Positions 1 through 42,378 of a DNA stretch of 42,378 nucleotides are shown here, in pieces. How positions within the stretch are numbered: position 1 is the stretch's first letter; each line of letters begins with the position of its first letter. Below the pieces are notes generated by a model. The model saw nothing but the letters and a program-made list of their open reading frames with translations. It made no database searches and was not told the origin of the DNA. Source of the DNA: Elusimicrobiota bacterium (GTDB lineage Bacteria > Elusimicrobiota > Endomicrobiia > Endomicrobiales > Endomicrobiaceae); contig JAITSO010000004.1 in the NCBI GenBank assembly GCA_031287735.1, positions 1 through 42,378 of the forward strand. Direction: 5' to 3'. The position numbers and the translations under genes are program-made.

Positions 1-3000
1 AACTATTTTGCGAGCTGGAGTATCATAATTAGATTGATAAGATGTTTCCATCCGTACACGATTGTCTTGAGTGATACTATTCAAACATTTTTCAACGAAA
101 TGAGTTTTTATTAAATTGGAAATTGGTGTTCCTGTGCAGTTTTCTTTCAATAACTTAAATAAATCTTGAACTGCATTGAAATCTGAACTACCTTTTGTAG
201 GAGTTAGCATAGAATCTAATGCATCCATAACTTCAGCGTAAACTTCAATTTCAGTTTGCATTGTTTTATCGGTTTTCTTTTGTAAATTTTGGATATCAGC
301 TTTTAATTTTTGCAGATTTTCGCGTTTACAAAAGAGTTTCGCAGCTTCTTTTTGAATTAAGTCACTTTCTCTTTCATTATCAAAAAATTCATATACTTGA
401 ATATCTGTAAGCGAATAATAACCAAATTCATTATCTCTTGAGTTAAAGAATGGTCTAATCAACCAATAAGCTGATGAACGCTCATAACCAAAAAATTTAA
501 ACACTACATCTATAAGTGAACATATAGAAAGAGGAATTTGCAAAAGTGCCATAAGAAAAGCTTTTCCATAAAAAGCCCACCAATTATAACTATCTATAGA
601 ACCATCTTTTCTAATAAACGCTCCGTACGCATTTTTACCATTCATCCACGCTGCAGCTACAATTACGTATATTAAATCAGCCACTATATAAAGAACTAAC
701 ATAAACACTGAAAACCCAGTAGTAAGAGCTGTTAAAACACCAAAAATCATCAATGCAAGACCACCAGAAGTATAATTCCATCTACCCCACTTCGCTGGTA
801 ATTCATCATATCTTACCTTTGCAAGTGCTCCACCGCCACCTTCTTCGTTTGTTTTTTCTTTAAAAGTTCCACCAAAAGCATAGTAATCGTTACCAGCACT
901 TATCACACCAGCGGCTTGTAAAACTTGAGTATTTCCCCAAAAAGGTATTCCTAAAAATAAAAATTTTAACCCTTTTAGAAATCCTTTAAAGAAATCTCCT
1001 TCTTTTCTAATCATATCTACAAAAACTGAAGCTGAAGAACTTTGAGAAAGGATAAGTATTAAGGAAAGAACAAACCAGAAAGGAGTTGCAAAAGTAAACC
1101 CTGAAAAAAACATCAAAAGTCTTAAAAAAGTAGATAAAACTAAAGCCATAACAGGTGAAGCTTCGTAATGCATTGAAAACATATGGTTTGCAAATTTTCT
1201 ATCCCAACCAATTTGTTCAGCGGTTTCATCCAAAAATTCATTGCTGTCTTGATCAATTCCATCCATAATTTCCATATCATATCTTGTTACATTCTCACCA
1301 TAACGCATTTCAGTGTACCCAATTTTAGAATAAGGTCTACCCCAAACTGTTTTCATTATTGTGGAATGTATTCCGCGAGGAACTGATTTTCCTAGCTGTC
1401 TACCTTGATTATAATAATGCTGCTGCAAAAATACCGCAAAAGAATCTTCACCAGTTGTATACACAGAAGCAATAGCTCGCTTCGAACCAAATTCTTTTCC
1501 ATATCCAGATACATTCTGAGAGCCAGACTGAACAAACCCAGTAAACTGTTGCTGAGCGCTTCCATATAAAAAACCTTGAACATTTAGAGGATCACCATTT
1601 TGATCAAGAGCAACCGAATCGGTAGTCATGTTCATATTCATAACAACAGTTCCTTTTTCCTGTATCTCATTCCACATAGTCTGCATAGCGTAAATGTGCA
1701 GTTCTTCACTGCCAACAAGCATCGCCGTGTGAGCATCTCTGTTATCTGTAACTTCTCCTAGTTGTTCAAAATTTTCTGCCTGACCAAATGTCTTTCCGCC
1801 ACCTGCAAAATCATTATAACTTATCGTTTTAACCTTATTAATGTTGTTTATGTCTGAAGCATCTGTAGGAATTTTCTCAGATACTGCACCACGTGAGTGA
1901 ACTCCCAAATCTATATCGTAAAAATAAGACAAGTACATAGAAGAAGCGACTAATGAAAAATCATTCCAAGATGGCACGTAATTGTTTCTAACCATTTCAT
2001 CTATGAGTGATAAATTATTTAATCTCCAATCTTCATATTTTTTACCAAATGATTTTAATGTATAGTTTTTGTTATAAGCGACAGCATAAGTAGCGATATT
2101 AGTTTGAGGGTCTATAGTTTCTATCACAATACCATCATCAACTAAACTTTTTATAGTTGCAATAGCAACATTTTTAGCCTCAACACTAGCACTACTACTC
2201 TTACTTAAAGAACTTAACTGCTCTACAAATTTATTTAAAGGTCTAAAATCAGACAAAGTAGAATCTTTTCCGAACCCTGCTGAAACCAAAGACACTTCAA
2301 CTTCAACTTTCCAATCAGACATTATTGGCCTTAATTTCGCTGCAGCTCTGCTTTTGTAAAATTCATATTTATTTTTAAAGTAAATTTCTTGATTAGATAG
2401 AGAAGCTGCCGCATTTGCATCATTTTGCTTATCAGAAATAACACGATAAGCCTCTTCCATAGAACCTCTGTTAGCAGGGTTTGCAAATATATTGTCTAAA
2501 GCCAAAACATATTCAAAATCTCCCAATTCTGTAGCTATAGCTCTTTGCATTTGGTATTGAGAAGACGCCATGCTTTGATATACCGGAACTTCACTCCAAA
2601 CTGCCGTGCTTGCAAAATTTTCTACTACAACGCTTATTTTGGCAAGTACATTTTTTGCGTTTGCGTCTGATAATTTAGGAATTGCTATATAATCTGTTTC
2701 TTTTAAGCTGGATAGTTTATTTATAAAGTTTTCTAATGCAGTAGAATCAGATGTAGAGCTAATTGCAGATTTGTTGTTTTCCCAAATATTTTTTATGTCA
2801 TGTTTTACTTGTGCCCAACGACTTTCTTGAGTTCTTGCATACTTACCAAGCAGATTTCCGCCTCTGTCGTAAGTGCCAGTTATAGCATTTCCCTTGTCGT
2901 CATATGCGCTTTTAGAAAGCATCCTATCCATCGTTACGATGTTAACTTCACCACCCCGCTGAACCAAAATATCTGATACTGGCATACTCATCGTGCTACC

Positions 3001-6000
3001 GTAATCTGTTCTACTGCTAAATTTAAACAAACTATCCATAGCATTATTTATAGCTTCTTCTGCCATAGTGCTTCCAAACGGTGTAAATCTCTCGCCTCTG
3101 TCAAAAACATCTGATTTCCACTCATCAAGCAGTTGACCATCTTCAACACCGGGTTGTTGCAAATAGACATTTTTAGCAAAATCTACTCTTTCTTCATGTT
3201 TTCCCTTAATATTTGTATTTTCCAAAACTATGCTTGTAACCCAAACAAAACGTTCGCGAGCATTTATGTAACCTTTCGAGAAAAGTTCGTTTACAGTTCT
3301 TATCATATAGTTTGAAACTGTTGCGTTATTAGGTAACAAAAGACCTCTCTTTTCTTCATCAATTAAATTTCTAAACTTATCTTGATTATCTTTTGCTTTT
3401 ATCGACTCTGTTATCGTTTGAGCATGCATACCTGCACCGTCTTTATCTGCACCTGCTTTAGTAGCAATTCTTATATCCCAATTTTTCTTAGATAAAACTG
3501 ACCCAGATATTATGAGGAAAAGTGCAGCAGCTATTATGCCTACAATTGATATCCATAAAGCTGCAGCAATAAGCATGGGCGAGAGAATAGCTGCAAAAAT
3601 ATTTGTTACCACAATAACACCTATGAAAAACGCTAGCAAAAACCCGCCAGCGACAATCATGCCAGTAGCGTCTGTTGCTTTTTTATTCAAATTTCTTAGT
3701 TTAATGTTTTTAACAAGAAGCAAAATGCTCTTCAAAACTAAAGATACCATAAGTATCGCAAATCCAAGCACAGCCAAAGCAAATGTAAAAGTTGGCAACA
3801 CAAGACCAATAATTACACCTATTGCAGTAGAAAAAAACCCAACAATCATCAAAGCATTTATACCACTATCAAGAGTATCTATGATGTCGCCTCGCGTAAT
3901 TGCTTTATGAATATAAGAAATAATTAAAATTACAGCCGCAATTGCAGCACATATTATTCCTATGAACAAAACAGCTGGAATTCCCGCTATTGCAATACCA
4001 CCCATAACAAGACCACTGATACTTGCAGTAACTAAACATACAGCTGCTGCAAAAAATATCAATCCCCACTTTTGAATTTCTGTTGTAACTTTTCTGGTGT
4101 TGTAATCTGTAGAATCTTCCATTTCATATTCTTGTTTTTCCTTACCAGCACTTGCTACAACAAAATTATTTATAGCTGTAAGAGTAGAAGGTGCAACTAT
4201 AAGCCATAAAATAAACCCTGATACTATAGTAATAATAGGCCATAGCATAGCAAGAGGCGTTGCAGCAGATGCTATAGAAGCTATAGCCAAAGGCAAACTT
4301 TTAAAGAAAATTGTGCCTAAAAAACCACCCCATATAGCTCCGAAATAGACTATTGATTTGGTATAAGTCCACCTTGTACCACCAGGCTTTGCAACGTATA
4401 AATTGAAAAGCAAAAAAGTTGCTATAAGAACTACAAGCGCTCCTATCAATAATCCAGCACTTAAAGCCGCAGATAGTGCAAGAACATATGGCAAGATGAA
4501 CCCCGCTACAGCACCAAGTACAAGGACAATTAGACCCAAAAGCACAAAAATGCCCTTGCCAGATGTAAGTGATCTATCGCCTTCAGCGTGACCAGCTATA
4601 ACTTTTGGCAAAAACAAAATTAGCGCCAACATGATTCCACCTATAAAATAAGACATGTTAAGGAAAATAGATTGCAAAGCAATCGGTATAATCATATTTA
4701 ACACGCCAACATATGGAAATAAAAAGAAAAACACAGCAATAGCTAACATAAGGATTGTTATAAGCACAACAGCAAGTTTTTGCTGCCATGTGTTTATGCC
4801 CCAAAAATCCCAACTAAGCAATTTCATTATAAATGCACCAAGTGTATTTTCTAAGAAATGTTCTATTTTTGCAGGCATAAAAGAAGCCGCTACAGCTAAA
4901 ACAAACAACACGGGCGAAAGTATTAATGCTAGCAACAATTTAACAACCAGCTTTAAAAAAGCAAGTGCCACATCAGCTTTCGTTGTTTCAGGGTCACTTA
5001 CAACATCAATAAAACCTTGTACAAAATTGGATAAAAAACGCCACACAGGGTTATTAGTAAACAAATTCTTTAAAAACATTTTAAACAAAAACCCATAAAC
5101 GAGGTTGTATATAATATCGACAGCTAACAAAAGAGGTAGTGATAAGAAAATAAAAATAGCTAATAGTTTATTCAAAATGCCACTTTTATTCCAAGTTTTA
5201 ACGCCAATATCTAACATTCCTTTAGTAAGCAAAGCCTTAAATTCAAACTCGCTACCTTCTACAACTATAGATTTGTCATTTAATTTTTCATATATGCTTC
5301 TGTGCTTTCTCACGTTTTTCAGTTCTTTGTGTTCAACAGCATCCAAAGGAACCGACAACACCGCCGTATCTATAATGTTTTTAGTTGTCATATCACTTAT
5401 TTGTCCATTTTTAATTTTTTCCACAAAATCTCTAAATTGTTTAGGCGTTTCAAATGCTTTATCTAAATTATAAATTTTACCTTTATCATCAATAAAATTT
5501 TTAGAATTTCCCTGTGTGAAAGCATAAAGAAAATAATTATTATCGTAGAAACTATCGCAAAAATACTCAAAGACCTCGTCACTTAGCTGCGTAATATCTA
5601 TTTTTCCAGAATTTTTGTTTGCAATATCTCTTAATTGGGACATTTGTTGTTTCATTTCACTAAGAATTTCTTTTTTTTGTATATGTTCTATTGATATGAC
5701 ATTTCGCATATTTAAAAAATCTGCTTTCATAGATCGGCTTAATTTTAAAGTAGTGTACCTATCAAAATCTGCTTGAATTTGAGCAGCAGTTTTAAATAGC
5801 ACTAAATATGTGTTTTTTGTTGGGTCATTAACATCCTGATTTATAGCTCTATAATAGTTTGCACTATCTTTATATTCTGGAAACATTTCGTAAAAATCAT
5901 TATGTGCGTTATTGACATTCGTTAAAATTGAAAACACTTCTTCTGTTATCACAGCTTGCTTGGTGTTTTTGCTCTTATCTGCATTTTGGTTATTTTCTCT

Positions 6001-9000
6001 AATTTGAGATTTCAACTTGGATACATAATCATAATAATCAGCTATAGATTTCATCATATCAATGCGCCCGGACGAATCTATTGCCAATTTGCCAGCCTCT
6101 TGCAAAAATATTCTAACTTGTGGCATATAGATATCTGCTTCGCCGTAAGTCATACTGTAAATATTGAAATTGACATAATCTCTTGCAAGTAAAGATTTAC
6201 TAATGTCCTCCTGACTTCTACCATTTGTAGGTGAAAAATCACTGATTATTTCTGAAAAAAAGTTCATCCAGTTTTCGTCTGTCATCCTATCTGCAAAACT
6301 ATCTTGTGCTTGTCTTCTTGTGTTATTGCTTATCTCTCTTTGATTTTCTAAAAGCATCATTTGTTTCATTTTTAATACACGATAAGTGCTGTCTATCATT
6401 TCAGATATTGCATATTGTGCATCGTCTGTAGTTAAAAAATCACTATTATCAGTTGGAAGTTTTGTTCTATTCATGATTTTGTTGATTTGGACAGTCAAAT
6501 TCATAAGAGCAGACCAATCTATAGACATAGCACCAAGAGATGGATTCATAGCCAACATGTCTAATATTCTTTGTTGCTGAGCCGGACTGCTATTTGAAAA
6601 AACAGTAGAGCTCAAAATATTGTTTTTATTTGCAATAACGCTTGAAGGATTGAATTGTAAAAATTCCGATATGATTTTTTCCCTAAAAGTTATTGGATTT
6701 GACTGAATAGGTGCATCTGGTTGGTCTATCATAATTTCTTTTGTTTGTTCATTGATAGACAATTTCATAGGGTTTCTAACAAGCGTGGCGACAACAGTTT
6801 TAGTAATGTCATTTAATTTCTGTTCTAGTATGTTTTTACCCTTGGCGTATTCAGGATTTATAAAACTTAAATCTGAAAATACCACCGGAAACATATCTTT
6901 CATGTCGCTATATTCTTTCATCACAATTGTGTGTTTAACAACTGATTCGAAAAAATCATTAAAATTTTGGCTTTGAGTAAGTTCTAAAACTAAAGTGCTG
7001 TCATTAGCATAACCATCCAATAAACCTAAATCTGCTATGCGTTTTAATACCATCATTTTATCTGTAGGTGCAGTAATTGATTGCGTTTTTATGATGTTTG
7101 CAAGCATATCAGCCACATTCGCATTGCCTTTTGCACCTTCTTCAATTGTTTTTTGGAAAAGATCAAGAGTTCTTTTTTCAACTTCAGCCATCAAAGAGAT
7201 TTTTAACTGTCTCAAAATATAAACATCATTATTTTTATCAATTTCAGAAGCACTATTAACTATATTTTCTATTATAGATTGCATATTTTCATCAGTAAAG
7301 GTGTATTTATAAAAATCATCAACATCGTTATCGTTGGTTATATCTAGTGGAGATATAATACTTGCATCGTTTGGGTCTTGCCGATTGATTCTAGAAAATG
7401 TTTCATTTAGTATTTTGATATGTCTAATTGAAGCAACTATTCCCTCAAAATCTTTATTAGTGCGTAAAGATTGAAAATCTACAGGGTTTATTGTTCTTGA
7501 ATTTGCAAAATCAAGGAAATGAAATTTGTCGTTATCTAATTTTGTGTCTTTTAACTCTTGAGCTTGGCTGCTATTGTCTGTTCCTACAACGCCTCCGTCT
7601 CTTTCTAATTTTTTATTGATACCGTTACCAAGAACAACACGATCTTGCATAAAAAAATCTACAAGCTGTTTACCTAAAGATTGGTCAACATCATAACTTG
7701 TAAGGCTTACGTTCACATTTTTAGGAATTTCTTTTCTTTCGGATATGGTTTCACTGCGTTGGGCAATTCTTTCACTTATATTATTAGCTATTTTTTTGAT
7801 ACGTTTTTCATACTTTTCTGTTTCTTCGTTTTCTTCTGGGTTAACTTGTTGACGCACTTGCAGTTCTATCAATTCTTTCGTTATAACCATTGATGGTGAA
7901 AGTGCAGACATATCGTCTAATAGAGACTCTATTTCTTCTTCTTCTTGAGAATCGGCTGTTTTTAACTTACGAGCTGCTTTTCTCTTGCTTTTACGTTTTC
8001 CTATTGCTGCTTTAACAATAGCTGCAATCATAGCAATAGGAGCACCTACCGTAAGTGCAACAGCAGCAGGAGTATTCATACCTTGCAACAAAATATATTT
8101 TGCAACTTGCGAATCTAAATCTGCCACAACTTCATTGCAAGATCTTGCTGTTCGTTTGTCTGGATCAGCATCGTTTGGATTGAAAGGATCAACTGGCCAC
8201 ACAGAACCCATATAATCAATTTCAATATACAGCTTACCACGCTCCACTATGTTCCCATCCTTATCTTTTACATCTGCATAGACCAATTTAACTTTATACC
8301 CTTTTCCTGCAGCAACTTCTAACGAAGAAAATATTGTTTTTATATTTTCAGCATTGACATAACGAGCAATTTGACCAGAAAGAGACCCATCTAAATAAAA
8401 CGGAGGAAGACGCACAGGATTTCCCCACTTATGACCTTTATCCCACACTTCTACTACTAAATAACCATCTACTAACAAATACTCAACTTCAAAACCGCTA
8501 TTTTTTAAATCAGCCGCCATGTTGAAAAGATATTCAGCTTTTTCTACATTAAAATTAGGTTTGCCGTTTTTATCCCAAGTAATAGGAAAATTTACAGTTG
8601 TTCCATCTTTTGTCATAGAAACTATGTAGTTTTTCCCATCATTTTTTATAGATACATCATAACCGGATTGTTCAAGTGTGTCCCAAACTTTCATAACTTC
8701 TAAAAGTGCTTCACCATTAAAAACATTCCCATCTGCATTAAAAACATAAATATCGTCTAATACATTTCCATCTTTGCTAGTAATAGTTGCTATTAAATGT
8801 TTTTTACCATTCACATAAACGTTTTTAAACTCTATTTTGCAACCTGCAGCTTCAAAATCAGATTTTAATTTATACATTTTATCTATAGCATCAATATTAA
8901 AATCTTCTATAATTTTGCCACTTTCATCAAACGGATATATTGTTAATGTTGTTTTTCCATCTTTGCTAATGGTAATACTTAAAACACCATCTTCTATAGT

Positions 9001-12000
9001 AGTAGTTACATTGTAACCCAACTTCTCAAAAGCTTGCTTTGTAGAGTATATGTGTTTTACATTTGCTACAAAATTTTTGTCTATCTTACCGTCTGATTTA
9101 AACGGTGCAAAACGGGATGTTGAAGTATTTCCGTTTGAATCTTTTGAGGTAATTTCGAAAAACAAATTGCCACCGTCTGTTACTATTTTTACATTTTCTA
9201 CACCAGTCATTTTTAACAGCTCACTGTAAAAATCTCTCAAAAGTGCTATGTCGTTAGAGTTTACGTTTGATACTTCACCAGTTTTTTCATCAAATTCAGG
9301 GTACAACTTCATATTAAACCCATTCGCATCTGTAACTTCAACGTAGAGATAATTTCCTATAACTTTTCCATCACTATCTTTTATTTCTTCAGTTCCGATA
9401 TTTATGTTGCTAAAGTCAAGGTCTGATAGACTTTTCCAAAATTCAATCACCCCACGCGTATTATTAACAAAATTCTTATTAAATTGACCGTTTGAATCAA
9501 AAGGATAAAAGTCAGAAGTAATGGTTTTTCCTTTGCTGTCAGTTGCTGTAACCCTAAAAACCATATTGCCGGTTTTATCTTCAGTTATTATTACATTTCC
9601 TTCTCCATATATAGACGTCAATGCATTATAAGCACCAAAAATATTTGTCAGGTTTTCCAACGTCTTTTCTTGATCTTTTACAGCACCGGTTTTTTCATCA
9701 AATTGAGGATATATATCCATAGCAAATCCAGCAGGTCCTGTTACTTCAAAATACGAAAAATACTCTTTAACATCTTTGCCGTTTTTGTTCACAATAACTT
9801 CTTTTGTCTTGGGAGTTACAGTTAAACCTAAAAAATCAGCAGAATCTGAAATACTTACCCAAAAAGAAAAGAACGATTGAACATCCCGAACAAAATTTTC
9901 GTTTAATGTACCAGAAGAATCGTAAGGATAAACAGTTTGAGTTAGTTTGTTGCCTCTATTATCTGTAGCTGTAATTTTAATATATATTCCATTGTCATCA
10001 TTTCCCATTATTACATTGGCAGAACCATAAATATCGCACAAAATTTTGTACATAGAATGAATTTGAGCTGTTTCTGAAATTAATTTTTCCAAATTGTTAG
10101 CAAGTATATTGCCGTTTGCGTCATATTGAGGATATATTTTAAGAACTGTTCCATCTTTAGTAGTAAACTCAAAATAAAAATTATAACCTACAACTTTACC
10201 GTCTTTGTCTGTTACTTCTTCTGTTTTGGGTTCAACGTTATAACCCAAATCTGAAAGCATACTCCAAGTGCTAATTATAGAATTTACGTTAGCTACAAAA
10301 TTTACATTGAGACTACCATCTGATTTGTAAGGATAAAATTCTTTGCTTTTTCCATCTTTAGTTGTAATTTTAAAAACCATATACCCGTTTTTGTCTTCAG
10401 TCAGCTCTACTTTTGCACCGTTTTTAGAATATATGTCATAGAGTTGATCATAAAAAGATTTGATCGCTGCCATGTCTTTTATTAATTTATCTGTTGCTGC
10501 TTCGTTTATTTTGCCGTTTTCGTCAAATTGTGGGTACAAATCATATGCAAAATCATTGGGACCTGTAATTTTAAAATACACGTAATAGCTTACTTTTCCA
10601 GTTTTTTCGTCAATGATTTTCTTTGATTCTATAGCCACATCTGACATACCAAGCACTAAAAGCACATCACGAAAATCAAGCAACGCACAAGCATTAGTTG
10701 CAAAATTTTCATTAAATTTGCCGTTTATATCGTAAGGGTAAAAATCATAAATTTTCCCGTCTTTTGTAGTAATCCTAACAATCATATTTTGATTAGCGTC
10801 GCTTGTTAGAATTACACTGCCACCATCTTTACCGTATATCGATTTCAAAAACTGAAAAGACTTTTGTAGTTTTTGTATAGATGAAGCGTCAATATCTGCA
10901 ATATTACCGTTTTTGTCAAACGGGTATATGTTCATTGAAAAACCTTCATTGTCGTTTATTTCAAAATACAAAATCTGCTTTTCTTGACCTGTAGCCACAT
11001 CTGTACCCGTTTCTGTGTGCAATGTCACATCATAACCCGCGTCTAAAAAAGTTTGCCAAACGTTAAATACATGACCTATGTTTTCTATAAAATTTTTATC
11101 AATCCGACCGTTTTTGTCATAAGGATAAAAATTATCACTTTTGCTACCACTTGTAACTCTAAAATATACGTATTTATTCTCATCTGCCTCCATTTTCACA
11201 TTTTCAGCTCCATATATAGACGCTAACTGTGTGAAAAAATCGTGCATTAAATTTGAACTATTTATCAACCTTTTTGCAGCTTCTACATCTATGTTGCCGT
11301 TTTCGTCATATTCAATATATGTTTTAGTTTTAAAATCCTTGTCTCCTGTAACCTCTAAGCAGCTATTGCGTCCTATAACTTTACCATTGCTATCAAGCAC
11401 ATCTTCCATAATGAAATTTACGGAATAACCTTCATCCATCAGCGAATCGCAAAGAGAAAATGTTGAATCTATTTTATTAAAAAGATTTTTATCTAGGTTA
11501 CCGTTTGAATCGTATGGATAAAAGCTGCAAGTTACACCGTATCTAGTGATTTTAAACAACAAATTGCCATTCGAATCTGTCTCTACTTTTACATTGTCTT
11601 CACCATATATAGACATCAACTGCAAAAAAACATTACGCAATTTGAGCGAATCTGTAACTTTTGTGAGGTCAGAAGGTGTCCCATCTTCTTGAAAAGGATA
11701 AAAATTAATGTAATCACCGGTATAAACGTCTCTAACTTCAAAGAAAATATACCCTTCTTTATCTGTTCTTCCTGTAACAGAAGCATTTTCAATATCAGCC
11801 AGAAAAAAGTAAGCTTCAAAAATAGTATCTATTGTAAAAACATCAACATCGTTTAGTTCTCCTTCTGTGCTGTAAACTGGCACCATAGGGAAAGATACTC
11901 CGTCTTTAGTTAAAACATAAAAAGCTCTGCCATTAATCTCTGCAACTTCAACTTGATATCCCGCATTTTGCAATTTTTCAATTTGAGCACTCACCTCTTC

Positions 12001-15000
12001 TGGAACTTCTTCTATAATTATTCCGTTCGCATAATCCTCAAAACCAGGCATTATGATAGAACCAGCACTTACAAGATTAGTAGCAACCTTATTGGCTAAA
12101 TTGCTAACGTTTGTATTTGGCATGCTAGCAGCACTAAAAGCCTGACTACAAGAATAACCAACTACTTTATTTACAGCAATTCCATTTACAGCAATCGCTC
12201 CATCAAAAGCTTCATCAACCACTTCGTACATGCTTTGTTCTTCGTATTCTTTAATTTCTTTTGTTCCATCTTTAGTTTCTATAACCACGATTCCTTTGTT
12301 TTTATCTATAACATCTATCAATTCTTCTACTGTTGACGGTGCATTTTCTCCATAATTCATTTGCAACCATTCTAATACAGGCTCCAACTGATCTTTTAGT
12401 CTGTCACTTTCCTCTTTAGAAATTCCAGTAATGCGCTCTTTTAGAGACACATATTCTTGCTGCTCTTTTTCTCCTTGGTGTTCTTGTATGTCTACATCAT
12501 CACTTGAAGCGTTAAGCGGTTCTAATATAGCACTTATAAAATCACTTATTGCTACGTCTACTGTTTTGCCGTCAATTAACAATTGACCGTAACTATCGAC
12601 AACAACACTTCTAACTTTACCGTCTATTTTAGCCATACTATTTGCTATATCTTGACCAACTTTCATGCTTTCATTTAGTGTTTGCTGACTTTTTCCCATA
12701 TCTGCCATTTTCATAAAAACCTGCGTAGACGAATTTACCGTTTGGCTTAAATCTGAAGTTGCGTTTTTAAACACATCAAACAACGAAAGCAACCACATAA
12801 CAAAAGCCACAAAAATTGCTACTGCTACTGCTACAACTACCAACTGCCAAGACAATACAAAAAAACCTAACATATAAAGACCATATACTGCCATTCCTAT
12901 CACAAATATTGCAGCTACTAACATCTCAGAAAAATGCTTTACGCTGTGCAAAGTAGTTTTTGAACGTGTTTTATACCAATCATAAATTTTTGCAAATGTA
13001 GCAATTATCGCAAAACCAATGATAACAACTGCAGATATCATCTTTGCTGCTAATGCTGTAAATACTATCACCTGAAATGCAAACAACCCAAAAAGCAATG
13101 CTCCTACCACTACACCTATTAAAAATCCCCAATTATCTCTTGATCTCAAGCTTTCCCAAACACTTTTTGTATTTCCGCGTATGTATGAAGTTATCCATTT
13201 TATCAAAGCAACTATGCCCACAAATGCTATTCCAAGCAAACAGCCTATCGGACCTAGCAAAACTACTGGAACAATAAATGCAACTCCGGCTAAAAGTCCA
13301 AAAATAATGCCGGAGCCCCACCTCTGAAATTCACTGCTATGCGGCGACACTTTTTTGTTTTTAAAAGCTTTCCAGTTCTTGGCCACCAAAATAATTCCAC
13401 AAACTATAGATATGAATGCGAGAACCAATCCTATAGCTAACGCAAATACCATAAACTGTGGAACTATCAATGCTACCGCCATCATCAATAAGCCTGAAAT
13501 AAAACCAGCTTTTGATACAGCCGATAATAATCTGTTTGATGAAGCAGACGTTGCACTTGCAGCTCTTGTGGCAGTTGGAGAATTGTTATATATTTCTATG
13601 TTTTCATTATCTTGCTCACTTATAGCACTATCTACTCTTTTTACAGCTGAATTTATGAGTATCAGAGCCACTGCTATAACCACCAACAAAACGGCAAGAG
13701 CAATAAAATTTACTCCAGCTAGTGCTGTTGCAAAAAGTGTTATTCCGGTGGTTTGGATCAATCCAAAAAACCCAGATACTATTGCTGTTATCAAAATTGG
13801 ACCAAATTTTGTGATAAGAGTTAAAAATCCAGAGTACAACCAGTGAAGAAAATTAATAATATGTTGCCAAAAAGAAATGCTGTCTGCAGATTTGATAAGC
13901 TCACTTACTCTTTTTCTAGCTGCCGCTTCAGCTGTTGCTTGAGCTTGCGATTGTTCAAGTGATACTTGTTCACTTTGCTTCATTTCGTTCTCTATAACTT
14001 CGGTTATTTTTATATGTGCTAATTCTCCTAATCTTTCATACTTTAGTTTTATTTTCTTTGCTGATGCACTTATTTCGCCCAAACCAAGACCATATTTAGA
14101 AGCTGATGTTCCAAATTCATCCTTTACTTCTTGGTCTATTTTTTTAAGTTCTTCTAATGCTTCAATCCTTGCTTCCTGCATTGCATTGTAAAGTGATTCT
14201 CTCATCCTTTCTAATTCTTTAAGCCCAGCTTGATAGGCTATATCATCATTCATGTATCCATTTTTATTAATTCCTATCTTTATTATGTCGTCTTTGGATA
14301 GCTCTTTTTTAAACACTGACTTTTGCCAAGCTGTGCTAGATTCGTGAAATAATTGTGCATTGACATCAAATTGCTTCAAAATATCATTTTCTACCGTTTG
14401 CATTCTTATACCAGCAGTTTCAGAAGCTAATTCATCTTGTGCTGCTATTGTTCCTATTTGTTCAAGTATATCTAACCCAACATTTGAAACTTTCCGACGA
14501 TTAATATCATTATCGACAAAATCTTGAAATACTATTGAATACGCACCGTCTGTCCCAACTTCGCTACCTGTATTTCCTTGAGTGTAAACATCTTCTGTTT
14601 GGGTTGAATAGCTTTTTTTAAGTTTATCTACTAGATCTGAATTATTATCGTTTCTTTTTATTCCTTCCATAGAGTAATATTCTCTACTTATTCCTTCTTT
14701 TCCAGCACGTCCAACTCTTGTTTTTGTTTGATGTTTTGCTGCTGCATCTTGATTTTCAGGCATTGCGTTAAGCAAAAATGATACATTAACATCCACCCCA
14801 ACCTGCACAACACCTGTTGCAAATATCATTTTTCCATATTTTCCATTTTTTGCATCTGTGTTTATTCTTTCAACTTTTGAACTTATACTTGATGGATCGT
14901 CATGTGCTCCGTCTATAACTTCTATAGTTTCGTTCACTTGATTTTCTATTTGCTCTTGACTCCATTGCGGGTTAGCTTCTTTAAGCTGAGTTCTTAACCT

Positions 15001-18000
15001 GTCTTTTGCAATATTTACAGCTCTATTCAGTGCATTTAAATCTCTAAATACCGCCATTCCACTATCATTTAAATTTTTCGTTCCGTTTACTTCAGCATCA
15101 AATTTTGCAACCTGCAAAGCTTGTCTCATAGCAAACATATCGTCTATAACTGCATCATCCCTTGCATCATTTGTACTAAAAATTTGTGCACATAATTGCG
15201 AGGGTTTTGCCACACTAGCACTTTCTACTTTAACTATAGACTTGAAACGACCACCTAACTGTTGATTGGCAAGCGTAGATTCAAAACGATCCTCCGGCAT
15301 AGTTCCTGTAAATCCGGTAACACCTCTTATATGATCTGAATTCATCCAATCTAACAAAGAACTTTTGCCAACTGTTTTCTTATCTATCGAATATCTATCG
15401 CTAAAATTGTATGTATGCCCGTTAAGAACTGAAACAAGATCGCTTGCACCGTTATCAACTAGCTGCTGCACTCGTTCTAAATAGACTTCAACTGCCAATT
15501 GCCTGCCTTCCCAAACAGAATTTTTACTAACTTCACTAGTTTTATCGCTCATTAAGCTTACAATTGTCTGCTCTCTTGCATTTAAACTAGCAAAAACACC
15601 ATCAATTTTCCTATAACCTAGTATTTCAAATATATTGTTTTCATCAATATCATTGTAAGCTGCACTAACAGTTTTTACTTGCTTTCTGTCTCCATCTCCT
15701 ATTTCAACCTGCAATTGGCAAACTTCACCGGCTCTTGCAACCTCTCCTATTACCGTCGCTTTTATTGGAGCATGGTTTGGATAATTTAATGTAAATATTT
15801 TTCCTTTTTTTGACGTCGTAACGTATTGCTGACCATCTTTAAAAGTTTGTGCGTCTAGTGAGTACTGAGCAAGATTTAAAAATTCATCTCTGGAATAAGT
15901 TCTTACGGCTTTTGCACCTTCGCTTTGATCGTCACTTTTTTGTATCTGCCTGTACAACCTTTCCATTTTACGTCTTCCCTTCTCGTTAAGCAGACAATTT
16001 CCATCTTTTTGCTCATAATCTTCATCTTTTACTAACCATTTACCATTATCTCTATTGCTTAACGCATAATCTATCACCCAACTTTGAGCAGGAAGCTGAT
16101 TGACATTTAACGACTCGCCTGAAGATCTTATGAATTGCTGGTTTAAATCATTCAGCAAAGCATGTGCTTCATCAGCTACAAAAACCCAATTTTGCGATAA
16201 TTGACCCAAATCTTTTTCGCTCGTATCGCCAGCATTTCTAAATGCTGGATTTCTGGCATCTTGATTATCCCAATTTAGAGTATCTCTTCCAGCTCCAACA
16301 ACCTTTGAGTATTTATATAGGTTTGACTTTGTAACTTTTATAGTACTTTCATCGCTAACGTTAAGTTTAAATTCTGTTATTTCTTCACCTTTTGCATTAA
16401 ACGCTACAGCATCGCCTCCATTACCTAAAAACCCAACTAAAACCAAAGGATTACCGTCTACATCATAAACTGTTCTTACACCTGAATTGATTAAAATATT
16501 TTGAACTTCATCGCTATTAAAATAACTTGCAAGAGCACTCATATCTCTATATATCAATGTTTCATTATAAGAGCTGTATAAAATAGATTCTCTGCTACCT
16601 TTCCTCTCAGCGTTTACTAAAATTTTTGTCATGGCGTTTTTTCCTACGCCAGACTTTCCGCCGCCAGTTCCCAATGTAACTATATTTCCAAGCTCTGCAA
16701 CTTTATCAGAAGCTTCTATCTGTCTTTGCAACATATCTTGATTTACGTTTGCGGCGCCAATAGTGTTTTCTGTATTAACAGTGAAAGCTCTGTCTATAAC
16801 AGATTTATCTTCTACTTTGTGCAGTTCCGCTTTGCGTTCAGCAATAGTAGTGCTTTTGCTAAATAATCCTCTAAAAAATATTGATAACAAAGAAAACAAA
16901 TCTGCTATAGATACAAAAAGTTCAGCGAAAAACCCACGACCTATAGCCTCGCCTAATTTTTTTTCTACACTTTGATGTCTTAATTCATGGCTTACAAATA
17001 CATTTAATGTAGTGGTATTTTTGACATTTCCGCTCTGATCAAAAAAAAGATGACCTACTCTACTCCAATTAAACTTAACAACACCAATATCACTATATTC
17101 CATAATTACATTTGCATCAGTATTTTCTATAGACATTCTATTGATAAAGCTTTTTATGTATCTTGATATTGTGGTATTTTCGCTCAAAAATTCTTTAAAT
17201 TTACCTTCATATATTGCACGTTTTATATCTCGCAATTGTTCGCTGCCAATATTGTATGCTGCAAATACATTTTCAATCAATAAATTTGAAGTTTTATTGT
17301 CTAATGCTCCAACTATTTTGCAAAAGCAATCTATTTTTTCTTCATAAGTAAGCTCTACCAAACCACCGCCACTTATAAAACGAGCTTGATAAAACAAATA
17401 TATCATCGGAAGGATAAACACCAAAATGGATATCGTCAACATAATAGTGAGGAAAATAATTCCAAAAATTCCACCTACAAAAACAAAAATAAGTGAAGCT
17501 ACTGTCACAAAAATAGCTGATAAAAAACCTGCCGAAACTGCAGATTTAACAGCACTTCCTATGGATTTATGCATTCCATCATCATCATCTTGAGGATTTG
17601 TAGGATTTTGTTGCTGATTTTGTGGTTGTTGTGTACCGGAGTTTTGCTGCAACTGTTGTGCTTGTTCATCGGTTAGTTCTACAAATTCAGCATCAAATTC
17701 AAGCTTTTGTGCATCGTATCTAAAATATTTAGTTCCTTTCGAAGCACTATATTCTACTTTTAATACAATATTTCCAGATTCGTCAAAAGAGATATCAAAA
17801 TCTTGCACATAAGCAGAATTTGTTCCTTTTATGTCATTTATTTTGTTTTTTATTTCATCTAGACTTATTTTTGTGTTTGGATCATCGCTTAAAGCACTAT
17901 CAAAATTTTTCACTATTTCATCTAATTTAACACCAGCTTTTCCAATGCTTACTTTACTACCCATAATAATATCTGCTGCTTTACTAAATACATCAACTTG

Positions 18001-19959
18001 TCTACTTGCAAGCTTATAAGCCTTGCTCTGTCCAAGTACAAATGTTTTTGTTTTTTCATGGTAAGTAAAAACTTTATTTAATGTAGAACCTGTAACAGCA
18101 TCTGTATAAGTTACGGTTAGAACGTATAATTCACCATCTTGTGAAATTATGGCTGATTGTATTTGGTTTTGTTGGCTGTCATATTTACCACTCGCTACAG
18201 TTGAAAGAATGTCGTTTATGTCATCAATAGGTTTTTTGGTTGACACAGAAGCTGAGGCAATTTCAGACAATTTTACATCTACAGGCGCCTGACTTAAGTT
18301 TAGTATGTTGATTGCACTAAACATTATTTCTCTTTGGGCTTTTGCAAACTCATAATATGCTTCTTCAGCTATTTTAACACCGCCACTAACATTTGGCATT
18401 ATAACTATGTAAGATATTCCTTTACTTGCAAGCAAATGGGACAATCCTTCCGTATGAAACCCACCCGTCACAACCACAGATACATTTTTAGCTTTTTTCA
18501 ATGATTTCACAACTTTTTCAGCTACAGAAAGTTTATCATCAATTGCACCAGATAATTTAGAACTATTTTTTATGCTATCTATATTTTCTATGAAATATTG
18601 ATTGCGCATTAAATTAATATTGTAAAAAATATCCGCTGTTTTTTCATAGGGAGTAAGCAAATCAAGATGTTTGGAACCTAAGTACTTGAACCAAATTTTC
18701 TTAAAATTACCTATATTTTCTACATAATGAGCATAATCTATAGCTGTTATTTGCCCACTGAAATAATCTTTCAAATATCTTGTAAAAGCAGATAAAAATG
18801 CAACATCTTTTTGACCTTGATCTAAAGCAAAAAGAGATGTTAATTCGTTCTTTAGTATTTCTTCTTCACCTATCATCTCTAGTGGGTTCACTTTTTGGCT
18901 TATTTCTATGTATGATAAAAACTTATTTAACTCTGGAAAATTTACGTTTAAATCCATGTTATTTTGCCTTGAAAGCCTAATAATATAGACATACAGTTTT
19001 TCTATTTCAGTAAAATTTGAAGTAGAGTCTGCAATCATTTTATACGCTGCATAAGGCAATGCATCTCTTATTCTTAAAATAAACTGTTGAAGTTCTAAAG
19101 TTGCTCTTTGGTAATCTATTGTCTTGTTTTTCTTTAAAAGTTCCATGTAAAGGTTGGTATTTTCGTATTTACTCAAATCTACACCCAAACTATCAGAATA
19201 TTTTTCTAGCAAAGAGTAGTATTTGTTAGCTTCTACACGTCTTTCCAAATATTGATTAGAAAGATTCTCAATTTTCATCTGTTTTTTGTTGTAATACGAA
19301 GCTTTTAGCATTTGAACAGTATTATCAATGTTTTTCACAATGTCTTTAATGTTATCTTGAGAATAAAGAATATCTCCAAACCTTTTTAAATTATCTAAAT
19401 AAGGGTCTTTTTTCTCTAAACCTTTTACCAAATACGGACGTGAAGTAATCGAAGAATAATACTCAGGACCTGTTAAAACACCTGTAGAAAAAATCTCATT
19501 TATTGTCTGGTTTCTTATCTCAGTGTTTTTTATATCTGTAAGCCAAGTTGTATCAACAGTATCGTAAGCACCTTCCATATACACGTGTCTAACACCATAT
19601 TCTTTATCAAAAGTAGCAATTATATTGCTGATGTTTTTTTGAACTTCAGGGTGTAAGTGCAGATCTTGGATATTTATGATAACAGAATCGCTATTTGCAA
19701 AATGAGATGACGTTATCTTGCCATAAGAATACGGCAGCGTGAAATCAGAAAATATTTGCTTGAATTGGCTGGCAGTTCTCATATTTTCAGACACTATAGC
19801 TATTGCTTGTCCGTAAACAAAAGATAACAGAAAACAATTTATCACAAAAATAGAAATTGCTTTAACAGCTCTCAATTCTTCTGAAAATAAACAAAATTTG
19901 GCTATGTTTTTTGTTATTTTGTCACAAATCTTTCTTAACTTCATTTTTAAATTTTCCAT
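1..19959 (-). CDS. Giant multidomain membrane protein, at least 6,653 aa, C-terminus beyond window
   Basis: Function unknown. The frame opens at ATG 19959 behind a GGAGG site and is still open at base 1; every stretch I translated lies in this one frame without a stop. Order by residue: signal anchor 31-50; TIKI/TraB/ChaN-like domain about 85-520 (IQDLHLHP at 97, GGFHTEG at 499); Q/N-rich linker about 765-790; hydrophobic pair 805-860; HELRH 991-995; SecA-like ATPase 1075-1800 (GTGGGKS 1097-1103, DEAH 1263-1266, TGFTGT 1548-1553, GRAGKEG 1750-1756); charged helices; membrane block 2030-2395; tandem repeats about 2670-3920; one helix near 3970; long charged helical region to 4915; membrane blocks 4915-5490 and 6270-6495 around a soluble part. 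It follows nfnB by 27 bases, so it is probably co-transcribed with nfnAB. Minimum mass is near 730 kDa. The open frame is certain enough; the role is not known. Confidence 0.93.
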   Translation of the reverse strand, partial: MENLKMKLRKICDKITKNIAKFCLFSEELRAVKAISIFVINCFLLSFVYGQAIAIVSENMRTASQFKQIFSDFTLPYSYGKITSSHFANSDSVIINIQDLHLHPEVQKNISNIIATFDKEYGVRHVYMEGAYDTVDTTWLTDIKNTEIRNQTINEIFSTGVLTGPEYYSSITSRPYLVKGLEKKDPYLDNLKRFGDILYSQDNIKDIVKNIDNTVQMLKASYYNKKQMKIENLSNQYLERRVEANKYYSLLEKYSDSLGVDLSKYENTNLYMELLKKNKTIDYQRATLELQQFILRIRDALPYAAYKMIADSTSNFTEIEKLYVYIIRLSRQNNMDLNVNFPELNKFLSYIEISQKVNPLEMIGEEEILKNELTSLFALDQGQKDVAFLSAFTRYLKDYFSGQITAIDYAHYVENIGNFKKIWFKYLGSKHLDLLTPYEKTADIFYNINLMRNQYFIENIDSIKNSSKLSGAIDDKLSVAEKVVKSLKKAKNVSVVVTGGFHTEGLSHLLASKGISYIVIMPNVSGGVKIAEEAYYEFAKAQREIMFSAINILNLSQAPVDVKLSEIASASVSTKKPIDDINDILSTVASGKYDSQQNQIQSAIISQDGELYVLTVTYTDAVTGSTLNKVFTYHEKTKTFVLGQSKAYKLASRQVDVFSKAADIIMGSKVSIGKAGVKLDEIVKNFDSALSDDPNTKISLDEIKNKINDIKGTNSAYVQDFDISFDESGNIVLKVEYSASKGTKYFRYDAQKLEFDAEFVELTDEQAQQLQQNSGTQQPQNQQQNPTNPQDDDDGMHKSIGSAVKSAVSAGFLSAIFVTVASLIFVFVGGIFGIIFLTIMLTISILVFILPMIYLFYQARFISGGGLVELTYEEKIDCFCKIVGALDNKTSNLLIENVFAAYNIGSEQLRDIKRAIYEGKFKEFLSENTTISRYIKSFINRMSIENTDANVIMEYSDIGVVKFNWSRVGHLFFDQSGNVKNTTTLNVFVSHELRHQSVEKKLGEAIGRGFFAELFVSIADLFSLLSIFFRGLFSKSTTIAERKAELHKVEDKSVIDRAFTVNTENTIGAANVNQDMLQRQIEASDKVAELGNIVTLGTGGGKSGVGKNAMTKILVNAERKGSRESILYSSYNETLIYRDMSALASYFNSDEVQNILINSGVRTVYDVDGNPLVLVGFLGNGGDAVAFNAKGEEITEFKLNVSDESTIKVTKSNLYKYSKVVGAGRDTLNWDNQDARNPAFRNAGDTSEKDLGQLSQNWVFVADEAHALLNDLNQQFIRSSGESLNVNQLPAQSWVIDYALSNRDNGKWLVKDEDYEQKDGNCLLNEKGRRKMERLYRQIQKSDDQSEGAKAVRTYSRDEFLNLAQYSLDAQTFKDGQQYVTTSKKGKIFTLNYPNHAPIKATVIGEVARAGEVCQLQVEIGDGDRKQVKTVSAAYNDIDENNIFEILGYRKIDGVFASLNAREQTIVSLMSDKTSEVSKNSVWEGRQLAVEVYLERVQQLVDNGASDLVSVLNGHTYNFSDRYSIDKKTVGKSSLLDWMNSDHIRGVTGFTGTMPEDRFESTLANQQLGGRFKSIVKVESASVAKPSQLCAQIFSTNDARDDAVIDDMFAMRQALQVAKFDAEVNGTKNLNDSGMAVFRDLNALNRAVNIAKDRLRTQLKEANPQWSQEQIENQVNETIEVIDGAHDDPSSISSKVERINTDAKNGKYGKMIFATGVVQVGVDVNVSFLLNAMPENQDAAAKHQTKTRVGRAGKEGISREYYSMEGIKRNDNNSDLVDKLKKSYSTQTEDVYTQGNTGSEVGTDGAYSIVFQDFVDNDINRRKVSNVGLDILEQIGTIAAQDELASETAGIRMQTVENDILKQFDVNAQLFHESSTAWQKSVFKKELSKDDIIKIGINKNGYMNDDIAYQAGLKELERMRESLYNAMQEARIEALEELKKIDQEVKDEFGTSASKYGLGLGEISASAKKIKLKYERLGELAHIKITEVIENEMKQSEQVSLEQSQAQATAEAAARKRVSELIKSADSISFWQHIINFLHWLYSGFLTLITKFGPILITAIVSGFFGLIQTTGITLFATALAGVNFIALAVLLVVIAVALILINSAVKRVDSAISEQDNENIEIYNNSPTATRAASATSASSNRLLSAVSKAGFISGLLMMAVALIVPQFMVFALAIGLVLAFISIVCGIILVAKNWKAFKNKKVSPHSSEFQRWGSGIIFGLLAGVAFIVPVVLLGPIGCLLGIAFVGIVALIKWITSYIRGNTKSVWESLRSRDNWGFLIGVVVGALLFGLFAFQVIVFTALAAKMISAVVIIGFAIIATFAKIYDWYKTRSKTTLHSVKHFSEMLVAAIFVIGMAVYGLYMLGFFVLSWQLVVVAVAVAIFVAFVMWLLSLFDVFKNATSDLSQTVNSSTQVFMKMADMGKSQQTLNESMKVGQDIANSMAKIDGKVRSVVVDSYGQLLIDGKTVDVAISDFISAILEPLNASSDDVDIQEHQGEKEQQEYVSLKERITGISKEESDRLKDQLEPVLEWLQMNYGENAPSTVEELIDVIDKNKGIVVIETKDGTKEIKEYEEQSMYEVVDEAFDGAIAVNGIAVNKVVGYSCSQAFSAASMPNTNVSNLANKVATNLVSAGSIIMPGFEDYANGIIIEEVPEEVSAQIEKLQNAGYQVEVAEINGRAFYVLTKDGVSFPMVPVYSTEGELNDVDVFTIDTIFEAYFFLADIENASVTGRTDKEGYIFFEVRDVYTGDYINFYPFQEDGTPSDLTKVTDSLKLRNVFLQLMSIYGEDNVKVETDSNGNLLFKITRYGVTCSFYPYDSNGNLDKNLFNKIDSTFSLCDSLMDEGYSVNFIMEDVLDSNGKVIGRNSCLEVTGDKDFKTKTYIEYDENGNIDVEAAKRLINSSNLMHDFFTQLASIYGAENVKMEADENKYVYFRVTSGSKSDNFYPYDKNGRIDKNFIENIGHVFNVWQTFLDAGYDVTLHTETGTDVATGQEKQILYFEINDNEGFSMNIYPFDKNGNIADIDASSIQKLQKSFQFLKSIYGKDGGSVILTSDANQNMIVRITTKDGKIYDFYPYDINGKFNENFATNACALLDFRDVLLVLGMSDVAIESKKIIDEKTGKVSYYVYFKITGPNDFAYDLYPQFDENGKINEAATDKLIKDMAAIKSFYDQLYDIYSKNGAKVELTEDKNGYMVFKITTKDGKSKEFYPYKSDGSLNVNFVANVNSIISTWSMLSDLGYNVEPKTEEVTDKDGKVVGYNFYFEFTTKDGTVLKIYPQYDANGNILANNLEKLISETAQIHSMYKILCDIYGSANVIMGNDDNGIYIKITATDNRGNKLTQTVYPYDSSGTLNENFVRDVQSFFSFWVSISDSADFLGLTVTPKTKEVIVNKNGKDVKEYFSYFEVTGPAGFAMDIYPQFDEKTGAVKDQEKTLENLTNIFGAYNALTSIYGEGNVIITEDKTGNMVFRVTATDSKGKTITSDFYPFDSNGQFNKNFVNNTRGVIEFWKSLSDLDFSNINIGTEEIKDSDGKVIGNYLYVEVTDANGFNMKLYPEFDEKTGEVSNVNSNDIALLRDFYSELLKMTGVENVKIVTDGGNLFFEITSKDSNGNTSTSRFAPFKSDGKIDKNFVANVKHIYSTKQAFEKLGYNVTTTIEDGVLSITISKDGKTTLTIYPFDESGKIIEDFNIDAIDKMYKLKSDFEAAGCKIEFKNVYVNGKKHLIATITSKDGNVLDDIYVFNADGNVFNGEALLEVMKVWDTLEQSGYDVSIKNDGKNYIVSMTKDGTTVNFPITWDKNGKPNFNVEKAEYLFNMAADLKNSGFEVEYLLVDGYLVVEVWDKGHKWGNPVRLPPFYLDGSLSGQIARYVNAENIKTIFSSLEVAAGKGYKVKLVYADVKDKDGNIVERGKLYIEIDYMGSVWPVDPFNPNDADPDKRTARSCNEVVADLDSQVAKYILLQGMNTPAAVALTVGAPIAMIAAIVKAAIGKRKSKRKAARKLKTADSQEEEEIESLLDDMSALSPSMVITKELIELQVRQQVNPEENEETEKYEKRIKKIANNISERIAQRSETISERKEIPKNVNVSLTSYDVDQSLGKQLVDFFMQDRVVLGNGINKKLERDGGVVGTDNSSQAQELKDTKLDNDKFHFLDFANSRTINPVDFQSLRTNKDFEGIVASIRHIKILNETFSRINRQDPNDASIISPLDITNDNDVDDFYKYTFTDENMQSIIENIVNSASEIDKNNDVYILRQLKISLMAEVEKRTLDLFQKTIEEGAKGNANVADMLANIIKTQSITAPTDKMMVLKRIADLGLLDGYANDSTLVLELTQSQNFNDFFESVVKHTIVMKEYSDMKDMFPVVFSDLSFINPEYAKGKNILEQKLNDITKTVVATLVRNPMKLSINEQTKEIMIDQPDAPIQSNPITFREKIISEFLQFNPSSVIANKNNILSSTVFSNSSPAQQQRILDMLAMNPSLGAMSIDWSALMNLTVQINKIMNRTKLPTDNSDFLTTDDAQYAISEMIDSTYRVLKMKQMMLLENQREISNNTRRQAQDSFADRMTDENWMNFFSEIISDFSPTNGRSQEDISKSLLARDYVNFNIYSMTYGEADIYMPQVRIFLQEAGKLAIDSSGRIDMMKSIADYYDYVSKLKSQIRENNQNADKSKNTKQAVITEEVFSILTNVNNAHNDFYEMFPEYKDSANYYRAINQDVNDPTKNTYLVLFKTAAQIQADFDRYTTLKLSRSMKADFLNMRNVISIEHIQKKEILSEMKQQMSQLRDIANKNSGKIDITQLSDEVFEYFCDSFYDNNYFLYAFTQGNSKNFIDDKGKIYNLDKAFETPKQFRDFVEKIKNGQISDMTTKNIIDTAVLSVPLDAVEHKELKNVRKHRSIYEKLNDKSIVVEGSEFEFKALLTKGMLDIGVKTWNKSGILNKLLAIFIFLSLPLLLAVDIIYNLVYGFLFKMFLKNLFTNNPVWRFLSNFVQGFIDVVSDPETTKADVALAFLKLVVKLLLALILSPVLFVLAVAASFMPAKIEHFLENTLGAFIMKLLSWDFWGINTWQQKLAVVLITILMLAIAVFFFLFPYVGVLNMIIPIALQSIFLNMSYFIGGIMLALILFLPKVIAGHAEGDRSLTSGKGIFVLLGLIVLVLGAVAGFILPYVLALSAALSAGLLIGALVVLIATFLLFNLYVAKPGGTRWTYTKSIVYFGAIWGGFLGTIFFKSLPLAIASIASAATPLAMLWPIITIVSGFILWLIVAPSTLTAINNFVVASAGKEKQEYEMEDSTDYNTRKVTTEIQKWGLIFFAAAVCLVTASISGLVMGGIAIAGIPAVLFIGIICAAIAAVILIISYIHKAITRGDIIDTLDSGINALMIVGFFSTAIGVIIGLVLPTFTFALAVLGFAILMVSLVLKSILLLVKNIKLRNLNKKATDATGMIVAGGFLLAFFIGVIVVTNIFAAILSPMLIAAALWISIVGIIAAALFLIISGSVLSKKNWDIRIATKAGADKDGAGMHAQTITESIKAKDNQDKFRNLIDEEKRGLLLPNNATVSNYMIRTVNELFSKGYINARERFVWVTSIVLENTNIKGKHEERVDFAKNVYLQQPGVEDGQLLDEWKSDVFDRGERFTPFGSTMAEEAINNAMDSLFKFSSRTDYGSTMSMPVSDILVQRGGEVNIVTMDRMLSKSAYDDKGNAITGTYDRGGNLLGKYARTQESRWAQVKHDIKNIWENNKSAISSTSDSTALENFINKLSSLKETDYIAIPKLSDANAKNVLAKISVVVENFASTAVWSEVPVYQSMASSQYQMQRAIATELGDFEYVLALDNIFANPANRGSMEEAYRVISDKQNDANAAASLSNQEIYFKNKYEFYKSRAAAKLRPIMSDWKVEVEVSLVSAGFGKDSTLSDFRPLNKFVEQLSSLSKSSSASVEAKNVAIATIKSLVDDGIVIETIDPQTNIATYAVAYNKNYTLKSFGKKYEDWRLNNLSLIDEMVRNNYVPSWNDFSLVASSMYLSYFYDIDLGVHSRGAVSEKIPTDASDINNINKVKTISYNDFAGGGKTFGQAENFEQLGEVTDNRDAHTAMLVGSEELHIYAMQTMWNEIQEKGTVVMNMNMTTDSVALDQNGDPLNVQGFLYGSAQQQFTGFVQSGSQNVSGYGKEFGSKRAIASVYTTGEDSFAVFLQQHYYNQGRQLGKSVPRGIHSTIMKTVWGRPYSKIGYTEMRYGENVTRYDMEIMDGIDQDSNEFLDETAEQIGWDRKFANHMFSMHYEASPVMALVLSTFLRLLMFFSGFTFATPFWFVLSLILILSQSSSASVFVDMIRKEGDFFKGFLKGLKFLFLGIPFWGNTQVLQAAGVISAGNDYYAFGGTFKEKTNEEGGGGALAKVRYDELPAKWGRWNYTSGGLALMIFGVLTALTTGFSVFMLVLYIVADLIYVIVAAAWMNGKNAYGAFIRKDGSIDSYNWWAFYGKAFLMALLQIPLSICSLIDVVFKFFGYERSSAYWLIRPFFNSRDNEFGYYSLTDIQVYEFFDNERESDLIQKEAAKLFCKRENLQKLKADIQNLQKKTDKTMQTEIEVYAEVMDALDSMLTPTKGSSDFNAVQDLFKLLKENCTGTPISNLIKTHFVEKCLNSITQDNRVRMETSYQSNYDTPARKIV
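475..3492 (-). other. C-terminal soluble region plus membrane block 3 of the giant protein
   Basis: Residues about 5490-6270 are mainly soluble (for example KDGAGMHAQTITESI, MNMNMTTDSVALDQNG, TEMRYGENVTRYDMEIMDG); residues about 6270-6495 add about six helices, followed by a soluble tail leaving the window. The layout membrane block, large soluble part, membrane block resembles that of fungal/plant beta-1,3-glucan synthases (GT48), and a few short stretches are weakly alike, but I do not claim that family. Confidence 0.45.
3490..5217 (-). other. Membrane block 2 of the giant protein (about 16 helices)
   Basis: Residues about 4915-5490 hold a long run of hydrophobic helices. Several appear as hairpins of about 75-85 residues with glycine-rich first helices, separated by short charged loops (for example after WTYTKS, EIQKWG and KKNWD). 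The pattern resembles membrane block 1, suggesting internal duplication of hairpin modules. Confidence 0.7.
8190..11960 (-). repeat. Tandem alpha/beta repeat array in the giant gene (about 19 units of about 65 aa)
   Basis: Each unit ends in a strand-turn such as FYPYDSNG, IYPQFDENG or IYPFDESG. These anchors recur near plus-strand positions 11700, 11510, 11317, 11117, 10918, 10731, 10527, 10325, 10121, 9915, 9700, 9497, 9293, 9102, 8931, 8730, 8565, 8395 and 8190, about 195 bases apart. Two forms alternate: one with YG..NV.....D..G...F.IT.KDGK before YPYD, the other with LGY.V...TEE..DKDGK.....YFE.T before YPQFD, giving a superperiod of about 400 bases. Units are diverged, so this is old duplication. 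The fold is not recognised. Confidence 0.85.
12775..13872 (-). other. Membrane block 1 of the giant protein (about 11 helices)
   Basis: Residues about 2030-2395 hold about eleven hydrophobic stretches, mostly paired, with small-residue GxxxG patterns and short basic/aromatic connectors such as KNWK and KIYDWYK. It follows a charged coiled-coil-like region rich in E, K and A and precedes the repeat array. Confidence 0.75.
14560..16737 (-). other. SecA-like DEAD-motor ATPase region of the giant protein
   Basis: Residues about 1075-1800, close to the size of the SecA motor. Motifs occur in SecA order: a P-loop GTGGGKS where SecA has TGEGKT; DEAHALLNDL followed by an SSG where SecA has DEVDSMLIDE and ISG; GVTGFTGT where SecA has AGMTGT; and GRAGKEGISREYYSMEG where SecA has [20 protein letters not shown]. 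A motif-V-like IFATGVVQVGVDV sits before the last one. The second glycine-rich GVGK directly after the P-loop is unusual. No preprotein cross-linking domain could be recognised by eye. Confidence 0.72.
16975..16989 (-). other. HExxH zinc-peptidase motif in the giant protein
   Basis: Residues 991-995 read H-E-L-R-H, within FVSHELRHQSVEKK, preceded by a beta-prone TTTLNVFV stretch. This is the standard zincin helix (two His ligands and the catalytic Glu). A third ligand could not be assigned, so activity is inferred only. Confidence 0.5.
18400..19707 (-). other. TIKI/TraB/ChaN-like domain of the giant protein
   Basis: Residues about 85-520. The N-terminal end has a hydrophobic strand followed by IQDLHLHPEVQ, then YMEG; the C-terminal end has VVVTGGFHTEGLSHLL. 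This first-motif Asp/His and terminal GxxH pattern, separated by a helical insertion, is what the TraB/GumN, ChaN and TIKI families show, some of which are metal-dependent proteases. It lies directly after the signal anchor, so it is probably extracytoplasmic. The match is by motif only. Confidence 0.5.
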
Positions 19960-19964
19960 AACAG

Positions 19965-19969
19965 CCTCC
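19965..19969 (-). promoter_or_regulatory. Shine-Dalgarno site of the giant gene
   Basis: GGAGG on the minus strand five bases before ATG 19959. It is a strong site and fixes the start of the giant frame. Confidence 0.8.
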
Positions 19970-19986
19970 GTTTATATCACAAAATA

Positions 19987-21363
19987 TCAATCTTGTACTT
20001 TAGTTAAAAAATCATTTATAGCTATTGCAGCTTTTTTGCCCATTCCCATTGCAGAAATGACGGTGCTGCCGCCAACTATATCTCCACCGGCAAAAATTCC
20101 TGATATTGATGTCATCAAATTTTCATCTATAACAACATAACCATGTTTATCAACTTGTAAGTTTTCTGTAAGGGAAGGCAAAATCGGGTTAGGATGAAGA
20201 CCTAATGCTAAAATAACAGTATCGGTTTCAATCGTAAAGTTAGATCCTTTTATTTCAACAGGCAAACGCCTACCAGAAGCATCAGGTTCTCCAAGTTCCA
20301 TTTTTATGCACTCTGCAGCTTTTACAAATCGCTTTTCGTCACCTATAAATTTGACAGGGTTTGTTAAAGTTAAAAACTCAATTCCTTCTTCTTTTGCATG
20401 AATTCTCTCTTCAGATCTTGCAGGCATTTCTTTTTCTGTTCTTCTGTAAACTAATTTAACGCTTCTAGCTCCAAGCCTCAAAGCTGTTCTTGCAGAATCC
20501 ATCGCAGTATTGCCTCCACCAACTACAACTACGTTTTTTCCGCGATAAATAGGAGTATCGTAATTAGGAAAATCAAATGCACGCATAAGATTTACCCTTG
20601 ATAAAAATTCATTCGAAGAATATATGTGGTTTAAATTCTCGCCTTCAATTTTTGGAAAAACCGGAAGACCAGCTCCTGCTGCAATAAAAATGGCTTTATA
20701 TCCCTCATCAAACAAATTTTGAACAGTTTTTGTTCTGCCGATTAAAGTGTTTAAAACTATTTTTAGCTTAAGTTTTTTTAAAGATTCTATTTCTTTATCT
20801 AAAATTTCTTTTGGTAGTCTAAATTCTGGAATGCCATATCTTAAAACTCCGCCCGCCAAATGAAGCGTCTCGAAAACTGTAACGTCGTAACCAAACTTTA
20901 ACAAATCCGCTCCGCACGAAATACCCGCAGGTCCCGACCCGACAATGGCGATTTTCATATTTTTGCTTACACAATTAACAGTAGCACTTTCTTCGACAGC
21001 ATTATCGGCAGCAAATCGTTCTAAATTTCCTATTGAAACCGACTCGCTCTTTTTTCCTAGTATGCAAAATTTTTCACATTGATTTTCTTGAGGGCAGACT
21101 CTGCCACAAACTGCTGGTAAGTTGTTTTTTTCCTTTAAAATGGTTAGAGCTTTAGATGTGTTATTTAAGGCAATTTGCTTTATAAAAGCCGGGATGTTTA
21201 TTCCAACCGGGCAACCTGTTGAACATAGAGGTTTAAGACACTGAAGACATCTTTTAGCTTCTTCAATAGCTTCTTCTTTTGTAAATCCAAAACCGACTTG
21301 CTTAAAATCAGTTTTTCTAATCGATGCTTCTCTTTGTGATGGTTTTATTCTTTGTTTGGGCAT
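19987..21363 (-). CDS. nfnB: NfnB / glutamate-synthase small-subunit-like FAD oxidoreductase
   Basis: 458 aa, the usual length for the large subunit of NADH-dependent ferredoxin:NADP oxidoreductase (NfnB) or sulfide dehydrogenase SudA. The N-terminal third has Cys clusters for two [4Fe-4S] centres (CLQCLKPLCSTGCPVG near residue 40, and CGRVCPQENQCEKFC near 90). Then come a GSGPAGISCG dinucleotide fold for FAD near 140, VVVGGGNTAMD for NAD(P)H near 280, and a C-terminal GIFAGGDIVGG FAD motif. It overlaps the end of nfnA by 19 bases, the standard arrangement for this pair, and the giant gene follows 27 bases later. With nfnA it would balance NADH, NADPH and ferredoxin pools in the cytoplasm. 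Nfn and Sud cannot be told apart by eye, nor GltD, although no glutamate synthase large subunit is nearby. Confidence 0.9.
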   Translation of the reverse strand: MPKQRIKPSQREASIRKTDFKQVGFGFTKEEAIEEAKRCLQCLKPLCSTGCPVGINIPAFIKQIALNNTSKALTILKEKNNLPAVCGRVCPQENQCEKFCILGKKSESVSIGNLERFAADNAVEESATVNCVSKNMKIAIVGSGPAGISCGADLLKFGYDVTVFETLHLAGGVLRYGIPEFRLPKEILDKEIESLKKLKLKIVLNTLIGRTKTVQNLFDEGYKAIFIAAGAGLPVFPKIEGENLNHIYSSNEFLSRVNLMRAFDFPNYDTPIYRGKNVVVVGGGNTAMDSARTALRLGARSVKLVYRRTEKEMPARSEERIHAKEEGIEFLTLTNPVKFIGDEKRFVKAAECIKMELGEPDASGRRLPVEIKGSNFTIETDTVILALGLHPNPILPSLTENLQVDKHGYVVIDENLMTSISGIFAGGDIVGGSTVISAMGMGKKAAIAINDFLTKVQD

Positions 21364-22202
21364 CCGCAGTTGCCATCCTCTAAACTTTTTTTAAACTTAT
21401 CTAGCGAAATCTGTTCATTTTCTTTAAAAAGCGTAAGTCTTGAATACAATTCTTCCCAATCCACAAGATGAGCGTCAAACTCAGGACCGTCCACACAAGC
21501 AAATTTTGTTTCTCCATTTATTACAACTCTGCACGCTCCGCACATTCCGCTAGCGTCTACCATTATCGGGTTTAAAGAAACCATCGTGGGTATTTTTTTC
21601 TCTTTTGAAACATCAGCCGAGGCTCTCATCATAACAGCCGGTCCTATTGCGTAAATCAAATCTACTTTCTCGTTACTTATAACTTCTCTTAAAATATCTG
21701 TTACCAAACCTTTAATACCTCTACTGCCGTCATTGGTCGCAAAAAAAAGTTCATCGCTTTCTGCTTTTAATTCATCTTCAAGAATTATTAAATCTTTGCT
21801 TCTGGCACCGATGATAGTTATGATTTTATTATCAGTTTTTTTTAATTCTTTTATCACTGGCAAAATTTCAGCAGTTCCAACGCCTCCAGCGACAGCAACA
21901 ACAGTTCCATATTTTTTAATTTCTGTAGGTTTCCCTAGTGGACCGGCAAAATCTTTTATGAAATCACCTTCTTCAAGGCAAGCAAGATGAGACGTGCTTT
22001 TGCCGATTTCTTGGAAAATTATTCTCACCCATCCTTCTTTGACATTTGCACCAGCAATAGTCAAAGGAACACGTTCGCCCTTGTCGTCAATTCTAAACAT
22101 AATAAACTGACCTGCTTTTGCGTTTTTTGCAACTTCAGGAGCATAAATCAAAAAATTGTAAATTTTAGGTGATAACAGCTTTTTGGAAATGATTTTATAC
22201 AT
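21345..22202 (-). CDS. nfnA: NfnA / ferredoxin-NADP reductase-like subunit
   Basis: 285 aa, the usual length of the small subunit of NfnAB or SudAB. The N-terminal half is a ferredoxin-reductase FAD barrel with RVPLTIAG where the family binds flavin; the middle holds the NAD(P)-binding part with AVAGGVGTAEILPV near residue 105. The C-terminal part has GMCGACRVVI followed by KFACVDGPEF, the Cys set for a [2Fe-2S] cluster. It is first in the operon, 65 bases downstream of a good -10 element, and has only a weak ribosome site (GAGAG). Partner of nfnB. Confidence 0.9.
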   Translation of the reverse strand: MYKIISKKLLSPKIYNFLIYAPEVAKNAKAGQFIMFRIDDKGERVPLTIAGANVKEGWVRIIFQEIGKSTSHLACLEEGDFIKDFAGPLGKPTEIKKYGTVVAVAGGVGTAEILPVIKELKKTDNKIITIIGARSKDLIILEDELKAESDELFFATNDGSRGIKGLVTDILREVISNEKVDLIYAIGPAVMMRASADVSKEKKIPTMVSLNPIMVDASGMCGACRVVINGETKFACVDGPEFDAHLVDWEELYSRLTLFKENEQISLDKFKKSLEDGNCGCPNKE

Positions 22203-22266
22203 TTTCGACTCTCAAAACTACTAGCGTTTACCGTAAGTTCCATGTTCGTGCATTGAAACGTCGCTG

Positions 22267-22295
22267 ATTATAATGGAATTAAAAAAAAATATCAA
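22267..22295 (-). promoter_or_regulatory. Sigma-70-type promoter for nfnA-nfnB-giant gene
   Basis: On the minus strand TTGATA (22295-22290), a 17-base spacer and TATAAT (22272-22267). The predicted transcript start near 22260 leaves a leader of about 58 bases before ATG 22202. The spacer is T-rich. No other good promoter is visible before the giant gene. Confidence 0.62.
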
Positions 22296-22383
22296 CATAC
22301 TGCAATATCAAATTATAAGAAAATCGCTACTATCAAAAAAACTCACATGATGACAGCAAACTACGCAAAAATAAAAGAAAAAT

Positions 22384-22412
22384 TTATTTTTTGCACATAA
22401 ATTTTGTATACT
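22384..22412 (+). promoter_or_regulatory. Weak candidate promoter for the folP operon
   Basis: TATACT at 22407-22412 is a fair -10 element 55 bases before folP; the hexamer 17 bases upstream (TTATTT) is a poor -35, and the better TTGCAC at 22391 is only 10 bases away. The divergent intergenic region 22203-22467 shows no other feature. Confidence 0.3.
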
Positions 22413-22467
22413 AACTGCATTATCAATCAGCTAGCAAAAAAATCTAAAAATAAAAAAGTACTAACAT

Positions 22468-23652
22468 ATGGAGTTTCAGGTGTTACTTAGGAAAGCTGTT
22501 GTAACCAAATTTGACGAAGCTTTACGACTTGTAAAAAAAACAAACTGCAATTCTTCTGTTTTTGAAAAGCTCGCAAAAAAAAGTTTAATGTTTCCTTTAG
22601 TTTTCGAAAAAATAGACAATCGTGCTGCAAATATTTTAAAGCAAGAATCTCTTCGTGTAGGAGCAGATGCCGCAGTTTGCGAAGACGTAAGTAAATTCAA
22701 GAAAGGAACTTCAGACGCTGTTCTTTTTGCTACGGAAAATCAAATAGAAAAACTTATCACTAAACTTTCTATACAACCTTTCGGGTTAAAGCAAATCGCT
22801 TTGCAAATTAAAGATATTCTTTTGGCAAACTCAAAAAAATTTTTCAGCTATAAAAATAAAAAAATAGATTTAACTTCTCCTATCGTGATGGGAATTATAA
22901 ACGTAACGCCAGATTCTTTTTCAGGAGACGGCATAACGGACCCTGATATTGCACTAAAAAGAGCAATTGATTTTGAAGAATCAGGTGCAAAAATAATAGA
23001 TATTGGTGCCGAATCTACAAGACCTGGTTCAGATTTTATAGACGCAAAAACAGAAATACAAAGATTGCTTCCTGCTTTAAAAAAAATAAGAAAAGTCATA
23101 AAAATTCCAATATCAATAGACACTTACAAGTACGAAACAGCAAAAGCAGTTCTCGCTGAAGGTGCAGATATCATCAACGATATTTTCGCTTTAAGAGAAG
23201 GAAAAGATAAATTAGCATCTCTTATAAGAGAAGAAAACGCCGGGCTGATACTTATGCATGCAAAAGGCAAACCTAAAAACATGCAAAAAAATCCGTCATA
23301 TAAAAACTGTGTTTCAGAGATTTACGAATTTTTAGCCGCAAGAAAGGAATACGCTTTGAAGTTTGCAATCAAAGAAGAAAACATCGCTGTAGATCCTGGT
23401 CCGGGCTTTGGAAAAGTTTTAGAACACAATGTTGAACTTGTAAAAAACATGTCTGTTTTTTCGTCTCTTGGAGCAGTTGTTGGTGCAGTTTCAAGGAAAA
23501 GATTTGTGCGTGAAATTTGCTCAAATGATAAAACTTCTTTTGTTGCTTTAAATATCCTTACAGCTTTTTGCGGAGCAGACATTATAAGAACCCACGACGT
23601 CAAAGAGACTGTTGAATCTTTAAAAATAATAAAATTTTTCCGGAGAGTTTAA
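22468..23652 (+). CDS. folP: Dihydropteroate synthase with N-terminal extension
   Basis: Condenses p-aminobenzoate with hydroxymethyl-dihydropterin diphosphate in folate synthesis. The TIM-barrel core occupies residues about 130-394 and carries INVTPDSFSGDG (144-155), DIGAESTRPGS, SIDTYKYETA, LMHAKGKPKNMQ, DPGPGFGK, VGAVSRKRF and RTHDV, all recognisable forms of the family motifs. The first 130 residues are extra compared with the usual 260-280 aa enzyme; similar extended DHPS proteins are known in other anaerobes. ATG 22468 has no clear ribosome site, so the exact start is less sure, but the frame is open and coding-like from there. The stop shares one base with the cdaA start (TAATG). Confidence 0.93.
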   Translation: MEFQVLLRKAVVTKFDEALRLVKKTNCNSSVFEKLAKKSLMFPLVFEKIDNRAANILKQESLRVGADAAVCEDVSKFKKGTSDAVLFATENQIEKLITKLSIQPFGLKQIALQIKDILLANSKKFFSYKNKKIDLTSPIVMGIINVTPDSFSGDGITDPDIALKRAIDFEESGAKIIDIGAESTRPGSDFIDAKTEIQRLLPALKKIRKVIKIPISIDTYKYETAKAVLAEGADIINDIFALREGKDKLASLIREENAGLILMHAKGKPKNMQKNPSYKNCVSEIYEFLAARKEYALKFAIKEENIAVDPGPGFGKVLEHNVELVKNMSVFSSLGAVVGAVSRKRFVREICSNDKTSFVALNILTAFCGADIIRTHDVKETVESLKIIKFFRRV

Positions 23653-24413
23653 TGAACTTGCTGCTTTATATTTATGATGCTTACATTTCAAATATTTTAG
23701 ATATTTTAACACTTACAGTAATTTTTTATAAGATAATTCTTATTATTAAAGGTACAAGAACTATCCAAGTTCTTGCTGGAATATTTTTTATTTTAGCTCT
23801 CACAATAGTTTCAAGAGATATCTTGCGTCTTAATGCTTTATCATGGATTTTAGAGAACTTTTGGCTTGCGGCTGTAGTTATTTTTTCTGTTGTTTTTCAA
23901 ACTGAAATAAGAAATCTTTTTGCTCAAGTTGGAGGTCAGTTTTTAAGCTCAAAAAATAAAATTAAAGATACTTTTTTATGCGAAATTGTAGAATCTTTAG
24001 AGGATTTAAGTATTAATAAATACGGTGCTCTTATTGTGATAGAAAACGAAATAGGTCTGAAAAATTTTGTTGAAACAGGCGTTATTTTAGGAGCCACTAT
24101 TTCAAAAGAATTGCTTTTATCAATTTTTAAAAGCAAGCATGCTCCCTTGCACGATGGCGCCGTAATCATCTCGGGAGAAAAAATTGTAGCCGCAAATTGT
24201 GTTATACCTCTAAGCAACAACGCCAACATAAAACTTCACGGAACAAGACACAGAGCAGCACTGGGTCTTAGTGAAAGCACAGATGCAGTAGTGATTGTAG
24301 TTTCTGAAGAAACAGGCCGCATTTCAGTGGCTTTCAAGGGAGAATTAAAAGTTGCAACAATTGAGAACTTGCCCGAAATTGTCAAAAATTACACCTACAA
24401 AAAGAATGTTTAA
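23652..24413 (+). CDS. cdaA: Membrane diadenylate cyclase CdaA
   Basis: Makes cyclic di-AMP from two ATP. 253 aa with three N-terminal membrane helices (about residues 13-32, 38-58 and 65-85), a short linker and the DAC domain with the catalytic DGA at 168-170 and RHR at 199-201 (GTRHRAALG). Ribosome site CGGAGAG lies within the end of folP and the two genes overlap by one base, so they are translationally coupled. The usual neighbour cdaR (ybbR) is absent; pyrB follows after 29 bases. c-di-AMP commonly controls osmotic and wall homeostasis. Confidence 0.93.
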   Translation: MNLLLYIYDAYISNILDILTLTVIFYKIILIIKGTRTIQVLAGIFFILALTIVSRDILRLNALSWILENFWLAAVVIFSVVFQTEIRNLFAQVGGQFLSSKNKIKDTFLCEIVESLEDLSINKYGALIVIENEIGLKNFVETGVILGATISKELLLSIFKSKHAPLHDGAVIISGEKIVAANCVIPLSNNANIKLHGTRHRAALGLSESTDAVVIVVSEETGRISVAFKGELKVATIENLPEIVKNYTYKKNV

Positions 24414-24442
24414 TTTTATAATTTTGACACCGGGGTAAACTT

Positions 24443-25399
24443 ATGTCATTTTTTCATAAAGATTTAATTGGTATAGAAAGATTAGATAAAAAAGAGCTGC
24501 AATTTATTTTAGACAACGTCAAAGCTTTTAAAACACTGTTTACAAGAAATGTAAAAAAAGCTCCTACCTTGATTGGAAAAACTGTCGTAACTTTGTTTTT
24601 TGAACCTTCCACAAGAACAAGAAATTCTTTTGAAATAGCAGCAAAGAGGCTATCAGCAGATGTAATAAATATTGCTGTCAATGTTTCAAGCCTTGTCAAA
24701 GGTGAAAGTTTAATAGACACAGGAAAAACACTTGAGGCTATGAATGCAGATTATATAATCATCAGGCATTCTTTAACAGGTGCGCCTGAAATTCTGTCTA
24801 AAAATTTAAATGCATCAATAATAAATGCCGGCGACGGTTTTCATGAACATCCCACGCAAGGTCTTTTAGATTTATACACTATTTACGAAAAAAAGAAGAC
24901 GCTTAAAAATTTGAAAGTTTTACTTGTCGGCGACATTTTGCATTCGCGCGTTGCAAAATCCAATATTTGGGCACTTACGAAGATGGGAGTTCAAGTATCC
25001 GTTTCAGGACCACCTACTTTAATTCCTCAAAGAATTGAAGAGCTAGGCGTTAAAGTTTATTACAATTTAGACCAAGCCTTAAAAGAAACAGACGTTGTAA
25101 ATATCTTAAGAATACAGCTTGAACGTCAGCAAGAAAACTTGTTTCCTTCAGTTAGAGAATACACAGCTTTATATCAAGTGACAAAAGAAAGATTAGCTCT
25201 ATTAAAACGCGATGTTTTAATAATGCATCCTGGTCCGATGAATAGAGGAATAGAAATATCGTCAGATGCCGCAGACAGTGTAAATTCTGTTATAAACGAA
25301 CAAGTCACAAATGGTATTGCTGTGCGAATGGCTGTTTTGTATTTATTAAAACCAAATAAACCAAACAAAACTAAAACAAGGCAAAAAAATGTCTATTGA
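24443..25399 (+). CDS. pyrB: Aspartate carbamoyltransferase catalytic chain
   Basis: Joins carbamoyl phosphate and aspartate in pyrimidine synthesis. 318 aa, normal family length. The carbamoyl-phosphate loop FFEPSTRTRNSFE is at residues 52-64, HPTQGLLDLYTI holds the conserved His and Gln, and VGDILHSRVAKSN and MHPGPMNRG complete the aspartate site. A GGGG ribosome site lies eight bases before the ATG. It overlaps pyrC by 11 bases. No regulatory chain pyrI is present, as in many bacteria outside the enterics. Confidence 0.96.
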   Translation: MSFFHKDLIGIERLDKKELQFILDNVKAFKTLFTRNVKKAPTLIGKTVVTLFFEPSTRTRNSFEIAAKRLSADVINIAVNVSSLVKGESLIDTGKTLEAMNADYIIIRHSLTGAPEILSKNLNASIINAGDGFHEHPTQGLLDLYTIYEKKKTLKNLKVLLVGDILHSRVAKSNIWALTKMGVQVSVSGPPTLIPQRIEELGVKVYYNLDQALKETDVVNILRIQLERQQENLFPSVREYTALYQVTKERLALLKRDVLIMHPGPMNRGIEISSDAADSVNSVINEQVTNGIAVRMAVLYLLKPNKPNKTKTRQKNVY

Positions 25400-26660
25400 A
25401 ATTAGAAATGCAAGGATTATTGACCCTAAACAAAACCAAGATTTTGTAGGAAGTGTTTTTATTGAAAACGGTTTGATTGTTTCAAAACTTTCAAAAACTG
25501 CTGAAAAAATTATTGACGCAAAAAACAAAATTGTAGTTCCTGGTCTTATTGATGTTCATTGCCATTTAAGAGAACCTGGCTTTGAAGGAAAAGAAACTAT
25601 TATTACAGGTACAAAATCAGCTGCAAAAGGTGGTATCACAAGTGTTTTGTGCATGCCTAACACGAACCCTCCGATAGACAACACACCGACGGTAGAATTT
25701 ATCCTTTTTAAATCTCAAAAAGATGGTTTAGTAAATGTTTTTCCGATAGGATGTGCTACAAAATCTTTGCAAGGGAAAGAACTTTCTGAGATAGGTGTTT
25801 TAAAAAAAGCTGGAATAGTTGCTATAAGCGATGACGGCTTTCCAATTGCAAGCTCTCAAATAATGAGACGAGCTTTAGAATACGCAAAAATGTTTAAACT
25901 TCCGGTAATTTCTCATGCACAAGATCAAGATTTAAGCAAAAACGGAGTGATGAACGAAGGAAAAAATTCTTTAATTTTAGGTCTTAGAGGCATTCCTCGT
26001 CAATCTGAAGAAATTATGGTAAGTCGCGACATAATGCTTGCAGAACTTACAGGTGGCTACCTTCACATAGCTCATGTTTCAACTGCAGGTTCTGTAGATT
26101 TAGTCAGACAGGCAAAACGAAAGAAGCTAAATGTCACTGCTGAAACTTGTCCTCATTATTTTTCGTTAACAGATGATATTGTAAAAGCTTGGGACGCAAA
26201 TACAAAAATGAACCCACCTTTGAGAGAACAAAAAGACATAGATGCGATAAAAGCTGGTCTTGCTGATGGAACCATAGACTGCATTGCAACTGATCATGCA
26301 CCTCACACTTTTGATGATAAAAACAAAATTTTTGACAATGCCGCTTTTGGAATAATAGGTTTTGAGACAATGTTAAGCCTTGTTTTAAATGAACTTGTAG
26401 ATAAAAACATTTTAAGCCTTCAAGATGCAATTTCTAAGATGACTTCCAATCCTGCAAAAATTTTTAACCTCTCTAAAAAAGGAAGTTTAGACGAAGGTAA
26501 CACCGCAGACATCACAATAATAGACCCGCAGTATTCTTATAAATTTACTAAAGACAGCATAGTTTCAAAGTCTAAAAACTCGCCATTTATAGATCAAAAA
26601 TTCAAAGGTGGAGCTGTAATGACAATAGTTGGCGGGAAAATAGTTTGGAGCGTAAAGTAA
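25389..26660 (+). CDS. pyrC: Dihydroorotase, class I
   Basis: Cyclises carbamoyl-aspartate to dihydroorotate, the step after PyrB. 423 aa, typical of the class I enzyme. The metal-binding DVHCHLREPGFEGKE lies near residues 55-69; MPNTNPPID, SHAQDQDL, HIAHVST, ETCPHYF and IATDHAPHT follow in order. The N- and C-terminal beta domains of amidohydrolases flank the barrel. Start lies inside the end of pyrB, so the two are coupled. Confidence 0.96.
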   Translation: MSIEIRNARIIDPKQNQDFVGSVFIENGLIVSKLSKTAEKIIDAKNKIVVPGLIDVHCHLREPGFEGKETIITGTKSAAKGGITSVLCMPNTNPPIDNTPTVEFILFKSQKDGLVNVFPIGCATKSLQGKELSEIGVLKKAGIVAISDDGFPIASSQIMRRALEYAKMFKLPVISHAQDQDLSKNGVMNEGKNSLILGLRGIPRQSEEIMVSRDIMLAELTGGYLHIAHVSTAGSVDLVRQAKRKKLNVTAETCPHYFSLTDDIVKAWDANTKMNPPLREQKDIDAIKAGLADGTIDCIATDHAPHTFDDKNKIFDNAAFGIIGFETMLSLVLNELVDKNILSLQDAISKMTSNPAKIFNLSKKGSLDEGNTADITIIDPQYSYKFTKDSIVSKSKNSPFIDQKFKGGAVMTIVGGKIVWSVK

Positions 26661-26685
26661 ATTTGGCGTTTTGTAAGGAAATTTT

Positions 26686-27276
26686 ATGATATTGGGGCTT
26701 ACCGGCAGTATCGCATGCGGAAAAACAGAAACTGCTGAAATTTTAAAGTCTTTAGGCGCATACGTAATAGATGCCGATGTCATTTCTAAAAAATTAACCC
26801 AAAAAAATAAAATTATTTTAAACCAAATTCGCAAAAAACTTGGTAAAGATATCTTTTTTGAAAATGGCGATTTAGATAGAAAAAAGCTTGCAGATATTGT
26901 TTTTTCAAACGATAAATATAGAAAAGACCTAGAGAAAATTTTGATACCTAAAATTATAAAAAAAATAAAAGAAATAGCACATAAAAACAGCAAACAAAAA
27001 TTTTTAGTGATAGATGCTCCGCTTCTTTTCGAAACAAAACTGCACAAATTCTGCGATAAAACTTTAACAATTTCTTCTACGCGAGCAAACCAAATCAAAA
27101 GGCTAAAACTTCGTAATAACTTAACGCAATTTCAGATAAAGCAAAGGATACGTTCTCAAATATCTTTGAAAGAAAAAGAAAAACTTTCAGATTTTGTAAT
27201 AAAAAACAATGATACCCAAAGAAATTTAGAAAAAAGAGTAACCGATTTTTTAAACTTCTTAAAAACTACTTATTAG
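26686..27276 (+). CDS. coaE: Dephospho-CoA kinase
   Basis: Last step of coenzyme A synthesis. 196 aa, normal length. P-loop GSIACGKT at residues 7-14, VIDADVISKKL after it as the usual (D)AD substrate motif, and VIDAPLLFE near residue 105. AAGGA ribosome site seven bases before ATG; 25 bases after pyrC. It is the last gene of the folP operon; the repeat field begins just after its stop. Confidence 0.93.
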   Translation: MILGLTGSIACGKTETAEILKSLGAYVIDADVISKKLTQKNKIILNQIRKKLGKDIFFENGDLDRKKLADIVFSNDKYRKDLEKILIPKIIKKIKEIAHKNSKQKFLVIDAPLLFETKLHKFCDKTLTISSTRANQIKRLKLRNNLTQFQIKQRIRSQISLKEKEKLSDFVIKNNDTQRNLEKRVTDFLNFLKTTY

Positions 27277-27390
27277 AGGAGCAAAAATTTTTGGAATAGC
27301 TGCAAGCCATCAATTCCACATTTTTCGGGTGGGCGGCAAGATGTGAGCCTTTAATTCCACATTTTTTAAAAGAGCAGCAGTGCAGTTTAA

Positions 27391-27516
27391 TTCCACATTT
27401 CAAACAGGAAGTAGCAATTCCACCTTTTTCAGGTGGACGAATGCCAAGATGCAAGCCTTTAATTCCACCTTTTTTAAAGGGGGTGGGCGGGCTAGCACGG
27501 CCGGGGGTTTTCAAAC
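27391..27516 (+). repeat. Dispersed repeat element, copy A (126 bases)
   Basis: Begins TTCCACATTTCAAACAGG, includes the perfect hairpin CCACCT-TTTTC-AGGTGG at 27420-27436, a second AATTCCACC unit, and ends in a G+C-rich tail (GGGCGGGCTAGCACGGCC) and GGGGGTTTTCAAAC. It matches copy B with only about two differences over 126 bases. Confidence 0.88.
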
Positions 27517-27583
27517 CTCTCGACTTTACCGGTTTTCCATTCAATTTTTATTTGATCCTCATAAATTTAGGTTTTAAATCCCT

Positions 27584-27619
27584 GCACTTTTCAAGTGCTG
27601 TCCCTTTATGAAAGGGACA
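27584..27619. repeat. Two adjacent hairpins between repeat copies
   Basis: GCACTT-TTC-AAGTGC at 27584-27598 and TGTCCCTTT-ATG-AAAGGGACA at 27599-27619, both perfect stems with three-base loops. Neither is followed by a T run on the plus strand, so they are not simple terminators; they resemble the palindromes of the surrounding repeats. Confidence 0.6.
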
Positions 27620-27689
27620 ATTTTGCGACGAGGTGGGACGAAATTCCCACTTTTTCGGGAGGAAATAGACGATTCAAGCCGTTTTTATT

Positions 27690-27876
27690 CCACCTTTTTT
27701 AAAAATGTGTGACTTCAATTCCACATTTCAAACAGGAGGTAGCAATTCCACCTTTTTCAGGTGGACGAATGCCAAGATGCAAGCCTTTAATTCCACATTT
27801 TTTAAAGGGGGTGGGCGGGCTAGCACGGCCGGGGGTTTTCAAACTCCAGACTTTAATTTTTTACGCAAACCTTTAT
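27690..27876 (+). repeat. Dispersed repeat element, copy B with extended flanks
   Basis: The 126-base core is 27719-27844. Beyond the core the left flank (from CCACCTTTTTTAAAAATG) and right flank (CAGACTTTAATTTTTTACG..AAACCTTTAT) are also found at copy C on the far side of the restriction-modification gene, but not at copy A. Copies B and C are thus direct repeats bounding that gene. Confidence 0.88.
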
Positions 27877-27942
27877 TTCTTATTTTTACAATTCAAACAC
27901 TAAAAAAAATAAAGTATTTACTTAAACCTAAGGAGCAACAAA

Positions 27943-30681
27943 ATGTTAAAAATTGAGAGTTTATTTAAAAATTCCAAACACAAATGCAGTCAATTTAGCG
28001 ATGAACAAATCAAAAATTTCGAAAAACGAATTTTAGCTAAAAAAGACAAAAACAATAAAGAAAGTTTTTATATCAACTGCATTATCCGCAAGAAAGAAGT
28101 AAAACTCACGCCTGAAGAAGTTATCCGGCAAATGTATTTAGAGCGTTTGCTGCAAGAATATAAATATCCTGCCGACCGTATTCAATTAGAGTATCCTGTC
28201 AGCTTTGGACGTGAAAATAAACGTGCAGATATAGTAATTTTCGATAAACAGCAAACCACTTCCGCCTACATCATCATAGAGATGAAACAACCCAAGCTTA
28301 AAGACGGCAAAGAGCAGCTAAAATCTTACTGCAATGCTACAGGAGCACCTATCGGCGTGTGGACAAATGGTGATTCTATTTCTTTTTATCATCGTAGAGA
28401 TCCAAACTATTTTGAAGATATCCCAAATATTCCAAAAGCATCAGAAAAACTATCTGAAATTCTCCTTGAGCGTTGGACAATTAAAGATTTGATAAACCGT
28501 GATAAGTTGCTTAATGAGCGTAAATCACTAAAAGATTTAGTGCTTGAAATGGAAGACGAAGTTTTAGCAAATGCCGGCGTAGATGTTTTTGAAGAATTGT
28601 TTAAGTTGCTATTTACTAAACTTTTTGATGAGTTAGAAAGCGGTCGCAATCACAAAAGATGTTTAGAATTTAGAAATTACGGCGATACAGAAACCGAGTT
28701 AAAAACTAAAATTCAAAACCTTTTTAATAAAGCCAAACAAAAATGGGAAGGCGTTTTTTCGTCAAGCTCCAAAATAGAATTAACCTCTTCACATCTGTCT
28801 GTTTGTGTATCATCATTGCAAGATGTAAAGCTATTCAATAGCAATCTTGATGTTATAGACGATGCTTTTGAATATCTAATTAACAAAAGCAGCAAAGGCG
28901 AAAAAGGTCAATATTTTACCCCGCGGTATGTAATTGATATGTGCGTAAAGATGTTAAACCCAAATGAAGAAGAATCTATGATAGACACAGCGGCTGGCAG
29001 CTGTGGATTTCCTGTACACACTATTTTTTATGTTTGGAAAAAGATATTAGAAGATGAAGGATTAGCTCAAAGCCACCTTTTTACGCTTGAACAAAAACCA
29101 GCACGTTGCAGTGATTATGTAAACAACAAAGTTTTTGCGATTGATTTTGACGAAAGATCAGTTCGTGTAGCGAGAACTCTTAATTTGATTGCCGGCGACG
29201 GGCAAACCAATGTTTTACATCTAAATACTCTTGACTGGCAACGTTGGAACGAGAAAACAGGTGATACTCAAACACCTGCTGATCAAAAATGGACAGACAC
29301 TTACAGTTCAGGATGGAAAAATTTAAAGAAAATGCGAGCTACTGATGCAGACAGTAACCACAAGTTTAACTTTGATGTTTTGATGGCCAATCCGCCATTT
29401 GCTGGGGATATAAAAGAAAGCCGCATTCTTGCAAAATATGATTTAGGCAAAAAATCTAACGGAAAACACCAAAACAATATAGGACGAGACATTCTTTTTA
29501 TTGAGCGCAACATTGACTTTCTAAAACCTGGCGGACGTATGGCTATTGTGCTGCCGCAAGGTCGTTTTAACAATTCAAGCGACAAATATATCCGTGAATT
29601 TATTGTAAACCGTGCTAGAATTTTAGCTGTTGTAGGTTTACACGGAAATGTTTTTAAACCTCATACTGGCACAAAAACAAGCGTTTTATTTTTGCAAAAA
29701 TGGGATGATAAGTTATGCCCAAAAGTTGACGATTACCCGATATTTTTTGCAACTATGCAAGCACCAAGCAAAGATAATTCCGGCGATAAAATTTATGTAA
29801 AAAATGAAGACGGAACTTATAAATTAGACTCTCACGGCCATTTGATAGTTGACCATGACCTTTTTAGCCACGACAACCAAACTCAAGCCGGCATAGCAGA
29901 AGCATTCATTGAATTTGCCAAAAAAGAGGGTTTAAGTTTTTTTGCGGAAGAACTGCTTTTGGAAACGATAGGCTTAAAAGATTTCCAGCCCGCACGGGAA
30001 AACATAAACATAAAACGCTTTTCTGAATCGTTCCTGGCGACAGGACGGCTGGACGCGGAGTATTACCAGCCAAAATATGAAGCAATATTATCGAAAATTA
30101 AACAGCACGAATATGATTTGTTAGGTAATTTAGTATCTATTAAAAAATCAATAGAGCCAGGTTCCGATGCATACAGCGATGAAGGTTTACCGTTTTTGCG
30201 CGTTGCCGACTACAACAAATTTGGAATTTCGAATCCCGATAAGAAAATTTCAAATAACTTTTGTAATGACAACCGGGAACTGATAGCCAGTCTTAAACCA
30301 AAAAAAGAGACTATATTATTTTCTAAAGATGGTAGCGTAGGTACAGCGTACATGTTACGCGAAGATGCTGATTTTATTACTTCAGGTGCTATACTTCATT
30401 TAACTGTCAAGAAGAAAAAAATTTTACCGGAATATTTGACTTTGGTACTCAATTCCGAAGTTGTACAGCAACAAGCTGAGCGCGATGCGGGCGGATCAAT
30501 TATTCTTCATTGGCGAATGGAAGAAATTGAAAAAGTGGTAATCCCTATCGTCAATGATAAAACCCAGCGTCGCATTGCCGACTTAGTCGAAAAAAGCTTT
30601 TCTCTGCGACAAGAGTCGGAGCAGTTATTAGACAAAGCTAAAGATATGGTAGAAAAAGAAATAGAAAAAGCTGAAAAATAA
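27943..30681 (+). CDS. Single-chain restriction-modification-specificity enzyme (type IIG/type I-like N6-adenine methylase)
   Basis: 912 aa. Residues 50-150 form an HsdR-N-like nuclease domain: KRADIVIFD (D96), then IIIEMKQ (E113, K115), a PD-(D/E)xK site. The methylase follows: GQYFTPRYV near 322, a SAM motif I variant DTAAGSCGF near 348, AIDFDERSVRVA, and catalytic NPPF near 483. From about 693 a target-recognition domain begins (SFLATGRLDAEYYQPKY), ending in a charged coiled coil. No separate hsdR, hsdM or hsdS gene is in the window, so cutting, methylation and recognition appear to lie in one chain. Ribosome site AAGGAG eight bases before ATG. The gene sits alone between direct repeats, which fits acquisition as a cassette. 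Whether the nuclease is active is inferred from motif only. Confidence 0.88.
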   Translation: MLKIESLFKNSKHKCSQFSDEQIKNFEKRILAKKDKNNKESFYINCIIRKKEVKLTPEEVIRQMYLERLLQEYKYPADRIQLEYPVSFGRENKRADIVIFDKQQTTSAYIIIEMKQPKLKDGKEQLKSYCNATGAPIGVWTNGDSISFYHRRDPNYFEDIPNIPKASEKLSEILLERWTIKDLINRDKLLNERKSLKDLVLEMEDEVLANAGVDVFEELFKLLFTKLFDELESGRNHKRCLEFRNYGDTETELKTKIQNLFNKAKQKWEGVFSSSSKIELTSSHLSVCVSSLQDVKLFNSNLDVIDDAFEYLINKSSKGEKGQYFTPRYVIDMCVKMLNPNEEESMIDTAAGSCGFPVHTIFYVWKKILEDEGLAQSHLFTLEQKPARCSDYVNNKVFAIDFDERSVRVARTLNLIAGDGQTNVLHLNTLDWQRWNEKTGDTQTPADQKWTDTYSSGWKNLKKMRATDADSNHKFNFDVLMANPPFAGDIKESRILAKYDLGKKSNGKHQNNIGRDILFIERNIDFLKPGGRMAIVLPQGRFNNSSDKYIREFIVNRARILAVVGLHGNVFKPHTGTKTSVLFLQKWDDKLCPKVDDYPIFFATMQAPSKDNSGDKIYVKNEDGTYKLDSHGHLIVDHDLFSHDNQTQAGIAEAFIEFAKKEGLSFFAEELLLETIGLKDFQPARENINIKRFSESFLATGRLDAEYYQPKYEAILSKIKQHEYDLLGNLVSIKKSIEPGSDAYSDEGLPFLRVADYNKFGISNPDKKISNNFCNDNRELIASLKPKKETILFSKDGSVGTAYMLREDADFITSGAILHLTVKKKKILPEYLTLVLNSEVVQQQAERDAGGSIILHWRMEEIEKVVIPIVNDKTQRRIADLVEKSFSLRQESEQLLDKAKDMVEKEIEKAEK

Positions 30682-30688
30682 AAATAAA

Positions 30689-30820
30689 ACCCCCGTGCTT
30701 TACAAGCACACCCCCTTTAAAAAAGTGGGAATTAAAGCAAAACTCCCATTTGTAAAAAAGAAAAGTGGGAATTAAAGCAAGGCTACCTTTCTGTAAAAAA
30801 AGAGAATTTTAAGACACTTT
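30689..30820 (-). repeat. Reverse-orientation repeat block D
   Basis: Starts with the hairpin GTGCTT-TAC-AAGCAC, then CCCCCTTTAAAAAAGTGGG and two units containing GTGGGAATTAAAGCAA, ending TGTAAAAAAAGAGAATTTT. Read on the other strand it has the same TTTAATTCCCACTTTTTTAAAG theme (broken here) as copies A-C, so it belongs to the same family. Block E is a direct copy. Confidence 0.75.
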
Positions 30821-30873
30821 CCTACCTTTTTAAAAGGTGAGAATTTTTAGAACACTGCCAAACGCTTAATTTC

Positions 30874-31026
30874 CCACCTTTTTTAAAAATGTGTGACTTC
30901 AATTCCACATTTCAAACAGGAGGTAGCAATTCCACCTTTTTTAAAGGGGGTGGGCGGCACCGCCGGCCGGGGGTTTTAAAACTACAGACTTTAATTTTTT
31001 AAGTAATTTTTTACGTAAACCTTTAT
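30874..31026 (+). repeat. Dispersed repeat element, copy C (shortened) with extended flanks
   Basis: Core 30903-30982. Relative to copies A and B it lacks 45 bases lying between two AATTCCAC(A/C)TTTTT units, as expected for a deletion by recombination between them. The G+C-rich tail differs (GGCGG-CA-CCGCC hairpin). Both outer flanks match copy B, with an extra 11 bases on the right. Confidence 0.85.
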
Positions 31027-31028
31027 AA

Positions 31029-31196
31029 AACACCCGCACTTTACAAGCACACCACCTTTAAAAAAGTGGGAATTAAAGCAAACCTACTTTTCTATAAAAA
31101 ATAAAGGTCGAATTAAAGCAAGTCTCCATTTCTGCAAAAAAAGGGTGAATTAAAGCAAGGCTTCCTTTCTGTAAAAAAAGAGAATTTTAAGACACT
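31029..31196 (-). repeat. Reverse-orientation repeat block E
   Basis: Same opening as block D (GCACTTTACAAGCACACC) and same ending (CTGTAAAAAAAGAGAATTTT), but three GAATTAAAGCAA units instead of two, spaced by roughly 35-45 bases. Unit number therefore differs between two nearby copies. Confidence 0.75.
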
Positions 31197-31245
31197 CTAC
31201 CTTCTCTAAAATTAGCTGTTAAAGGTAGGATGCGAAAAGCTTGTT

Positions 31246-32073
31246 TTATTTTTGAGATTTTAGAATTGTTTTCTTTGTTTTTTCGCAAAAATGCAGATTT
31301 TTTTTGAAATTTTGCAGTTTTTTTATAAAAATTTCTATATCTTTAGCTAAGTTTTGTCTATTCATAGATAATATCGGTGCCCACATATCTGCACTAGAAC
31401 TGGCAACTCTTGTTGCACTTTTAAACGAACCAGCTATAAGCTCATCAATATACGGCTCTTTGCGTCTAATACTTTTGTATATGCTGTTTAAAGAAAATGA
31501 AATAACGTGCGGCAAATGACTTGTAAAAGATGCAATTTTGTCATGCTTTTTTGCAGACATTTTTATTATTTTAGCTCCAATATTTTTCCACATGTCAGAT
31601 ATTAAATTTTCATTAGTAAAAGACTTTTTCATAGAACCGGTTATAACAACATTCGCATTTTTAAACATATCCGCATCTGCAAACGTCAGTCCGCTTTTTT
31701 CTTTTCCAGCCATAGGGTGAGCACCTACAAAATCTGCAGAATTGCTTTTTAAAAAACTTGAAATCTCTTTTTCTATTGGATGTTTGATGCTTCCCGTATC
31801 AGAAATCACAGCAGTTGGAAATAATGCAGAAATTTGTTTGTATATACCAGCTATTGTGTTTACAGGAGTGCAGATAATTGCAATATCGGCTTTTTTTACA
31901 CTTTGCAACCCAAAAAAAACCTCATTTGCGATATTTAACATCAGTGCTTCTTTAAAAGTTTTTTTATGTATCGTAACTCCTGCCACTTTGTAAATGGAAT
32001 TACAATTTTTTTTCAATGCAAGACATAGCGAACCACCTATTTGTCCTAGCCCAAATACGCAAACCGTTTTCAT
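31246..32073 (-). CDS. tyrA: Prephenate dehydrogenase
   Basis: Oxidative decarboxylation of prephenate (or arogenate) in tyrosine synthesis. 275 aa, a monofunctional enzyme without chorismate mutase or ACT domain. NAD site VFGLGQIGGSL at residues 7-17; IAIICTPVNTI, VISDTGSIKHPI and GAHPMAGKEKSGL hold the substrate pocket (His and Ser/Gly motifs usual for the family). AAGG ribosome site six bases before ATG. It lies 133 bases downstream of the LptF/G-family gene on the same strand; a weak promoter (TTGCAT, TAAAGT) may lie between. No other aromatic gene is nearby. Confidence 0.92.
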   Translation of the reverse strand: MKTVCVFGLGQIGGSLCLALKKNCNSIYKVAGVTIHKKTFKEALMLNIANEVFFGLQSVKKADIAIICTPVNTIAGIYKQISALFPTAVISDTGSIKHPIEKEISSFLKSNSADFVGAHPMAGKEKSGLTFADADMFKNANVVITGSMKKSFTNENLISDMWKNIGAKIIKMSAKKHDKIASFTSHLPHVISFSLNSIYKSIRRKEPYIDELIAGSFKSATRVASSSADMWAPILSMNRQNLAKDIEIFIKKLQNFKKNLHFCEKTKKTILKSQK

Positions 32074-32206
32074 AAGTAACCTTTTTTAACCTGAAATAAA
32101 ATTTTCTTGCTTAAAATATTTGCACTACGCTACTTTATTTCATTCCTATTAAATAATGCAAATATCTAAAAAATACTAAAACCCATCCAAAAGATATAAC
32201 GATTTT

Positions 32207-33337
32207 TCATTTTTTAATAGTCTTAAACATAAAACAAGCACCAAATAAACTTATAGCAATATTTGGCAACCACAAAATTACACCTGTTTTAGCATATCCA
32301 TTTTCAGCTAGATTTAAAGAAATTATAAGCAATATGTAGTAAATCAAAATAATTGCAAGACTCATACCGAAAGAAATGCCTTTTCCACCTTTGTTTACAG
32401 TTATTCCTATCGGCAAAGCAATAAGCACAAATGCAATAGGAGCAAAAGCAAAAACAAACCTAATCCAAAATTCTCTTTCGTAAGCAATGTGTGGTGTTTT
32501 GTTTTTTTTGTTTTCTTTAATTATCTCTAATATTTCTGCTGAACTCATTTCACTTGCTGAACGCGAGTTCGTTTTTGTGATAGTTTCTAACGGAATAAAG
32601 AAAAAATAAGTTTTAAAAGTTGTGTGTAAAACTCTGTTCATTTCTTTGCTGTCAATTCTTTGCCAATAACCTTTATGCAACGTAAGCTGTACTTCATTAT
32701 CGCCAATAGCTACAGACGCCGAAGAAGCAGATATTCTCCAACTCCCACTATCGTTGTGTGGCAAAATATTTTTGTTATTTGTTGCTTTGTTGTTTTGTTC
32801 AAATTTATAAATACCTATTCCGTTAAGTACATTCTTTTCATTATCTATTTTATTAACGTAAATATGATACTCACCAATATCAATAATAGATTTTTCTTCA
32901 AACTTAATAAGCGGTTTTCGGATAAGAATATCTTCGTAAATGCTTCTAAAATTAGAATGTATCGATGGAGATAAAAAATGATTAAAAACTAAAAGGAAAG
33001 ACGATATTAAAAATATTAAAATAAAAACCGGCATTGTAAGCGTTTTGTAATCTATTCCTGAAGCTTTTAAAGCGGTTATCTCATTATCATCTGAAAGTCT
33101 GCCATAAGAAATAAGTACACCAAAAAGTGTAGCCATAGGAATTGACAAAACCAATATATTTGGAAAAAAAGAGCAAAATAATTTCAAAACTATAAAAAAC
33201 TCAACACCTTTTGAAAGCAAAATATTTAATAAATTGAATACTTGATCTAGTAAAAGCAAAATTGAAAAAACTGCTGTTCCAAAAAAGAAAGAAATAGAAA
33301 ATTCTTTTATTATGTATATGTGGATTTTTTTTATCAT
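32207..33337 (-). CDS. LptF/LptG-family (YjgP/YjgQ) permease
   Basis: Membrane component of the lipopolysaccharide exporter that LptB powers. 376 aa, normal length. Three hydrophobic helices lie in the first 110 residues (with FFPNILVLSIPMATLFGVLISYGRLS, the family's N-terminal signature, quoted in part: SIPMATLFG and YGRLS), a periplasmic beta-rich domain in the middle, and three helices after residue about 295. Typical EITALKASGID follows the second helix. LptF and LptG cannot be told apart here, and the second paralogue is not in the window. Divergent from rodA with its own promoter. Confidence 0.9.
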   Translation of the reverse strand: MIKKIHIYIIKEFSISFFFGTAVFSILLLLDQVFNLLNILLSKGVEFFIVLKLFCSFFPNILVLSIPMATLFGVLISYGRLSDDNEITALKASGIDYKTLTMPVFILIFLISSFLLVFNHFLSPSIHSNFRSIYEDILIRKPLIKFEEKSIIDIGEYHIYVNKIDNEKNVLNGIGIYKFEQNNKATNNKNILPHNDSGSWRISASSASVAIGDNEVQLTLHKGYWQRIDSKEMNRVLHTTFKTYFFFIPLETITKTNSRSASEMSSAEILEIIKENKKNKTPHIAYEREFWIRFVFAFAPIAFVLIALPIGITVNKGGKGISFGMSLAIILIYYILLIISLNLAENGYAKTGVILWLPNIAISLFGACFMFKTIKK

Positions 33338-33399
33338 TCTTGCTGCACTTTTGTGGTTTTTTTAATGCGAAAATAGATGTAAAATCAATATTTTAGTCT

Positions 33400-33428
33400 A
33401 TTTTACTTTATTCCGTTTTTGTTGTAAA
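33400..33428 (-). promoter_or_regulatory. Promoter for the LptF/G-family gene
   Basis: Minus strand TTTACA (33428-33423), 17-base spacer, TAAAAT (33405-33400); predicted start near 33393, leader of about 55 bases. It lies in the divergent gap 33338-33501; a rodA promoter going the other way was not clear (TTGTTG at 33419 with a poor -10). Confidence 0.5.
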
Positions 33429-33489
33429 TTATGCGAGCTTTCATACAAAAACCAAAATCTTTTCCATTTTACTGTTTTTTTGTCATTTG

Positions 33490-33496
33490 AAGGAAC
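33490..33496 (+). promoter_or_regulatory. Ribosome site choosing the rodA start
   Basis: AAGGAAC lies six to seven bases before TTG 33502, whereas the upstream in-frame TTG 33487 has no ribosome site before it. This favours 33502. Confidence 0.55.
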
Positions 33497-33501
33497 TTTT
33501 T

Positions 33502-34845
33502 TTGAAAAAACTAAGAAAATTTCTTGCTACGTTTATATTCAATATAGACTGGATAATATTGCTTATTGTTTTTACGCTTGCAACGATAGGAATTTTTGCC
33601 ATAGACTCAGCAAGTTCATTTTACGAAACGTCGTTCAAACATGTATCTGTGCAGATTGCTGCTTGTTTTTTAGGTACTATTTTTTTGTTTGCTATAGCAG
33701 CTTTTGACTATCAATTTTATAAGTACTTAGACAAAATAATTTATGCCATTTCTATATCACTTTTAATTTCTGTTTTAATTTTTGGCACACTAAAAAAAGG
33801 AACACGAGGATGGTTTAATTTAGGCTATTTGTCTTTTCAACCTGTAGAAATTGTAAAAATTTGCTACATCCTGGTTCTCTCTTCTTTTCTTGACAAAAAC
33901 TCTAACAATCCAAATTTAATTTACTTATTGACAGGCACTTTTTTGATACTGTTTGGTCATTTAGTGCTCATAATGCTTCAGCCTGACTTTTCTTCAACGC
34001 TGTCATATTTTCCTGTAACATTAGTTTTGCTTTTTATTGCAGGCGTACCAACATTTATTTTGATGTGCTTATCTGTTTTTGCAAGTTTTGCTGTTGGAAT
34101 GCCTTTATTGGAAACTTTTGCGAAAATGCAGCAACAGGTATTCCCCGATCATTCGTTTATGGCTAAAATACACTCTCTTTTAAGCGAAGATTGGTATAAA
34201 ATCTATATTTTGGAAGGTTTTTCGGTTATTGTGATGTCATTTTGGTGGGGATTGAAAAAATTAAAAATTTCTTTTTCGTTTATATACCCTTTTTTTCTTT
34301 GTCTTTCTATAGCTTTCGGTTGTTTGGCGTCAATAGTTGTTGACAAATCACTTAAAGATTATCAAAGAAAAAGACTTGTAGTGTTTTTAAATCCAAAAGT
34401 TGACGTAAAAGGTGCAGGCTACAACATAATACAATCAAAAATAGCAATTGGTTCTGGCGAATTTAAGGGCAAAGGGTTTAAGCAAGGAACTCAAACTCAG
34501 CTAGGATTTTTGCCAGAACAACACACAGATTTCATATTTTCTATTATCGGAGAAGAACGCGGTTGGATAGTTTCGCAATTAATAATTGTTTTGTACTTTC
34601 TCTTTATATGGCGAATTTTCAAAACGGCTAAAAATGCAAAGGACCGTTATGGTTCTTTTGTGGCGATAGGAATTGGAACAATGTTTACATTTTACATTGT
34701 AATAAACATAGGAATGGTTATGGGAATGATGCCCGTAACCGGTATGCCTTTACCTTTGCTTTCTTACGGCGGCTCATCTGTATTTTCGTCTCTTTGTGCT
34801 GTTGGGATTTTATGTTCTATCCAAATAAGGAAATACCTATTCTAA
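33502..34845 (+). CDS. rodA: RodA peptidoglycan glycosyltransferase (SEDS family)
   Basis: Polymerises lipid II for cell-wall elongation in the inner membrane. 447 aa from TTG 33502 (452 from TTG 33487). About ten membrane helices; the long extracytoplasmic part has KRLVVFLNPKVDVKGAGYN, IIQSKIAIGSG, KGFKQGTQTQLGFLPEQHTD and FIFSIIGEERGW, all characteristic of RodA. The C-terminal helices carry GMMPVTGMPLPLLSYGGSS, the SEDS signature. Slightly longer than the usual 370-420 aa because of an enlarged middle loop (around residues 205-260). The usual partners (mreBCD, PBP2) are not adjacent. A short gap of 48 bases separates it from mlaF, which has its own promoter. Confidence 0.93.
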   Translation: MKKLRKFLATFIFNIDWIILLIVFTLATIGIFAIDSASSFYETSFKHVSVQIAACFLGTIFLFAIAAFDYQFYKYLDKIIYAISISLLISVLIFGTLKKGTRGWFNLGYLSFQPVEIVKICYILVLSSFLDKNSNNPNLIYLLTGTFLILFGHLVLIMLQPDFSSTLSYFPVTLVLLFIAGVPTFILMCLSVFASFAVGMPLLETFAKMQQQVFPDHSFMAKIHSLLSEDWYKIYILEGFSVIVMSFWWGLKKLKISFSFIYPFFLCLSIAFGCLASIVVDKSLKDYQRKRLVVFLNPKVDVKGAGYNIIQSKIAIGSGEFKGKGFKQGTQTQLGFLPEQHTDFIFSIIGEERGWIVSQLIIVLYFLFIWRIFKTAKNAKDRYGSFVAIGIGTMFTFYIVINIGMVMGMMPVTGMPLPLLSYGGSSVFSSLCAVGILCSIQIRKYLF

Positions 34846-34858
34846 TTTGCATAAGCTA

Positions 34859-34887
34859 TTGTCATTGAAAAATAATAAGTATATAAT
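34859..34887 (+). promoter_or_regulatory. Sigma-70-type promoter for mlaF, leaderless transcript
   Basis: TTGTCA (34859-34864), 17-base spacer, TATAAT (34882-34887). Only six bases lie between the -10 element and ATG 34894, so the transcript should start at or within a base or two of the start codon. No Shine-Dalgarno site precedes the ATG, which agrees with a leaderless message. Confidence 0.68.
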
Positions 34888-34893
34888 CGCACG

Positions 34894-35667
34894 ATGATAA
34901 AAGTGGACAATATTTACAAGAAATTCAAAAACAAGATGGTTCTTGACGGGGTTAGCTTTGAAGTAAAAAATGGCGAAACGCTTGTGATAATTGGAGCTTC
35001 TGGAACAGGAAAAAGCATACTTTTAAAAACTATTGCTGGCTTAATTAAGCCTGATTCCGGTGGCGTAGAAATAGACGGTGAATTGATAGCAGAAGTGTCT
35101 GATATTAAAGGTTTTCATAAGATGCAAAAAAAAACTGGTTATGTCTTTCAAGAAGCTGCACTTTTTGATTCACTCACCATTTTTGAAAATATAGCCTTTG
35201 GTTTAAAAAACTTAACAAACCTTAACAAAAAAGAAATAGCACAAAGAGTTGAGCAATGTCTTTCTATGGTTGGTCTTTACAACGTCGAACATCTAAAACC
35301 ATCTGAGCTTTCAGGCGGAATGAAAAAACGGGCAGCTTTAGCAAGATCTATAGCTTACAAACCAGAACACATTTTGTACGACGAACCCACCACGGGTCTT
35401 GACCCGATAATGTCTGATGTTATAAGTGATTTGATAATAGATTTGCGAGAAAAACTAAAAGTCACATCAATAGTTGTTACTCATGATATGAAATCGGCTT
35501 ACAAAATTGCAGATATAATTATGATGATTTATAAAGGCAAAATCATTTTTTCAGGAATTCCCGAAGAAATAAAAAGCACTAAAAATGAATACGTGCGGCA
35601 ATTTGTAGAAGGATCAAGCGTAGGTCCAATACCTGCTGAGAGAACTTTTGATATGGAGAAAACATGA
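34894..35667 (+). CDS. mlaF: Mla-type lipid ABC transporter ATPase
   Basis: ATP-binding subunit of the MCE/Mla system that moves phospholipids between inner and outer membranes. 257 aa. Walker A GASGTGKS at residues 34-41, Q-loop in YVFQEAALFDSLT, signature LSGGMKKRAALARS, Walker B ILYDEPTTGLDP and a His switch in VVTHDMKSA. The FDSLTIFENIAFGL and GGMKKRAALARA-like stretches are typical of MlaF rather than other importers. It overlaps mlaD by four bases (ATGA). The permease mlaE, normally next to mlaF, is missing from the window. Confidence 0.92.
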   Translation: MIKVDNIYKKFKNKMVLDGVSFEVKNGETLVIIGASGTGKSILLKTIAGLIKPDSGGVEIDGELIAEVSDIKGFHKMQKKTGYVFQEAALFDSLTIFENIAFGLKNLTNLNKKEIAQRVEQCLSMVGLYNVEHLKPSELSGGMKKRAALARSIAYKPEHILYDEPTTGLDPIMSDVISDLIIDLREKLKVTSIVVTHDMKSAYKIADIIMMIYKGKIIFSGIPEEIKSTKNEYVRQFVEGSSVGPIPAERTFDMEKT

Positions 35668-36917
35668 ACAACGCTTTGAAACTTGGTATTTTTACGCTTG
35701 TTGGGATTGCTGCAATAATAGCTTCAATTTTTACTGTTGGTTCTTTTTCTTTCCATAAAACTTATCACATCTACGCCAAATTCGATAACATATCCGGTCT
35801 TATGATAAAAGCAAAAGTAAAAATCGCAGGCGTAGATATTGGTTTTTTAGACAATATATCACTAGAGGACGGAAAAGCAAACCTGAGATTAAATATAGAA
35901 AAAACGCACATTCTCCACAAAAACGCATCAGCTTCTATAGCTTCTATGGGTCTTATTGGAACTAAATATATTGAAATCGCACCTGGAGATTATACCTATC
36001 CGCCACTGCAAGAAGGCGACATTATTGGGACATCTAAAGAAACTTCTTTAGATAACGTTTTAACAAAACTATCTGAGAAAATAGAAGCATCCCTACAAAA
36101 CGGACTTATAGACAATGTTTACGATACTGTTATGTCTTTAAAAAATGTATTAGCTAACTTAGAAAACCAAAACCGGAATGTATCTGCAATTGTAGAGAAT
36201 ATATTAAACGTTTCAGCAAAATTGGATTTGCTTATAACGCATATTTATAGTGGCAAAGGTCCGTTGGGAACCATCATAAACGACGATCGCACAACGCAAG
36301 ACATAAAAACCATCATAGCTGATGCCAAAACAGCAGCAAGCAATATAAAAAACATATCCTCATCTTTAGGCAAAACCATATCCAAAACCAGTGAATTGCA
36401 AATAAGCTGGGATTACACCGGAAGATATAATTCAAGATACTCTTTATTTAGGAATGATATTGGAGTAACTGTCACACCAAATAAAAATAAATTTTATTAT
36501 GTTGGAATTTCTAATGTCAGTGACACTAAAACATTAGACAAAAAAAATGACTCTGAACTAGCTAATTCTATAGACGCTTTGATTGGGTTTAGAAGATCCA
36601 ACGCTCAAATTTACGGTGGTCTTATAAGAGGTTCTGGTGGTTTAGGAGTTTCTTACTCATTTTTTGAATCTATAAGCTCCAATTATAAGACTTTGCAGCT
36701 TAATGTAAACGCTCATAATTTTGCAAGAAAAAATAATGGATCCGAAATTGACGCTGGAATAGCCATTGGAATAACAAGGTGGCTTTATGTAGGAACGTCA
36801 TTTGAAGATATCGCTTACAAGTCTGCCATAACGCCTTATATTAAATTGCAAATTAACGATGACGATATAGCTTCTATTCTTGGAATTGCAAGCTTGGCGG
36901 CAGTTGCTTCAAGATAG
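35664..36917 (+). CDS. mlaD: MCE-domain lipid-binding protein MlaD with C-terminal extension
   Basis: Periplasmic substrate-binding part of the Mla system, anchored by one N-terminal helix (residues about 5-27). The MCE domain follows (YAKFDNISGLMIKAKVKIAG, then VDIGFLDNISL and ASMGLIGTKYIEIAPGD, residues about 35-115). Residues 125-245 are helical and probably form the stalk. The last about 165 residues are different: amphipathic beta strands with many aromatic and glycine residues (FYYVGISNVSD, GGLIRGSGGLGVSYSF, IGITRWLYVGTSF), looking like part of an outer-membrane barrel. At 417 aa it is more than twice the E. coli length. Start overlaps mlaF. Confidence 0.88.
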   Translation: MNNALKLGIFTLVGIAAIIASIFTVGSFSFHKTYHIYAKFDNISGLMIKAKVKIAGVDIGFLDNISLEDGKANLRLNIEKTHILHKNASASIASMGLIGTKYIEIAPGDYTYPPLQEGDIIGTSKETSLDNVLTKLSEKIEASLQNGLIDNVYDTVMSLKNVLANLENQNRNVSAIVENILNVSAKLDLLITHIYSGKGPLGTIINDDRTTQDIKTIIADAKTAASNIKNISSSLGKTISKTSELQISWDYTGRYNSRYSLFRNDIGVTVTPNKNKFYYVGISNVSDTKTLDKKNDSELANSIDALIGFRRSNAQIYGGLIRGSGGLGVSYSFFESISSNYKTLQLNVNAHNFARKNNGSEIDAGIAIGITRWLYVGTSFEDIAYKSAITPYIKLQINDDDIASILGIASLAAVASR

Positions 36918-36919
36918 AC

Positions 36920-36924
36920 GGAGG
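36920..36924 (+). promoter_or_regulatory. Ribosome site choosing the lgt start
   Basis: GGAGG eight bases before GTG 36933; the earlier in-frame TTG 36927 is only two bases away from it, too close. GTG 36933 is therefore preferred. Confidence 0.6.
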
Positions 36925-36932
36925 AGTTGTTT

Positions 36933-37709
36933 GTGTATCCTATAATCTGCAATTTTGCTGGAATTACAATTTATTCTTATGGTTTGCTTGTAGCAATAGG
37001 GTTATTTTCGGCTTTTTTATATATATCGCAAACTTTAAAAAAGACAAAATACGCGTTGATATCTCAAGAAAATTTTCATACTTTATTTTTCTTTACGGTA
37101 ATTTTTGGCGCCATAGGTGCACGATTGCTTTATGTTATAACAGATTTCACTTATTATTTTTCTTATCCTTTGGAAGTTTTTCAAATTTGGAAAGGCGGAA
37201 TAGTATATTACGGCGGATTTGCTTTAGGATTTTTGTTTATAGCCGCTTATGTCTGTATTAAAAAAATATCATTTTTGAAAATTTGTGATTTGTTTGCTCC
37301 GGCTTTGGCATTAGGTCATTTTTTTGGACGGTTGGGCTGTTTTTTTGCAGGATGTTGTTATGGTAAAGAAACAAAAGTTCCTTGGTCTGTAGTTTTTACA
37401 AACGCTAATGCACTTGCTGTAAAAGGATCTCATATTCATCCGACGCAGCTTTACGAATCTTTTGCAAATTTTCTGCTGTTTTTGTTCTTGTGGTTATATC
37501 CAAAAAAGAAAAAATGTCACGACGGATTTGTTCTTGTAGTTTATTTGTTTTCTTATGCAGCAATAAGGTTTACCGTAGAAACTTTTAGAGGTGATTTTAG
37601 GGGAATTAAAATCGCAAGTTTTTCAATATCCCAAGCAGCATCTGTTGTTTTGTTTATCGCTGCAATTTTTGTAATGCGTAAGGTTAGGGTTTTATGCAAG
37701 AAAAATTAA
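36933..37709 (+). CDS. lgt: Prolipoprotein diacylglyceryl transferase
   Basis: Adds diacylglycerol from phosphatidylglycerol to the lipobox Cys of prolipoproteins in the inner membrane. About 258 aa from GTG 36933, normal length. About seven helices; YSYGLLVAIG at the start, GAIGARLLYV, then GRLGCFFAGCCYGKET, the variant of the Lgt signature (GRxGNFINGE) seen in many non-proteobacterial enzymes, and HPTQLYES and RFTVETFRGD near the end. It follows mlaD by 15 bases and overlaps rluD by 16. Confidence 0.92.
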   Translation: MYPIICNFAGITIYSYGLLVAIGLFSAFLYISQTLKKTKYALISQENFHTLFFFTVIFGAIGARLLYVITDFTYYFSYPLEVFQIWKGGIVYYGGFALGFLFIAAYVCIKKISFLKICDLFAPALALGHFFGRLGCFFAGCCYGKETKVPWSVVFTNANALAVKGSHIHPTQLYESFANFLLFLFLWLYPKKKKCHDGFVLVVYLFSYAAIRFTVETFRGDFRGIKIASFSISQAASVVLFIAAIFVMRKVRVLCKKN

Positions 37710-38593
37710 AATATGAAAATTTTGAACATTTAAGACTAGATTCTTATCTAGCCAAAAATTACAAAGATTATTCGCGAGCTTATTTTCAAAAACTCATAGA
37801 ACAAAAAAAAATTTTTGTAAATGAAATGCCAGAAGCTTCGAGTTACAAGTTAAAACGAGGAGATTGCATAACGTTTGAATTCAAAAGTGAAAAAGCATCT
37901 GCAATCTTACCTGAAAACATCAATATAGAAATTATTTATGAAGATGATGATATTATTGCCATAAATAAACATCCAGCGATAGTTGTGCACCCATCATACG
38001 GACATTTAACAGGAACATTACTAAACGCTTTAGCAGCCTATTTTAAAGGAAAATCTCAAGTCTACTTGGTTCACAGATTAGACAAAGACACATCTGGGAT
38101 TATTCTTTTTGCAAAAAACGAAAAGTCAAAAATAAGCCTTTCTAAGCAATTTCAAAAAAGAGCAGTGAGAAAAATATATTGTGCAGCAGTCAAAGGGATT
38201 GTTGTAGAAAGCAGAGGTAGAATTGAAGCACCGATAGGCAGATCTCCACAAAATAGAAAAATAATGACAGTAAATCCTTTGGCAAAAAAAATGGCTGTGA
38301 CAGAATTTAAAGTTCTTGCAAGAAAGGATGGATTTTCTTTACTAGAAATAAGAATTATCACTGGAAGAACGCACCAAATAAGAAGTCACATGAAATATAT
38401 AAATCACCCTGTCGTCGGAGATAATCAATACGGCGGTCCTCAAACAATAAACGGGCAAAATTACAACCGACAAATGTTACATTCGCGTGAAATTGCTTTT
38501 ACTCATCCCAAAACCTCAAAAAACGTTCACCTTATAGCAGATTTTCCCGACGACATGAGAGATATTTTTAAGCTTGTGAGGTACACAAAATGA
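37694..38593 (+). CDS. rluD: Pseudouridine synthase, RluA/RluD family
   Basis: Converts uridines of 23S rRNA (RluD) or related targets to pseudouridine. 299 aa. An S4 RNA-binding domain occupies residues about 10-70 (LDSYLAKNYKDYSRAYFQKLI), then the catalytic domain with HRLDKDTSG at 127-135 (Asp130), AVKGIV, EAPIGR and TGRTHQIRSHM. The S4 domain and length fit RluD better than RluA or RluC, but the exact target is not certain. Overlaps lgt and, by four bases, the next gene. Confidence 0.88.
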   Translation: MQEKLKYENFEHLRLDSYLAKNYKDYSRAYFQKLIEQKKIFVNEMPEASSYKLKRGDCITFEFKSEKASAILPENINIEIIYEDDDIIAINKHPAIVVHPSYGHLTGTLLNALAAYFKGKSQVYLVHRLDKDTSGIILFAKNEKSKISLSKQFQKRAVRKIYCAAVKGIVVESRGRIEAPIGRSPQNRKIMTVNPLAKKMAVTEFKVLARKDGFSLLEIRIITGRTHQIRSHMKYINHPVVGDNQYGGPQTINGQNYNRQMLHSREIAFTHPKTSKNVHLIADFPDDMRDIFKLVRYTK

Positions 38594-39474
38594 TAGATAA
38601 AAGTATTTTAAAAAAACAAATAAAACAGCTTGAAATAAAATCAAGCAAAATAGTGAATGAAATTTTTGCAGGTCAATACAAAAGCGTTTTTAAAGGACAA
38701 GGCATGGAATTTGCCGAAGTTAGAGAATACCAAATAGGCGATGATTTTAGGAACATAGACAGAAACGTTACAGCTCGTCACGGCAAACCTTTCATAAAAC
38801 TTTTTTGTGAAGAAAGAGAGCTTACAGTAATATTTATTATAGACGTTTCGTTATCTCAAAATTTTGGAAGTTCAGACAAGCTAAAATCTGAAATATCTGC
38901 AGAGATTGCTGCATTGCTCGCTTTTTCTTCTTTAAAAAACAACGACCGCGTTGGAATGCTCACGTTTACAGATAAAGTAGAAAAAGTTTTCCCACCGTGC
39001 AAAGGTAAAAATAACATTTTGCGAATTATAAATGAAGTTTTGTCTTGCAGTCCTTCGGGAACCAAAACTTCAATTTCAACAGCTCTCAAAGCACTAAATA
39101 AAATTTGGAAAAGACGAGCAGTAGTTTTTCTTATTTCTGATTTTCAAGACGACAATTATTCAAAAAATTTAATTATGTCTGCAAAAAGACATGATTTGAT
39201 ATGCATTAAAATTGACGATGATAGAGAGAAAGAACTACCCGATATAATGGGTTTGATTGAAACAGAAAACCCGGAAACAAAAGAAATACAGGTGGTAGAT
39301 ATAAAATTTATTGCAAAAAATTTTAAACAAGCGTCTGAAAATTTTAAGAATAGAACAGAAAGTTTATTTAAAAAAGCAAAAATTGACTTCATAAATTTAA
39401 ACACACATCAATCTTATGTAAAACCTTTAATAAAGTTCTTTAAGGAAAGAGAATTGCGGTCAGCAAGAGGTTAG
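38590..39474 (+). CDS. DUF58 / von Willebrand A-like protein
   Basis: 294 aa. The DUF58 core is clear: GQYKSVFKGQGMEFAEVREY, then QIGDDFRNIDRNVTARHGKP near residues 50-72, followed by a vWA-like fold whose DVSLS (a DxSxS metal site) lies near residue 85 and FLISDFQDD near 185. Such proteins usually sit with a MoxR-family AAA ATPase and further vWA proteins and are thought to help assemble enzyme or envelope complexes. Neither partner is visible here, which is unusual. Start overlaps rluD by four bases, so it is translated with the envelope cluster. No function can be given with confidence. Confidence 0.85.
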   Translation: MIDKSILKKQIKQLEIKSSKIVNEIFAGQYKSVFKGQGMEFAEVREYQIGDDFRNIDRNVTARHGKPFIKLFCEERELTVIFIIDVSLSQNFGSSDKLKSEISAEIAALLAFSSLKNNDRVGMLTFTDKVEKVFPPCKGKNNILRIINEVLSCSPSGTKTSISTALKALNKIWKRRAVVFLISDFQDDNYSKNLIMSAKRHDLICIKIDDDREKELPDIMGLIETENPETKEIQVVDIKFIAKNFKQASENFKNRTESLFKKAKIDFINLNTHQSYVKPLIKFFKERELRSARG

Positions 39475-39490
39475 CGTGTTAGCTTAAACT

Positions 39491-40339
39491 ATGACAAACG
39501 AAGCTATAAAAAATTTTATTTTAAAATTAAAAAGAAAACCTGAAAGCAACAAATATTCCTATGGACACATATTAGTGATTGCAGGTTCTAAAAGTATGCC
39601 TGGTGCAGGTGTTTTAGCTTGCATAGGTGCTTTAAGAGCAGGTGCTGGGATTGTTTCGTTTGCTGTAAATGATAGCTTTTTAAATCAATCATGTGCGTTG
39701 TCTACCCCTGAAACTATTTTTTGTGTTTACAAAAGTGCTGCAGATATCATTAAATATATAGAAGAAAGAAAGGTAACATCAGCAGTAATAGGACCAGGAC
39801 TAAAAACTGACATTAACTTTATCAAGACGATTTTATCATCTATAAATTTACCTGTTATTTTAGATGCAAGCGGTCTTGCCTGTTTTAACGGAAAAACCAA
39901 AATTCTAAAAAGTGTTAAATCAAATCTTATAATAACACCGCACTTAGGAGAATTTTCAAAACTTACAAGCTTAACCTATGAGAAAATTGAAAATAACAAA
40001 GAAGAAATAATTAAGAATTTTTCAAAAGAAAATTCTTTAATTTGCGTATTAAAAGGAAACAAAACTACAGTTTCCAACGGCTATAAAAATTATAAAAATT
40101 GTAGTGGGACACCGGCAATGGCAACAGCCGGAAGTGGCGACGTTTTAAGCGGACTTGCAGCAGCTTTTGCAAGCAGAAGTGATGATACTTTTGCGGCAGT
40201 TATCAGTTCTGTTTTTGTCCACGGACTTGCGGGCGAGATTTGTGCAAAACAAAAAGGTGAAAACGGAATAACAGCATCTGATATTGCAGAAAGCATCCCT
40301 TACGCTATAAAAAATTTAGGAGAAAAATATGACTTTTGA
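39491..40339 (+). CDS. nnrD: ADP-dependent NAD(P)H-hydrate dehydratase
   Basis: Repairs hydrated NADH and NADPH, using ADP as co-substrate. 282 aa matching the C-terminal (YjeF-C) domain only: GHILVIAGSKSMPGAG near residue 25, RAGAGIVSFAV, VIGPGLKTD, VILDASGL, IITPHLGEFSKL and the anion-hole/catalytic GTPAMATAGSGDVLSGL near 213. The epimerase (NnrE) domain that is often fused to it is absent here and may be encoded elsewhere. Follows the DUF58 gene by 16 bases and overlaps the next by 11. Confidence 0.92.
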   Translation: MTNEAIKNFILKLKRKPESNKYSYGHILVIAGSKSMPGAGVLACIGALRAGAGIVSFAVNDSFLNQSCALSTPETIFCVYKSAADIIKYIEERKVTSAVIGPGLKTDINFIKTILSSINLPVILDASGLACFNGKTKILKSVKSNLIITPHLGEFSKLTSLTYEKIENNKEEIIKNFSKENSLICVLKGNKTTVSNGYKNYKNCSGTPAMATAGSGDVLSGLAAAFASRSDDTFAAVISSVFVHGLAGEICAKQKGENGITASDIAESIPYAIKNLGEKYDF

Positions 40340-41474
40340 AGATGAAGTTATAAACATACGAAGGCATATCCACAAAAACCCAGAACCAAGTTTTAAGGAA
40401 TTTAAAACTGCACAGTTTATAGAAAAAAAGTTAAAAGAATTTAAAATCCCATCTAAAAGAGTAGCTAAAACCGGAGTCGTTGCAGAAATTAAGTCAGCAA
40501 ATTCTAAAAAAACCGTAGCTTTGAGAGCAGATACTGATGCTCTTTTGATTTGTGAAAATAATAAACTTGAATACAAGTCAAAAAATCAAGGCGTTATGCA
40601 TGCGTGTGGTCATGATTGCCACACAGCGATAGTTTTAGGAGCAGCAAAATTATTGTCAGGTGAAAAAGAAAATTTAAAAGGAAATGTCAGGTTTATTTTC
40701 CAGCCTGCTGAAGAATTATCTAATGGTGCTAAAGAAATGATAAAAGAAGGCGTTTTAAAAGATAGCATTCCAGAATTTATTTTAGGTGTTCATACATCAC
40801 CTTGGATAAAATCTGGAAAAATTGCTTTTAAATATGGCGAGATGATGGCGGCAGTTGATAAAATAAATATAACTTTATGCGGAAAAATTGCTCATGGAGC
40901 ATATCCGCATCTTGGAAAAGACGCTTTAATTGCAGCTGCAAACTTTTTAAACGCTGCACAAACCATAGTTTCAAGAGAGCTTGACCCGACAGAATCGGCA
41001 GTTGTAACTTTCGGTAAAATTTCCGGCGGGCAAACCTACAACACTATTTGCGATGAAATAAAACTTGAAGGCACAGTTAGAACCTTAAACAATAATACAA
41101 GGGAACTTATCAAGAAAAGCATTTTAGATAAATTGAAAGCTACCGAATCTGCTTTTGACGTAAAATGTGTTTGCGAATATCTAAATTTTGGAGAACCTTT
41201 AATAAACACGAATTTTGTTACAGATATTTGTCGTCAATACGCTGAAGAATTTTATGGAAAACAAAATGTAATTTTGCTTGAAAAACCATCTATGGGTGGC
41301 GAGGATTTCTCAGATTATTTAAATATAATTGCAGGAAATTTTATGTACATCGGCTCGTCAAAAAACAAAGACACGTCGTATCCGTGGCATCATTGCAATT
41401 TCAACGTTGACGAGAGCGTTATCCCAAAAGCGTCTAGATATCTTGCCTACTTTTGCAAGAAGTTTCTAAATTAA
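40329..41474 (+). CDS. M20D-family metallo-amidohydrolase
   Basis: 381 aa, the length of hippurate/N-acyl-amino-acid amidohydrolases (M20D). Metal-binding residues are in ALRADTDAL near residue 64, GVMHACGHDCHTAIVLGAA near 90, and QPAEELSNGAKEM near 125; HTSPW, GKIAHGAYPHLGKDA (dimerisation domain) and SMGGEDFSDYL near 325 complete the family pattern. Ribosome site GGAG lies eight bases before ATG inside the end of nnrD. It may be an N-acetyl-diaminopimelate deacetylase or aminoacylase; the substrate cannot be told from sequence. Confidence 0.9.
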   Translation: MTFEDEVINIRRHIHKNPEPSFKEFKTAQFIEKKLKEFKIPSKRVAKTGVVAEIKSANSKKTVALRADTDALLICENNKLEYKSKNQGVMHACGHDCHTAIVLGAAKLLSGEKENLKGNVRFIFQPAEELSNGAKEMIKEGVLKDSIPEFILGVHTSPWIKSGKIAFKYGEMMAAVDKINITLCGKIAHGAYPHLGKDALIAAANFLNAAQTIVSRELDPTESAVVTFGKISGGQTYNTICDEIKLEGTVRTLNNNTRELIKKSILDKLKATESAFDVKCVCEYLNFGEPLINTNFVTDICRQYAEEFYGKQNVILLEKPSMGGEDFSDYLNIIAGNFMYIGSSKNKDTSYPWHHCNFNVDESVIPKASRYLAYFCKKFLN

Positions 41475-41512
41475 AATTTTATTACTAGTTTAATGGAAAA
41501 AGGAGAATTTTT

Positions 41513-42184
41513 ATGAGACATTTTGACGTTGAAATTAAAGATTTGCAAAATCACCTTATTAACATGGCAAGCATTGTTCAAAATATGATAAATGCCGCTA
41601 CACAAAGCCTTTCAAATAAAAACCAAATCTCGTCAGGAAACGTTTTGTCGCTTGAAAAAGAAGTAAATATTCAAGAAATTGTTATAGACGACAAGTGTTT
41701 AAAACTTATAGCATTAAATCAGCCAGTTGGAGCTGATTTGAGATTTATAACTTCAGCAATGAAAATCAACAGCGATCTAGAAAGAATGGGTGATGAAGCG
41801 GTAAATATTAACAACAAAACTTGTGATTTAGAAAAAATCGAAAATTGCAAACCCTTTGAAACTACTCAAAAAATGGTAGCAGCAGTGCAAACAATGGTAA
41901 TGGACAGCATAAAAGCTTTTAATACAAGTGATATAGTGCTTGCACAATCGGTATTGAAAAAAGACGATGAAGTTGATGATCTAAACGATTCTGTTTTAGA
42001 CGATATCAAAACTTTGTTAGCAAACACGAACAACCCAGAAGAAATCCAAACAGCAATAGATTTAATTTTTATTTCAAAAAGTATAGAACGACTTGGCGAT
42101 CACGCAACAAATATTAGCGAAGACGTAATTTTTATGATCAACGGAAAAGACGTCCGACACCCAAAGCTCAAACAAAAACAATAA
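41513..42184 (+). CDS. phoU: Phosphate-signalling protein PhoU
   Basis: Links the Pst phosphate transporter to the PhoR sensor in enteric bacteria. 223 aa, normal length, all helical, as two similar three-helix halves: ERMGDEAVNI in the first half and ERLGDHATNI in the second, each the conserved E-R-x-G-D metal-binding motif. Ribosome site AAGGAG before ATG. It ends the cluster begun by mlaF; no pst genes are in the window, so its partners lie elsewhere or further right. Confidence 0.94.
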   Translation: MRHFDVEIKDLQNHLINMASIVQNMINAATQSLSNKNQISSGNVLSLEKEVNIQEIVIDDKCLKLIALNQPVGADLRFITSAMKINSDLERMGDEAVNINNKTCDLEKIENCKPFETTQKMVAAVQTMVMDSIKAFNTSDIVLAQSVLKKDDEVDDLNDSVLDDIKTLLANTNNPEEIQTAIDLIFISKSIERLGDHATNISEDVIFMINGKDVRHPKLKQKQ

Positions 42185-42309
42185 TTTAAACTGTTGCAAC
42201 AAAAAAATGCTCATAAATTTCTACGAATGTTGCAAGAACAATTTATGCGATTTACTTTAAATCAGCTTTAGTTAAGAACTTATAAGATATTGAAGTGGAG
42301 GCGGCGAGG
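42185..42309. other. Intergenic stretch after phoU
   Basis: AT-rich, with a loose inverted pair TTGCAAC (near 42194) and GTTGCAA (near 42229) about 28 bases apart. There is no clear terminator or promoter. Confidence 0.5.
42297..42301 (+). promoter_or_regulatory. Ribosome site for the gene at the right edge
   Basis: GGAGG eight bases before TTG 42310, supporting that start. Confidence 0.45.
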
Positions 42310-42378
42310 TTGTTTTGTGTAGTAGATTTAGAGTATTTTGCGTTTGCCGATAAGTTTAAATTTTTGGTTAGTGCTATG
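42310..42378 (+). CDS. Start of an unknown gene, cut by the window
   Basis: TTG 42310 follows a good ribosome site and the frame stays open for 23 codons to the edge, reading MFCVVDLEYFAFADKFKF and on. An in-frame stop (TAA near 42281) limits the frame upstream. Too short to identify. Confidence 0.45.
   Translation, partial: MFCVVDLEYFAFADKFKFLVSAM

What the first reader, a model, noticed from the sequence alone, without database searches (positions are those of the whole stretch)
27690..31026. Restriction-modification gene bounded by direct repeats
Copies B (27690-27876) and C (30874-31026) share a core and both outer flanks and lie in the same orientation on either side of the single gene 27943-30681. 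Recombination between them would delete the gene and leave one repeat, and the pair could record its insertion.
Basis: partly seen in the sequence, partly recalled or inferred. Interest (0 to 1): 0.6.

Follow-up and report, generated by a model that had tools for sequence, protein, structure and literature searches.

The report
Restriction gene inside a palindromic repeat array
A DNA-cutting defence gene of an Endomicrobium-like bacterium lies inside an array of hairpin-forming repeats found at dozens of places in its genome, and these repeats preferentially border restriction and toxin genes, which seem to be copied, shuffled and lost with them; the repeats themselves appear tied to a little-studied nuclease family (DUF559).

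Summary
Copies B (27690-27876) and C (30874-31026) are same-orientation repeats around one intact 912-codon restriction-modification (R-M) gene; they share a 68-bp perfect block and a common right flank. They are not a private insertion scar. The repeat is a genome-wide REPIN-like family (115 termini, 46 mapped clusters) made of C-rich palindromes with covarying mini-hairpins. It occurs in only one other of 95 class relatives searched. No empty site exists in the genomes held: coaE and tyrA are not neighbours in any relative.

R-M and toxin genes are over-represented beside the clusters. One R-M gene family is a multi-copy cassette with its own 5' and 3' repeat arms: one complete copy, at least eight contig-end fragments, one decayed copy, and swapped recognition domains. 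In another genus, the window gene's homologue and a decayed second copy each carry a repeat of the same architecture about 20 bp downstream. The window enzyme itself is an RM::S fusion that lost its first recognition domain.

Best reading: repeats act as homologous-recombination ports on which R-M genes ride and decay. No RAYT is present; DUF559 nuclease genes, bracketed by such palindromes in several phyla, are candidate partners. Movement was inferred, not observed.

The parts
27943..30681 (+). R-M gene, 912 aa: HSDR_N nuclease domain, N6 adenine methylase, one specificity (TRD) domain
   Evidence: Pfam HSDR_N_2 1.3e-28, N6_Mtase 4.4e-30, Methylase_S 2e-9; PADLOC PDLC03034 1124.9 bits over residues 7-668; nearest solved structure RM.BsaXI 8w0p
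28111..28434 (+). HSDR_N_2 (PD-(D/E)XK-type nuclease) domain
   Evidence: residues 57-164; D...E-x-K seen in RADIVIFDKQQTTSAYIIIEMKQ
28846..29781 (+). N6 adenine methyltransferase domain, NPPF motif present
   Evidence: residues 302-613
29930..29970 (+). fusion point: first recognition domain of an ancestral two-TRD S subunit lost, RM joined in frame to the S C-terminal half
   Evidence: compared with L032 (RM 710 aa + S 468 aa) and G012:C27 (RM then two-TRD S)
30166..30600 (+). remaining specificity domain (TRD2)
   Evidence: residues 742-886
27277..27942 (+). upstream repeat array between coaE and the R-M gene
27386..27516 (+). repeat copy A, 98% identical to B over 131 nt, 328 nt upstream
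   Evidence: family D3; alignment
27690..27876 (+). repeat copy B of the finding
27690..27757 (+). 68-bp block identical to 30874-30941
   Evidence: 100%, E 8.5e-29
30682..31245 (+). downstream repeat array between the R-M gene and tyrA
30684..30802 (+). sub-repeat X, 82% identical to 31025-31143 on the other side of C
   Evidence: family D6
30874..31026 (+). repeat copy C of the finding
31025..31143 (+). sub-repeat X'
   Evidence: family D6
26686..27276 (+). coaE, left neighbour
   Evidence: Pfam CoaE 1.9e-51
31246..32073 (-). tyrA (prephenate dehydrogenase), right neighbour
   Evidence: Pfam PDH_N 6.7e-30

Best explanation
The gene is a single-chain derivative of a BcgI/BsaXI-like R-M enzyme lodged inside an array of a genome-wide REPIN-like palindromic repeat. 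The repeats spread on their own, probably with the help of a DUF559 (Vsr-like) nuclease. Once dispersed, they give homologous-recombination machinery many short, near-identical ports. R-M and toxin-antitoxin genes that fall between two arrays can then be copied to other arrays, exchange parts, decay, or be deleted by crossing-over; their own addictive or defensive effect favours keeping them. B x C recombination would delete this gene. SHOWN here: the repeat family, its hairpin covariation, its excess beside R-M/toxin genes, a multi-copy R-M cassette with repeat arms and a decayed copy, swapped recognition domains, and a repeat of the same architecture beside this gene's homologue in another genus. 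INFERRED: the recombination route, the direction of movement, B x C deletion, the benefit of addiction, and DUF559 as mobiliser.
For: Genome-wide family. Palindrome plus variable, complementary mini-hairpins. Neighbours include six N6_N4_Mtase 5' ends plus 3' fragments, Eco57I/TaqI_C, Methylase_S, a ResIII/PLD helicase and YefM-YoeB. R-M/toxin families adjoin clusters about 2.4-4 times more than expected (P 0.001-0.02), and three are flanked on both sides against 0.06 expected (P 4e-5). Cassette with distinct 5' and 3' arms, at least nine copies, decayed copy at C56. Paralogues: 87-98% identical N-terminus, 24-40% TRD, 86-96% catalytic core. In G012, two of only three genome matches to a related repeat lie about 20 bp after an intact and a decayed copy of the window gene's homologue. 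No Y1/RAYT in this genome; DUF559 next to the repeats.
Against: No movement, excision circle or deletion junction was seen. The window gene is single-copy here, so mobility of this particular gene in this genome is unproved. About half of the clusters have no R-M neighbour visible, and three lie in a prophage region, so the repeats move without R-M genes. The R-M-rich relative G012 has many R-M genes without shared repeats, so R-M spread does not need them. The enrichment test uses an estimated gene count and R-M fraction, and cassette copies were counted once.
Confidence: 0.6

Rival explanations
1. Insertion with long target duplication: the R-M gene inserted once, duplicating a repeat-containing target so that B and C are the two target copies.
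For: B and C are each other's best match, 68 bp identical with shared right flank; this insertion mode has been proposed for R-M genes (PMC3031569).
Against: B has a 98% identical copy A upstream and C sits between X and X', so tandem duplication inside the array explains the likeness. For the cassette at C7 the two arms are different subtypes and are not each other's best match. No empty site is available.
Confidence: 0.17
2. Chance: repeats are common in intergenic DNA and this R-M gene merely has one on each side.
For: 46 clusters in 1.36 Mb, many beside housekeeping genes; three in a prophage region.
Against: Enrichment and double flanking, conserved cassette arms around at least nine MTase copies, and a related repeat beside the homologue in G012.
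Confidence: 0.12
3. The repeats are regulatory or insulating elements (terminators, attenuators, mRNA 3' stabilisers) kept beside genes that must be tightly controlled.
For: Strong covarying hairpins; position just before and after genes; such roles have been hypothesised for REPs (PMC3733652 abstract).
Against: Tandem duplication within arrays, entry into a prophage region and patchy presence (one other of 95 class relatives) fit a spreading element better than a conserved regulator. The roles are not exclusive.
Confidence: 0.08
4. Composite transposon: the repeats are ends of an insertion sequence that carries the R-M gene.
For: R-M genes between IS copies are known (PMC3031569).
Against: No transposase ORF in or beside the array; no Y1 transposase in the genome; the units are noncoding palindromes.
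Confidence: 0.03

Closest known systems
R-M systems as mobile elements in Candidatus Endomicrobium trichonymphae (Zheng et al. 2016, cited in PMC11257099)
   Same: Same bacterial family; R-M genes and remnants tied to genome rearrangement.
   Different: As I recall its abstract (the paper is not held), no transposon or integrative structure was found there; here the R-M genes lie in identifiable palindromic repeat arrays. The 2024 survey calls R-M genes rare in the family, whereas this genome has 26 N6_N4_Mtase matches.
REP / REPIN elements with RAYT transposases (PMC3116915; PMC2817692 abstract)
   Same: Intergenic palindromes in inverted pairs that form a hairpin or clover shape, in clusters, with a single-copy partner gene beside each repeat family.
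   Different: No RAYT in this genome; the adjacent candidate partner is a DUF559 PD-(D/E)XK nuclease; units are about 160 nt; R-M and toxin genes sit between them.
Insertion with long target duplication of R-M genes (Nobusato 2000, cited in PMC3031569)
   Same: R-M gene between long direct repeats that could delete or amplify it.
   Different: Here the repeats are a pre-existing dispersed family with further tandem copies.
BcgI / BsaXI type IIB R-M enzymes (RM + S subunits)
   Same: Nuclease + methylase in one chain with a separate two-TRD S subunit in the relatives L032 and G012; RM.BsaXI is the nearest solved chain.
   Different: The window enzyme lost TRD1 and is an RM::S fusion with one TRD.

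Membership tests
REPIN/RAYT system | High-copy intergenic palindromes, often in inverted pairs | tested here: met
   61 + 54 termini, inverted halves and covarying hairpins
REPIN/RAYT system | RAYT (Y1 transposase) in the genome beside the repeats | tested here: not met
   PF01797: 0 matches in G000
IS composite transposon | Flanking copies encode or derive from an IS with transposase | tested here: not met
   Noncoding palindromes; no transposase beside the gene
R-M insertion with long target duplication | Flanking direct repeats are the two copies of a target present once in the empty site | tested here: inconclusive
   B/C are mutual best matches but A and X/X' exist; no empty site held
Type IIB (BcgI/BsaXI-like) R-M | RM chain with nuclease and N6 methylase domains | tested here: met
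Type IIB (BcgI/BsaXI-like) R-M | S subunit with two recognition domains | tested here: not met
   Only TRD2 remains, fused in frame; two TRDs in L032 and G012
Type IIB (BcgI/BsaXI-like) R-M | Cuts on both sides of the site | not testable with these tools
   needs purified enzyme
Mobile R-M element (sensu Kobayashi) | Presence/absence or multiple positions within or between genomes | tested here: inconclusive
   Met for the MTase cassette and for the homologue in G012 (intact + decayed copy); not shown for the window gene itself

The most novel reading that the evidence does not exclude
DUF559 nucleases are the partner of a widespread class of C-rich palindromic intergenic repeats, a REP/RAYT-like system built on a PD-(D/E)XK nuclease instead of a Y1 transposase. 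Each DUF559 gene is bracketed by its own repeat type, non-autonomous copies disperse through the genome, and R-M and toxin genes exploit the dispersed copies as recombination ports.
Probability: 0.45. Interest if true: 0.78.

Novelty: new variant of a known kind. Interest (0 to 1): 0.6.

Why it matters
It offers a physical substrate, dispersed palindromic repeats, for the reported but unexplained mobility of R-M genes in Endomicrobia, and it predicts deletion and exchange junctions that long reads can show. It also points to DUF559, a common nuclease family that only 14 papers of the held library mention, as the possible driver of repeats that litter genomes in several phyla.

Tried and rejected
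Empty site in relatives: searched with coaE and tyrA in 77 family genomes; synteny too poor, no same-genus genome held.

RAYT as mobiliser: rejected, no PF01797 in G000.

Virus or plasmid carriage of this repeat: none in IMG/VR by exact pattern or in plasmids by BLASTN.

Generality of R-M/repeat linkage: in G012's 13 R-M loci no shared repeat family, apart from the homologue of the window gene; in G011 some sequence is shared between R-M loci, which I did not resolve.

Repeats in the Campylobacteraceae homologue L032: no BLASTN match.

Breakpoint argument: I first read coaE/tyrA as a breakpoint made by the insertion, then dropped this because neither gene keeps any neighbour in the relatives compared.

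Zheng et al. 2016 could not be read; what I say of its abstract is from memory.

Full report
OBSERVATION. The R-M ORF 27943-30681 (912 aa) lies between coaE and tyrA. Copies B and C are there as described: same orientation, 68 bp identical on the left (27690-27757 = 30874-30941), C lacking 45 nt that B has, then a shared core and right flank. A further copy A, 98% identical to B over 131 nt, lies 328 nt upstream. C is bracketed by X and X', 82% identical. The gene therefore sits in a tandem array.

REPEAT FAMILY. The upstream array gave 96 matches in its own genome (1.36 Mb, 60 contigs) and none in 20 relatives. The terminal pattern AATTCCNMCTTTTTTAAAGGGGGTG occurs 61 + 54 times, with 0 for the reversed control. 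Of the 95 other class genomes searched, only G070, of another genus in the family, also has it (16 + 13). I mapped 46 clusters; many end contigs. A full unit is about 160 nt and symmetrical: AATTCC..CTTTTTTAAAGGGGGTGG-hairpin-CCGGGGGTTTTAAAACC, an AT-rich loop, then the inverse. The mini-hairpins differ between copies but stay complementary (for example GCGCTT/AAGCGC, GCACAG/CTGTGC, GGTCGCT/AGCGACC). The mean stem is 4.8 against 3.7 for shuffles in G000 and 5.1 against 3.8 in G070.

WHAT LIES BESIDE IT. Neighbours include N6_N4_Mtase genes, an Eco57I/TaqI_C methylase, an HsdS-type domain, a ResIII/PLD helicase and a YefM-YoeB pair. Counting each family once, seven R-M/toxin families adjoin clusters where 1.7-2.9 were expected (P 0.001-0.02, depending on the assumed R-M content). 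One of the seven, the 798-aa protein at C57, was counted as R-M from its look alone; it matched no Pfam, NCBIfam or PADLOC model. Three such genes or gene pairs are flanked on both sides against 0.06 expected (P 4e-5). These figures use an estimated gene count and are approximate.

A MULTI-COPY R-M CASSETTE. The 508-aa MTase at C7 lies between a 5' arm and a 3' arm of different repeat subtypes. The 5' arm recurs before MTase 5' ends at contig ends C1, C16, C26, C31 and C48. The 3' arm recurs after MTase 3' ends seen at the ends of C22, C34, C50, C51, C53 and C54, and further 3' ends close C1 and C7. C56 holds both arms around a frameshifted, internally deleted remnant. So there are at least nine copies plus a decayed one, and the assembly breaks in them. 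The three paralogues readable across the recognition domain are 87-98% identical in the N-terminal part, 24-40% in the recognition domain and 86-96% in the catalytic core, which indicates recognition-domain exchange.

THE WINDOW GENE. Domains: HSDR_N_2, N6_Mtase, one Methylase_S; PADLOC type I MTase model 1124.9 bits; nearest solved chain RM.BsaXI. The closest genome homologue found is in a Campylobacteraceae MAG, 72% identical in its best segment, with RM 710 aa plus a separate two-TRD S of 468 aa and no such repeats. G012 has the same RM + two-TRD S arrangement. The window protein is an in-frame RM::S fusion that lost TRD1. In G012, a related repeat (CCCCTTCTGTGAAGGGGTG) has three genome matches. 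One lies about 20 bp after the S gene of the homologue. A second lies about 20 bp after a shrunken remnant of the same gene on another contig. This is independent support that this gene and this class of repeat travel together.

MECHANISM. The repeats spread on their own: they are also interspersed in a prophage early region with an exonuclease and a RecT-like annealing protein. No RAYT is present. The one strong DUF559 gene of the genome (C15) directly follows a repeat cluster. G070 has two DUF559 genes, each beside a different repeat family of its own. Across the class, C-rich palindromes occur 2.0 per kb within 300 bp of DUF559 genes, 0.08 per kb farther off and 0.019 per kb in control loci. 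Flank similarity tracks DUF559 protein relatedness (Spearman 0.445, permutation P 0.0002; control stretches 1.1-1.4 kb away P 0.09). The DUF559 genes of G000 C15 and G070 C83 fall in one clade with 98/95 support, together with two others. Twelve plasmid DUF559 loci from cyanobacteria, alpha- and gammaproteobacteria and Deinococcus show the same: 29 C-rich palindromes in 7.2 kb near, 13 in 35.3 kb far; two tested are multi-copy. Shared ancestry of neighbourhoods could inflate the correlation, and no cutting or movement was shown.

Once dispersed, such repeats provide short identical stretches for homologous recombination. That accounts for cassette duplication, recognition-domain exchange, decay in place and the predicted B x C deletion. 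This route is inference.

COMPARISON. R-M genes as mobile elements are known, in this very family too (PMC11257099 citing Zheng 2016), and R-M genes between repeats are known (PMC3031569). REPINs with RAYTs are the nearest model for the repeats (PMC3116915). None of the 14 held papers that mention DUF559 has a title or abstract that links it to such repeats; I read passages of only one of them. The placement of the genome near Endomicrobium is inferred from the kinship groups and from one relative (G009) that is a single 1,588,979-bp contig, the size I remember for E. proavitum; no tool named it.

VERDICT. The wider pattern is a new variant of a known kind, and the DUF559 link is the part most worth testing.

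Noticed in passing
window 1-19959, - strand: An open frame of more than 6,600 codons running off the window, with seven copies of a 51-nt repeat about 400 nt apart (9062-11524): a giant repetitive, probably surface, protein.
   Followed up: no
L080 (G000:C32) 1906-9132: Prophage early region (DnaD-like, HNH, exonuclease phrog_298, RecT-like phrog_561, two repressors; the first two named by eye) with three repeat clusters between its genes.
   Followed up: partly
L103 (G067:C11) 130-1374: In another genus tyrA also abuts a DUF559 gene bracketed by palindromic repeats, an independent case beside the same core gene.
   Followed up: partly
L155, L162, L157 (cyanobacterial plasmids): DUF559 genes sit inside defence islands (between DUF499 and DUF1156 genes, or before a BREX PglX); L155 and L162 have flanking palindromes, L157 none by my criterion.
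   Followed up: no
L158, L160: DUF559 genes with palindromes lie between genes of catabolic operons (acyl-CoA carboxylase, hpa), on the opposite strand, as if inserted.
   Followed up: no
G000:C31 24927-27642: Several methyltransferase remnants with many stops, a decaying R-M region about 4 kb from a repeat cluster.
   Followed up: no
L032 4380-5000: The Campylobacteraceae homologue of the window gene directly follows a run of what read by eye as tRNA genes, a usual insertion neighbourhood.
   Followed up: no
window 27705-27956: The repeat itself is open for 83 codons and overlaps the start of the R-M gene; repeats elsewhere also give short ORFs with a common FNSTFFKGGG motif.
   Followed up: no
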